This document shows, piece after piece, positions 1 through 64,000 of a DNA stretch of 64,000 bases. The stretch is from Gautieria morchelliformis (lineage: Eukaryota > Basidiomycota > Agaricomycetes > Gomphales > Gomphaceae): positions 1 to 64,000 of the forward strand of contig WHVA01000113.1 of NCBI GenBank assembly GCA_015179125.1. The letters run 5' to 3'. Numbering within the stretch: the first letter of the stretch is position 1; each line of letters opens with the position of its first letter. The position numbers and the translations under genes are program-made. The notes beneath the pieces were generated by a model that worked only from the letters and a program-made list of their open reading frames with translations, had not been told where the DNA came from and did no database searches.

Positions 1-1371
1 TCCCTCGATTCCGACGGATTTCTCCGGTACAAGTCCCGGATTTACGTTCCGGCACCAACGATCTACGACTTCGCGTGCTCCAGCAAAGCCACGATCATCC
101 GCTCTCAGGACACCAAGGCCAGAACAAGACCCTCGACATAATCCGACGCACCTATACTTGGCCTCTCCTCCGCACGATGGTCCAAGACTACTGCAAGTCA
201 TCACCACCTGTATGCGAGCCAAGCCTCAACGTCACAAACCCTACGGCCTCCTGAAGCAACTTCCGATCCCGGAACAACCGTGGAATTCAATATCCATGGA
301 TTCATTGAGAAACTTCCTAAGTCATCCGGCTATGATACCATTCTAGTGATCGTTGACCGCCTCACAAAGCATCCATCTTTATTCCAACCTACGACACCAT
401 AACTTCCGCCCAGCTCGCACAGCTCTTTGTGCTCCACGTCTTTTTCCAAGCACGGAATCCCTTCCCATGTCACTTCCGACCGTGGATCCGAATTCGTGTC
501 CTCCTTTTTCCGCACACTCGGCAAGGCTCTCGACATGAAGCTCCACTTCACTTCCGGTTATCACCGAAGGAGACGACAAACGGAACGTACTAATCAAACC
601 CTTGAGCAGTATCTCCGCATCTATTGCAACTATCAACACAGCAATTGGTCCGACCTCCTTCCGCTCGCGGAATTTGCCTACAACAATGCGCCTTCCGCTA
701 CCACCGGAATTTCACCCTTTTACGCCAACAAGGGCTACCACCCGAATCTTGCCATCCACCCTGAACGCGACCTCGCCTCTGCAAGAGCCCGAGATTTCGT
801 TGTGGAACTTGACGACCTTCACCAGCACCTCCGAGAGAACATTACCGCTGCCCAGAAGAGATACCAAACTTCCGCCGATCGGAAACGCCTTCCGCAACCG
901 GCATTCGAGATAGGCGACAAAGCCTTTGTCAAAGCGGAAAACTTCCGCACCACTCGCCCCTCGAAGAAGCTCTCTGAGAAATACCTCGGTCCTTACGAAA
1001 TCATCGCTAAGGCCGGCAGTCGTTCTTTCACCCTCAGACTTCCTGACAATATGCGCGCAGTACATCCGGTATTCCATGTCTCCATGCTTGAACCCGCAGT
1101 TCCGAATACAATTCCGAATCGAGAACAACCTCCGCCTCCGCCAGTCGTCATTGACGGAGAACCGGAATATGAGATTTCGGAAATTCTCAACTCCAAGCTC
1201 GACAGAAGATACCGCTGCCAACTCCAGTACCTAGTCAAGTGGGCAGGCTATGAAAACACTGACGAAGAGACTTCGTGGATTTCCGCCACGGAACTTGACC
1301 ACGCCTCTGACCTCGTCTCTGACTTTCACAAGTCATATCCTGATAAGCCTGGCCCCGTTTCCGCGCCCTAG
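1..1371 (+). pseudogene. Element A pol: integrase and chromodomain, frameshifted
   Basis: This is the C-terminal part of a gypsy polyprotein that would integrate element cDNA. The 5' 420 bases encode the zinc-binding and early core region (CTTCMRAKPQ-like stretch, then MDF-type first Asp near 300), but the frame changes at about 300, 370 and 445, partly at T runs. From 427 a 314-residue frame is open. It holds the second core Asp in SDRGSEF, the Glu in RQTERTNQ, the GPYEII/HPVFHVSML region typical after the core, and a chromodomain at about residues 245-300 (YEISEIL, LQYLVKWAGY, SWI). The stop is at 1369-1371. The broken 5' frames make it a pseudogene as written, though some shifts could be base-calling errors. 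Element C encodes a close relative. Confidence 0.85.
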
Positions 1372-1494
1372 TCAATTCCGACCCCACTTCCGATACCCCC
1401 ATTTCTTACGGTTCTTAAGTCACACACATTTCCGACTAATTTTCCATTATGATTTCCGACACTTCAAGAAACTATGTTACAAGTTATTCGACCC

Positions 1495-2724
1495 CTACTC
1501 CTCCCTCATTGTTTCCGCCTCTTCCTTCTCCGCTTCCGCACCCTCTTCCGCATGCCCCATCGGCACACTCACCAACTCTGTCTCCACCCTCGAATCCACC
1601 ACCTGGCTCGGACCCGCTTCCACACCATCCTCCTCCTGCATCCGCCACTCCATTCGTTCCCGGAGCATATTGTTCCGCCACTGGAACTCCCGCTTGATCT
1701 GCTCCACAACCGTCGACAAAACCGTCATCTGGTTCTGGAAGCTCAACAGCTGTTGCTGTTGAACCACGGACATCTCCTCGAGCGTATTCCGAATCCCGCG
1801 CTGGGATCTCCGGATACCCCTCAGACACTCTGCAATGTCGAGCAGAGGCGACATATCAGCCTTCCCGGTCGCCGGAACCCCTTCCGCCGTCTTTTTCCCG
1901 CTCGACCTTGGTTTCGACTTAGGGGTTTCTGGCCCCTCGGTCTCGACTCTCCGCCTTTTCCGCTCCACCCTCGCGGAACAGCCGTCCACGACGCACCGCC
2001 TCTTCTTGTCGCGGCACCGTTCACAGGCGGTTTCCCGCGGATTTTCTGACCAGACGCATTCTAGTCCTTTTACCTCGCAGGTGTCACAGGGCGCCTTTTC
2101 TTCTTCCCCGTCCCTTGTCTTCCGTTCCGGGTCGCGGGATTCTCCGGCCCCAACTCCCGGAGGTCGACAATGCGGGCCATCTTGTTCTTCCTGGCCTGTT
2201 GAAATTCGTCCGCCCTCCTTTTCCGATCCGCCACAAGGTTCACAACAGGAACTACTTCCTGTTGTTTTCCCTTCCCTTCAGGAGACGGCGTGTGTTCCGC
2301 CGTGTCTTCCGACTCCGGTTCGGAATCGGATTCGACGATTATTTCTACCAAGTTTTTTTTAGTCAGTCTCGGGATGAGGCTCAGAACCTTTCCGACTCAC
2401 CCGGGATTGTTCCGTTTTCTCCGCCACGGCCTTGTTTTCCGCAGCCTTTTGGGCCGCATCCCGTTTCCGCTGTTCTTCACGGACGCGCGATTCCTCCTCG
2501 CGACGTTTGCGGTCACGCTCCTCCTTCTCTTTCCGCTCCCGTTCCAGACGCTCCTGTTCCTCGCGCTCTTTCTCTTTGCGCTCCTCCTCCAGACGCTCTT
2601 TCTCCTTCCGCGCCGCTTCCTCGGCCTCGCGTTTTTCGGCCAACTCCTTTTGCGCGAGCATGTCAGCAAAGTGTGCTTTCATCTCAGCACTGGTCATTTT
2701 GGAGAAGTCGACTGGAGTGCTCAT
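1495..2724 (-). pseudogene. Antisense gene inside element A: coiled-coil plus Zn(2)Cys(6)-like cluster protein
   Basis: The gene lies on the opposite strand to pol, between the pol stop and the PPT, starting at ATG 2724. Three blocks in two frames read as one protein. The first, about 120 residues, starts MSTPVDFSKMTSAEM and continues as an almost uninterrupted E/R/K segment likely to form a long charged helix. The second is an acidic block (SDSEPESED) with a basic KKKR end. The third begins with two CX2CX6C units (CDTCEVKGLEC and CERCRDKKRRC) separated by ten residues, followed by basic RVERKRRR, a probable coiled coil (about QQQQLLSFQNQM to MEWRMQEED) and an acidic tail. The spacing fits the fungal Zn(2)Cys(6) formula CX2CX6CX5-12CX2CX6-8C, but the basic residues sit in the second half, unlike GAL4. 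Frame changes fall near 2352-2359 (run of eight T on +) and near 2090 (A-rich run). The function is unknown; DNA binding is inferred from the cysteine pattern only. Confidence 0.72.
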
Positions 2725-2758
2725 GATGAACTAAACAGAAGACGCGTCTTGTTTCCCG

Positions 2759-2768
2759 CCTATATTTC
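2759..2768 (-). promoter_or_regulatory. TATA-like box of the antisense gene in element A
   Basis: Read on the minus strand this is GAAATATAGG. It lies about 40 bp upstream of the antisense ATG at 2724 and inside the PPT, so it is not part of the LTR. A CACGTG hexamer lies further upstream at 2795-2800. Element C has a TATA-like word at the same distance from its own antisense ATG. Confidence 0.45.
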
Positions 2769-2833
2769 AAACTCCGACGCGTTTGTTCACAGGTCACGTG
2801 ATTCCGACTTGTGGTCTCGCGGGGCTCGACCTT

Positions 2834-2843
2834 AGAAGGGAGA
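2834..2843 (+). other. Polypurine tract of element A
   Basis: AGAAGGGAGA lies three bases before the LTR start at 2847, as expected for the plus-strand primer of reverse transcription. Confidence 0.7.
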
Positions 2844-2846
2844 TAC

Positions 2847-3497
2847 TGTTACAACCGTTCATTTCCGACTTCCGACCCTCAGTTCCGCCATACATTCCGC
2901 CCCTCCGACATTTCCGCCATTCCGCCCTTGTACATTTCCCTTGTTCTTTCGACTCTATTACTCGGACCCACCGGACCCACCTCGCCATCCATCAAAACCA
3001 TATATCCGGTCACCCTTGTAGTTCGTTGTCAGATATGTTCTTCCGACCCCTTGTTCTTTGCCATTGTTCTACCTTACCCTGAACCCCCTTGTAGTCCCAT
3101 TGTTCCCAATTAGTTAGTTCCCACACATTGTACTCGACTTCCGCTTCCTCCGGAATTTGTTTAGTACAACACCATTACTTGTTGCTCTGCGCTTTGTATA
3201 AAAACCCCCTCATGTATGTCTGTTATTCTGCAATCAGATAATCACCTTCGATACTTGATTTCCTTCGCTCCATCTCCTGTTCTTAGCACAGCGAGTCTAG
3301 CTCGATCTCAGTCTCTCCGTCTTCCGCTTTCCGCCTCAGTTCTGACTCAAGTTCCGACCAAACCTTTGGCTCAGTACTTTCCGACTTCCGACTCATTTCC
3401 GAAATACCTAGGACGATAGTTCATTGGGGGCGCAACCTATAAGTTGAAGCCGCTGTCCTTTCCAGTTCTGACTTAGTGGAAATCTCGATACGTAACA
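2847..3497 (+). repeat. 3' LTR of element A (651 bp)
   Basis: It starts TGTTAC right after the PPT and ends GTAACA at 3497, giving perfect inverted ends. It then abuts sequence that is continuous with element B1 pol. It is saturated with the word TTCCG. No second copy is in the window. Confidence 0.85.
3196..3202 (+). promoter_or_regulatory. TATA box in the element A LTR
   Basis: TATAAAA in the middle of the LTR, in element orientation, at the expected U3/R boundary. Confidence 0.65.
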
Positions 3498-4523
3498 GGG
3501 CTTTGATCCAGGCTCCAACTCGATGGCATGGTCCCACAGCTTCCGTGGAGGCAGGGCATCAAATGACTCCTTGGCAAAGACGTCCTCCAACTCCCGCAGG
3601 TACTCTGGAATTTCCGCCTCCACTCTATCATGCTTCTTGGAGGCTTCAGCAAGGCGTTGCGAAATATTTCCGGTGGTGCAGATGTGTTCCGCTTCCGGTG
3701 GAAGGTTTACGTACAGCAAGTGCTCTCCTTCTGCCAGAGTGTCTTCCGGGCCGAGTCGTATGATGTTGGAGTCGGAATCAGAATCAGAATCAGAAGTGGG
3801 ACCCGGTTCAAATTCCGCTTCCGAGTCTTCTTCTGCAAGCAGTGGATGGGGGCCAGAACAACATGTCTGTATGAGCCGTTCGGTCTTCCGCTGCTCCTGG
3901 CGCTCCTTCGGCACTTCCGACCGGCACGTGTGACACTTGGCTGGGCATCGACCCATCAGTACCTTCCGAGTCTGCCAATTGATCTCCGGGTTGTGTTCCT
4001 GAAGCCAGGTAAATCCAAGGATGACGTCTTCCTTCCCCAGACTGGTGACTGCAAAGGAAGTACGTTCTGAGTTTCCATCGTAGCAGAGAATTGTGTCTAC
4101 TATCTCCGTGATTGACCCTGCCTCATTGGGGCTTCCATCCACATTGAACACCGGGATTGCACGTTGCAACTTCCGCGTGGTCAGTCGGTTCCGTTCCACA
4201 TAGTCATGGTCTATAAACTGACCAGTGGCCCTGCAATTGACAAGGGCGGGTCCGGATTTGACTTCCGCTGTATCTGTTGTCTGGATCTCCACCTTAATGA
4301 CTAGTGACTTGGGGCCAGGGGTGGCAGAAACAACATAGCGCTTCGGGAGGCGTCTCTCCCAAGGGCGGATGCGGGATGGATGGGGTGTCGGATTTGGTTT
4401 TAGTGTGACTTTATCCGGTGGTTCTGTACGAAGTGAGGGGTGTGGGGGGTTTTCATTCTCTACTTCAAGACAGGCAAACCGGTTATGTACAGGCAGCAGG
4501 GGCACACATCTCACCTGCTGCAT
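3498..4523 (-). pseudogene. B1 pol N-terminus: aspartic protease and start of reverse transcriptase
   Basis: The frame opens at ATG 4523, overlapping the gag stop (4511-4513) by 13 bases in the -1 frame. It contains the retropepsin-like domain, but the active site reads NCRATGQF where B2 has DCGATGQF, so the catalytic Asp is lost. Downstream come an acidic serine linker (SDSDSDSDS) and the RT N-terminal region ending at ELEPGSKP. The frame then runs into the LTR of element A to 3408, which adds about 30 unrelated codons. RT palm, RNase H and integrase are absent here because A is inserted at 3498. Confidence 0.85.
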
Positions 4524-6725
4524 GTCACAAAATCCGACGCATCTTCCACTTCCGATGCACCATGTTCCGCATTTTCGGAAATTCCTTCCACAGTGAGCAC
4601 TCCACGTATGTCTGCGAGTGCGAGGAACTCTGGAAGGAGCTCAAGTGTCTCCTCTGTGGTCATAAGCCGGATGTCAAAGGCTTGGGGGCACTCGCGGGCA
4701 TAGTGGCCTGTTTGTCGGCATCGGAAGTGTCACGACCGGTTTATTTCTCCTACTGCGCTACCTCTATGTTCCCCCTCGTCACTCCCTAGCATCTTCGCCA
4801 GAGTTCGCCGCACCTACCGACCACTTCCCCTCTACGTTCACCCTACCCGCTGTTTGCCCCATTCTCCGAACCGCTATTCGCTCCTCGCGCATTTTGTTAG
4901 CAGGCACGGCATTGAATATGATCGATACCATTCACCCGGCATGATGGCTCATCATAAACCCCATCATCTTCTTAATCCGACCCCATTGGGTGTTCGTATG
5001 GCCAAGGCGTGATCGCAGGACGTCTCTTCCATAGGTCATGCAGGATCAACCCAGTAAATGGAGAGTCCGTGCAGGGTAGCATGTACGTGGGTCCCAAGAC
5101 ATGGTTTTGTCCATAAATGCCTTCGCTCCCTTTATTCTCCGTCGTTTCGCGTTCTCATTCTCCCCTCACTCTATTGTATGTTTATTCCATCTACCTAGTA
5201 TCATGACCACGCACCCCTATCCAACCCCGACTTGTGACGGCCTCTTTCCTATTCGCTGATACCTTACGAGCATTCTATATAAGTAGTTTACATTCGCATG
5301 TATATTCCCCAGTTCAATTATCATACGTCGTCCATCTTGTGCAAACTTGACCTCGCTGTGATCATCGTCTTGAGCCTCTCCTTGAAGATTTCTATCTTTG
5401 ACCAGCCAAGGACTTAGGCATCACTGGTGAGTTCTCATACTTCATCTTTGTTACCTTAGCCTTCGAACTACTTTCTGTGCTGTTGGCAAAGGGCTCCTAA
5501 GGAGCACCTTCGCCAGCGAAGGGACTGTCGAAACTTGGACAGCCCTTCCGCAATATCTTGCACGTTGCGTCGTCAAGTACTGCGAGCTGTTTCACTACGA
5601 CTGTAGACAGGGCGAGCCCCGTTCGGGCAACCCCTTTGTTTCATGAACATTCATCGGTTCACCTATTTGCCGAACGGCATACCTCTTCGCACAAGTTATT
5701 CGGGCATTCGTTGTGTTCACTAATACACGATATTAACACCTAAAAACCAATCTTGACAACAGGAAGCAGGTGATGGTTCCGTGGCCTTTTCCGCGCATGC
5801 AGTCAACATCCATCGGGGCAGGGCCACTCTTCGAGGGAGGGGGGCTAGGGCTCCTAATAGGAGCAGGCAGAACAACCATCGGAAATATTTTCCGTGTGGG
5901 AATGAATGCACTTCCGGGTTTTGGCACAGGTGGAGTGGGATGAGTGGAACTGCGTGTCATGTTCCGGTTTGTCTCCACAAAGGCCTCGTTTGCTTCCCTG
6001 TTTCGGGACACCCTCTGCGCAGCTTGGTACCACCCTTCCGGGTCACCAAAATCTGGAGCTCCATCCCCAACCAGCGCAACTTGGTTCTGGAGTGTCGGAT
6101 CAAGCCCTCGTCGAAATTTGATGACAATCGTCTTGTCGTTGTCATACTCCGCAAGGTCAATGAGCTCCTGGAAGCGGTCAATGTAGTCATCGACCGGATC
6201 CTTGGCCTGGTACCAGCTGGTCCCCTCGAGCTTCGTAAGGGCTGTGAGCTGCTCATTTTTCGGGCAGAACTGGTTGGAAAATGTTTTCTCGAAGGTGTCC
6301 CAGTCCCGGAAGTAGTTCCCCTTGCCCTTTGCTTCATGTCGGATCACCTTGTTTGCAAAACGGGCTGCACGATGCGACTTGAAAAAGGACAGTGCCCAGT
6401 GAATCCGAGCCTGGTCATTTGGAAAGAGGTCTCCGACAATTGCGAAGTAGATGCTACATGTGTTGAAGAATGCGCGTCCCTTCTCCCGATCTCCGTCAAA
6501 GTCCACCGGAGTTGCAGGTTTGACCTTTGCCAACTTCGCAGACATCCTCTTTTCCGCCAGTTCCGCTTTTCCGAAATCCGGCTCATCCAGCATTGCATTT
6601 CCACCACCTTGTGGAATATATAACTTAGCCAAAATCATTTGTAAGGCTGTTTCAATCGCGTCGGTCTTCATCCGGTTCCGCATCAATTCCTCCTCCATAT
6701 TCCGAAGGCGATCATCCAAATCCAT
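4511..6725 (-). pseudogene. B1 gag, split by solo LTR E1
   Basis: This is the structural capsid protein of the element. It starts at ATG 6725 (MDLDDRLRNMEEE) with a coiled N-terminus, then the retrotransposon-gag region (FFNTCSIYFAIVGDLFP, FRDWDTFEKTFSNQFCP, DDYIDRFQELI). The CCHC knuckle is cut: the part up to its first Cys lies right of E1 (near 5766) and the remainder (CRQTGHYAREC-like) lies left of E1 (near 4715). Rejoining across E1 and one copy of GGAAG restores the frame seen in relatives. The gag stop is TGA at 4511-4513, overlapping the pol ATG. No other frameshift is visible, unlike B2. Confidence 0.83.
4728..5761 (+). repeat. Solo LTR E1 (family E) in B1 gag
   Basis: One of four related 1.0-1.4 kb units with TG...CA ends. 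It is flanked by GGAAG at 4723-4727 and 5762-5766, a 5-bp target duplication. It has a TATA box (TATATAAG, 5276-5283), which sets the orientation, and two short perfect hairpins at 5493-5505 and 5507-5522. It carries no reading frame of interest. Its right end has three extra bases (ACA) compared with the other copies. Confidence 0.85.
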
Positions 6726-6912
6726 GTCAGAAGGGGAAATATGGGACGGGATTTCCGGAGTTGGGAGCTCGACGTAAGAAGAGGTGCTGTCGTATACCGT
6801 GTGCGCGGAAGAGGTTGCGATCTCCGAGTCGCTGTCTCCGATTCCGAACGCACCTATGGCGAATGCAACGCGCAGTATGACCGCCGGTGCTCTAGGGGAG
6901 AGACTTTTCTGC

Positions 6913-7162
6913 TGTAAGGGCAACCCTGGCCGGTTGTGGAGATCACACTACCACACAACTGACTGACAAGGGGAAATCCAAAGTATGGAAATTGGAGTGG
7001 AACTGGCAAGGCGAACAGAACTGGTGGAAGCTCTCCCACAAGCGGAATCATTTCCGAAAGCGGAGGCGGAGATGGAATTGGAACCGGAAGCGGAGTCGGA
7101 AATGGAGTCGGAACTGGGTGTGGTGTCGGAACTGGAAATGGAAAACAGGGTGTCCCCTGACA
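6913..7162 (-). repeat. 5' LTR of B1, internally deleted (250 bp)
   Basis: The ends match the B2 LTR (TGTCAGGGG start at 7162; TTACA end at 6913), but a stretch of about 230 bp that includes the TATA region is missing at about 6985. This copy should lack promoter function. Confidence 0.85.
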
Positions 7163-7169
7163 ATAATCC

Positions 7170-8865
7170 CTACAGGACAATCACTTCTGCATCTGTTGAC
7201 CAGTCGTGGTTTGGACATCCCAACGACACGCCCGTTGATGTCAGGGCACAGCCCTTCATCCTGTTCTTGAATGAAACATCGGGACTTTCACTCCAGGGAC
7301 GTGAGGGAGCAATATTACAAAGGAGAGTAGTTGTGCGGTTTGAATACAAGTGCCGAGGGGCCTGTGCCTTGGCATCGGACACGTCTGCCTCTGCGACCGA
7401 GTCCGACCAAGAAGATAAAGGTTCTAACCATCTCACGCAACGTAAAATGCGTTGGAAACAATGCCCAGGTGAAGTTACACTTGTGGTACTGTCTCTGTTT
7501 TATTTAACTATTGTAGCGCTAATGATCCGGTCATACAGCTTGAGGCTTATGCTGATGACTTGACTCGTGTCACCGTCTGGCAAGCAGGTACTCACGAAGA
7601 TGCAAATCCAACAGAGTTACTTTGGTCTCGGCGTTTGCGTAGCCTGGTATCTGAGCGGCTGAGGCTGGTAGGTGTCAAGGCTACAACGGTTCTGTGCGGT
7701 ATGTACCTTACCTACTGCAAATACCTTCAGGAGAAACCCACATAAAATTGCGTTACAGAGCTAGTTAACCAGTATTGGACCCCGTTGCTCACTTCCAGAC
7801 CAACGAATGCCCCAACTGACATAAGTGACAACTTCCCAACATTCCGCAGGCCAACTGCCAAACAGATCAGGCAGTTGTTACCTGCCATCATTCGCCGAGC
7901 ACAGCTCAACCAGGATCCGTTCACTGCTGTCACAATCCTGAGGAATTGCAATCCGCACAATATCTACAAGTGCGTCCCTACGCATATATCCATCGCAAAC
8001 CGTTATTCCTGACATATTTTTACCAAATTTGTAGCTTTATCCCTGATAATTCAAGAAAACCTGATAGTCAGTCCCGATTCACATGCGCTATGGCAGATGG
8101 TTTCACTCTGGAGAATTTAATTCTCCACAGCACACGGGATGGGTTGGCCGCAGATACCAGCTGGCGCAATAAAAATGAGAACCGTGCTGCCGTTACGTTC
8201 CTGATTGCGGTCAATCAGCATCAACACTTTGTTCCAGGTCAGTCATTGTGAGTTGCTGTGGTGTATTGTATCTAATGGGAGCCGTTCATCTACTGTGATG
8301 TATGTAGGATCGGTATTGCTGTCTGCAAATGTATGCACACAGACCTTAGCCACATACCTGGAAGCTACCAAGGTCAAAGTAGGACAATGAGCAAAAGAGA
8401 TTAACACAGGTACGTATATTCCTGAAAGTCATATCGTCTTAATCTCATACATCGGAAGATCCTAACTGCATTGCGTCCCCTAGGGTGTACATGACCCTCG
8501 ATTCTGCAGACGTTTCCAATGCCCGAGAATCCACAAGTGTAGAAAGGGCTCGAGTGGAACACGCAGCGACCAACAAAACACGAGAGACTAGGTTATCTTT
8601 AGCTATAGATGCAGCTCTGGAGGTTGGGTCTGCTCTAGCTACAGATCAACTACCCTTGATTCGACTTGTGAAGACCACCGAGGGATGGAAAGCATCCGCC
8701 GGTGCTCTTCCACATGGTAAACTGCGAGCACAGGATACCTCTGGTGACGGCTTGGCAATAAATCACACGGGCACTCAGAAGACCTCCAACCCTACGCGAA
8801 AGCGAAGCCCTGAAGGAGTCCTGGCACCGGCAGATGTAGGGTGGCATCTGCGGCCCCGAAAATAG
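7170..8865 (+). pseudogene. Decayed multi-exon gene, possibly a MULE-like transposase
   Basis: Several blocks read as exons joined by good short introns: 7700-7757 (GTATGT...TTACAG), 7971-8032 (GTGCGT...CTGAC...TTGTAG), 8239-8308 (GTCAGT...TGTAG) and 8411-8483 (GTACGT...CTAAC...CCCTAG). The exon text includes FEYKCRGAC, QLEAYADDL, TVWQAGTHE, IIRRAQLNQDPF, DTSWRNKNENRAAVTFL and SANVCTQTLATYLEATK. The DTSW...N...P/A..FL pattern resembles the first catalytic Asp region of MULE transposases, and the rest resembles a repeated uncharacterised family of basidiomycetes; this is recognition from memory and not proven. A frame slip near 7517 and an in-frame stop near 8388 break it, and the last block (8485-8865) may be its C-terminus after an internal deletion. 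B1 abuts its 5' side. Confidence 0.45.
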
Positions 8866-9239
8866 TTCATCAAGTAAATCAATGTAAAATTATTAGAAAT
8901 ATGCAGATGTACTGGGCACAGTGGCTCTCATTAATGTGCACTAGATCTACCCTAATAACGCCGGGGGATGGATTCCGTTCAAGGCTGCAAGAAGCAGAAC
9001 ATACGGTGGTATTAAGACTGTACAAACACAATGATCTACTTATAACTGAATGAACTTTAAAGATATTATGACAAGGATAATTGTGTCAGAATGTGCTAAT
9101 GGAGAGCTTTCGATTGAGACCCAGTTCATGTTTTTTGGTGGTGTTGGGGAGTAACGGCTTAATGTTGAGACGGTTTAGTTATATTCGAGGACAGGCGGCT
9201 GTTCGGCGGAGACAGAATTGCATTCCCATGAGACATTAT
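8866..9239. other. No gene seen
   Basis: Moderately AT-rich sequence without a supported reading frame or repeat. Confidence 0.5.
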
Positions 9240-10070
9240 TATGCCTTGCAATACAAATAGCGAGAAAATGGTCAAACAAATGTAGACAAAGTGACTATGT
9301 GTGTGTGTGCCTGATGCGTCCAATTGCTCTGTTATCTGCAACTAGACAGCTCGGTGCAATGTGGTATACTGTAAGGGACAAAATCGGGAAGAGAGAATAC
9401 ACTTGACGCACGAGATCGATTGCCCGTCAGCCTTTGTAGGGTGAAGAATCTCCCTCTGAGCATCTTGCCCAAGAACTCTTGTGCCACCCGGCAGGAGTAA
9501 CTACTAACCGAGGAAAGGCGATCATTGCGGCGCCACCACACATCTCCGCTAGCAGATGCGAGGCACAGCAGGTGTTACATAAAAATTGCCTCGTAGTGTT
9601 GAGGCACCGTGCAAATGGAGAGCAGAGCTGCATTGCCATCAGTGACGAGACGAGGTGATGGACCCGAGTGTCTGGAAGCGACGCTTCCAACCAGTGTACA
9701 CGTAACCAGACCACGTAAGATCAGGGTCACGTGGATAGCGAGTTGGGCAGCGTTCCTCTTGGCATGTCAGTTAAATGAGCGTGGGAACGCAATGACATTT
9801 GGTACCGGCAGAGCGGATGGCCCATGCGTGCCAGGCACCCGCATTCGCCGCCACACTCCCAGACACGAGGAGAAAGTACAAGCCGCGAGATGGGTATGAA
9901 TGTGACTATCGCGCAGAGCGCACAGGGGGACGCCGAGGTGCAGATATTATGGAACATTCGCATTTAGCGTCAGGATCGAGGCCTTTAGTCTACTTAGTGT
10001 GCACGAGTGGCGTGATCGGTCTATTTATACACAAAATTTTAGAGGGCTCCTCATGTCAGACTGCCTTGTT
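9240..10070 (+). repeat. Dispersed repeat F1 (uninterrupted copy)
   Basis: It matches, in reverse orientation, 59239-60115 plus 61476-61600. Shared landmarks include a GTGTGTGTGCCTGATG stretch, CTCTGAGCATCTTGCC, TGTGCCACCCGGCAGGAG and GAGGGCTCCTCAT. A TATTTATAC word near 10021 in both copies could be a TATA box, so it may be an LTR of unknown family. This copy contains the empty site for solo LTR E4 at about 9310-9320. No coding potential was seen. Confidence 0.7.
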
Positions 10071-11404
10071 GGTGTCACACAACTTCATGACTATTTGAGT
10101 GAGCACCCTGGCCTTGCCACCACTGGTCAATGTCGGAGAGGATCCAACAGTGATAAAGAAGGCAGCTGGCGATGCATCTAGAGTTTTTGAAGTACCAGAC
10201 AGACTATTCTAAAAAATTTGGAGTCTTTGTAATCATGGTCATATCAGCCACAGTTTCAAACCATGTTTGAAACACCATGTTTATAACACGGTGTGTTACT
10301 AACACGTGTCAAAGTCCTGCGGACTTTGCCCCCATGCCCTAGTCGCTTCGTTCTTCAGGGCATGTGACATACCCACGACGCGGTGTTCCAGGTCATCACG
10401 TGATGTTCCCACGACGTACATTGCATGTTTGTTGCTTCTCCCATGATGACTTTCTGTCAACTCAGTGGAAGTCACCTACGGACTGTTTGAGATGGTGTCA
10501 CCATTATATTCCAGTAAGCTATTCTCGTTCTTCATCAGTGATGCAATATGCTCATGGTAGTTGCTGCCCAAAGAAACTGCTTCAGCGGTTATGACGGTGC
10601 ACATGAACTGTATGTAGAGCTGGCGCAGTGCAAAGCTCTTCGCCAATTCACCCCACATCTTCATGCGCGACAATGAGCAGGACAGCAACTATATCCCACC
10701 ACCCCGGACAGCCACCACACAAGCACATTTGACATGTCCTCCACGGAGACACCATGGCAGGGCAATGATGGCATGATTCTCCAGATGCTCACAGAAGTCA
10801 TGGATGGCAGCGAAGTCGATGATGTGACTCCCAATCACTCGATCCCGGGTTAAAATTCATTCCCACAGTTCCAAGCTGCACTCGATCAGCTAACACGCAC
10901 ACACACCAACCGCCCAATCTCAAGTGGTCACTTGAACAGACACAGACCGCGTCGGCCGCACAGCTCCACACCACAAGGCTGAGCTACGTCTCTTGCATGC
11001 CATGGTGGAGCAGGAGCCCACCGCTATGTCAGAGAGCGAGCTCCGCAGGGATTGGGAACACCTCACCATCACGACACGCTGCCCCCATGACTCCACCGGG
11101 TGGAGCGTCGCACGTGCACTGTGCAGGGACGGCCCCACAATTTCAATGATGAAGACTTACGCACGGCGGTCCGTGGACCGAGGATGGGCGACCGGCTGTG
11201 TCTGTCATCTCACTCACTGTTCACTCTACGCTCACAGCCCACTACAGCATCACCATTATCCTCAACTGTGCGTGTGCAGCTGCGTGTTCTTCCCCTGAGA
11301 ATAGTCAAAACTTAATTATACTTCTTAATTACACTCCCAGTGTCTCCCTGGCTACATATCCTGGCGGATCCTTCAGCTTGAAAGATACACAAAGAGTGTG
11401 CCGG
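10071..11404. other. No gene seen
   Basis: Only short, mutually conflicting frames. No family recognised. Confidence 0.45.
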
Positions 11405-11975
11405 CATGTTCCCACCAGAGGTGAGCATCCACCGTCTCCAGCACCTGCCCATGCATGACCTGCTCCTGCTGAGATTGTCTCGCACAAGTGGCAGAAGCTG
11501 GTATACACCCCCGTGTTCTGGTGTGCACACTGCCTCACGCTCACACGCCCAGCCAGCCCAATGAATGGAAGATGCTCTACAAAAGCCTGTTCCACTGCGA
11601 GCGCAACTCCAGTGACGCGCTGCCGCAGAGCGTCCGCTTCCTGAACAGGCACACAAATTTCTGCACGACACTGCTGCTAAAATGTATGTGGGGATTGACT
11701 AGATGTGCTGCGTTGCTGATAGTGGGCCACAATCTAGGTAAGTGGCTTATCAGCAGTTTGTACGACAAGACGATTCGGTTCTGGGATATCACTAGGGGGG
11801 AGAAGAAATGCATCCAGGTAAAGAAACCTGTCAGCTGCATCAACATTTTGAGTGAGGAAGGTGAGTGCCTTCCCCTCTCAGTTGTAGTCCTGTACTTCTT
11901 TACATTGCAGAGGTATTCATCATCGGTTTTCACAATGTTGGGTACGCACACTCTCAGTTTAAACACAATCATTGA
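11405..11975 (+). pseudogene. F-box/WD40 protein gene fragment
   Basis: This is the start of an F-box/WD40 protein, a substrate receptor of an SCF ubiquitin ligase. The F-box reads PPEVSIHRLQHLPMHDLLL from 11412, then [17 protein letters not shown] in another frame, then [12 protein letters not shown] and [20 protein letters not shown] in a third. An intron (11684-11737, GTATGT...CTAG) leads to [16 protein letters not shown], a WD40 blade, and [14 protein letters not shown] second intron (11861-11910, GTGAGT...TTGCAG) leads to [14 protein letters not shown]. Blade order and splice phases fit the family, but there are two frameshifts and the gene stops where the satellite array begins at about 12030. 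The family is confident; the gene is dead. Confidence 0.75.
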
Positions 11976-12029
11976 TTCACACACTTGCTCTCCTGCATCA
12001 CATTCAATCCACTGCAAGTTCCTCTGCAC

Positions 12030-12940
12030 CTACATACAGAAGGCCTACAGTTCCTGTGCCCCATATGGCACATGTGGTGGATGGTGCTCATGAACCATAC
12101 ATGCCTGAGGGCATACAGTTCCAGTGCACCATACACCACATACGACGGACCGTGCTTGTGAACCATACCTGAGCTGGCGCCGGTTCCTGTGCACCATATG
12201 GCAGTGATGTATGGCTCCTCTGCACCATAGGCCCATACAGCAGATGGTGCGCATGAACCATACGTGGAGCTGGCATATGGTTCCTCTGCACCGTATGAAC
12301 AGAAGGCGTACAGTTCCTGTGCCCCATACAGCGCATGCGGTGGATGGTGCTCGTGAACCATATGTGCCTGAGGGTGTATGGTTCCTGCACACCGTATGAC
12401 ACATACACGGTGGAGCAGGAGGAATGGGATGTGGGTCCATGAGGGCACAGGAGGGCACAGAGGGGCGAGCCAGGCAGGGAGCCCACAGAACACACCTGTA
12501 TTACAGCGGAGACTGAATCATCATCACCTTGCTTGCACACTACGTACTCCATCGCAACGTCCGAGAGTGGCAACCTTAGCTAGGCTCGCTGGTGCAGCCC
12601 ACTAACACCGAAACCCCCGCTCCAATGGACGGTGCTTGTGAACTGGACATGGACCCGGTATACGGTTCCTCTGCACTGTACAGCACATGTGAGGGATGGT
12701 GCGCGTGAACCGTATGCCACATACGACGGACGATGCTTGTGAACTGTACAGCACCGCCGTACAGTTTCTATGCACTGTATGGCACATATGACGGGCAGTG
12801 CTTGTGAACCGTACTGTATGTGGGGACGGCGGATGGCTCCTGTGCACCGTATGGGGGTAGGGTGGCTGCATACAGTGGGGTGGTGCACATGAACTGTATG
12901 TGCAGACAGCCGGATGGTGCATAGTGGCATATACAGTGGG
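12030..12940. repeat. Degenerate palindromic satellite array 1
   Basis: Repeated words such as GTTCCTGTGC, CACCATA, GGATGGTGC and TGAACCATA recur on both strands every 40-60 bp. They form imperfect inverted pairs of the TATGGTGC/GCACCATA type. A related, better preserved array lies at 57480-58130. The long frames across it are by-products of the repetition. Confidence 0.7.
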
Positions 12941-13229
12941 GCTTCACATATATTTACAGCCAGCTGCACATGTATTTTACAGTGGGCTGTACACATTTGA
13001 TACCGTGGGGGACTGGTGGTTACCCCATTCACCTCAACGTCTTATACCGACTCTGTTCACAACATCAACAAGTGAGGATGTCGACAAGGAGACTGAGGTG
13101 AAAGATACCTTTGACACTGTGCATTGATATGAGATAGCTAACCATGTCTGCCCACTCTATAGAACCATGTCATACAAGTGGGGAGAAATCCATGTGGGAG
13201 GCTACAATGTTGTCAGGGTTCCTTCACCT

Positions 13230-13850
13230 TCCTGATGCATACTCAACCACAGGGCCATGGACTTGGATTCGGTTGTAGATAGAACAATCCACATTTGTTT
13301 TTTTGATAGCTATGCAATGACGCCACCAGCATAAAGACAAATATAGCCGCCAATTGATTTGGAATTGGCAAGATTTGCAAAGTCGGCATCTGTATAGACT
13401 TTGAGTTGTGGGGAAGACGTGGAACCATGGAGGATGATTCCAAGATCTTGTGTACCTTTAAGGTACCGAATGATACATTTAACAGCCATCCAATGTGCAA
13501 CAGTATAGTCATGAGTATGTTGACTAAGTTGTTGTATGGTGAATGCAATATTGGGTCATGAACCAAGAGCAGCATACATAAGAGATCACGCATAAGGAAC
13601 ATGGAGTGCCTGTTCCTGGTTAGGATGTGGCACTAATGATTTGATGTCCTTTGCAACTGGGGTAGTTACCGGCGGTGCCTTGAACAAATTGAATCGATGT
13701 AAAATGACATCAATATAATGGCCTTGAAATAATTTAATGGTACCAGCGTTATGGTTAATTTCAACTCTGATTCCAAGGATTCTTTGCATTTCGCCAAGAT
13801 CTTTCATAAAAAGCCAGACAACGCACATGCTGTGCCGGATCATCTCTGAC
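13230..13850 (-). pseudogene. Ty1/copia reverse transcriptase/RNase H fragment
   Basis: The right part (about 13843-13590) reads FMKDLGEMQRILGIRVE and YIDVILHRFNLFKAPPVTTP, the segment just after the copia RT active site. The left part continues in another frame through a PDIAF-like stretch into the RNase H region (YTDADF-, YAGGVIAWLSKKQ- and STTE-type motifs). Both ends are cut, frames are broken, and no LTR is adjacent. It is a different lineage from copia D and G. Confidence 0.75.
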
Positions 13851-14786
13851 CAGGGCCCATAACCCTGTTAGATGCAGTTGATAGTTAGGATGGAAAAGAT
13901 AAAAATTGATTATCAAGCAATGTCTCGAAAATCCCTATATACATGAATTTGGATCTGGGATAAGAAATCAGTAAACTACCTTGAGTCACTGTTGTACACT
14001 ATGGCTACATGACTAAGCTATACATGTGTCATCGATGCTTGAGTGACAGTTACCTTACAACTTTCTGTTTGTTTACAGTGCCTAATCACCTTAGATACTT
14101 ATCAGTACCAATTGGTTTCCATAGGTCTTATATGCTGCATAGAAGTCCAGGAGCCTCATACTTCTAACACTTATCAACACCTATCAGGGGGTGAACCACT
14201 GTAGTAATCACTACTACAGATAGGGTGGGCGGCAGGGGCAGTTCAAACCTGACGCTCTCCCTTCATGTTACCCTGAGCAGGCGCTTGGTGTGGGTTAGAT
14301 CCACCTGTGCTAACCCCCCCTGAATGGGGTCTTGACACTACTGGCCCCCAAGGGCTCAACCCTGTGTGAAAGGTGGGCAGGGTGTGGCATGAATACTTCC
14401 CTACCATGCAAACACCAATGTGGGTTGAGAGGCAATGTATTGATGGGGATTTTGATATATTATGGCATTGGTCAGTGGAGGCTGGTCATGGCTGGTGGCA
14501 GGAGTGATGGTGAATGATGTGAATGGCAAAGGTGCTTGGGAACACATCAAACAGCAAGTGTGGAAAATGGATATGTCAATAGGTGATGAGTTGAACAGGA
14601 GTGGGTTGGGCCATAATAAACGAGTCATAACACTGCATTTGGATGCCCCATATTGTGCTCATTCCTGTGGTTGTCATTCCTTGGCTCTCTCATGTTCCCT
14701 GTGGTCCCGCTGGCCTTCACACTCATATTGTTGATCTTCCTGCACTTGTTCTTGGATAGAGATGTGTCCATGGTCTCTTTGGGTCT
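13851..14786. other. No gene seen
   Basis: Non-coding sequence up to the B2 5' LTR. No repeat partner recognised in the window. Confidence 0.45.
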
Positions 14787-15266
14787 TGTCAGGGGACACC
14801 CTGTTTTCCATTTCCAGTTCCGACACCACACCCAGTTCCGACGCCATTTCCGACTCCGCTTCCGGTTCCGATTCCATCTCCGCATCCGCTTTCGGGAACG
14901 ATTCCGCTTCTGGGAGAACTTCCACCAGTTCCGTTCGCCTTGCCAGTTCCACTCCAATTTCCGACTTCCGCCCCGGAACAGTGTCGGAAATCAAGCGACT
15001 CGCATAATAGGTGGCATCAAGGGTCGATCAAGGGTCAGGGGGATGCAGGGTTGATGGCGGGTGCCAAGTGTTGTCCCTGGCTGCGCAGCGTAGTATAATA
15101 CGGGCTCGCTGACATTGGGGGTCCTTAGACTTTTCTCTTTGGATTTCCCCTTGTCAGGTGAGAACCCCCTCTCTTGTATGCTCTGTTCATTTATACATAC
15201 TTTGGATTTCCCCTTGTCAGTTGTGTGGTAGTGTGATCTCCACGACTAGCCAGGGTTGCCCTTACA
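14787..15266 (+). repeat. 5' LTR of B2
   Basis: 480 bp, TG...CA. U3 is rich in TTCCG words. A 21-bp segment is repeated directly at 15137-15157 and 15200-15220. Confidence 0.93.
15094..15100 (+). promoter_or_regulatory. TATA box in the B2 LTR
   Basis: TATAATA in element orientation, repeated at 20835 in the 3' LTR. It is missing from the deleted B1 LTR and present in solo LTR B3. Confidence 0.6.
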
Positions 15267-15453
15267 GCAGAAAAGTCTCTCCCCTAGAGGACCGGCGGTC
15301 GTACTGCACGTTGCATTCGCCATAGGTGCGTTCGGAATCGGAGACAGCGACTCGGAGATCGCAACCTCTTCCGCACATACAGTGTACGACAGCCCCTCTT
15401 CTTACGTCGAGCTCCCAACCCCGGAAATCCCGTCACATATTTCTCCTTCCAAC

Positions 15454-16627
15454 ATGGATCCGGACGATCGTCTGCGGAATATGGAGGAGGAATTGACGCG
15501 GAACCGGATGAAGACCGACGCGATTGAAACAGCCTTACAAGCGATTTTGGCTAAGTTAGATATTCCACAAGGTGGAGGAAATGAAATGCTGGATGATCCG
15601 GATTTCGGAAAAGCGGAACTAGCGGAAAAGAGGATGTCCGCGAAGTTAGCAAAGGTCAAACCCGCAACTCCGGCGGACTTTGACGGAGATCGGGAGAAGG
15701 GACGCGCATTCTTCAACACATGCAGCATCTACTTCGCAATTGTCGGAGACCTCTTTCCGAATGACCAGGCTCGGATTCACTGGACGTTGTCCTTTTTCAA
15801 ATCGGACCGCGCAGCCCGTTTTGCAAACAAGGTGATCCGACATGAAGCAAAGGGCAAGGGGAACTACTTCCGGGACTGGGACGCGTTCGAGAAAACATTT
15901 TCCGACCAGTTCTGCCCGAAAAACGAGCAGCTCACAGCCCTTACAAAGCTCGAGGGGACGAGCTGGTACCAGGCCAAAGATCCGGTCGATGACTACATCG
16001 ATCGCTTCCAGGAGCTCATCGACCTTGCGGAATATGACGACGACAAGACGATCGTCATCAAATTCCGACGAGGACTTGATCCGACGCTCCAGAACCAAGT
16101 TGCGCTGCTTGGGGATGGAGCTCCGGATTTTGATGACCCGGAAGGGTGGTACCAAGCCGCGCAGAAGGTTTCTCGGAACAGGGACGCAAATGAGGCCTTC
16201 GTGGAGACGAGTCGGAACACGACACGCAGTTCCGCTCGTCCTACTCCACCTGTGCCAAAACCCGGAAGCGCATTCATTCCCACACGGAAATTATTTCCGA
16301 TGCTTGCTCCGCCTGCTCCTATTAGGAACCATAGCCTCCTCCCTCGAAGAGTGGCCCTGCCCCGATGGATGTTGACCGCATGCGCGGAAAAGGCCACGGA
16401 ACTGTCACCTGCTTCCGCTGCCGACAACCAGGCCACTATGCTCGCGAGTGCCCCAAGCCTTTGATATCCGGCTTATGACCACAGAGGAGAAACTCGAGAT
16501 CCTTCCAGAGTTCCTCGCACTTGCAGACATAAACGGAGTGCCCACTGCGGAAGAACTTTCCGAAAATGCGGAACATGGTCTACCGGAAGCGGAAGATGCG
16601 TCGGATTTTGTGACACGCAGCGGGTGA
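15454..16627 (+). pseudogene. B2 gag (capsid/nucleocapsid) with two one-base losses
   Basis: The ATG at 15454 (MDPDDRLRNMEEE) is chosen because no ATG precedes it in the open frame and B1 starts at the same point. A coiled N-terminus is followed by the retrotransposon-gag domain (DFDGDREKGRAFFNTC, FRDWDAFEKTFSDQFCP, DDYIDRFQELIDLAEY). The CCHC knuckle CFRCRQPGHYAREC at about 16410-16451 is in another frame, because a C run near 16335 is one base shorter than in B1. A second C-run contraction at about 16452 moves the tail (LMTTEEKLEILPEF) to the third frame, which ends at TGA 16625-16627. B1 reads straight through both places. Confidence 0.85.
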
Positions 16628-19600
16628 GATGTGTGCCCCTGCTGCCTGTACATAACCGGTTTGCCTGTCTTGAAGTAGAGAATGAAAAGCCCCCACTCCC
16701 CTCACTTCGTACAGACCCACCGGATAAAGTCACACAAAAACCAAATCTGACACCCCGTCCATCCCGCATCCGCCCTTGGGAGAGACGCCTTCCGAAGCGC
16801 TATGTTGTTGCGGCCACCCCTGGCCCCAAGTCACTAGTCATTAAGGTAGAGATCCAGACGACCGATACGGCGGAAGTCAAATCCGGACCCGCCCTTGTCG
16901 ATTGCGGGGCCACTGGTCAGTTTATGGACCGGGACTATGTGGAACGGAACCGACTGACCACGCGGAAGTTGCAACGTGCAATCCCGGTGTTCAATGTGGA
17001 TGGAAGCCCCAATGAGGCAGGGTCCATCACGGAGATAGTGGACACAATTCTCCGCTACGATGGACACTCGGAACGCACTTCCTTCGCTGTCACCAGCCTG
17101 GGGAAGCAAGACATCATCCTCGGGTTTACCTGGCTTCAAGAGCACAACCGGAGATCAATTGGCAGACTCGGAAGGTACTGATGAGTCGGTGTCCAGCCAA
17201 GTGTCACATGTGCCGGTCGGAAGTGCGGAAGGAGCGCCAGGAGCAGCGGAAGACTGAACGGCTCATACAGACATGTCGTTCCGGCCCCATCCACTGCTTG
17301 CAGAAGAAGACTCGGAAGCGGAATTTGACCCGGATCCCCCTTCCACTTCCGATTCCGACGCCATCCGACTTGGCCTGGAAGACACTCTGACGGAAGGGGA
17401 GCGCTTGCTGTACGTAAACCTTCCGCCGGAGGCGGAACACATCCGCGCCACCGGAAATATTTCGCAACGCCTTGCTGAAGCCTCTAAGAGGTATGATAGA
17501 GTGGAGGCGGAAATTCCGGAGTACCTGCGGGAGTTTGAGGACGTCTTTTCCAAGGAGTCGTTTGATACCCTGCCTCCACGGAAGCTGTGGGACCACGCCA
17601 TCGAGTTGGAGCCTGGGTCAAAGCCCACCAACTGCAAGGTCTACCCGCTGTCGCCCAAGGAGCAGGTAGAGCTCGATGCATTCCTTGCGGAAAACCTCCG
17701 TACAGGGAGGATCCGCCCCTCCAAGTCACCCATGGCATCTCCGGTGTTCTTCATCAAGAAGAAGGATGGCTCGCTCAGACTTGTGCAGGACTACCGGGCC
17801 TTGAATGCGATCACGATCAAGAACCGGTACCCCATTCCACTCATTTCCGAACTGATCACACAACTCCGCGGGGCGAGGTACTTCACTAAGCTGGATGTCC
17901 GCTGGGGCTTCAACAATGTCCGGATCCGGAGGGAGACGAGTGGAAGGCCGCATTCCGCACCAATCGAGGACTCTTTGAGCCACAGGTCATGTTCTTTGGC
18001 CTCACCAACAGTCCCGCCACATTCCAGACGATGATGAATGACATTTTCCGTGACATGATAGCAGAAGGGGTTGTCTGCGTCTACCTCGATGACATCCTCA
18101 TTTTCACGAAAACAATGTCCGAACATCGGGAAGTCGTGCGGAGAGTGCTGGAACAGCTCGGGAGTACAACCTGTGTCTCAAGCCGGAAAAGTGCGAATTG
18201 AGCGGACGCGGATAGAGTATCTTGGGGTGATTGTGTCGGAAGGGAAGGTGGAAATGGACCAAGTCAAAGTTTCCGGTGTATCGGATTGGCCCGTGCCGCG
18301 AAACAAGAAGGAGGTCCAGTCCTTCATTGGGTTTGTCAATTTCTACCGGCGGTTCATCAAGGACTTCTCCTGCCACGCCCGTGCCCTCTTCGACCTCACC
18401 AAGAAGGAGGTTGGATGGCGGTGGGGAGAGCCGGAACAGACTTCCTTTGACAAACTCAAGGAGCTGATCACTTCCGCTCCGGTCCTGATCTTTCCCGACG
18501 ACTCTCGCCCTTATCGAGTCGAGGCGGATTCTTCCGACGCAGCTACCGGAGCGGTCTTGTCACAGCAGTCATCGGAAGATGGTGGGGGGTGGCATCCGAT
18601 TGCCTTCTTCTCTAAGAGCCTTAGTCCGGTCGAGCGGAACTATGAGATCCATGACAAGGAGATGCTGGCAATCATCCGAGCACTGGAGGAGTGGCGACAC
18701 TTCCTCGAGGGTGCTCTATGCCTTTTGAGATCTGGACAGACCACAAGAACCTCGAGTATTTCCGCACATCTAAGAAGCTGAACCGACGACAAGCACGGTG
18801 GTCCCTACACCTGTCCCGGTTTGACTTCATGCTCCACCACCGCCCCGGCCGCACCATGGGCAAGCCCGATGCCCTATCCCGCCGCGCGGATCACGGAAGC
18901 GGAAGTGGAGACAACGCGGATATGACACTGCTCCGCCCAAGTCTCTTTGCAATCCGTGCCCTAGAAGGAGTAACTGCAGTTGGGGCGGAAGCGGAAATGC
19001 TCCGGGATATCCGGAGGCAGTACCGGAATGGAGAGAAGGAGGAGTCGGTGGTGAAGGCAGTGGAGGAACTCCGGAAAGGGCACTCACGGTCTGTACGGGC
19101 AGCGGAATGGTCGGAACGTGATGGACTGCTCCACTTCAGAGGCAAGGTCTATGTTCCGGGTGGGGCGGACCTCCGCCGTCGCATCGTGTCCCAGCACCAT
19201 GACACACGGGTCGCTGGGCATGCTGGCAGGTGGAAGACGCTGGAGTTAGTGGCTCGGAATTACTGGTGGCCTCAGATGTCCCGCTACATCGGACAGTACG
19301 TGAAGACGTGTGACCTTTGTCTCCGAACCAAAGCGCAACGACGTCCGCCCATCGGAGAACTTGTTCCGCTCCTGATTCCCGAATCCCGCTGGGACACCAT
19401 CAGTGTCGACTTCATCGTTGAACTCCCAGAGTCTCATGGCTACGACGCGATCATGAACGTCGTGGATTCGGTGAGCAAGGTGTCCCACTTCATTCCGACG
19501 CACACGACGATCACAGCCCTCGGAGCGGCCCGCCTGTTCCTTGCACATGTCTGGAAGTTGCATGGGCTCCCGAAGCAAGTTGTTTCCGACCGAGGTCCGC

Positions 19601-20748
19601 AGTTTGTCGCGGAACTGACTCGGGAGCTCTACCGCCTGCTCGGCATAAAGCTGGCTACCACCACAGCGTACCATCCGCAGGGTGACGGACAGACGGAACG
19701 GGTCAATCAGGAGTTAGAGCAATATCTCCGCCTCTTTGTCAATGAGAGGCAGGATGACTGGGATGAGTTACTTCCGCTGGCGGAATTCCAATACAACAAC
19801 CATGTCCATTCCGCCACGCAACAGACTCCCTTCATGCTTGACTCCGGACGACACCCGCGGATGGGCTTCGAACCACGCCAGGCTGAGTCCCGACTCGAGA
19901 CAGTCAATGAGTTCCGAGACCGCATGGACTCCACCCTTTCGGAAGCCAAGTCGGCCCTTGCGAAGGCCAAGGATGACATGGCAAGGTACTACAACCGACG
20001 CCGGGTTCCTGCCCCAGAGTACCAAGTTGGAGACAAGGTGTACCTAGATGCAAGTGACATCCGCACCACACGCCCTTCGCAGAAGCTTGCCCACCGCTAC
20101 CTTGGGCCCTTCACAGTGACGCGGAGGGTTGGACGGAATGCATACCGCCTCCGACTTCCGATGTCCATGTCCCGCCTCCACCCCGTCTTCAACGTGGTGA
20201 AGTTACTCCCTATGCTTGAGGACCCAATTCCACATCGGAAGGCTCATCCGCCACCTCCGCCAGAAATTGTAGATGGGGAAGAGCACTACGTGGTGGAACG
20301 GATCCTGGACAGCCGGTTTGTGCGAGGACGACTCCAATTCCTCGTGAAATGGGAAGGGTATGGGTATGAGGAGAATTCTTGGGTCCCAGAGCAAGATGTT
20401 TCCGCTCCTGACAAACTCCGGGAGTTCTATAGGACACATCCAGGTGCCCCTCGCCGAATCCGCTCGCTGGCATTTCAATCCCTTGTGTCCCGTGCTTCGA
20501 GGACGCAGCACGCTAGAGGGGGGGTGATGTCAGGGGACACCCTGTTTTCCATTTCCAGTTCCGACACCACACCCAGTTCCGACTCCATTTCCGACTCCGC
20601 TTCCGGTTCCGATTCCATCTCCGCATCCGCTTTCGGGAACGATTCCGCTTCTGGGAGAACTTCCACCAGTTCCGTTCGCCTTGCCAGTTCCACTCCAATT
20701 TCCGACTTCCGCCCCGGAACAGTGTCGGAAATCAAGCGACTCGCATAA
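16624..20748 (+). pseudogene. B2 pol: protease, RT, RNase H, integrase, chromodomain, serine-rich tail
   Basis: The domains in order are: protease DCGATGQF (about 16900); RT with [29 protein letters not shown] and the YLDD catalytic motif (about 18085); RNase H with VEADSSDAATGAVLSQQ and WTDHKNLEYF; integrase with the HH-CC zinc site (HHDTRVAGH, CDLC) and D, D, E in SVDFI, SDRGPQF and GQTERVN; chromodomain (HYVVERILDS, LQFLVKWEGYGYEENSW). All active residues are present. One-base losses near 17149, 17285, 17932, 18160, 18200 and 18715 each shift the frame the same way; after 18720 the frame is open for 2 kb. It lies in the -1 frame relative to the end of gag. The last 73 codons run into the 3' LTR and stop at 20746-20748. 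Confidence 0.9.
20515..20524 (+). other. Polypurine tract of B2
   Basis: AGAGGGGGGG three bases before the 3' LTR. It is also codons of the pol frame. Confidence 0.7.
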
Positions 20749-21007
20749 TAGGTGGCATCAAGGGTCGATCAAGGGTCAGGGGGATGCAGGGTTGATGGCG
20801 GGTGCCAAGTGTTGTCCCTGGCTGCGCAGCGTAGTATAATACGGGCTCGCTGACATTGGGGGTCCTTAGACTTTTCTCTTTGGATTTCCCCTTGTCAGGT
20901 GAGAACCCCCTCTCTTGTATGCTCTGTTCATTTATACATACTTTGGATTTCCCCTTGTCAGTTGTGTGGTAGTGTGATCTCCACGACTAGCCAGGGTTGC
21001 CCTTACA
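20528..21007 (+). repeat. 3' LTR of B2
   Basis: 480 bp, one base different from the 5' LTR by eye. Its first 221 bases are open in the pol frame. Confidence 0.93.
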
Positions 21008-22452
21008 CAAACTCCCTAAAATACACCAAACACCTTATTTCATAGATTTGACCGTGTTACAAATATGGACGAGAAAGCCAGTACCTCACCGTCCGATCGA
21101 GGGGATAGTGTTTGTTCAGCCACACTGTGGATAGTGAATCCATTGAAACCTAGTGGGTTTACCCACGGGGTTTCTGTTTTCAGTGGGTACATCATTGAAA
21201 CAGCCCCCATTGAAACAAACCAATGAAATTTGGGCTTACCGGGTTTCCTAGAAAAAACCAATGCAATTATTTAAGTGGTTGGATCAGTAAAGTTTTCAGT
21301 GGCTTTGTCACTTAGTTTCTGTGCCATAGGAACTACATATTCAATGTAATTATCATGAGAATTTCAGTGCTCGAAGGCCTTGATTCCCATAGAAAAAACC
21401 AATGAAATTATTTAAGTGGTTGGATCAGTAGAATTTTCATTAGCTTTGTCACTTAGTTTCCGTGCCATAGGAGCTACATATTCAGCACAATTATCATGAG
21501 AATTTCAGTACTCGAAGGCCTTGATTCCCGTTGTTCGCACACCAGAAATTCTTAAGATAGCTCATGGAAGACTTGTTGAAATCCAGTGGATTAATATATA
21601 AGTTTCTGGGAGATATTCACGAATTTTCTGTAGATCTATGCAACCCCCCTTCAACAGAACGAGAAACAACAACTACTAAACGTTGTACGCCTCTTTGGAT
21701 GGCCTTGAGAAGGTGATCGAGAACACACCGAGAGACAACCGAAAGACTGCGACATCATCAGAACTCCCTGACGGTCACACAAAGCTCCTCTGCAGTCTCT
21801 GTGGGACAGACATCCCTGAGAGTACGGCTCAAATGTCAGCACCTGCTCGGTTTGCCTCGGTCCGTGTAACACCCAATCCCTGAAATCTAGGCAGAGGTGT
21901 CGGGTTTCTTAAGATTGTTCAGTTCACCACTTCCCCGTGCCCTTGACGAGTGCTGTTGTGTGCGGCGTAGCATGGCTCACTTCTGGAACCAGAGATGGAG
22001 GCTCGGTCGCCGTTCTGTGCTGCACATCACAGCAAATGTTGAAAAGCAATGGATTTCCGGCTGAACTAAAGCAAAGCTGCAGAGCTACAGCCACTGCTAC
22101 AGAGAGATGGACGCTTTATGAAAACAAGGTGTGAGAGTAGATACTTGTATGACCAGGCAGACAAGACTGGAACTCTTGTCGACACAGCCGGGCTTCTGAT
22201 TCGGAGAGTCAACACAGTGGGTGCCGATGTCAAGTGGGGCAGGGACACGGAGTATAGTGAGACTCCTTGCATGTCATGTCCATAGACTTTCCGAGATTCA
22301 AGATAGTGAGGTCGACATAGCCAGAAAAGGGTGTGGGGAGACAAGCGGAGGCAGTGGAGTGTCCTCAAGAGAGCTGATTAGGGCTTGCGGGAGAGAATGA
22401 AGATAGCGAAGGAAGCCTACTTGCAAGAAATGTGCTTGGGAGGATGACTTGG
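21008..22452. other. Non-coding; short tandem repeat at 21251-21530
   Basis: No supported gene. The GAAACC/CATTGAAA-rich text at 21110-21240 resembles 26340-26480, so it is a dispersed repeat. Confidence 0.45.
21251..21530. repeat. Two tandem 141-bp units
   Basis: Unit starts at 21251 and 21392 share GAAAAAACCAATG; both units end TTGATTCCC. A few substitutions separate them. Confidence 0.85.
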
Positions 22453-23055
22453 TTAAGTTGGTCCTTCGTGAGCTACCATGCGCCACACAGAGCCTGTGTT
22501 AAGTAGACACCTGACAAGAAGAAACTGCACCGTCACAAACCTGATTCCGGAACGTATACAGGTACCGTATAGCGTCAACCTGCAGTATGGGGTGCAGGCT
22601 CCCTGGTGCGGCCTCCAGATCGCCCAGAACATTTTTGGCAAACCAGTACACGACACCAGCGCATTCGTCGATGTCACACCTTGCTGCATACACATGTGCA
22701 GACACGCGTTCAACCCATGACTGAACTGAAGTAAAAATAAAAATTGCGGAAAGTTCGTAGAGCCCCTTGCCACGATCGCCGTAAGGGGGTATATTGCACG
22801 GTCTTTGCGTTTCCAGTTCGCACTCAGATCTGCTTTGAACGCTTGCAGGTCCTCGGACACCCACGTGGATATGCACTCCGTTGTGTCCGCCTCCGATCCG
22901 GCTCTGACGAGGGTGCGCAGGACATCTGCGGCAGCGTGGCGACGCGTTGTTCCTTCGCTGCTGCCACCGGTCGAGACCGACGGGATCGAGAGATCAATGC
23001 GGATGTACTTGAGTGGGTCATCCTCGAACATTGGGTACAACGACGCCATTTCCAA
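22453..23055 (-). pseudogene. CSE1: Exportin-2 (importin-alpha re-exporter) gene fragment
   Basis: This is a fragment of the nuclear export receptor that recycles importin alpha. Read leftward from 23030: FEDDPLKYIRIDLSIPSV, TTRRHAAADVLRTLV, EADTTECISTWV, NWKRKDRAIYPLTAIVARGST; then an intron-like stretch ending ATGCAG; then QGVTSTNALV; then, in the next frame, LEAAPGSLHPILQVDAIRYL and TFRNQ. This is the start of the conserved CSE1 C-terminal domain. The intron donor position reads GA instead of GT, and a frameshift follows NALV, so it is dead. It carries only about 180 of roughly 970 residues. No other nuclear-transport gene is nearby, so it is a displaced piece. Confidence 0.82.
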
Positions 23056-23829
23056 GGGATTGTGTCCAGGCTACCGAAGAGATCGCTGAATAGACCTGAC
23101 CGGATAGCTGGCGAGAGGAACCTTAACGCCTGAGTGACAAGCTTCCAAAACTGAAATCATTATATTTCAGCACGTGAGGTAGTTCGACGCACAGTGTCGT
23201 CTGCGACAGCGGGACGCTTGCCATCCCTGACAAGTGCCCACACGGCCTGGACAAAGGGGCCAATCGAAGACGCCATAGTGAATAGCTCAGGGAAGCGATT
23301 TGTGTAGAGCTAGCGGGGGACAGTCGTGTTTGTTATCACGTGACGGATCCAAGTGGGTGCCTGTTGTTGAACTCAAAAGACACAACGGCTTCCCTCCTAC
23401 TATCATCGCCCATCCAACCAGCAAGGACAAAGTTTCTTCTAGAGAACACCTGTGTCCCACGTGGATTCAGGCGATGACAAGCTCAGTGTTCCAGCAACAT
23501 CATCGATCATAATTCCTCACCTATCGTCGTTCTATTACTGACGTGAACATGTACCGGACAGCCCTTCCTGCGCTTGAACGTCTCGAGCTGTGGGTTCATA
23601 ACTACATGTCTGAAGCTCCTCAGACAATTAGCCACCTCATGCTATGGTTATGACTATGACTATGCTCATTGGTACGAATCTGAATGCGGGAATAGTCAGC
23701 CATATTTTGTGACTTCTGCGAAGGCTCCCTCCTCTCGAGAGGCTCCAACTAGTTGACATTGAGGATGTGTCGTCCAATCTGTTCAAGCTAAGAGCCTTCA
23801 CACAGTCCGTGTTTTTGAGCCCAGACACT
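23056..23829. other. No gene seen
   Basis: Flanking sequence of solo LTR E2. Only short conflicting frames. Confidence 0.45.
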
Positions 23830-25077
23830 TGTCAAGATTGGTTTTCAGGCGTTACATAATATCGTGTATTAGTGAACACAGCGAATGCCCGAATGACTTG
23901 TGCGAATAAGTATGCCATTCGGTGAATAGGTGAACCAATGAATGTTCACAAGGTAAGAGGGTTTGCCTAAATGGGGCTCACCCTATCTACTGTCGTAGTG
24001 AAATAGCCCGTGGCTCTTGACGATATAACATGCAAGGTCTCACGGACGGGCTGTCTAAGTCTTGACAAGCCCTTCGCCAACAGCACAGAAAATAGTTCGA
24101 AGGCTAAGGTAGTGAAGGAGAAGTATGAGAACTCACCAGTGGTGCCTAAGTCTCCTGCTAGTCGAAGATGGAGATCTCCAAGAGAAGGCTTAAGACGATG
24201 ACCACAGCGAGGTCAAATTTGCACAAGGTGAACGACGTATGATAATTGAACTGGGGAATATACATGCGAATGTAAACTACTTATATCGAATGCTCGTAAG
24301 GTATCAGCGAATAGGAAAGAGGCCGTTGTGAGTCAGGGTTGGATAGGGGTGCGCAGTCATGATACAACATAGATGAAATAAACATACAATAGAGTGAGAG
24401 AAGAGGGAGAACATGAAACGACGGAGGGTGAAGGTGGCAAGACAGCTATGTATGAAACCATGTCTTGGGACCCGCATATACCCTGCCCTGCATGGGTTCT
24501 TCATCTACTGGGTTGATCCCACACGACCCATGGGTAGGACGTCCCGCGAACGCACCCTGCTCATATGAACACCAAAAGGGGGTTGGGTCGAGAAGCTGAT
24601 GGGGTTACTGACGAGCCATTCCACCAGATCGGGATGTCGACCGTGCTTTGATGGTGTGCCTGTTGGCGAATGATGCGAGCAGCGAATGGCCGTTCGGTGA
24701 AATGCGAGGGAGGGCCAGCGGAGATGACATAGGGCAGGTGTGGTCGAGGTGGAGGGCGAAGATGAGCGAACAGGGAAGAGGAGTAGCGAAAGGGGAAATT
24801 GGGATAACAAGGTGCAGGAAATACACAGGTCATGACAATCCAATTACCCGAACGCCATTGGAAGAGGGTCGCGCAGAGGAGGTGGTAGGCCCAGTGATGA
24901 CTGCCGAGTCAGTCCAAAGACGTCGATCGTGCGTTTGACAGTGTGGCTATGGTAATTGGCACGAACAGCAGGAATTGGTTGCCAAGCATGGCAATGGCGA
25001 TCGGAAAGAACACGAAGGTGGAGTGAGAAAATAGGAAAACTGAGCATCTGAGTATGGGAAATAAACGCGTCATGACA
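23830..25077 (-). repeat. Solo LTR E2 (family E, 1248 bp)
   Basis: Ends TGTCAAG...CATGACA, flanked by ACACT at 23825-23829 and 25078-25082. The TATA word (minus strand, near 24281) gives orientation. It shares its U3 with E4, while E1 and E3 have a different U3. It lacks the paired-hairpin segment of the other copies. Confidence 0.87.
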
Positions 25078-26939
25078 ACACTAATGCCTCAATAGGCACG
25101 ATCGTCTAAAGCCGGATATATGCGCCATGCACCGGATCAAGGTAAAATATTAATACATATCTGGTAAATGGAAGCTGCTTCCTGCCTCTGTCCAGCAGAC
25201 TGGACCATCGCCGCCTTTCATCAGTGGGAGCTGGATGCAGATGATCCCCATGTGTCACAAGCGCCGACCAGATCAATGAGCATGGCATGCCTGTCGTGAA
25301 GATGGCGCACGCGCAAGGTACGTGGCTTGACGTGTGAGAGGTGTGACACGTTTGCTGACTCAATCAACCCCAACCCCACTTGCTGCACATCACCAACCTG
25401 CTCAACCCCTGCACAGATGAACACATCATGCTCATATCACGGGACGAGCAGAGGTGTCTCATGGTGAGCTATAAGGAGCTCAAGATGTGTGTGGAGAGTG
25501 CGTTCGGGTGGGTAAAAGTTGAGTTGGCTGGTTTTGTGTCATGTGCACTTTGTCCCGATTTTTCTGTCCTATTTCTATTTTCTATTCTCCATTTTGGTGT
25601 TTGTATTCTTCTGTCTTCGCGGTGGATGTCATGTGTTCTGATCTGTGTCCTCATCCTCTGTACATGCTGACGATGTGACCCCAGGCATCTCTCGTGGGCG
25701 TTGCGGTAGCGGTGGCGTCACCGGCGACACCCTGTGCATGAGACATGTGCTGTTGTGCATGATGTACGTACCTCGGTTATAAGAGGCTCCCTGGTAGCCT
25801 GACCCATTTCAGGTTCACATTGTCTGCCATCTGCCATCTCCAATAGTATGTCATCTACTTTTCGTAACCCTTCTTCATCTCCTTTCGGCTCCGGGCACAC
25901 TGCTGCTCCAATGTATGTGAAGCGGCCTGGTATGAATTTCTTGGATCCGACCGTGGTATTTTAGTGATTTTTGCCATATGTTTCATCTGTATTTTCCCTT
26001 CTGTATATTGATTTATGACTTGAAACAATGGGAAAGTTTAACTGGTATCTCATGACATTTGAACAAGATTGCAAGGCAATAACCATTGAAAACCCATAGC
26101 TTTACAACCTAACATTCACTACAAATTTCATGAATCTTCAGTGGTTTGCCTCATATTATTCAGATCTTGGGCCAGTGACATTCAGTTGCTGCATCTCTGA
26201 AATGTGGTGATAGAACCACGGGTCGTAAGTGACTACCCCACAGGAACCCAGTGGTCGTCGACTTGGAATGCCTGGTTCAATCCATTGGTCTTCCGCTGTA
26301 GGAACCCCAAATACCCATGAGTCAACCCCTGAAACCAACTCATTGAAATGAAACTTTTTCCACTGAAACTGATTCATTGAATTTTCAACGGGTTCTATTG
26401 GTATTTACACTAACCATAGTGGTTTATATACTGAATACTCAGTGGGTCCACCCAATAGGACTCATTGGGTTGACTACCCACAGTGGCCACGGATCTCCCC
26501 GAGTCTCTCAGAGACTATCTCGCGCAGAGGACACCATATCCTCAGATGCACTGCCCTACATACTATCAGGTAGTAGGAGTTTGACAATACCGGGAGTTTG
26601 AAACCCCCTTCCAGTAGCCATACTACATCAGAGGTAAATCTAAGTAGAATTGAAGGCTATAGAGTATAAAAAAATAAAAAAAAATAACAAAATAAAAATA
26701 AAAACAGAAATTGTGCTTGTGGCAGAGAGGAGTTATACACGGTTCACAGGGGTTAGCGCCACGTGGTGCTAAACAGTGGTAATCGTCGGTACACAGCGCT
26801 GGCCACCAGCATGCATCACCATGCCATGGTACTCGGCCGTGCTGACTGATGCTGTCCACGGCCGACCTGTAACTCACGGCCTCGAACACCAACGCAGAGC
26901 AGACGCACAACATGTGGCCAGTGGTGAGTACTACCTGCG
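25078..26939. other. No gene seen
   Basis: Non-coding apart from dispersed GAAACC/CATTGAAA-rich repeat text at about 26340-26480 and an A-rich stretch near 26670-26705. Confidence 0.45.
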
Positions 26940-27311
26940 GCTGATAAACAGCAGACATGAGTGCAAAGCTACCAGCGCCGGGATACAGGTGGACGTTGGG
27001 CTGGGAATGAGGTTCGAGTCCGTACAGGGACGTGTATTCTGGGGCATAGGCGAGGGAGTCGTCAATTGTGCGGGCCATCTGCAAGGAGATCAGAGTCGGA
27101 AGGAACGCGATCCTGACACAAACACATCAACGTCCAGGCTGGCCATCGCTCTCTCAGCCATCGGGGCAACAAGGGCGAGTGCGCGATCATCCTCTGGACG
27201 GAAGTTTGGCAGGATGGGCGGTGTGTACCGTGCGCATGCGCAGGACATTGTGTGTGCCGTGTGCTCCTGGCTAGCCGCTGGAGTGTGGCGTCTGTCACGT
27301 GACCATGTCAC
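26940..27311 (-). pseudogene. Unrecognised exon-like fragments
   Basis: Two short blocks look coding: MASLDVDVFVSGSRSFRL (ending at about 27090) and MARTIDDSLAYAPEYTSLYG with GAGSFALMSAVYQPQ up to a GTAGTA donor near 26935. About 70 bp around SGSRSFRL and part of the second block recur at 62530-62690, with codon-position changes. I do not recognise the protein. It may be a piece of a small gene family copied with its surroundings. Confidence 0.3.
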
Positions 27312-27547
27312 ACACGTTCATGGGAATCGATATCGATGCATCGATGCCGGCACGCTCCTTCCTTTGTACGCTTCGTCCAGTTGTCTGTGCCGCCTCTCCT
27401 TTGAGAATGCCGATGCCAATCCATCGCTCCCAACGCCCATACTATAAAGCACCGCACGAGCGCACCCTTTCAGCCCCGTCTCTCCTCCCTCTGCGACTGT
27501 CTCACTTAGTGTCTTCCGGGCTCGGGCTGGGCTCAAAAGCCCAGGCT

Positions 27548-27839
27548 TGGGCTTGGCCTGGACGGGCTCAGGCTCGTCGAATTCCAAGCCCGGCCCTGCG
27601 GGTGTGGGAAGTCGTTGTTGCCGTCGGGCGTGAACGTGACGCTGTATACACTGTCCTTGTTCCCGAGGCAGTGGATGAGCTGCCTCGACTCTTGGGCTTG
27701 GCCTGGACGGGCTCGGGCTCTTCGAATTCCAAGCCCGGCCCTGCGGGTGTGGGAAGTCGTTGTTGCCGTCGGGCGTGAACGTGACACTGTATACGCTGTC
27801 CTTGTGCCCGAGGCAGTGGATGAGCTGCCTCGACTGCAC
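27548..27839. repeat. Two tandem 146-bp units inside the TUP1-like fragment
   Basis: Units begin at 27548 and 27694 with TTGGGCTTGGCCTGGACGGG and differ at a few bases. Because 146 is not a multiple of three, the duplication shifts the WD40 reading frame. Confidence 0.85.
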
Positions 27840-28150
27840 ATACCACAGGCACACGATGGTGTTAAGCGAGCCTGGTGCGACAAGCCGCCCATCCCAGGAG
27901 ATCGCGACGGAGGTCGTGCCCGCCTCATCCTGCGCCTGCGGGGTATGCATGAGACGCGGGTAAAACACAGAATACAAAAGGAAAAGGAGGTCAGCGCCGA
28001 AAGCCAAGTCAGTTTCCAGTGACACGCCGTGTCGCATCACACCACTCACCCGTATCTGTTTCATCTTTTGCCGCTGTGGCAAGGAGCTTCCCGTCAGGGC
28101 TGAAGCACAGGCTGCAGATGTACAGGTCCTGGTGCCATACTGAAACGGCA
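27574..28150 (-). pseudogene. TUP1: TUP1-like WD40 repressor gene fragment
   Basis: Read leftward: DLYICSLCFSPDGKLLATAAKDE, an intron (about 28049-27936, GTGAGT...CCGCAG), then TTSVAISWDGRLVAPGSLNT, VCLWYVQSRQLIHCLG and HKDSVYSVTFTPDG. This WD40 order and wording are typical of the fungal general co-repressor TUP1. The expected W-D of one blade is changed (LWYV), the next blade is lost in the 146-bp duplication, and neither N-terminus nor C-terminal blades follow. It is a dead fragment. Other WD40 proteins are possible but fit less well. Confidence 0.65.
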
Positions 28151-28254
28151 GGACTCATGCACTCATGGCAGTGGTGTGATGATGGTGCAACTGAATTCAC
28201 CCTGGCTCCAAGCCTCTGGCAAGCTGCCATAATTATATCAAACATCCAACACAT

Positions 28255-29712
28255 GTGACCTCCTCTGCATCCGGCACATCCCTGGGGCTTGAAAAGTTAA
28301 AACCCCGGACCTGCAGGGCATGCAAGCATGGCAGCAGCATGCCTGTGGGGCCACCAGAAATGCGGAATCAGTGAACCAGCCTTCAAGTTTCAAGCTTCAA
28401 GCTTACAGTAAGCTTCAATATTTGAATCTCCGTAATGCTACTTACAGCACCCAGAGTCATCGATCACCGTACAGAGGTGAGCTCCTCAATTTCATATTCG
28501 GATCTGTTGAGGACCACGTGAGGCATTGGATTTAGAGTGTGAGGATAGGTGGAGGAGTGAAAAAACAGTTGAGAAAAGTTTCCACTAATTCAAAACTTTT
28601 TTGTAATTACAGTTCACTCTTTTGGACTTTGCAAATGACGATCCACAATGGCATCCAAAAGCCTGGGCTTAAGGGCTGGGTTCAGGGCTTCTGAAAACAA
28701 AGACTGGCCCCCCTCCTTGGGCTTTTTAGGACTCGGCTTGGGCCCAGCCCGAGCCTGAGCCCAAGCCCAGAGAACATGATGTCTCACTGTCCGAGCCCCT
28801 TGTGAGAAGTAGTCTGGTATCCCCATGCAACTCCTCATCCCTCCACTTGCATGGCATTGACCATCTTCACACAAGCAAGCAGGAGGTCTATGTGGAGCGT
28901 ACATGTGATGAGACAGTGTCCGGACCCATGCATCGATATCTCAAACCAGTAAAGCTCAGACTGACTTTGTGAGTACATTATTTCAACCACTTGGTAATGC
29001 TCCAGTCAGAGGACCGTCGTAAATAACACCTGGATGGTCTCCACCGAAGAGATCACAAAGATACATGAATAGGAATGCTAATTCCTTTTGCCTCTGGTCC
29101 ATATGCACGTCTAACAATCAGGTGGATGTGAGTTTCTTGTGAGGAAGGCGGTCTTCACTCATCACATAACGTGGGATGACCTTCAAAGTGAGCCATTCTC
29201 ATAGTTGAGCTACACAAACCCTTAACCCTGGGTCTTTTGAATAGCACAGAAAGCTGACCTGGTTTGAGAGTAACACTTGGGTGTTTAACTTATTTTGATA
29301 TCCACTTAGAAGTCGTTTCCAGGTTCACCAAATGAGATAGAAGGTGTAAATAACCTAGGTATCATACATGTATACTAGTTATTACATAATCCCAGTGGGC
29401 CCCTTAGGGACCCACTGTATAGTTTATGCGTGGGAACCGGTCAGCGGCTCCCATCGCATCTTACCCTTACACTGTCACTACGTAGCATTCAGAATACCAC
29501 ACATTGGTCAAGTTCTGTTGTGCCCTTGTGACGCGAGGCTTAAGATCGACATCTTTACAGAAGGCCACTTGACCCGCTGCAACCCGAGCCAAGAATTGGC
29601 ATTCGTATATGCATGTAATTGTTATCTCTTTGGTCTGGAGACCATCCAGGTGCTATTGGTGATGGTCCTCCAATTGGAGCATTACTGAGTGGGTTGGGAT
29701 ACTGTACTCACA
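28255..29712. other. No gene seen
   Basis: Left flank of element C. An open frame at 29368-29688 has no recognisable domain. Short GGCTTGGGCC/AAGCCCAG text at 28720-28770 is low complexity. Confidence 0.45.
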
Positions 29713-30223
29713 TGTTATGATACGATCCGTTGCAAGGTTGACCGAGCTCGGGGACAAAACCCAAGGTAAGGTCCCAGGTTATGGGGTGAGGGTCTGATAG
29801 GGAGGTCAGAGAGGGACTTGGCTTCTGCTTATGTGCTGCGCTGACACCTACGTACGAGTCCCAACTTCGGAGGTAAATGAATAAGAGGCGAGGTTTGGCT
29901 TAAGAGGCGAAGACTTAGAAACTAGCTAGGGATCAAAGAGTATGATAGTTGATTTTCAGACTGAAGAATAGGAATGCATACAGCGGGTTTATATATGGGT
30001 GAGGGTAAGGGTCAGGGGCGAGCATATACGGGCGAATCAGGGTGAGGTCAATATACAAATGATGCGTGATGGAACGGGATAAGTAACTAAGAGGACTCGG
30101 GCATGGGATCAAAGTCGGATATGAGCTCAGGCTCGGGCTCCGGCTAGGGCTTAGAATAACAAGGCTCGGGCTCGGAAAAAAGGTTGTACCGGTAAGTAAC
30201 CGGCCAAAGGCTGGGTCCTTACA
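29713..30223 (-). repeat. 3' LTR of element C (511 bp)
   Basis: On the minus strand it starts TGTAAGGACC after the PPT and ends ATAACA. It is homologous to 36105-36690 throughout but lacks part of a short tandem array. Confidence 0.85.
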
Positions 30224-30226
30224 GTA

Positions 30227-30237
30227 TTCCCCCCCTA
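30227..30237 (-). other. Polypurine tract of element C
   Basis: Minus strand TAGGGGGGGAA directly before the 3' LTR. Confidence 0.7.
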
Positions 30238-30323
30238 TGAACGAGGTTTGCCTATCCTCGAATCTAGATCCCGGCCCGATGTTAAGTAGCCAGAAAGGTG
30301 AAGCTTAAATTGTAGCCGAGGTT

Positions 30324-30333
30324 AGATAAAAGG
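30324..30333 (+). promoter_or_regulatory. TATA-like box of the antisense gene in element C
   Basis: AGATAAAAGG about 40 bp before ATG 30370, outside the LTR, at the same spacing as in element A. Confidence 0.4.
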
Positions 30334-30369
30334 CTGGGTAGGAGGCAGCAAAACCAAGTGCCAGCGAAT

Positions 30370-31133
30370 ATGGTGCACCCACAAGCTCTATTCAACTCTG
30401 CGGTCGATGTGAACAGTGCCAGCAACGCATTCGACCAAACACTGCTCTCTCAGGAGGACAGTTCCTCGGGTGAAGTTATGCCCAAGGTTCAACCCGAGAC
30501 TGCTCTGAGGCCCATTGAGGATGATGGTGCCATTGATATGCGGGAGCTGTGGCAAGTAGGGCTGAAAGGCAAAAAGGTGAGTGCCATGTGGTCTTGGGAA
30601 GAATGTCGCTGACTTGAATAGTACAAATGTATGCTGTTTGCATTCCACCCGACCAACCTGTCGCCATACAGGTACAAGCTCACCGACGGCAGGCCTCGCG
30701 AGTGGCAGATCGCGACCAAGGCCGAGGCGAGGTGCGTGTGCTGCAAGGAGCATGATTACACATGTCTGGGCGCCGTGAGCCTCGACTTCAGTCTCGCTGA
30801 CCTCGGGGCTTGCGTCTGGTGCCGGACACGGTTGCTGGGCTGCAGTATAGCCCACGGCTGCCGCGGCGGAGGCAGCAAGGCAAACAAGGGAAAGGGTCAG
30901 GTGAGCGAGGGGAGGAAGCATGTGCAGAGCGAGGACAGCGAGGATGGACCAAGGCGAGGAAGGAGGCCAAGGTTCGGGATGAGGTCAAGGACTGCGACTC
31001 AAGCGACTGGGTCGAGCAAAATTCGGAGGCGAGGGTGGAGTGGATGGAAGTGAGGCAGAGTGAGGGGAAGGAAACCAAGGTGGAGGAAGGTCGGAAGCCG
31101 AAGAAGGACAAGAAGACAAAAAGCTCGCAGTGA
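30370..31133 (+). pseudogene. Antisense gene inside element C: double CX2CX6C protein, one intron
   Basis: It runs opposite to gag-pol, between the integrase end and the PPT. Exon 1 is 30370-30576 (ATG at 30370; 69 codons). The intron is 30577-30621 (GTGAGT...CTGAC...TAG, 45 bp), phase 0. Exon 2 begins YKCMLFAFHPTNLSP. The key feature is two CX2CX6C units, CVCCKEHDYTC and CVWCRTRLLGC, 15 residues apart, followed by a basic GGSKANKGKG segment. The frame stays open to 31053; after about 30900 another frame (to 31133) looks more natural (SSDWVEQNSEARVEWMEV, KPKKDKKTK), so a frameshift or second intron is likely. More acidic coding-like text reaches about 31362. The N-terminus differs from the gene in element A, but position, orientation, promoter spacing and cysteine units agree. 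Biochemical role unknown. Confidence 0.65.
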
Positions 31134-31529
31134 AGTGCAGAGATGAGGGAGCTGATAATGGCAGTGAGGATGTGGGGCAAAAGGTCGGCAAGGTTGGGGA
31201 GAGGGTGTGTGAGGTAGAGTTCATGAGGATAAGGTGAAGGAGGAACTACCTGAAGTGGATGCAGGCAGCGAGAGACTTGGCCGAATATGGGGGAAATGGG
31301 GGTTTAGTGGAGCGGAGTAGTAGTAGTAACAAGGAGGAGATGGGTGAGGATAGCGAGGAGAGCTAGGTGGAGGATATGAGGATGTTGGAGTAAACTAGCT
31401 ACTGGGATTAATGGAATTTTCTTGTTGTTTTTCTTTCTTTTTGTTTTGTTGTTCGATTGCGAGGGATTTTTTGTTATCTAACTACTGGGGGGGTCATGGT
31501 GGTTAAACAAGGAAATGATCATAGAGCAG

Positions 31530-34500
31530 TCAAAGGTCCCGGCTTTCCCAGATAAGACTCGTGAAAATCTGTGACCAGCTCCGAGGCATGATCAAGCTCG
31601 GAGGTGAGGATCCAGGAGGTTTCTTCGTCGGTACCCTCATAACCAGTCCACCTAGCGAGATAGAGTAGCCTGCAGCTCTTCCTCTATTATTGATTTTCGA
31701 GTCGAGGATTTCTGAGACTTCAAACTCGGGTTTGCCATTGATAACGACTGGGGGCGGAGGAGGCTGGACTCGGTTTGGAATGATATTGGGCGAGGCGAGT
31801 TCGAGCATGGATATGTGGAATACTGGATGGACTGAATGCATATGTTCTGGAAGTCGAAGGGTGAAGGAGTTAGTACCCGCTTGGGAAATGATCTCAAACC
31901 CAAAAAATTCTCGGCGAGCTTCTTTGTGGGCCAAGTTGTTCTGAAGTACTGTGCCTTTACAAAGGCGAGGGATCCTACTTGGGATTGTGATGAACATCGG
32001 CCAAGGCTTGGTAGGTCTTCTGAGCCTCGAGGATGGCTCAGCAAAGTTCTTGGTGGAGCTTGTCCAGGTCAACCACAAAGTCTCGAGCTTGTGCCGAGGC
32101 GAGGTCACGCTCAGGGTGAACTGCGAGGTTGGGGTGGTAACCCTTGTTAGCAAAGAATGGGGATATACCAGTTGTTGTGCTAGGCGCATTGTTGTAAGCA
32201 AACTCAGTGAGGGGAAGGAGTGAAGCCCAATTGGACTGCTGATAGTTGGAATAGATTCTGAGCTACTGTTCCAAAGTTTGGTTAGCACGCTCGGTTTGAC
32301 CATCACCCTTGGGATGGTATCCTGAGGTGAAATGCAACCGCATATCCAAGGCCTTCCCTAGAGAATGCCAGAAGTGGGAGATGAACTCGGAACCCCTGTC
32401 TGAGGTGACGTGCGAGGGGACTCCATGTTGGAAAAGACATGAAGGATGAAGAGGTGAGTGAGCTCTTGCGAGGTTACCTTGTCCATGGTCGGGATGAAGA
32501 TAACCTGCTTAGTGAAATGGTCAACAATCACTAGTATGGAGGTGAACTCGGATGAAGGTGGGAGCTGCTCAATGAAATCCATAGAGATGGAATTCCAAGG
32601 CTTCTCGGGAACAGGGAGTTGTTTGAGGAGACCATAGGGATTGTGACCTTGTGGCTTGCTTCGCATACAAGTGGTGCAGGTTTTGCAATACTCCTTGAAA
32701 AAGGATCTAATCCCTGGCCAAGTATAGTCTCGCCGGATCACCTCCAAGGTCTTGTTGACCCCGAAGTGTCCCGAGAGAATGTGGTCATGCTTGTATTGCA
32801 GGATGTGAAGTCAAAGATCTTGGGCTGCTGGAACATAGGTTTGGTTGTCAAGCTTGAGAACGCCCTTGGGGTCTGTGGTCCATCTCAGGTCATTAACCAA
32901 GCCAAGGTGCGACTTGGCTATGGGGTCTGAGGGAAGGTTCCCTAGGATGTCAGCTCGGATCTGCTCGGTATCAAGCAGCGAAGCGGCTCGGAGTACGATG
33001 GGAGTGAGGTTAGTAGCTCTAGGTGATGATGCCAACTGGTGTTGAGTAAACACCGGTCATAGGTTCTGTGGATTTATGGTGGTATAGTAGCTATTCCCCT
33101 CTTTAAGGTAGACATCCCATTGTCTAGTGAGAGAGTCAGGCTTTGTTCCAAGGCAGCCAGGTCAGAAACGGATGGTGAGGTTGAACTGAGAGAGGTATTC
33201 TGACCAACGAGCCTGTCGACGGGTCAAGAGCTTCATTGTTGAAAAGTGTTCGAGGTTCTTGTGATCGGTTATAATGTCGACAGGGTCGCCAGAACCCTCG
33301 AGGTAGTGTCACCAGCGTTGAAAGGCTTCAAATATCGCCAGGAGCTCCTTGTCGTGAACATTGTAGTTGAGCTCGGTAGCAGTGAACGTGCAGGAGTGGA
33401 AAGCAACGGGATGAAGTTTGCTTTCCAAGGTTCGCAATGATAAGATTGCTGCGAGGGCATAATCTGAACCATCAGTCTCTACGATTAGTGTGAGGTCAGG
33501 AATCCAGTGGGTAAGGATAGGAGCAGTGGTGAATGCCTTTTTCAACAAGTTGAAGGCTTGTCAACAATCCTCAGAAAAGTTTTGTGGGTACGTCAGGTTA
33601 AGGGAATGGTGATGTCGGAGTGGTTGTGAATGAAACGTTCAAAAGACCCATAGCGAGTCCTGAAGGCGGTTTTCCATTTGTCACCCTCAGCCACTCTTAC
33701 GAGGTGGTAAGCATGACGAAGGTCAATCTTCATATATAGGCGAGCGTTCTTTGGAGCATCAAGTAAGTCAGCAATCAATGGCAACAGATACCAATCCTTT
33801 TTCGAAATTTTGTTTAAACCTCGGAAGTCAGCACACAACCAAAGTGAGCCATCTTTTTTGTGGACAACCAATACCGGTGCACCATGGGGCGGGCGTGAAG
33901 GTCGGATGAAACCGATGTTCAAATGCTCATCAATGAACTCGCGAAGTGCCTTAAGTTTGGAAGCAGAGAGGGAGTAGATGGGACCAATAGGTGGCGAGGT
34001 CCCTTCTTTGAGGTTGATCCTGATGTCGTGGGGTCGGTGGGGAGCTAGAGTGTCAGTGTGTGCTTTGCTGAACACATCTGCAAATTCGTGATATACTTCG
34101 GGAACATGTTTCTTAATGTCCTCAGAAAGCTCGGAGGAACTTTCTCCCGATGCTGCCCCTCTGGCGAGGAGCTCAGGCGAAGCCAGATTGAGCTGAAACA
34201 CTTCGGACCCTTCCAATCTAGATGCACGCATGAAAGCGGGTGCATTGATTAGGCAAACGAGCGGTGCTTGCAACTTCGGAGGTGAGGTCGAAGGCGGGGG
34301 CGAAGATGCCGTAGGCGAGGTCGAAGTCGTAGCCAAGGCTGAGCGGGCTGACGTCGCCGTGGTCGCTGGAGCCCTAGTTAGGTCGATGGTCTTGAAAGTA
34401 ATACTGCCCAATACCCAGTCAATCGATGGATTGTAGCGGGTGAGCCAGTTGTGGCCAAGTACCATCGAGCAACTCGAGTCGAGCGAGGTTACGTAGAAGG

Positions 34501-34777
34501 TAACCCATTGTTGTTCGCCAGTCGAAAAGCAAATGCAAAGGTCTAGAGCTTGAGTAATGGTAGTGTTAGTACTACCGTCAAATAGTTTCAGAGGTATCGG
34601 GGAGACAGGATAAGCAGGCATAGAGTGTTTCTGGACAAATCTGGATTCAATAAAACAATCTGAGGACCCACAGTCAACTAATGCAACAAAAGCGACGTTG
34701 GGGAGCGAAGGCGAGGTTAAATCTACATTAAGGGAATCTTTGGACAATGAATGAGAGGCGGAACTGAGTCTGAGCAC
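31530..34777 (-). pseudogene. Element C pol with internal deletion of the RT palm
   Basis: The protease reads VALVDCGSSDCFIESRF (34680) and VLGHNWL. The RT N-terminus is intact through HGAPVLVVHKKDGSLWLC and KIDLRHAYHLVRV to FRTRYGSFE. It then jumps in frame to RFIHNHSDITIPL, a segment that normally lies about 150-170 residues later, so the palm with its YxDD motif is missing (junction about 33640). RNase H (ILTHWIPDLTLIVETDGSDY), the integrase zinc site (CKTCTTCMRSKPQ) and core (NSISMDFIEQLP), and a degraded chromodomain (EFEVSEILDSK) follow, with several frame changes and a stop near 33565. It cannot encode an active polymerase. Confidence 0.87.
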
Positions 34778-34827
34778 ACGGGTGAGGTTACCGCAATCCT
34801 CGGATCGTGTGGTTCCGAGGTTGCTAC

Positions 34828-36060
34828 CTATTTTTTCACCTCCGTAATGGAGGCCGAAGTCCCCTCGTTAGGGGTCTTCGCTGCCCGACCTTTAGAACCG
34901 CTACCGTTGGTAGACTTGTTCTTTGGGCAGTCCTTGACGATGTGGCCCTTGGTGCCGCACAGCAGACAAAGGCCTTGGTCGACCCGACGTTGGCGCTCCT
35001 CGGGAAGTAATTTGCCATCCTTCCCGAGTTTGCTCGAAATGTCGGGCTGACCTTTGTTGTTCGAAGAGTTGTTGTTGTTGGAACCCTTGACATTGTTGTT
35101 AGTCTTGTTGCAGTTCTTATTGTTATTAGAACCGCTGGAAGACTGGTTGTTGTTAGTGGCATTGCTGCTGGACTGATTAGTGGTGCGTGCAGGCTGGGAG
35201 CTACGACCATTGATCATGGTGTCATATTCCTTACGCTCCCAGTAACGGCTGTCGCATTCCAGCGCGAAGTTCCTAAGCTCGGCAAGGCTGCGGAATCGAG
35301 GGAAATGAAGTAAGTCGTCCTTGATTAGTTTGGCCAAGCCCTTGTAGGCGAAGTGTCGGAGGGCCGCATCGTTCCACTGAGTCCGAGTCGAAGCTTGGGC
35401 GAAGTCGATAAAGAATCGCGGGGCCTTGTGGTGCTCCTTCATAACGATCTTCTCGAGGTCAATCTTGGCTTGGGCAGCGTTGTCGTATGGGCCGAAGTTG
35501 AGCTCGAGCTCGGCCTTGAAGCTGTCCCAGTCTTCGAGCCAATCTGGCTCGGGTAGAACTTCGCCGAGGATTGCCGGCTCAAAATACTGTAGAGCTGAGC
35601 CGGACAGGTAAGAAATAGCATACTGCACCTTCGAGGCCCCAGTCTTGAAAGCTGTGGGGCGATCTCTGAAATTGAGTACGCATTGAAGGAGGAAGGTGTG
35701 AAGCTTGGCCTGGTCAGTACCGTCATAACTATCCGGTTCCTTGACCTTGGCTCGTGCTTCGGACTCGCGAGGTTTCGCAAGTTTGATGAACACTCGACGC
35801 ATGAGCTCGTTGTCCTCGAGGTCACCGAGGTCCTCGGGTGGCAGGTTGGGGAGGTCCTGATCGTTGTCAGAACTTCCAGAGCCATCACCTGGGTCACATG
35901 AAGGATCACTGGGGTTAGCCCTACCTTTGCCTTTGTTACTAGGCTCGGCGGGGGCTGCGAGGGGTATCCCCGGGGACGGTGGTGAGTCGTCGGGGGCTTC
36001 CGAGAAACGACGTTGTTCTGAGATACCCCGAAGGGTGCAAGAACGAGTTATCATGGACAT
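34828..36060 (-). CDS. Element C gag (410 residues, intact)
   Basis: This is a capsid/nucleocapsid protein. ATG 36060 (MSMITRSCTLRG) lies 44 bases after the 5' LTR; the open frame upstream is LTR sequence. An acidic, proline-rich N-terminus (residues 20-85) precedes the gag domain (LHTFLLQCVLNFRDRP, YLSGSALQYFEP, WDSFKAELELNFGP, residues about 110-245). An unusual N/S-rich low-complexity linker comes next (NNNQSSSGSNNN and similar, about 290-340), then one CCHC knuckle CLLCGTKGHIVKDC. It ends KK-stop just before pol. It is the only long intact gypsy gag in the window, so it might still be expressed although its own pol is dead. Confidence 0.85.
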   Translation of the reverse strand: MSMITRSCTLRGISEQRRFSEAPDDSPPSPGIPLAAPAEPSNKGKGRANPSDPSCDPGDGSGSSDNDQDLPNLPPEDLGDLEDNELMRRVFIKLAKPRESEARAKVKEPDSYDGTDQAKLHTFLLQCVLNFRDRPTAFKTGASKVQYAISYLSGSALQYFEPAILGEVLPEPDWLEDWDSFKAELELNFGPYDNAAQAKIDLEKIVMKEHHKAPRFFIDFAQASTRTQWNDAALRHFAYKGLAKLIKDDLLHFPRFRSLAELRNFALECDSRYWERKEYDTMINGRSSQPARTTNQSSSNATNNNQSSSGSNNNKNCNKTNNNVKGSNNNNSSNNKGQPDISSKLGKDGKLLPEERQRRVDQGLCLLCGTKGHIVKDCPKNKSTNGSGSKGRAAKTPNEGTSASITEVKK

Positions 36061-36104
36061 AGTGAAGAAGAGGGATACGTAGGGTGTAAGCAGTCTGAAA
36101 ATAC

Positions 36105-36690
36105 TGTTACGGTAGTATCCGTCGTAGGGTTGACCGAGGTCGGGAACAAGACCCGAGGCAAGGTCCGAGGTTAGGGGGCAAGGTTTGGATGGGGAAGTCG
36201 GAGAGGGACTTGGCTTCAGCTTATGTGCTGCGCCAACCCTATGCACAAGTCCCAATTTCGGAGGCGAACGAATAAGAGGCGAGGTTTGGCTTAAGAGGCG
36301 AGGCTTAGAAACTAGCTAGGGATCGAAGGGATACGATAGTTGATTTTCAGACTGAGGAGTAGGAATGCATACAAGGGAGTTATATACGGACGAGGTGCGA
36401 GTCAGGGGCACATATTAGTGGAGGTCAGGGCGAGGTCAGGAGACCGAGGTCAGGAGACCGAGGTCAGGAGACCGAGGTCAGGGCGAGGTAATATACGAAT
36501 GATGCGTGATGGAGCGGAATCAGTAACTAAGGGGATACAGGCATGGGATCAAGGTCGGATATGAACTCGAGCTTGGGCTCGGGCTCGGGCGCGGATGAGG
36601 ATCAGGTGTACTTGGGCACGAATATCACAAGGCTCAGGCTCGGAAGAAGGCTTTACCGGTAAGCAACCGGCCAAAGGCCGGGGCCTTACA
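36105..36690 (-). repeat. 5' LTR of element C (586 bp)
   Basis: Bounded by TGTTAC (36105) and TTACA (36690) on the plus strand. A 14-bp unit (GAGGTCAGGAGACC) is repeated at about 36432-36483, which explains most of the extra length over the other LTR. Confidence 0.85.
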
Positions 36691-39600
36691 GTCACTGAGC
36701 TCTCACCCTGGTGTGCTGACTCTGGCTGTAATGCACACGTATCTCCCATATGGTCCTATTCCTCAAACTTTGTCCCCATCGACCGAAGGGTATGTGGTGT
36801 TGGTGGTCAATATATAGCTGCGATCGGTAGCGGCACCATTCGTGTGTGCTGTGGAAAGGGGAGAATATTGATGCTCCACAATGCCCTTTACGTCCCTGAG
36901 GCTATGCTGCGCTTGATATCGATTGTGCGCCTAGACGACGATGGCCTGTTTGCTGCTTTCGGTGATGGCCACATTGCTATCAAAACCCGAAAGGGCAAAA
37001 TTATGGCAGAAGGTGCTAAAATTGGTACAGACCTCTATTACACATCTGGTGATCCCAAGGCTATTGCTGAATCGGCCAATATTGCATGTGCTGCTCCCGA
37101 CCTTGAGACCTGGCACAGACGACTCGGTCATTTGAACGACCCTTTGATTATCAAAATGGCTAAGTCCGGTATGGAGGAAGGTATGCCCGTTGATCTGTCC
37201 ACCCTCCCCCCAATTTTTGAACACTGTGTCGTTGGCAAACTGACGAAATCGCCTGTTCCGAAACTCAGGAAGGGGGTGCGAGCAAAGAGGTGGCTTGAGA
37301 AGATCTTCTCGGACATTACCAGGCCTGAGGACATTGGCAGCGCAACTGGGGACAGATATGTTCTAAACTTTATTGATTACTACACAAGCATGTCCTGGCT
37401 ATTCCTGATTAAGAAGAAATTGGATGCTACGGCTGTCTTCAAGGATTGGCTTGCGCTGGTTGAGAGGGAGAGAAATGAGAAGGTACATACCTTTCACACC
37501 AATAATGGGGGTGAATACATCTCCGATGAATTCGAGATGTACCTGAAGCGTGAAGGCACCTGTCACCAGACAACTGCCCCTTACACCATGGCAGAGAATG
37601 GCCATGTGGAGAGATGTCACCTGCGCCGTAATGAACCGCACCTGTGCTATAAGATCTGACACAAAGTTACCTCCGAGCCTATGGGCTGAATCTGTGAGAG
37701 CTGCTGCGTACCTGAAGAACAAGACACATACCAGGACCCTTAAAGGACTGACGCTGTATGAAATGTGGTTCGGTGTATGACCTGATATCTCACATCTGCG
37801 GGGGCTTGGGTGCCGGGCATGGGTACACATTGCCGGTGAAAACCCAAAGATATATAATCGGTCTGTTGAATGCGTTCTGGTTGGCTACTCAGAGACTTCG
37901 AAAGCTTACCGTTGTCTGGAGCAACATTCTGGCAAGATCCATGTCACACATAATGTGGTCTTCGCGGAAAGCCAGGACTCCCGACCCAGAAAGCTGCACC
38001 CTGGTGTCATCGCGAATGCGGACACGATTCCAGAGCCTGACCCTGAACATGATGAGGATCTGACCCCCATGCCCTACCCTGATCCTATAGTCAGTGATTC
38101 TGCCCACAGTACTGACAACACCGACATACCAACCAATGCTCCCACGGAGGTACTACTGCGGTGTTCCACCCATGTACCGAAGGTGTCTGCCGCGGGCGCC
38201 GCGATGCGAGGTCTGTCCTATGAGTCAGTAATGGACAGAACGCTCAGGGAGATGCGAGAAATCAGAGCGTAAACTGGAGGGGGTGCTCCGTTAGATAGCA
38301 AGGAAGTGGGTGTCTTTGTGGCTGAGTCCAAAGATGAATGGTGTTGTGTCGGTGAAGTGGATGACCCCAAGACATATCGAGAAATCCTACAGAGATCGGA
38401 TTCCCCACAGTGGGAGTCGAGTATGAACAAGGAGATGCACTCACTGTCAAAACACGGTGTATGGGATCTTGTCCCACGGACTGAAGCCCCTGATGGTCGT
38501 TGTGTCATCCCATCCAAATGGGTGTTCCTGAGGAGGAAGAAAGATGTCGTCGGCACTCCTAAGAGGCTTAAGTCCCGTGTGGTGGCGAAAGGTTTTGTCC
38601 AAAGGGCCGGTATCGACTACACGGACACCTTCGCTCCTGTTACGAGGATGGAGTCCGTACATGCAATACTACACATTGGTGCTGTGATGGATTGGGAGAT
38701 CCACCAGAGGGACATCAAAGCCACCTTTTTGCACGGAGAGCTAGACGATGCGGTGTATATGGAGCAACCGGAAGGACGTGTTGTGAAAGGAAAGGAGACT
38801 CACGTTTGTTGGCTGAAGAAGACACTCTACGGTCTGGTACAGTCACCGCGGTTGTGGAATGCTAGGCTTAACAAGGCCCTGGTGGAAGAGATGGGTTTTA
38901 CCAGAGTCGCTGCTGACCACTGTGTATACACACGCACCACCACAGATGGGAGCTCCATTCTCGCATTCCATGTCAATGACATCTGTGCGGTGGCGAGTAC
39001 CACGGCGGAGATGGTGAGGGTTAAAGCCAATGTCAGTGTGATCTTTGATCTTGTGGACCTTGGCGAGGTTCATCACCTCCTCGGTATGGCTATAGAAAGG
39101 GACAGGGCTGCGAGGACGATCTCCCTGTCTCAGCGTGCCTACATCGAGACGATCACGAAGCGGTTGAACTTACAGAATGCATATGCCAAGTATACCCCCC
39201 TCGACCACACCGTCGTGCTGTCCAAAGACCTATGCCCAAAAAGTGAGGATGAGGTGAGGGGCATGCAGAAAACTCCCTACCTCACCACTATTGGATCCAT
39301 GATGTACGCACCAATGGGCACGCAGCCAGACATCTCATTCACGGTTTCCCACCTGAGTCAATTCAGTGCCAACCCTGGTCCCGTACATTGGACGCAAGCC
39401 CAGAGAGTCATCACTTACCTATACACGATGCGTGATGTGGAGCTTGTCCTAGGTGGGAAAAATGTTCTCCTATCTGGGTGGGTGGACTCGGACTGGGCTT
39501 CGGATCGGGATGACCGTAGATCTACTGCTGGCTACCTATACTCCTTAGGTGGTGGTCTGATCTCGTGGAGCTCGAAGAAACAACCCACCATAGCGACATC

Positions 39601-39955
39601 CAGTGTTGAAGCTGAATACATGTCGTGCTCATATGGCACCAAAGAAGCACTATGGCTAAGATCGTTACTGAAACTCGTCGGTTTTGAACAGAAAGGCGCC
39701 ACTAACATTTTATGTGACAACATGGGTGCGATTATCCTCACCAAGGATCCCACTTTCCATGCCAGGACGAAGCACATTGATGTCGCTCACCATTTCATCC
39801 CTGAACGTGTCGCGCACGCTGAGGTCAGCTTTACGCATGTTCCAACAAGAGAAAATTCCGCGGACATACTTACCAAAGCTCTGAGCTGTCCGATCTTCAG
39901 CTACCTGTTCAACAAGTTAGGCATCCGAAGATCGAATGGCGAGGTCATCGCTTGA
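36691..39955 (+). pseudogene. Copia D polyprotein
   Basis: Protease: CADSGCNAHVSP (D-S-G). GAG-pre-integrase: LETWHRRLGHLN with HCVVGK. Integrase core: FSDITRPEDIG (first Asp), FHTNNGGEYIS (second Asp replaced by Asn) and ENGHVERCH (Glu). The frame shifts at about 37620, and a C-terminal integrase block reads up to 38270. RT-RNase H is a 549-codon open frame (38306-39955): WVFLRRKK, RLKSRVVAKGFVQRAG, DIKATFLHGELDD, LKKTLYGLVQSPRLW. The catalytic YVDD reads HVND. RNase H follows with WVDSDWASDRDDRRS, SSVEAEYMS, CDNMGAI and HIDVAHHF. Both integrase and RT have lost a catalytic Asp. Confidence 0.85.
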
Positions 39956-39963
39956 GGGGTGTG

Positions 39964-40240
39964 TGTTGGAGTTCAAGCGTGACCTATATGCGTACCAAAC
40001 TCCGCTGGCACGGTACTTGAGACGCATGTCGGAGTTCACATCCTTTTCCTCAGTCTATCACAATCATCTGTGAGACTGAGGTAATGTGATCTCACCTAGT
40101 TGCCCTTTTTCATATGTATTGATACACCTGTACCTAGATCTAACCAGTCAGTACAGGTATATATAGTCTATCACAATCATCTGTGAGACTGAGATCTAAC
40201 CAGTCGGTACAGATTCCAATAGGTCACAACCTCCATAACA
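39964..40240 (+). repeat. 3' LTR of copia D (right end uncertain)
   Basis: It starts TGTTGGAG after the purine tract; CTCCATAACA at 40231-40240 is the best candidate end. A 29-bp segment occurs twice (about 40051 and 40166), with ATCTAACCAGTC following in both places. No second LTR is in the window to confirm the boundary. Confidence 0.55.
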
Positions 40241-41509
40241 CTGATGATGGTTCTTGTCAGTGTGTAAATGGTGCACTGTATGTGCTTGATGTGGTCGGCC
40301 CTCAGCATGACCGCTGAGTCAGGATGCCAGGCACACTGACTGCCCTCCTCGAGTAACAACTTGGCTGGGGGGTGGCCGTGCGCGCGACCATGCATCCTCA
40401 GACGGATCATTTGGGAGGCGGGCTCACAGGGGCAGGGGGATGGGCTGGTGAGAGACTGAGGACTCACGCTGGCCGCTGGTGAGTGGGAGTCCACTTGAGG
40501 GGACTGATGGTGCCGTCGGTCCCTCCGGGCATTCTACAATCGCCCGTACGATGGTTAGTAATCACAACCCAGTAACATGGCTGTCAGGGACCACTCGCCT
40601 CTCCCGGGTTGTGGTCCGCAATGGCCTCATCCGCGATCATCATCGCCGTCCCCTCCCGCTCGCGGCCAGCCAGCAAATGCAGGTGCCGCTGCGCACGTGA
40701 AATGTGCGTGCAGTGGCCGTTGGAGGTATGGTGGTGACAAAGCCAATGTCCTTGTCCTTGATCATCACCCCGGTACGAGACCACTGCACGCCCTTTCATA
40801 CCTCCTCCTGCCAGACTGCCGGACACAGAGAACAGGTTATCTGGGGGCACACAGGTTGTGTCCCACAGGACCAAGGCAACCTCTGGGGCTACATGCCGAG
40901 TTAGGATCATGGGTTAGAACACACTCAGCTGGATGGGTGACCCATGCACAGTCAGCTTTGTGTGTCCCTGGCACATTATCGGGCAGGCCCCTCACCCACT
41001 CCACGTGGAAGCATGCCGAAGGGCCTTTGGGGCATTGACACACAATGGCCCATTCATCACCAATGTGGCTGCACTGGAGATGATACCAGCAGGCCTGGTA
41101 TCGATGTCAGGACAGTAGCCATGCACCCTGCGGTTTCGCACGCACCATTGACCTTGCATGCTTGATGTCCCAACCTTGCACCACAAAGAGACTTGGAGAT
41201 ACCGGGTAGAAGCCGGTCCCCACACTCGCAATCGCGCTAACAAATGCGGCCCACCTGTGCACCTCGTCGTGGTTAGGGGTTGCCGCACCGACACACCTGT
41301 ACACTGCCATGGAGGCCTCATCCTGGACATGAGGACGCATGCAGTCTGAGACACAAGGTCCCACGCGGTTTCCAGCCTGGGCCCTGGGTTGCTGTGTGCC
41401 GCCTGCACACGCCGTGCGCGGGCGAGTGTGGGGGGACAACTCCCCCCCACCAGGCAGCTGAGGGTAGAGCAAGAGGGCACTTGGCTCCTGCACAGGTGGG
41501 TCAACACCC
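40241..41509. other. No gene seen
   Basis: Several overlapping open frames of 100-180 codons on both strands have no domain and look like chance in GC-rich sequence. Confidence 0.45.
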
Positions 41510-42526
41510 TGTCAAGATTGGTTTTCAAGCGTTAATATCGTGTATTAGTGAACCCAGCGAATGCCCGAATAACTTGTGCGAATAAGTATGCCGTTCGGCG
41601 AATAAGTGAACCGATGAATGTTCACGAAACAAGAGGGCTTGCCCTATCTACAGTCGTAGCGAAATAGCTCGCAGCACTTGACGGCGTAACGTGCAAGATA
41701 TTGCGGAAGGGCTGTCTAAGTTTCGACAGTCCCTTCGCTGGCGAAGGTGCTCCTTAGGAGCCCTTCGCCAACAGCTTAGAGAGTAGTTCGAAGGCTAAGG
41801 TAACGAAGATGAAGTATGAGAACTCACCAGTGATGCCTAAGTCCTTGGCTGGTTGAAGATAGAAATCCTCAAGGGGAGGCTCAAGAAGATGATCACAGCG
41901 AGGTCAAGTTTCCACAAGATGGACGACGTATGATAATCGAACTGGGGAATATACATGCAAATGTAAACTACTTATATCAAATGCTCGTAAGGTATTAGCG
42001 AATAGGAAAGAGGCCGTCGTGAGTTAGGGCCGGATCGGGGTGCGCAGTCATGATACTGATTAGATGGAATAAACATACAATAGCGTGGGGGAAGAATGCG
42101 AACATGAAACGACGGAGAGTAAAGGGGGCGAAGGCACTTATGGACAAAACCATGTCTTGGGACCCGCATACATGCTACCCTGCACGGACTCTTCATTTAC
42201 TGGGTTGATCCCGCACGACCTATGGAAGGAACACCCTGCGAAGGCACTTTGGCCATACGAACACCCAATGGGGTTGGATTAAGAAGATGATGGGGCTAAT
42301 GATGAACCATCATGCCGGGTGAATGGTATCGATCATATTTGATGGCGTGCCTGCTGGCGAAATGCGCGAGCAGCGAATAGCGGTTCGGAGGCTGGGGCGA
42401 ACAGCGAGTAGAGTGGACGTAGAGGAGGAGTGGTCGGTAGGTGCGCCGAACTCTGACGAAGATGCTAGGGAGTGACGAGGGGGAACATGGAGGTAGCGCG
42501 GTAGGAGAAATAAACCGGTCATGACA
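41510..42526 (-). repeat. Solo LTR E3 (family E, 1017 bp)
   Basis: Ends TGTCAAG...CATGACA with perfect CACCC target duplications at 41505-41509 and 42527-42531. Its U3 matches E1 (CCGGTTTATTTCTCCTAC side). TATA is on the minus strand. Confidence 0.9.
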
Positions 42527-43179
42527 CACCCCTGGAGGCCTCGCCGCCCACCACAAATGCCCCACGGCTCGACGGTGGTCATTGGTTCCGCATGTGGCCA
42601 TAGGTGCAAGTGACACAGGTGGGGGAGGGTAGTACATGAGGGGACTGGCATCCTGGAGACCAGGGGGACAGGGGTACGTAAAAACCCCTAGGTCTGATGT
42701 TTGTGGCAGTGGATCCGGAGCGCTCCTCGCTGGGCCAGTCCTTTTACCCACCATCGGTATCGTTCAAGAAGGAGACCTCAGGTATCCACTGGCACCCATG
42801 GCGCGAGAGCGGCGATAGGCACTTGTGGCGACACGCACATCCGCACGCATCTATGACGGACTCAGTAAGTCGTCAGTACACATCCACTCTAGTATTTTCT
42901 TACCGGACAGGAAGGTTGTCCATCATTCTAGTCAATCATTTTGGGAAATATATACAGATGTGGTGGTTGCTGGGGACCGATCCCAGCTGATCCCTGGTAC
43001 AAATCGCCAATCCTCCAACATCTCATGCATCATGAGCGGTTTCCTTGCGCCTCGTTTCACATTAGCCGTTAGGCAGGAGAGTTAGCTGCCGTTGACTTTG
43101 CTGATGGCACATTGCTCATTGCAGCCGCCGCTGCTACCGCCAAACACACAACACATTACATATTTTCTTGGAACATGAG
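42527..43179. other. No gene seen
   Basis: Right flank of E3. Nothing supported. Confidence 0.45.
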
Positions 43180-44360
43180 TCAGAAATCAGAACTATAATC
43201 CCTGGGGATAAGAACATATACAGACATAGTAATACCCCCATGCTGGCATCCGCTGAAATCCCATGGTCCGTAATAACATATGAATACGCTTGTACCCCTA
43301 CTCTCAGGTTGACTATGTTCTACAGTCGGTGGAAGCGGACTCATACCGGCCACTGGGGAGTGAGAAGCTTTCCTCCCACACGCACTCCTACTATTCCTGG
43401 TATGCTGTGAGGGCGCAGGTGGACGTGAAGAGCTTCGAGGAGGAGGAGAGAGAACAAGCAGTTCAGGATTATGATAAGATTCCAAGGCGGCGGTCACAGG
43501 AGGATGAGAGTTTGATGTCAACACCTGTCCAAGCCCGCCTGCAAATGGTACATCGTCATCTTTATCAACCCAATCATCCTCATCACCAAGGTTGATGGAA
43601 GGGCATCCTGAAAAAATGTCATGGATGTTCGTTCGCGGGTCATCTGTAAATAGCGCTTCGAAGGGCGCCTCCATAGACTGCGACTTCCATCCGGGAGGCT
43701 CCACCCCCCAGGCTTTCTTCCAGCTCGACCTGCTTAGTGATGGCTGGCAGAAATGAGTCTGCTTTTGATGTGCAACAAGCACCGTAGTACTATATGGTGC
43801 CTGCTGTGGCGTATCGTCACAGCAAAGTGACGAGGGTCGGAGTGGAGAGCCATTTCAATTGGCTTCTGCTTCACTACCCTCATGATATGAACCAGGCCGG
43901 GATGACAGCGCAGAGTGGTGGGAGGAAGCGATGGAGCTAGACCGAACATGTGGATGGACCATCTTAATTCGTCTCACTACCCGTGTGGAGGAGCCAGATC
44001 CACCTCTGCAGTGGTATCGCTGCAAAGGAGAATCCGTACGTCGTATACTACGACACCTCAAACCCATAGAGCTTTCTGAGGGCGAATGCGACCGTCGATG
44101 AAGGGGTGGTAACCCTGGTGTAGTCACTTTGAAACTACGAATAGACGAAGGCCGCGAGGAGAAATCGCCATGTAATATACTGCCTTCTGAACTGACGTGA
44201 CAGATGATCGTCGAGAGTTTACACTACTCAATCTCCGTGATGAAGCTGATAGGCGCTTTTGATGCGCCCCACGCCTCACAGGTGCCGACCCACTGCCGCT
44301 CGAACCCGCAGAAGTTGGTGTGGTGCGATCACTGGTGCTGTTTGTGAAGCGCGCGGTCAT
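43180..44360 (-). pseudogene. Unrecognised serine/proline-rich gene fragment
   Basis: Read leftward from ATG 44360: MTARFTNSTSDRTTPTSAGS, basic SSRRLSSVNSRRSSV, then (frame change near 44165) FSSRPSSIRSFKVTTPGLPP and HRRSHSPSESSMGLR, then at 43700-43400 WKKAWGVEPPGWKS, EAPFEALFTDDPRTN, a D-rich GDEDDWVDKDDD, and RPPAPSQHTRNSRSACGRK. The amino-acid use looks like a real, mostly disordered fungal protein in several exons, but I do not recognise it. Copia G sits about 300 bp upstream of the start, so the promoter side may be displaced. Splice sites were not settled. Confidence 0.4.
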
Positions 44361-44676
44361 GGATATCGAGGCGCCAGTGGAGCAGGAGCAGGCGCGGGAG
44401 CAGACGAAGGTGTCTAGGAGACGGGGTGGTGGGAGTGCATGCTCGGGGAGTGGAAGTGGGAGCAGCAGATGCAGCGGGAGTGGGGGCGAGGCAGCTGCTG
44501 TTGCACCAGGTGAGCTGGACGCGGAGGTGCATCGTGCGTGCCGTCAGAGGTCCCGAATCGATATATTGATTTCCTGAATCGATGTCCACAATTGTCTTCC
44601 CAGCGAGCCCTTTGACAGGAACTAAACGAAAGTAATCGAACGATCGTATCAGAAAGTAAACGATTAAATAGAATAC

Positions 44677-45113
44677 TGTAGAGGACAGGAATTATAGGCA
44701 GTAGGTATGGACTTGTTGCTCAGAAGAATAGACTAGAAATCAATTCACTACAGAGGATTTCTAGGTCAATAAATCGAAAGAACACTAGACTAATTTACTT
44801 GCCTCTCTCAGTGAATTTAGTTGTCACTGAGAGAGGGGGAAATCTGTCTCACTGCGCATGTACTACTACCCGGCTCTTTAGCGCCCAAGAGCCCGCGCGT
44901 CGAAGTCATTTCAGACTCCGCTGGGTGCAGCCGCCTGTGAAAATAGAAATAACAAGATGAAATGGAGAGGTAGGGAGTGACAGCAAAATTTCGAAAATAA
45001 ACAGAGAAATGAATGCATTGTACAAGGACAATGTGAGAAGAGATTGAAACACCACACAGTAAATTGAATATATTATGCTTGATTTTGGTGCAGGAGCATA
45101 AATGCACCCAACA
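44677..45113 (-). repeat. 3' LTR of copia G (437 bp)
   Basis: It follows the purine tract TTGAGGGGGCG (minus strand, about 45113-45124). Compared with the 5' LTR it lacks about 60 bp between two copies of TAGAAATCAATTCACT, as expected from deletion between direct repeats (or duplication in the other LTR). Confidence 0.92.
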
Positions 45114-45126
45114 CGCCCCCTCAAGC

Positions 45127-48100
45127 TTAATATATTCTGATTTGCTCGTTGAGGATTTTCACTCTAGGACTAGAAAGTCCTTTAGTGGGAATATCTGCCA
45201 ACATTTGTTCGGTTGGCATATAAACGAGCTTGGCTTCTTGATTTTTGATTATATCTCGAAGGAAATATAATCTGATGTCAAAATTCTTGGTTCTCGTGTG
45301 TTGTTGAGTGCCATACGTGATTGTAATACCTGATTGATTGTCTGAATAAACTTGGATGGGTCTGTTCAGTGGTTGGAATATTTCAGAAATAAAATGGCGC
45401 ATCCAGAGAGCCTCTTTGCCCGCATGGGTCAGGGCGACGAATTCGGCTTCAGTTGATGAGAGGGCTACTATCGACTGTTTCTGGCAACTCCATGAAACAG
45501 TGCCCCCATCAATCTGAAATAAGTATGCCGAATACGAACGCCTATGACTCTGTGAACCCCAATCCGCATCTGAATACCCTATCAAGCCATCTCGATTTCT
45601 TCCAAGTGTGAGCTTGTAATGCTTCGTGCCTTTCAAATATTTGAAGACACATTTTACTGCATTCCAATGTGTGCCACCAGGATTTTCGAGGAATTGTGAG
45701 AGCAATGACACCGCAAATGCAATGTCAGGTCGAGTGGCTACAGCTGCCCACATCAGTGATCCTATGGCTTGCCTGTATGGAAACTTCGCCATGGCTTTCT
45801 TGCCTCTTTCTGTGGAAGGACATTGGTCTTTAGATAATTTTACGGCTGGATCAAGAGGCGTAGCATAAGTTTTCGCATCTTCGAGATTGAAGTTTTTGAT
45901 GATCTTCTCAATGTATGCGGGTTGTGAAATTGCAATGGTTTTCTTCTGCCAGTCGCTTTTGATTCTGAGGTTCAATAGCCAATGAATCTTGCCTAGATCT
46001 TTCATACTGAAGACCTGAGCAAGATCTCGTTTGACTTCGTCCAGGACTGACTGATTCTCAGCTGTGATGGTGAGGTCGTCCACAGCTGTTGCAATGATCA
46101 CATGCCCCTTTCCGCCACATCTATAAAATACAGCCCCATCTGTGGCTGACGTAGTGAATCCTAACTTGTGGAATTCACCACTTAGACGTTTGTACCATTC
46201 CCTTCCAGATTGTTTGAGGCCGTAGAGTGCTTTTTTCAAAAGTAGCACTTCGTCTTTGCCTCCGGACTCATATCCATACGGCTGCTTCATGTAAATAGGT
46301 TCAGGCAACGTAGCATTGAGGTATGCATAGTCCACGTCCATTTGATGGATAGGCCAGTCGTTCCTAGCCGCAATGGCGCATATTATCCGTAGGGAGGATA
46401 ACCGAGCAACAGGTGAATATGTTTCATCATAGTTGACTCCAAACTTCTGTGTGAAGCCTTGGGCGACCATTCTCGATTTAGGCATTATTGGTTTCCCTTC
46501 TGGATTACGCTTCCAAAGGTAGACCCATTTATTACCGACAATATTGGCTCCAGGAGGTGGTTTAGCTCGTTCCCACACTCCTTTGTCGACTAGGGCCTCA
46601 TACTCTTTGTCCATTGATTTCTTCCATATAGGATTATTCAGAGCTTCATCTGCATTGCTAGGTTCAATTTGACTCAAATCCGGTGCCTGTCATTGTTTTG
46701 ACCGTCGGTTGGAAATGCACTGATGGCAAACTCATAGCTACTGATGCCATCAATCTCGGAGGATAATTCTTGGTCGAATAAATCTTCTTTATGGTCCTCA
46801 ACGTCCTCGTAAGCTAGCGTAGTCATATGTGCGCCAGCTTGTCTCTGAGTTGGAGATCTTGTTACGGGACCTGTTGGGGCCGGCTGCACTTGTTGTTGAC
46901 GGATCCTTTCACTTCTCCTGATCAGTTCAGCTTCTCTAGGTCTGTCATCAACTCCCTGAATAGGTTGCAGCTCTTCAAGATATTCCTCTGGTGCACTTTC
47001 ATCAATTTCTTCGATCTCTGCCTCTTCGCTGACTAAGCGACCGGGCACAGGCACTGATGCCGGAATGGCCTTCCTCTCTTCTCTGGACGTAGGTAGCTTA
47101 GATTCCTCAATAGAAATGATTGGGACCTTTCCCTTCTTCATCTCTGAATCAAACACAATGTTCCGCTCGACAGAAACTTTGTGCGAGTCAGGCCAATAAA
47201 TATAATGACCATGACTCTGCGCAGAAATTCCTATCCACCGAGCTCTCTTGGCACGAGCTGCCAATTTATCTCCCTGAGTGACTTTCACGTAGATTTCAGT
47301 TCCCCACGCATGAATGTCTTTGAGATTCAGTTTCTCATGGTGGATCATCTCGTAGGGCATTTTATGCGGTAGAGCTCTTGTATGCGTCCTGTTCCTAAGA
47401 TAATTGGCATGCTGTATCGCATAGCCCCATAATAACTTAGGAAGGTCTGATTCTAGCAGCATGGCACGAGTTCTCTCAGTGAGAGTTTGGTTCAAACATT
47501 CGGCAACACCGTTAGATTCTGGTGTGTCGTGTACCGTCAACTGATGCTTCGTGCCTTGTTTGGCTAGATGCTGTTCGAATTCAGAGCTCGTATACTCGCC
47601 CCCTCGATCAGAAACAAGTGCCTTGATGTGTACATTTCTCTGTCGAAGCATTAAAGCCTCGTAGAGCTTGTACTTTGAGAATGCTTCTGATTTGTTCGCC
47701 ATGAGATAGATCACCGATTCTCTTGAGTAGTCATCTATAAAGGAGACATAATAAGACTTTTTATCGATCGTGAGGTGTCTTGCAGTTCCCCAGACATCAG
47801 AATAAATTCTGTCACCGAATTTTGATGTTCGGTCTCTGGGTTGTCGAGGAAGAGGTTTGCGTGCAATCTTGGCTTGAATACACGCATCACAGACAATTCT
47901 ATCGCCTGTGGAGCTCAGTTCAATGCCCAATATCATGCCACAATTTAATAGATGTTGTAGGGACTTCTGTGAGATGTGCCCCATTTTTTGATGGATTTCC
48001 ATGGCAGACAAACACATATGGGCTTGAGCACTTGGTGACTGGAGGTCTAGTCGGTATAAGCCATTGACTTTCGGTACTTGCATCAATACCTTTCCAGCAG

Positions 48101-48458
48101 CATTAGATATTGTGCATTTCTGGCCACCGAGTCGAATGTCGTAGCCAGCATCATCGCACCGACCGATCGAGACGAGGGTAGCAGCAATTTTTGGTGCATA
48201 GTATGTATCTTGCAAAGTGACTTCTACTGTTTTACCTCCAACCTTATTGGATAATACGAGCAGTCCTGAACCGAAGGCATCAAAGGTGCCTTTGTTGGCT
48301 GCTCGGATAGTCCTCGGCTGTGAGAATTGACAGTAGTTCCTCAATAAATTTTTATGAGGAGTCATATGCAATGTCGTTCCGGTGTCGAGTATGACTATAA
48401 CTCCTGAGGATGTGCTCAGATTGAAATTCGAGCACTCGTCAAAATTGGTGAAGGCCAA
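45127..48458 (-). pseudogene. Copia G pol: protease, integrase, RT, RNase H in two frames
   Basis: First frame (48458-46674, 594 codons): protease VILDTGTTLHMTP; GAG-pre-integrase MEIHQKMGH with VCDACIQAK; integrase core SDVWGTARHL, VSDRGGEYTS and ESNGVAECLNQT, with all three acidic residues present. Second frame (46677-45127, 516 codons): RT with WVYLWKRNPEGKP, KSRMVAQGFTQKFGV, DVDYAYLNATLPEP and the active site AVDDLTI (both Asp kept; the first residue is Ala, not Tyr); RNase H with YSDADWGS, SSTEAEFVAL and YSDNQSGI; C-terminus ADIPTKGL. A single frame change at about 46675 separates them and another at about 48500 separates gag. If these are one-base errors, the polyprotein is otherwise complete. 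Confidence 0.88.
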
Positions 48459-49369
48459 ATGCCCATCATCACTTTCCTCAGAAGAGGACTCTTCTTCAGC
48501 AACATCTGCTTTGCTTTACCCTTCTTCTTCTTCTTGCCTTTGGCTTTTTTCTTCTGACGTGGTCCTTGACCTTCTTTACCACCTCCTTTAGCCCAGCAAT
48601 TTTCGATGGAATGTCCAGGCTTTTTGCAGTTGGTGCATATATGCGCCTTCTGCCCCTTTTGGTCCTTCTTAGTATATGAACCACTAAACACCTGCTCTTC
48701 TTGCGGGAGTGTTTTCTTCCTGTCATACTGAGCCTTTAGTACCCTAATAATATTATCGGGGACTAATGGCATCCCGCATTCTTCACGCGAAGTGGTGAGG
48801 GCGTTCATGACTGCCTCATAGGATGGTGGAAGTGACGCAAGGATAATGTCCATGAATTCTTCTTCAGAAACTCTAGCTCCCATCTCATTAAGACAAGCAT
48901 ATAGGTCTTGGGCCTTGTCCAAATGATCTCTCAAGTCTCCATCCTCAGGACATCTCATACTGCGGAGTTGTCTCTGCAGGCTGGTGAGGACCATCTTGGG
49001 CTTTTTGGTCATTTCATTGACCAGTGCATCCCAAGGCTCTTTTGCTGTCTTCTGCTTCTGTAGCATCAGAGCTAGTGACTCTGACACTGAGACGATGATT
49101 TGGGTCTTGGCTTGTCCTTCTCTAGCAAGATATCTCTCCAGCTTCTCCTCAGCCTTATCCATCTGAGTTTCCTCAGCTTCTGTAAGAATATGGCCTGGGG
49201 GCATGACTGGAGGATCAGGAGGTCGAGTGACTCTCCCTTCTACATGCTTGAGTAGATTTTTGGACTCGAAATAGCTGATGAGAGTGGCTCGCCACAATGG
49301 CCAATTACTTCCATCAGTAGCAAGCTTCTCAACACCCAATAGCTTCTCAGAAGTGTCTCCGGGGCCCAT
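48416..49369 (-). CDS. Copia G gag
   Basis: This is a 317-codon frame from ATG 49369 (MGPGDTSEKLLGVEKL), five bases after the 5' LTR. It contains the copia gag core (WPLWRATLISYFES, AKEPWDALVNEM, LRDHLDKAQDLYACL, FMDIILASLPPSYEAVM) and one CCHC knuckle CTNCKKPGHSIENC, followed by a lysine-rich stretch. It overlaps the pol frame by about 40 bases, with the acidic continuation ESSSEESDDGH in the other frame. Copia gag-pol is usually one frame, so a lost base near 48500 or programmed frameshifting are both possible. Confidence 0.87.
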   Translation of the reverse strand: MGPGDTSEKLLGVEKLATDGSNWPLWRATLISYFESKNLLKHVEGRVTRPPDPPVMPPGHILTEAEETQMDKAEEKLERYLAREGQAKTQIIVSVSESLALMLQKQKTAKEPWDALVNEMTKKPKMVLTSLQRQLRSMRCPEDGDLRDHLDKAQDLYACLNEMGARVSEEEFMDIILASLPPSYEAVMNALTTSREECGMPLVPDNIIRVLKAQYDRKKTLPQEEQVFSGSYTKKDQKGQKAHICTNCKKPGHSIENCWAKGGGKEGQGPRQKKKAKGKKKKKGKAKQMLLKKSPLLRKVMMGIWPSPILTSARISI

Positions 49370-49373
49370 AACC

Positions 49374-49870
49374 CTGTAGAGGACAGGAATTATAGGCAGT
49401 AGGTATGGACTTGTTGCTCAGAAGAATAGACTAGAAATCAATTCACTCTCTCAGTGAATTTAGTTGTCACTGTAAATATATTATACACTACCTAGAAATC
49501 AATTCACTACAGAGGATTTCTAGGTCAATAAATCGAAAGAACACTAGACTAATTTACTTGCCTCTCTCAGTGAATTTAGTTGTCACTGAGAGAGGGGGAA
49601 ATCTGTCTCACTGTGCATGTACTACTACCCGGCTCTTTAGCGCCCAAGAGCCGCGTGTCGAAGTCATTTCAGACTCCGCTGGGTGCAGCCGCCTGTGAAA
49701 TAGAAATAACAAGATGAAATGGAGAGGTAGGGAGTGACAGGAAAATTTCGAAAATAAACAGAGAAATGAATGCATGGTACAAGAACAATGTGAGAAGAGA
49801 TTGAAACACCACACAGTAAATTGAATATATTATGCTTGATTTTGGTGCAGGAGCATAAATGCACCCAACA
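49374..49870 (-). repeat. 5' LTR of copia G (497 bp)
   Basis: TG...CA ends, flanked by the AATAC duplication. The leader GGTTATGGGCCC immediately inside it includes the gag ATG. Confidence 0.92.
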
Positions 49871-49875
49871 AATAC

Positions 49876-51250
49876 TCCACGCATCTCAGATTGCCCATCA
49901 AACCCTGTTTTATTACCAGTTGTTATGTGCTCGCCTGTCCTGCCATTTCCCTGCCGTTTGTCTCCGCTTCCAAACGAATACACTATACTTTCTATGTTAT
50001 TGAAACTTATAGGTGACCATATAAACAAACGCCACCTCTGCCCAGGTCCGTCGAACTTCAATGTTGGCGAGAGAGCGGAGAATGTGTGTGGTTGAACTAG
50101 GTCCGGTCTTTGTGAACGATCTGAGCGACTGTTGTATCAAAGTTGCACCCGAAAATTATGTGCACGATACAAATCCACAACGACTACATCCCATCTTTAC
50201 AGCTCCCTGGAATCCAACCAGTTAGGGGCATTCAACCAGGGAGTTGCTAGGGATATGCCCACACCCTGAATCCAACCACTTAGAGGCATTCAACAGGGTA
50301 TGGGGGCGTACAGAGTGGAGATGCATGGCATTGTGGGAAAGGAGTTTGACGTGATGATGTCACAAGGTCACGCTGTACAGTTTCCCTCAACATCAAAACT
50401 AGAGTAAGGGCCGCTACCGGCAGACCCCTTGCTCTGGAATTGAGCAGGATTTTGCTCTGCAAACTATTCCATGGATCACAAGTGAAAGATCTGGCATAGT
50501 TCCTCTTGCTCCCCGAATAACGCACCAATATCGATAGATTGTCGCGATTATACACACTTGGGTAACAATAAACACATGTGAGGAACCACCAACTTGTGTG
50601 ACTTACTCCCAACTACAGTTGCCAAAATAGCACATGTGTGACAATCCCAGTCAGATTCAAAGGCTGTCCATCTGAGCTTAAAGCTGTGCTCTTAGCAAGT
50701 AGAGCCGTTGAACTCTATCTAGCGTAATACCATGAAAAACGACCTTGCCTAACTGCAATATCGCATGTTAGTACTGCCATAAAACCATGGAGCGTGAGAT
50801 ACCAACCAGATCAAATCGCTGACACCCTGCCCTACCTGCAGCTTGCCGATATTGTAAGGCTGTGAGAAATGTACTCTAGAATGAGAAATATTGGATCAAA
50901 CCAAGTGGGCATTGAGAAGCCAGCGTACATCACCCGAAAACACCACGGTCTTGCAAGGCGTGTTTATACCAAGCGCAAGGGTCCCTCTAATTGTGAGCAT
51001 TACATTAAAGCAAAATAACTTGTTCTATGATCATACGTACGTAGCTATGACCACTTGAAGGAACCCAGCACGAAAGAGCCTATGATGGAAAGACTGAACT
51101 CGATTTTTCTGACATTCAACCCGACTCACATTTCTACTAGGTGACGGTACTTCCTGTTCATGCCTGAGTGATGGACTGCAATGCCTCATCTGATTGCTGC
51201 AATCACCCAATCGGGGGTACTCGTCCAGCTTAGGCCCCTCAGATCTGACT
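49876..51250. other. No gene seen
   Basis: Non-coding. AATCCAACCA...TTAG.GGCATTCAAC occurs twice 59 bp apart (about 50213 and 50272). Confidence 0.45.
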
Positions 51251-51766
51251 CTAACGAGGTTGTGTCATATGAAGTTTTGATTCCAGCAAATGAATATTCT
51301 GGAGATGGATCAGAAGGATTGAAGCTTGCTTCCAAGCGGTATCCTGCTGTATCTTAGTCACACCATCATCCTCGTCCTTTCGCTGCCGCTGAGCCTGTTC
51401 CTTGATCCGATCGCGGTCCTTCGCCTTGGATTCGTAGATGTCCCATGCTTGTAGTTTACTCTGCCACTTGGTACTAGTTGTCCGCCAAAGTTCTTCGGCC
51501 TCCTCCAGGAAAGAAATTATTTTTCGTGCATGCATTTCACATTGGTGACGATCGAACGAGAAAATGAGGGCTGGCTGCTCGTCCAAAAGTATGAGCGATA
51601 AAATCATAGAGATCCGGCGACGACCACCTACCAAGTCGCCTTCCACATAAAGATCAGAAACCAAATGAGGCAGGCTCTCTTTGAGCTCCATGATTTTCAG
51701 GGCAATAGACAGTAGGTTGTCTGAAGTCTTGTACATTTCTTGATCTGTTAGCTGATGCACTATCAC
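51251..51766 (-). CDS. Uncharacterised coiled-coil open frame (171 codons)
   Basis: The frame has natural composition: a helical SDNLLSIALKIMELKESLPH region, a hydrophobic ISMILSLILLDEQPALIF segment, then FLEEAEELWRTTSTKWQSKL and a basic/acidic coil (KAKDRDRIKEQAQRQRKDED). I do not recognise it. The stretch just upstream on the same strand reads as leucine-rich coding text in another frame, so it may be an exon or a shifted part of the same old gene rather than a complete one. The ATG at 51766 is the first in frame but not otherwise supported. Confidence 0.4.
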   Translation of the reverse strand: MIVHQLTDQEMYKTSDNLLSIALKIMELKESLPHLVSDLYVEGDLVGGRRRISMILSLILLDEQPALIFSFDRHQCEMHARKIISFLEEAEELWRTTSTKWQSKLQAWDIYESKAKDRDRIKEQAQRQRKDEDDGVTKIQQDTAWKQASILLIHLQNIHLLESKLHMTQPR

Positions 51767-51985
51767 CTGCAGCGTTTCTGACTTTGTTGAAGGTGAGTGC
51801 GTGAATGCATACTTCTTGGATGGTAGAGAAGTTGTGAATTAATGTAGACAGGACCTTTGGGTCCTGCTCAGCTAAGGCAATGTGTTCAACTCGAAGGGTC
51901 TTCAGTCTTGTTAATTTGGGAGCAATTGCCGGAATGGCCCCATCCAGATAGTCCGACCTTCTGTTAGAGTCTCCTCAAATAGTTA
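51767..51985 (-). pseudogene. Leucine-rich (F-box/LRR-like) gene fragment
   Basis: The minus strand reads DYLDGAIPAIAPKLTRLKTL, RVEHIALAEQDPKVLSTLI and HNFSTIQEVCIHALTFNKV, the rhythm of leucine-rich repeats in basidiomycete F-box proteins. No F-box is visible and the frame ends at both sides. Confidence 0.5.
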
Positions 51986-53219
51986 ACGACCAGCACAACG
52001 TTATAGAATAGATGAAACTGTGCACTGGGGGCCCATGCGCGACTAGTCATACAACATGCTCATAGAGAGCGTGAGTCATCGTGCCAGTGGTCGATGACTT
52101 GGTTGATCAATTCTGCTGGAAGTGTGTATTTTGTTGATCTAAAGGAGGTGTCATATTGTGTGTTTACTTTTTCCACACTGGACATTGATGTGATTTACAA
52201 TGATGACATTGGGCGAGTTGAGTGGTTGACGACTTGGTCAAGCAATTCTCTTGGAAGCATGTGTTTCGTTGATCTAAAGGAGGTGTCGTATTGTGTGTTT
52301 AAAACCTTTTAGACTGGACATTGTTATAACTTACGATGATGACATTGCGCAAGAGTTGTGAGGTTGTAGTGCTTACCTCTCTTGTTTCGTTGATCTAAAG
52401 GAGGTGTCGTATTGTGTGTTTAAATTTTTTTAGACTGGACATTGTTATACCTTATGATGAGGACATTGGGCAAGAGTTGCAAGGTTGTAGCGCTTTCCTC
52501 TCCTTTGAGCCGTTCTTTTCTCTCTTCGTCAGTTTCTTTCTCATCCATGCTAGGATAGAGAACGATGGCATGATCTTGCGTAGGGTCATGCAGCGGCTGG
52601 GGTGGGATGGTAGCTGGAGCTCAAATTCCTAGAGAGATAGCTAGGAGGTTGGACCAGATCCTTATAGGGGATATTAGGATTCACAATTCCATCTTCCATC
52701 CTGCGTCTTCCCTCTGTGTGCGTGGTCACACATTGTTGTGTCATGTTCATGGTGCATTCTTTTATTCCCCATTCACTCAATCGCATTGCTGATGCATCAT
52801 TTTTTCCCCTGATGTTTTCCTCAATAACATGCTGCGAGCACATTTTAGTGTTCTATTTTCCAACATGTTCATCGGGACATGGATTTGAGCATACGCCGAA
52901 ACTTAACGTATTTATACATATTGCCATCTCATCTCCAAGACAGGATGACAAACGACATAAATAACCATGCGAATCGAATTCTGAACCGGGACACGGGAGT
53001 GCTATTAGGACCCTTTGGATGCTCACCCAACTACGTCAGTCTTCATGATTTCCCCTGTGTAGCGTCCATTCCCTTGAACGCCGACATGGCGGCTAGGCCC
53101 ACCTTGTTTTGCCTGCTGATCCCGATCGCGCCTAACAACTGCATTCGGGATCATATCCCCACACCCCATAAAGCCACAGCAGGCTGTTAGGCTGAGACTG
53201 AGTGTGCCCCCACCCTCAG
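51986..53219. other. Non-coding; contains a three-unit tandem repeat
   Basis: No supported gene. GTTGATCTAAAGGAGGTGTC starts at 52133, 52269 and 52389. Confidence 0.45.
52133..52480. repeat. Three tandem units of 120-136 bp
   Basis: Each begins GTTGATCTAAAGGAGGTG and continues TATTGTGTGTTTA...GACTGGACATTG. Confidence 0.8.
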
Positions 53220-53512
53220 TCTCATTGTGAGGCCCTGGGATGCCTACCAAGTGCAATCGCATGGGTCACCGCTGTCGCATATGTGTCGGATGGCCCATAG
53301 GTGCCAAATGCAGGCACACGAAGAAGGGATGGGACTATCTCAAGGTGAGTTCCATGCCATGTGGGACCCTCCTGCCTGGCCCAGATGGCTCAAACCCCTT
53401 GACTGTCACCAACAGTTGCTGGCCACTCCCTTCCCACCTGGGCTTCCCATGGCCCCGCCGACGCCTATTCCCCTGACTCCCATGGCCCCACCGACACCCA
53501 TTCCCCTGACCC

Positions 53513-53996
53513 TGTAAGGGCAGCCCTGGCTGGTTGTGGAGATCACACTACCACACAACTGACAAGGGGAAATCCAAAGTATGTATAAATGAACAGAGTA
53601 TACAAGAGAGGGGATTCTCACCTGACAAGGGGAAATCGAAAGAGAAAAGTCTAAGGACCCCCAATGTCAGTGAGCCCGTATTATACTACGCTGCACAGCA
53701 AGGGACAACACTTGGCAACCGCCATCAACCCTGCATCCCCCTGACCTCCCTGACCCTTGATCGACCGTTGATGCCACCCATTATGCGAGTCGCTTGATTT
53801 CCGACACTGTTCCAAGAGTGGAAGTCGGAAATTGGAGTGGAACTGGCAAGGCAAACAGAACTGGTGGAAGTTCTCCCAGGAGCGGAATCATTTCCGAAAG
53901 TGGAGGCGGAGATGGAATCGGAACTGGAGTCATAAATGGAGTCGGAACTGGGTGTGGTGTCGGAACTGGAAATGGAAAACAGGGTGTCCCCTGACA
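53513..53996 (-). repeat. Solo LTR B3 (family B, 484 bp)
   Basis: It is homologous to the B2 LTR over its full length, including the TATA region missing in B1. Perfect target duplications GACCC lie at 53508-53512 and 53997-54001. No internal element sequence. Confidence 0.95.
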
Positions 53997-55890
53997 GACC
54001 CCCCCTCTCGCAGCCACGATCCCTACCCGGCCATACAATCTGTGAATGACACGCAGCCTTAACAAGAGGTACAACAATCTCACATCGCCCCGTGCGACAT
54101 CCCAACCATGCAGAGAGCCTACACCAGCATGCAAACATTTGTCATCCCCGCGGCCAACGCCCGAGCCTCTGCCAGCCCCTGGCATCCTGCCCATAGACCC
54201 TGCAACGATCTCATGGACCGAGGACGTGTTCCAAGTGCCAGATGAAGGCCCATCCCACGACCCACCCACTCGTGTTCACCTGATGGTTCCACCAGCCACC
54301 CTTCCACCGTGGGACCATTCCCCCCTTGGCACCCTCCCTCCCAGTTCGCCGCCCCCAAGCTCTTCGCCCCATCACACACGCATACGTGTGAGCCGCTCTA
54401 ACCCCACGTACGGCCTTGTTCAAGGAATAATGCGAGGTCACACACCGTGGGGTAAGCCTGCCAATCACCCGGTTGTCAAGGGGCTGTTGCTAACTACACC
54501 TGCTCCAGCCCTGGGGCACACCCGTCCCATCAAAAAACCCGAGACCGATGCCAACAAATGTGCAGCATGGTTCACTTGACTTGTTGGCGACCTGGCAATC
54601 AGAGTGTGTCCCCTAAGGTCCTCATCCATGCCCCAGCTAACTCGGCTATGTACAGTGTGAAAGCCTTGCAGCTGAAATGGGCTGCTGGCTCTTCTTGGGA
54701 GTTCATCACCCCAGTGCCAGCCTACCCCCGATCCACTACGGCAGTCCCAAATTGCGAGAAGAGAATATGCACAGAGCAGATGAGCTTGGCAATACCTTCC
54801 TGAAGGTAGCCACGGCCCTCCGGAGTTCCCGGCGCCAGGAGGCCATCACTCTCAGCCATACCCTGCGTGAGCTTGAGAGCCAGCACCACGACATAGTTAT
54901 GGAAAAAACGCGCTCAGAGGCACTCCTCGCAGCCTACGAGGCGAAGTATGGTGTCCTCTCGGACACAGTGATGCCAAGCAGCTTACCGGGCCCGGGTGGG
55001 TAGCCATCCCATGCCGTCTTACCCCTGATCTCAATGACTAGATTCATAATAAAAATTTTAAAAAAATACCCCTTTTTTTAGTGCATGCAGGTCATCTCCA
55101 TGAGTTGAGAATCATAAACATTGTTAGCACATCCCTGTCGCCTGCGCTGGTATCCATGCCAGGTGGGGTTGACCCTGATCTCATGAAGCCAGATAAACAA
55201 CAACCCTGTTTATCTGGCCATTGACCCTTCCTCAAGACGATCATGGCCTTGTATACATGCATATGCCCCTCCTCACGCATACTGGTGCACGGGTGAGCCA
55301 CACCCTGCCGCCCCCCATGATCAGCAAGTGGAGTGGAGCCTTGCATTCCACACACTCTTGAGCCCCACCCACCATCACCACCATGCCACCTCTCAACGAG
55401 CTGGAGAGGTGAGTGACGTGAGCAAGCTCGCACCTGATGCGCACGCAGGACAAGAGGAGACGCCACCTGAAAGGCGGCTCCCAAAGTGCATATATTCCCA
55501 CCCCATGAGAGGGCTGAACCTCATTGCAGGCATCCTTTGAGCGCAGAGGTCATGGATGCAGCTGCAACTGCTCTGGCCTCTGCTCAATCAGCCTATGCAG
55601 ATGCCGCATGAGCTCTGGAGAGCCCACACACTCGCCAGCTGGGAAACCATGGCTCCCCCAGCCCGTGTGTGTCCCCAAACGGGTCCGGTCAGAGATGGTT
55701 TTTCTTTCAGACCATCCCTGTTTACCCATGCCCTTGTCAGCCGTGGAGAAGCACCCACACTCTGTGATGGCGACGTCACCTATGATGGAAGCGCCAGATG
55801 CAGGCGAAGGGGAACCCACCTCATACAATGGGCTGCCAACCCCCAATAGCCACCTCATCCCCTTGACACTCGGGGGACCAGAAGTGCATG

Positions 55891-56179
55891 CCGTCGACAA
55901 CTGGACGACCTCCGAGGACGATGAGGATGACGAGGAAAGCCAGCATGGGAAGCCTCCTGCCAAGAGAGGTCCGTTTGACCATAAGCACATGCCAACTGGG
56001 CATATCTGATGCGCTGCTCACCTTTTGCAGATGGTGCCGACGACAACCGGACGACCTCTGAGGAAACCAAGGAAGACAAAGAAACCCCGGGTCGGATGCC
56101 TCGGACCAAGAGAGGTGCATTTGACCATCATAAGCACATGCACACTGGGAAACTCTGATGTGCGCCTCACCTTTGGCAG
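55891..56179 (+). repeat. Tandemly duplicated exon plus intron
   Basis: Two adjacent units offset by 146 bp each hold an acidic exon (DNWTTSEDDEDDEES...PPAKR and DNRTTSEETKEDKET...PRTKR) followed by an intron: 55969-56030 (GTCCGT...CTGATG...TTGCAG) and 56115-56179 (GTGCAT...CTGATG...GGCAG). Sequence similarity continues through the introns. Confidence 0.6.
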
Positions 56180-56965
56180 ACATGGGGCCCCCGCATGCTA
56201 TTCTCATCCCAGAGCTTGAAAAAGACGCCGGAGACCTCTCCCTTTGGACGTGTGAGGCAATCTCTCCCTCTGTCCGGAGCAGACTTACACATCCTGCTTC
56301 ATAGTGAAAGGCCTGCATGCAATCCACAAATTAGTGGCTGACCTCAACCGTCCAGAACCCAAAGGGGTTACGATACCGGCTAAGATCCGTCAGCTGGCCT
56401 GCTCCGTCCAACGGTTCCTACCTGAAGCTGCCCTTACCAGCTGGGACGTATTGAGGGCCTTCTTGACAACGAGCCATGGGAACCTCCTATGTCCCTTGCA
56501 TGCAAAGTTTGCAAAAAAATGCACTGTTTTCGAGGAAGGCGCTTGGGGGTACTGTGTCACAGGGATGGATTGTTCGGGGCCCTCTGTGAACAGAACCCGA
56601 ATGCAGGCCAAACCCCGAGTGGAAGGGTTTTGCCACTGCGGCTGCGACAAGGATGCTGTACTTTTTGAGTTTGCCATGTGAAACGGTGGCAAGTACATAC
56701 CTTGCCCTCAGACCATCAAGAGTCCCAGGCCGAGTCCCTCCGTGGGCAAGTAATGGATCCCCGAATGCAGATTTTTGTCAAGGCGGCTTATGAATGCAAC
56801 ACAGGCTTGGCACTCGAGGACTGGTGGGCAGGCCCATTGACCCAGGCTGATGCTGCATGGGTGCGGTTTGAAAAAGAGCGAGTGCACTACGGGATGAAAC
56901 TTGCCATGCTCCGGGAACAAACAGAAGGAGAATTCAATGTGAGTTGCCATCAGGCCCCACATTGA

Positions 56966-57479
56966 TCACGCACCTCACCTTACATTCACCAGTGTGCCCT
57001 CGCCTGAAGACTACCAATCAGTGCCCTGGTCTTTGTTTCCTAAATGGGGTAATGTGAATACCATGTAGTATAGTACATGAGACATTATTGTCACACATAC
57101 CAATGAAAAATGCTTGTGTATCTCCGATGGGGTGCCCAGGTGTGACCTCAAACGTGCGCGAGACCACGGTGTCAAAGCCATCACTTGACCAACCCATGAC
57201 ACGCATGCCTTGTTTGCGTCTCACCCTTACTCCACGACGATGATGTATGTGGCAGCACCCCAGGACCCTGACTCCGTGACGATGATGTATCATGCTGACG
57301 TGCCTACATTGTCTGCTCAGCGTGACCGCGTCGACACGTAGGGAGATGGAATGTGAGGTGGGAAAGGCTGGGAGCCCAGGCGCGTCAAGGTGCGCTGTTC
57401 ATTGGTGTATTGTGTGTGTTTTCGGTCATAGACTGATGTATGTATATACATGGGCACTATGTGCAGGAGATGATCAACC
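56966..57479. other. No gene seen
   Basis: Spacer between the multi-exon fragment and the satellite array. A CCACGACGATGATGTATG-like segment occurs twice near 57232 and 57274. Confidence 0.45.
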
Positions 57480-58130
57480 ACCGGACGGTACGCCTGAACC
57501 GTACAGACGTGCGACCGACGGTGCATGTCCGTCCGTATGTGGGTGCATGTCCATCTGTATGGGGTAGAAGCCGCGGATGGTGCACGTGGACCATACAGGA
57601 AGGCGTATGGTGCACAAGCACCATACGGGCAGGCGGTGTACAGTGCATGGGCACCATACGGGGAGGAGGCATATGGTGCAGGAGCACCATATCGGCAGAA
57701 GGTGTACGGTGCAAGGTGACCGTAGTGGCATGCGGCGTATGGTGCGGGAGAACCATATGGGCAGGTGGTTTATGGTGCACGGGAACCATATGGGCAGGCA
57801 GTGTACAGTGCACAGGCACCATAAGGGCATACGGTGCAGGAGAATGATACGGGCAGGCAGCGTACGGTGCACGGGCACCATATGGGCAGGCGGCATACAG
57901 TGCGGGAGAACCATACGGGCAGACAACCTACAGTGCATGTGCACCGTAGGTTGTCGAGGCGGCAGATAGTGCGTGTGCACTGTATGCGGCCGCGTCCACT
58001 TACAGTGCGCATGAACCGTATGGATGTGGCCACGGATGGTGCATGTGCACCCTATGTGGTCGAGGCCGCGGATGGTGCATGTTCACCATGGGCAGGGTGG
58101 CGGCACACAGTTCCTGGGCACCGTGAGCTG
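57480..58130. repeat. Palindromic satellite array 2
   Basis: About a dozen units of 45-50 bp, each with a short inverted repeat such as GTATGGTGC-ACAA-GCACCATAC (about 57605), separated by GGGCAGGCGG-type spacers. Loops vary (ACAA, ACGG, GGGA) while arms are conserved. Related to 12030-12940. Open frames across it are by-products. Confidence 0.8.
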
Positions 58131-58284
58131 AGAGGATGAGGGGACAGTTCAGGTGAGCCATATGCAGGTGTAGGATAGATTGCACATGTGTTGGACTACG
58201 GGGTGTACATGTAATTTACAATGGGTTGTACATGGTTTTTAAAACCGGTTGCACATGTTTACGACTGCCGGCATCTGACTCCTA

Positions 58285-58470
58285 TCCAACACCTTGGGTC
58301 ACACTGCAGAAGTGGATAACAGACTGACCATCGACACGATGCGGGTAATTTACAGACAAGTGTTGGGTAGACAAGCAACGTTGTTCTGCTCTGGGTGCGA
58401 GTCAGCATGCTCAATGCGCAGGATGCTTCAAGTAATGCAGGGTGAACGCACCCTCATCGACAACTGGTAC
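58285..58470 (+). repeat. Dispersed repeat I, copy 1
   Basis: It matches 63712-64000 (GGGTCACACTGC.GAAGTGG, ACAGACTGACCATCGACACG, GGATGCTTCAAGTAATGCA) with an internal segment missing here. No coding text. Confidence 0.75.
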
Positions 58471-59238
58471 AACATTATAGCACCATTGTACCTCGAGCTC
58501 ATCTTGGTTCCATATCTGGAGACGTCCACAGTCCTCAGGGTCAGCATCGCTATTACTTACACACTCTTCTTTATTCAACGCACATCCACCATCCCAACGC
58601 ATATTCCCTATGCAGCATAATTGAGCTCCACGTTTGCTTTCTCCGATCAGTATCATCCTATGGCTTTCTTGCAGCTTGTATGTTCCTCCACCGCTGCCTT
58701 CAACTCCCTCCACCGCCTCCGAGCGCCTATAAATAAGCGATGCAGAAGCCGGTGCATTGGTTCAACTAGGACGTGAGAGTGTGATGGCTTCAATTCAGGA
58801 CTCCGCAGACCGTTGTGCGCGATGGACCGTTGGCCAGGAGAGGGTTGCACGTCCGAGGACCAATGTACATTGTCCTGCCTGTGTGTGGTGCATGTCTCTC
58901 AATGTCTGTCACGGATGATCGGCATCATGAATGTTCTTCATAAACCATCCTCACAGATCAAGACACAGGTCAGTATACCGACCATTACATAATTCACCGC
59001 TGCGCACTAACAATTGCACCACCACCGCCACGTGTAATGACTCGTAACCGACTCAAGGGTAATCGGCGCTGAGAATAGAAACAGGGTTGGATTCCAAGAA
59101 GTGCATTCTGGAAATGGGTTGATCAACAGGTTTGGCTTGCAAGCTTTGGGGCCATGACGAGAAAACACTAGAAGGTTGATGAGATTCCAGTGGATGCTGT
59201 TGGATCCTTAGTATGATGGTTTCTACACTTATCTACAC
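58471..59238. other. No gene seen
   Basis: Nothing supported on either strand. Confidence 0.45.
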
Positions 59239-60115
59239 TATAAGGCAGTCTGATATGAGGAGCCCTCTAAAACTTTGTGTATAAAAAATAGACCGATCAC
59301 GCCACACACTAAGTAGACAAAAGCCCTCGATCTCCTTCCGTCCGGGAGTGTGGTGGCGAATGCGGGTGTCTGGCACACACGGGCCACCCGCTCTGCCGGT
59401 ACCACGTGGATGCATAATGTGACTGGTTTCCCACGCTCATTTAAGTGACATATCAACTTGTTATCCCACGTGACGCTGACATGTGGCGTGGTTACATGTA
59501 CACTGTTCGCTTCCACACACTCGGGTCCATCTCCCCGTCCCACCCCCGACGGCAATGCAGCTCTGCTCTCCATTCCTGTGTGCCTCACCCATCACATTTA
59601 GGGCTTGCTGTGCCTCTGATCCACTAGCGGAGATGTGTTGTGGAGCCACAATGATTGCCTTTCTTCGGCTAGTAGCTACTCCTGCCGGGTGGCACAAGAC
59701 TTACTGGCATGACTACAGACAGGCAAGATGCTCAGAGGGAGGGTCTTAGGACTATAAATGCTGAAGATGTGATCGATCTCATGTCAAGCGCATTTGTAAG
59801 GACCCCGGCTAGCTTACTAACGCCAAGCCCTTACAGACTCCGACCAGCTAAAGATACAACCTGGGAAAACATATATAGGATCAGAACAAATTACCTGTAT
59901 ATAATTCGAGACTCTTAGACCCACCTATTGAAGGTTGACTCAGACTGGTTATATCGAGTGCTACACCCCTTAAGAACTCAGTTACCACTGTCTGTCGCAA
60001 TACTTTGAGCTCTGACACACACTTCCTTACAGCATTCTCTGTCCAGATTTTGTCCCTTACAGTATACCAAATTGTATGTAGCTGTCTAGTTGCAGATAAC
60101 AGAGCAATTGGACGC
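59239..60115 (-). repeat. Dispersed repeat F2, first part (split by E4)
   Basis: Reverse-oriented homologue of F1. It continues after E4 at 61476-61600. The join reproduces the uninterrupted F1 sequence around 9310-9320. Confidence 0.75.
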
Positions 60116-61475
60116 TGTCAAGATTGGTTTTCAGGCGTTAATATCGTGTATTAGTGAACACAGCGAATGCCCGAATAACTTGTGCGAATAAGTATGCCGT
60201 TCGGCGAATAGGTGAACCAATGGATGTTCACAAGGTAAGAGGGTTTGCCTAAACGGGGCTCACCCTATCTACAGTCGTAGCGAAATAGCCCGTGACTCTT
60301 GACGATGTAACGTGCAAGGTCTCACGGAAGGGCTGTCTAAGTCTCGACAATCCCTTCGCTGGCGAAGGTGCTCCTTCGGAGCCCTTCGCCAACAGCCCAG
60401 AAAATGGTTCGAAGGCTAAGGTAACGAAGATGAAGTATGAGAACTCACCAGTGATGCCTAAGTCCTTTACTAGTCGAAGATGGGAATCTCCAACAGAAGG
60501 CTTAAGATGATTACCACGGCGAGGTCAAAGCTGCACAAGATGAACAACATATGATAATTGAACTGGGGAATATACATGCGAATGTAAACTACTTATATCG
60601 AATGCTCGTAAGGTATCAGTGAATAGGAAAGAGGCCGTCACAAGTCAGGGTTGGATAGGGGTGCGCAGCCATGATACAACATAGATGAAATAAACATACA
60701 ATAGAATGTGAGAAGAGGGAGAACATGAAACGACGGAGGGTAAAGGTGGCGAAGGCACTTATGGACAAAACCATGTCTTGGGACCCGCATACATGCTACC
60801 CTGCATGGACTCTTGGTCTACTGGGTTGATTCCGCACGATCTATGGAAAGGATGTCCTGCGAACATACTTTGACCATACGAACGCCCAATGGGGTTGGAT
60901 TTAAGAAGACGATGGGGTTAATGATGAACCATCATGCCGGGTGAATGGTATCGATCGTTTTTGATGGTGTGCCTGATGGCGAATGATGCAAGCGGCGAAT
61001 AGCCGTTTGGCGAAATGCAAGGAAGGGCGAACAGAAGTGACATAGGGGAGGAGAGGTCGAGGTGGAGGGCGAAGCCGAGCGAACACTGAGGGGGAGTAGC
61101 GAAAGGGAAAATGGGGATACCAAGGTGCAGGAGATGCACAGGTCAGGTGGAGGGCGAAGCCAAGCGAACACTGAGGGGGAGTAGCGAAAGGGAAAATGGG
61201 GATACCAAGGTGCAGGAGATGCACAGGTCATGACAACACAACTATTAGAACACCATCGGAAGAGGGTCGAGCAGAGGAGGTGGTAGGCCCAGTGATGACT
61301 GCCGAGTCAGTCCCAAGACGTCGATCGTGTGTTTGACGGCGCGGCTATGGTAGTTGGCGCAAACAGCGAGAGTTGGTTGCCGAACATGACAATGGTGATT
61401 GGAACAAACACGAAGGTGGGGTGAGAAAATGGGAAAACTGAGCTTCTGAGTATGGGAAATAAACGCGTCATGACA
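60116..61475 (-). repeat. Solo LTR E4 (family E, 1360 bp)
   Basis: Ends TGTCAAG...CATGACA; flanks GACGC (60111-60115) and GACCC (61476-61480), a 5-bp duplication with one mismatch. It contains the paired hairpins in altered form (GCTCC-TTCG-GAGC) and an 85-bp tandem duplication. Confidence 0.88.
61060..61229. repeat. Two tandem 85-bp units within E4
   Basis: AGGTGGAGGGCGAAGCC starts at 61060 and 61145; both run to GATGCACAGGTC with very few differences. Present once in E2. Confidence 0.85.
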
Positions 61476-61638
61476 GACCCATCAGGCACACACACATAGC
61501 CGCCGAGGTGGACAATGACACTTTGTCCACATTTCTTCGACCATTGTGTTGCTAATTCTATTTTACCATTGTTCTGTTTACATCTCATTGTTCTCGTTAG
61601 ATATGCTTGGCATTTCCCAGAGTATAAGTAGTACAGGA

Positions 61639-62533
61639 GACTTGTGCAGGATTACCAGGCCTTGAATGTGATCATGATCAATAACCGGTACCCCATTCCA
61701 CTCATTTCCGAACTAATCACACAACTCCGCGGGGCAAGGTACTTCACTAAGCTAGATGTCCGCTGGGGCTTCAATAATGTTCGGATCCGGGAGGGAGACG
61801 AGTGGAAGGCCGCATTCCGCACCAACCGAGGACTCTTTGAGCCACAGGTCATGTTCTTTGGCCTCACCAACAGTCCCGCCACATTCCAGACGATGATGAA
61901 TGACATTTTCCGTGACATGATAGCAGAAGGGGTTGTCTGTGTCTACCTCGATGACATCCTCATCTTCACAAAAACAATGTCAGAACATCGGGAAGTCGTG
62001 CGGAGTGCTGGAACGGCTCCAGGAATACAACCTGTGTCTCAAGCTGGAAAAGTGCGAATTTGAGCGGACGAGGATAGAGTATCTTGGGGTGATCATGTTG
62101 GAAGGAATGGTGGAGATGGACCCTGTCAAGGTTTCCGGCATGTCAGAATGGCCTACACTGCAAAACAAGAAGGAAGTCCAGTCCTTCGTCGGGCTCATCA
62201 ATTTCTACCAGTGGTTCATCAAGGACTTCTCCTGCCATGCCCATGCCCTCTTCGACCTCACCAAGAAGGATGTTCGATGGCGGTGGGGGGAGCCGGAACA
62301 AGCCTCCCTTGACAAACTCAAAGAGCTGATCACTTCTGCCCCGGTCCTGATCTTTCCCAACGACTCTCGCCCTTATTGAGTTGAGGTGGATTCTTCTGAT
62401 GCAGCCACCAGAGCGGTCTTGTCACAGCAGTCATTGGAAGATGGTGGGAGGTGGCATCCCTTCTTCTCTAAAAGCCTTAGTCTGGTCGAGCAGAACTATG
62501 AGATCAAGGAAATGCTGGCAATTATCAGAGTGC
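61639..62533 (+). pseudogene. B-family pol fragment B4: reverse transcriptase and start of RNase H
   Basis: It is homologous to B2 17785-18685 without any LTR. It contains [19 protein letters not shown] and the YLDD catalytic motif, then the connection domain (QSFVGLINFYQWFIKDFS) and RNase H (VDSSDAATRAVLSQQ). Frames change near 62005 and a TGA stop lies at 62377-62379. The left junction is in repeat F2 text; at the right the homology ends near ALEEW and a 70-bp block shared with 27090-27150 begins. It keeps several bases that are missing from B2 homopolymer runs, which makes it a useful reference. Confidence 0.87.
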
Positions 62534-63711
62534 TGATGGCCAGCCTGCGCGCTGATATGCGTGTGTCAGGATCACATTCCTTCCGACTCTGATCTCCCCC
62601 GCAGATTTCCTGCACACTCGACGACTCCCTCACCGACTCCCCAGCATACCCGGCCCTGTATGGATGCGCTCCTCACACCTCATTCCCTGCCCAACGTCCT
62701 CTCTCTACTCAGCCCCGTCCGCCCCCGATTACCGCCGCCCATCTCTGGGCCCTGGTGGTTTGCACTCCTGCCCCCGTGCACATCGTGCTGTGCTCCGTGA
62801 TTACTGCGAGCTTGTTATTGAGGGATAAGGAGGGAGATAGAGGCAGACAGAGCGGAACATGAAGCACAACGCGTGAGAGAATAGACACTAGCGAGGACAC
62901 TGTTAACTCGCTCGACCGGACTCCTCATGGGAGTGAAGGGCTAAAACCATTAGATTCATTGTAGCTACTGAGCTAGCTACTTATACGTATGGATGCATAT
63001 GTGAGTGCTTGGTCAGGGGACAGCGGAGTGGGAACTAAATAGGAGTATCCTAATGTGGATAGCCTTGGGAACATGCCGGTTCGCAGCACAGGCGGCGCTG
63101 AAATAGTAAATAGATGAACTAATGTATACCAGTTTACAACAGAGCTTAGGCCGGGTATGGCGTGGTCGGGCCCGTGGGGGGCGTCGATGGCAGCGAGACG
63201 TCTTTGTATTTGAGTGTGGCATGCGTTCCCTGGGCTTGGTAGCTGTTTTGTGCTTTCTGGAGTAGATTTCTGACACCTGTGTTCCGTCAGTTCGCATGCA
63301 CGCGATACGCTTCCCACCCGCCTATCCCGCAACCCCTTACGCTCACGCTACCCCGTCCTCGCAGCGCCTCGCGATGGCCGACCTCCTTGGCCAGCTCGCC
63401 ATCCACCGCTCCTCGTCCGTTCCTGTCGTGTCCCTCTTTTTGCTATGGTCCATTTGCAAGCCCTTTTTTTCCCTAGTTGGGTTAACTTTGCGATGTATGT
63501 CTTATTCGGATGCTCCTTGTCACATGTAATTCGAGCCGTGTCTGCGATGGCTTGTTGAGATGTATTCCCTTGTGATACGTTCCTTGGTGAGTCTTGACGC
63601 ACGTCTCCAAGTTCCGGTATCCTCCAGCGTCACCTATGCGTTGCGCCACAGGAAGTTGTGCTGTGAACGTGTGCTACTCAGCGTGATACTAAGCACGTCT
63701 AACAGCAGATA
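62534..63711. other. No gene seen; short block shared with 27 kb locus
   Basis: 62534-62690 resembles the minus strand of 26990-27150. A short coding-like text near 63300-63420 (PPAYPATPYAHATPSS, MADLLGQLAIHRSSS) was not recognised. Confidence 0.35.
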
Positions 63712-64000
63712 TCAGCAACACTTTGGGTCACACTGCGGAAGTGGATAACAGACTGACCATCGACACGATGTGGGTGTATTTAAAGGAAAGTGTTGAAGGC
63801 TGTCTCCGGCCGGAATGGTATGCGGACGAGTTAAAGTCGTGGAAGGGGCACTGAGTGTCAGTGATTCTTCCGAGATCGGTAGACAAGCGACGGCCAAGAA
63901 GCTAAGCGGTAAGCAACGTTGTTCTCCTCCGGATGCGAGTCAGCCTGCTCAACGCGCTGGATGCTTCAAGTAATGCAAGGTGAACGCACGCTCGTCGACA
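63712..64000 (+). repeat. Dispersed repeat I, copy 2 (runs off the window)
   Basis: Homologous to 58285-58470 with about 100 extra internal bases. It continues past the end. Confidence 0.75.

What the first reader, a model, noticed from the sequence alone, without database searches (positions are those of the whole stretch)
1495..2843. Gypsy element A carries an antisense Zn(2)Cys(6)-like regulator gene between pol and its PPT
Seen: an oppositely oriented reading frame set with its own TATA-like box, lying inside the element (pol stop at 1371, PPT at 2834, LTR at 2847). It encodes a long charged helix and CX2CX6C-X10-CX2CX6C with a flanking basic patch and coiled coil. Known: this spacing fits the fungal binuclear zinc cluster, whose members bind CGG triplets as dimers. 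Antisense extra genes near the 3' LTR are described in some plant gypsy elements; I know of no described zinc-cluster version in fungi. Inference: a self-encoded DNA-binding regulator or silencer, convergent with element transcription.
Basis: partly seen in the sequence, partly recalled or inferred. Interest (0 to 1): 0.88.

Follow-up and report, generated by a model that had tools for sequence, protein, structure and literature searches.

The report
Antisense zinc-cluster gene inside fungal retrotransposon
A jumping gene of a mushroom-forming fungus carries, back to front at its tail end, a well-preserved spliced gene for a probable DNA-binding protein, and the element is studded with a short DNA motif of the type such proteins usually recognise.

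Summary
The antisense frames are real: one two-exon gene (minus strand, exon 1 2724-2401, predicted intron 2400-2345, exon 2 2344-1495) in a Ty3/gypsy chromovirus, "A". The window copy is frame-broken. Of 60 copies (window's included), 40 read at least 375 aa with the intron removed; 12 read at least 390 aa unspliced. Intron lengths vary (51-58 nt, all three mod-3 classes), so the antisense transcript is evidently spliced. Median dN/dS is 0.15-0.25 in pairs with dS above 0.15. The six-cysteine motif has zinc-cluster spacing, but its halves match Pfam in reversed order; a long helix follows. (2) Related element "C" (same window) has its own antisense double-CX2CX6C gene and a different enriched 6-mer (CCTCGC, though not on its LTR side); distant element "B", without such a gene, shares CGGAA. 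(3) The antisense cassette is far more divergent than its flanks and was apparently exchanged between backbones in at least two copies. Best reading: a self-encoded, probably positive regulator binding CGGAA. Expression, binding and sign are untested; no zinc-domain homologue was found outside this genome.

The parts
403..1371 (+). Element A pol C-terminal part: integrase end, SH3_Tf2-1 and chromodomain (frame-degraded upstream in this copy)
1372..1494 (.). 123-bp gap between the convergent pol and antisense stop codons; start of the divergent cassette
1495..2344 (-). Antisense gene exon 2 (zinc motif, basic patch, long helix, acidic tail ending ...ETMREE); frame-broken in this copy
1618..1851 (-). 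Predicted 78-residue helix (coiled-coil candidate), position transferred from the L003 model
   Evidence: 10-residue blocks from 171 to 240: pLDDT 87-98
1993..2088 (-). CX2CX6C-X10-CX2CX6C zinc-cluster-like motif, halves in reversed order relative to PF00172
2345..2400 (-). Predicted intron (GTGAGT...CTGAC...TAG), phase 0
2401..2724 (-). Antisense gene exon 1: MSTPVDFSKMTSAEM... then a long K/E/R-rich stretch
2728..2800 (-). Upstream region of the antisense gene; CACGTGACCTGTGAACAAA in 46 of 60 copies, ATATAG in 12 of 60
2834..2843 (+). Polypurine tract AGAAGGGAGA
   Evidence: read from the sequence
2847..3497 (+). 3' LTR of element A (TGTTAC...GTAACA), 15 CGGAA/TTCCG sites
14781..21007 (+). 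Element B, distant gypsy without an antisense gene, also CGGAA-rich (ends taken from the repeat coordinates)
30370..30576 (+). Element C antisense gene exon 1
30577..30621 (+). Element C antisense gene intron, 45 nt, phase 0
30622..31053 (+). Element C antisense gene exon 2 (shortened copy) with CX2CX6C-X15-CX2CX6C at about 30733-30843
31530..32357 (-). Element C pol C-terminal end, convergent with its antisense gene

Best explanation
Gypsy element A carries a fixed accessory gene, antisense between pol and the 3' LTR, transcribed towards pol from sequences just inside the LTR and spliced once. Its roughly 390-aa product is most likely a nuclear, coiled-coil-dimerising zinc-cluster DNA-binding protein. 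It most likely recognises the CGGAA (G[T/G]CGGAA) sites spread through the LTR, gag, pol and the antisense gene itself, and promotes the element's expression or counters its silencing. Shown computationally: gene structure, copy number, purifying selection, motif enrichment and motif retention. Inferred: that the gene is transcribed, that the protein binds zinc and CGGAA, and that its effect is positive.
For: Gene: pol match beyond the gene in 20 of 20 best loci, LTR match in 19 of 20; 40 of 60 copies read at least 375 aa spliced against 12 of 60 at least 390 aa unspliced; donor GT in 59 of 60, branch-like CTNAY in 58 of 59, intron lengths 51-58 nt with mod-3 classes 16/9/15 among the 40; phase 0 in 40 of 40. 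Selection: median dN/dS 0.15 (315 pairs, dS 0.8-2), 0.19, 0.21 and 0.25 in the next lower bins; pN/pS lowest (0.12) in the zinc region. Cysteines: first five 40 of 40, sixth 39 of 40, an extra one 40 of 40. DNA-binding type: PF00172 in 26 of 31 proteins at E<=1, halves matching profile 15-36 and 1-13, long helix. Motif: CGGAA 15 against 1.7 expected in the LTR, 26 against 4.1 in the pol part, 21 against 5.4 in the gene; 9-20 sites in each of 54 LTRs; 18.3 per kb in one 5' half; 2687 paired-motif hits in the genome against 248 for the reversed control. Motif 5-mers are retained better than other CG 5-mers in LTR (0.81 v 0.66), 3' gap (0.83 v 0.38) and gene (0.67 v 0.45), with no difference in private CpG decay (0.103 v 0.099 and 0.105), so selection rather than mutability is likely. 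Element C: different recognition half and different enriched 6-mer. Positive sign: element B, without the gene, carries the motif densely.
Against: No expression data. The window frame is below the Pfam cut-off. AlphaFold confidence in the zinc region is low (blocks 62-75; mean 63.7 for the domain alone); Foldseek found no significant match. The cysteine halves are reversed relative to the classical domain. Element B shares CGGAA without the gene, so a host factor could be the reader of the motif. The stretch 2846-2728 in front of the gene shows no retention effect (its motif occurrence matched in 0 of 56 comparisons). No CpG shielding at motifs, which a methylation-blocking model might predict. 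Element C's CCTCGC is enriched in its gene (8 v 1.9) and pol-to-5' part (14 v 3.6) but not on the LTR side (1 v 0.7), so the parallel with A is incomplete. dN/dS is higher (0.35-0.47) in close pairs, and pol is more constrained (0.05-0.10). None of three protein searches found a zinc-domain homologue.
Confidence: 0.52

Rival explanations
1. The protein binds the same arrays but represses the element (copy-number control or superinfection-like immunity), so that different cassette types would behave like phage immunity regions.
For: Convergent, antisense placement; antisense retroviral proteins such as HBZ are described as nuclear and important for the virus life cycle (passage). Divergent cassettes sit on nearly identical backbones in some copies, with edges near the pol stop and the antisense promoter, which resembles immunity-module exchange.
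Against: The zinc region is the most conserved part (pN/pS 0.12) and all 60 A loci keep the same motif (10.2-20.9 per kb), so there is no sign that specificity changes with the cassette. Element B gains nothing from carrying repressor sites, yet is dense in them.
Confidence: 0.23
2. CGGAA arrays are read by a host factor used by both A and B; the antisense protein does something else in the nucleus (for example chromatin association or cDNA import).
For: B has the motif without the gene. The genome holds other Zn_clus matches (17, none at a place listed). Motif sites lie in coding regions in all frames, unlike a simple promoter. C's candidate motif is not enriched on its LTR side.
Against: Element C, closer to A in pol (73-77% identity for L064, L065, L068, L069) than B is (39%), lacks the CGGAA enrichment and has a different zinc-motif protein and a different enriched 6-mer.
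Confidence: 0.22
3. The antisense RNA itself is the functional product (double-stranded RNA control); the reading frame is incidental.
For: Antisense overlap with the sense genomic RNA; such a role is discussed for plant elements.
Against: dN/dS 0.15-0.25 in pairs with dS above 0.15, invariant cysteines and a frame kept across an intron of varying length require a protein.
Confidence: 0.02
4. Chance frame or one-off host gene insertion.
For: Only the single, broken window copy as first seen.
Against: 147 places scored, same architecture in the best loci, purifying selection.
Confidence: 0.01

Closest known systems
[quoted passage not shown] PMC7264820 and PMC11963269, abstract and passages seen)
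   Same: Same position and orientation, present in most copies; nuclear or DNA-binding role proposed; Grande gene23 has its own promoter.
   Different: No zinc cluster and no element-wide target motif in the passages seen; the word 'intron' does not occur in the main text of either paper.
Boty brtn of Botrytis cinerea (Zhao 2011, not read; seen only as cited in PMC7264820 and PMC8365987)
   Same: Fungal LTR retrotransposon with an antisense additional gene.
   Different: The brtn sequence was not compared here; no zinc cluster is mentioned in the passages seen.
VANC anti-silencing proteins of Arabidopsis VANDAL transposons (PMC5735166, abstract and section 8 read; PMC10398659, abstract only)
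   Same: Element-encoded DNA-binding protein with short, same-orientation, high-density motif arrays specific to an element group; related proteins have different targets.
   Different: VANDAL is a DNA transposon (recalled) and its motif lies mainly in non-coding regions; here the motif is also dense in gag and pol, is shared with a distant element, and hypomethylation is untested.
Fungal Zn2Cys6 proteins (PF00172), e.g. Pho7, two of whose sites hold a single CGG triplet (PMC5559640, passages seen)
   Same: Cysteine spacing, basic recognition half CRDKKRRC, downstream helix, CGG-type motif.
   Different: Order of the two cysteine halves reversed; below the Pfam cut-off in the window copy; located in a retroelement.
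HTLV-1 HBZ (recalled, and mentioned in PMC11963269)
   Same: Antisense regulatory gene of a retroelement.
   Different: bZIP (recalled), not zinc cluster; no homology claimed.

Membership tests
Fungal Zn2Cys6 binuclear cluster (PF00172) | Six cysteines spaced CX2CX6CX(5-12)CX2CX(6-8)C (rule recalled) | tested here: met
   Window motif CX2CX6C-X10-CX2CX6C; first five cysteines 40 of 40, sixth 39 of 40.
Fungal Zn2Cys6 binuclear cluster (PF00172) | Pfam score above the curated cut-off | tested here: not met
   17.8 bits against 21 for the window exon-2 frame; 26 of 31 relatives match at E<=1, best E 1.7e-4 (that member's bits are not listed).
Fungal Zn2Cys6 binuclear cluster (PF00172) | Basic recognition half first, second half after | tested here: not met
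   First half matches profile 15-36 (E 0.0019), second half 1-13 (E 1.4, weak).
Fungal Zn2Cys6 binuclear cluster (PF00172) | Downstream helical dimerisation element | tested here: met
   Helix 166-243, pLDDT 87-98 in blocks 171-240; dimerisation itself not tested.
Fungal Zn2Cys6 binuclear cluster (PF00172) | Binds zinc and CGG-containing DNA | not testable with these tools
   Only motif enrichment.
[quoted passage not shown]
   copies were found by the gene itself, so elements lacking it would not be seen.
Antisense additional ORF of LTR retrotransposons (aORF-3R) | Antisense transcript | not testable with these tools
   No RNA data; splice-site conservation is indirect.
VANC-like anti-silencing system | Dense same-orientation motif arrays in non-coding parts | tested here: met
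   LTRs: mean 14.1 TTCCG against 1.3 CGGAA on the sense strand in 54 of 60 LTRs.
VANC-like anti-silencing system | Motif specific to the encoding element group | tested here: not met
   Element B shares it.
VANC-like anti-silencing system | Loss of DNA methylation on targets | tested here: inconclusive
   Indirect: private CpG decay equal inside and outside motifs; no methylation data.

The most novel reading that the evidence does not exclude
Gypsy elements of this fungus carry an exchangeable regulator cassette: an antisense, spliced, reversed-order zinc-cluster gene whose product recognises a short motif spread over the element. Different element groups have different protein-motif pairs (A with CGGAA, C with CCTCGC), cassettes move between backbones, and a distant element without the gene (B) free-rides on A's factor by carrying its motif: a retrotransposon counterpart of transposon anti-silencing or phage immunity modules.
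Probability: 0.3. Interest if true: 0.92.

Novelty: new variant of a known kind. Interest (0 to 1): 0.81.

Why it matters
Antisense extra genes of LTR retrotransposons have long been known without a settled function (PMC7264820, passages). Here the gene comes with a recognisable DNA-binding module and a candidate target motif on the same element, so the question of what such genes do becomes directly testable by a binding assay and a reporter. If right, it shows a retrotransposon encoding its own sequence-specific regulator, with a second, differently tuned pair in a related element and a possible regulatory parasite.

Tried and rejected
Chance frame and one-off insertion: rejected. Conserved TATA box: not supported, ATATAG in 12 of 60. 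One continuous unspliced ORF: at least 390 aa in only 12 of 60 copies against 40 of 60 (at least 375 aa) spliced; earlier versions of the script missed acceptors and gave 24 of 60, corrected. Methylation shielding at motif CpGs: no difference in private decay. Motif as a peptide or codon effect: it occurs in all three pol frames. Motif as a strand-specific RNA signal: strand bias differs between parts of B (LTR 9 TTCCG to 2, gag 8 to 15, pol 23 to 40). Homologues elsewhere: three searches gave one hit, an exon-1 fragment in a Gautieria morchelliformis protein, and nothing for the zinc domain; these need shared exact words, and transposon genes are often left out of annotations (recalled), so absence is weak. 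Viral contigs: none for the C type. Homology of A-type and C-type proteins: hhalign puts all six cysteines in register but weakly (E 0.012, probability 3.6), so unproven. PDB by sequence: nothing relevant. Foldseek: three matches at E 6-7, one of them Pho7 bound to DNA, one a chain of a yeast inner-kinetochore complex, one dynactin; not significant; none for the domain alone. Literature searches for a zinc-cluster or antisense gene of this kind in fungal retroelements; none seen in the listings; most subscription papers are not held. Element C control: CCTCGC is 1.36 per kb in the 60 A loci and 0.64 in B, but in the window's C it is not enriched on the LTR side (1 against 0.7 expected). This control was run last and lowered the novel case from 0.35 to 0.3 and the best explanation from 0.55 to 0.52.

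Limits: one genome only. The 60 copies are the 20 auto-fetched best (window's own included) plus 40 chosen from the 147 scored, so they are not random and lean to similar, intact ones. dN/dS is pairwise Nei-Gojobori on the 40 spliced-intact copies; pairs are not independent. For L034 the acceptor was placed by homology (no AG there); L034 and L043 have imperfect donors; L016 ends early but passes 375 aa. L019 gave no start and L032 no donor, so 58 copies gave a spliced reading; these two were also left out (gene and gap parts). One search also drops copies without three near neighbours; their number was not printed. Six of 60 LTRs were dropped. Region and sliding comparisons used 33 copies with LTR, pol and intact gene. 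One search failed and was rerun. K-mer tests on C loci used L062, L064, L065, L068, L070 and L071, six of the ten C loci held.

Full report
What is there. The left end of the window is the 3' part of a Ty3/gypsy chromovirus (element A): integrase end, SH3_Tf2-1 and chromodomain up to a stop at 1371, a polypurine tract at 2834-2843 and a 3' LTR from 2847 to about 3497. Between pol and the LTR, on the minus strand, lie the reported frames. The window is position 1-64000 of contig C131 of a 122-Mb assembly. A protein annotated as Gautieria morchelliformis JB92DRAFT_3134898 matches this assembly at 100% over residues 1-81 and 127-167 (other stretches lower, read through introns), so the host is probably that ectomycorrhizal basidiomycete; this is inference.

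The gene is a fixed part of the element. Searching the genome with the exon-2 frame scored 147 places of 897 candidates. Of the 20 best loci, 20 have a pol match beyond the gene's 3' end and 19 an A-LTR match on its other side. I fetched 60 copies in all, the window's included. Because copies were found through the gene, A elements lacking it would not have been seen.

It is a spliced gene. Between exon 1 and exon 2 the donor GTGAGT stays while the sequence behind it varies and changes length. A donor GT was found in 59 of 60 copies, a CTNAY branch-like site in 58 of those 59, and an AG acceptor in 58 of 59. With the predicted intron removed, 40 of 60 copies read at least 375 aa, against 12 of 60 (at least 390 aa) read straight through. 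Intron lengths among the 40 fall in mod-3 classes 16, 9 and 15, and exon 1 ends in phase 0 in all 40. Such an intron can survive retrotransposition because on the sense RNA it is not an intron (established reasoning). The window's own copy is frame-broken in exon 2; intact copies exist.

It is under purifying selection. Among the 40 intact copies the median pairwise dN/dS is 0.25, 0.21, 0.19 and 0.15 in rising dS bins from 0.15 to 2, and 0.35-0.47 in the 54 closest pairs. The zinc region has the lowest pN/pS (0.12), the tail the highest (0.49). In 20 copies where the pol end was also stop-free, pol gave 0.05-0.10 and the antisense gene 0.14-0.49. Stop-free runs on the sense strand over the gene are long too (median 269 aa), a reminder that frame length alone proves little here; codon evolution and the intron are the evidence.

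The protein. About 390 aa: a conserved N-terminus, a K/E/R-rich stretch, an acidic linker, CX2CX6C-X10-CX2CX6C with a seventh cysteine kept in 40 of 40, a basic patch, a long helix and an acidic tail. The first half of the cysteine motif matches Pfam Zn_clus positions 15-36 and the second half, weakly, positions 1-13, the reverse of the usual order, with the Gal4-like basic half (CRDKKRRC; the Gal4 comparison is recalled) second. The window frame stays below the Pfam cut-off; 26 of 31 exon-2 proteins match at E<=1. AlphaFold gives short helices in each cysteine half at modest confidence and a 78-residue helix at high confidence. Neither sequence nor fold searches of the PDB gave a significant match.

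A candidate target. CGGAA/TTCCG is the most over-represented 5-mer in A's LTR (15 seen, 1.7 expected, maximum 6 in 200 simulations), its pol part (26 v 4.1) and the gene (21 v 5.4). It also leads in the rest of the window (209 v 98.6), where the dense places are the B copies; features outside A and B had 0.2-3.3 per kb, apart from 14.0 in a short stretch at 53.5-54 kb that matches B's LTR. It holds against a second-order background (67 v 26.8 over window 1-3498). There are 9-20 sites in each of 54 LTRs, mostly TTCCG[A/C]C on the sense strand, and 18.3 per kb through LTR, gag, protease and RT of one 5' half. Genome-wide the paired form occurs 2687 times against 248 for the reversed control. Motif 5-mers are retained between copies more than other CG-containing 5-mers in the LTR, 3' gap and gene, not in front of the gene, while private CpG decay is equal; this points to selection on replicating lineages. 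The fission-yeast zinc-cluster protein Pho7 binds TCG(G/C)(A/T)xxTTxAA sites (PMC5559640, passages), so the motif is of a plausible kind. Binding itself is not shown.

A second system in the same window. Element C (about 29.7-36.2 kb, minus strand) has its own antisense gene in the same place: exon 1, a 45-nt intron in phase 0, and exon 2 with CX2CX6C-X15-CX2CX6C. The search scored 150 places of 513 candidates. Of 8 fetched loci, 7 show both an exon 1 match and the convergent pol; L066 shows neither. An intron was located in 8 of 8, but only L064 of the 7 with a start reads a long spliced protein (355 aa); two more are open to about 204 aa and one to 212, and three break early. L070 and L071 have open exon-2 frames of 295 and 293 aa. 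Four exon-2 sequences give dN/dS 0.13-0.16 in six pairs. Its recognition half differs (CRTRSLGC) and so does its enriched 6-mer: CCTCGC ranks first in L062, L065 and L068, second in L064 and third in L070 and L071, about three- to five-fold over background, similar in fold to GCGGAA in A but with lower scores. CGGAA is at 0.9-5.0 per kb in L062-L069 against a mean of 16.3 in the 60 A loci. CCTCGC is at 1.36 per kb in A loci and 0.64 in B. Within the window's C it is enriched in the gene (8 v 1.9) and in the pol-to-5' part (14 v 3.6) but not on the LTR side (1 v 0.7), so the parallel is incomplete.

Relations. The pol end of C relatives L064, L065, L068 and L069 is 73-77% identical to A over 287-310 aa; the window's own degraded C copy gives 50% over 330. 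Element B is 39% identical. Yet B, which has no room for an antisense gene (pol runs into the LTR), shares A's motif (108 v 40.2 expected). So between A and C the motif follows the type of antisense protein, and B may be using A's factor. A host factor remains possible.

A divergent, movable cassette. In 33 copies (528 pairs) median divergence is 3-6% in pol, 16-25% from just after the pol stop through 2450, 10-13% over exon 1, 5% at 2751-2850 and 3-10% in the LTR; intron 30%, antisense third positions 30%, LTR 7%, pol 5%. L011 and L059 differ by 2.1% in LTR and 0.9% in pol but 39% at antisense third positions, whereas L037 and L039 differ by about 6% throughout. Of 77 pairs with backbone divergence under 3%, 14 exceed 20% at antisense third positions; all 14 involve L059 (12) or L031 (3, one shared). 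So exchange by recombination is clear for one or two copies, with edges near the pol stop and the antisense promoter; the general excess divergence suggests more, older exchange or faster evolution of the cassette.

Mechanism. Most likely the protein is made from the antisense transcript, dimerises, binds the arrays and raises expression of, or counters silencing on, elements carrying them. The positive sign rests on B: an element gains nothing by collecting repressor sites. A repressor or immunity role, suggested by the cassette exchange, is the main rival. Shown: gene, splicing signals, selection, motif. Inferred: expression, zinc and DNA binding, effect.

Known and new. Antisense genes at this place are known in plants and in Botrytis Boty, and VANC proteins are an analogue for motif arrays. 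A zinc-cluster gene of this sort, with its motif, was not seen in the searches made.

Noticed in passing
window 1372-2740 and loci L011, L031, L045, L059: The antisense cassette is several-fold more divergent than pol and LTR on either side; 14 of 77 close-backbone pairs carry very different cassettes, all involving L059 or L031.
   Followed up: yes
window 14781-21007 and about 3498-7200: Element B lacks an antisense gene but is nearly as rich in CGGAA as element A.
   Followed up: partly
window 29713-36233: Element C carries its own antisense double-CX2CX6C gene and a different enriched 6-mer.
   Followed up: yes
G000:C763:29442-31593 (L061): An annotated host protein (P0001) begins with about 65 residues of A-type exon 1 joined to another gene: possible capture of the antisense promoter and first exon, or a gene-model artefact.
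   Followed up: no
G000:C14:202159-202277 and C2:274980-275014: Tandem arrays of the heptamer TTCCGCC, as if the motif expands by tandem duplication.
   Followed up: no
window 57569-57948: Array of repeats with mostly 33-bp spacing, not examined.
   Followed up: no
A-type protein residue 231 (L004 numbering): A seventh cysteine (CVVDGC) present in 40 of 40 intact copies, five residues after the six-cysteine motif.
   Followed up: no
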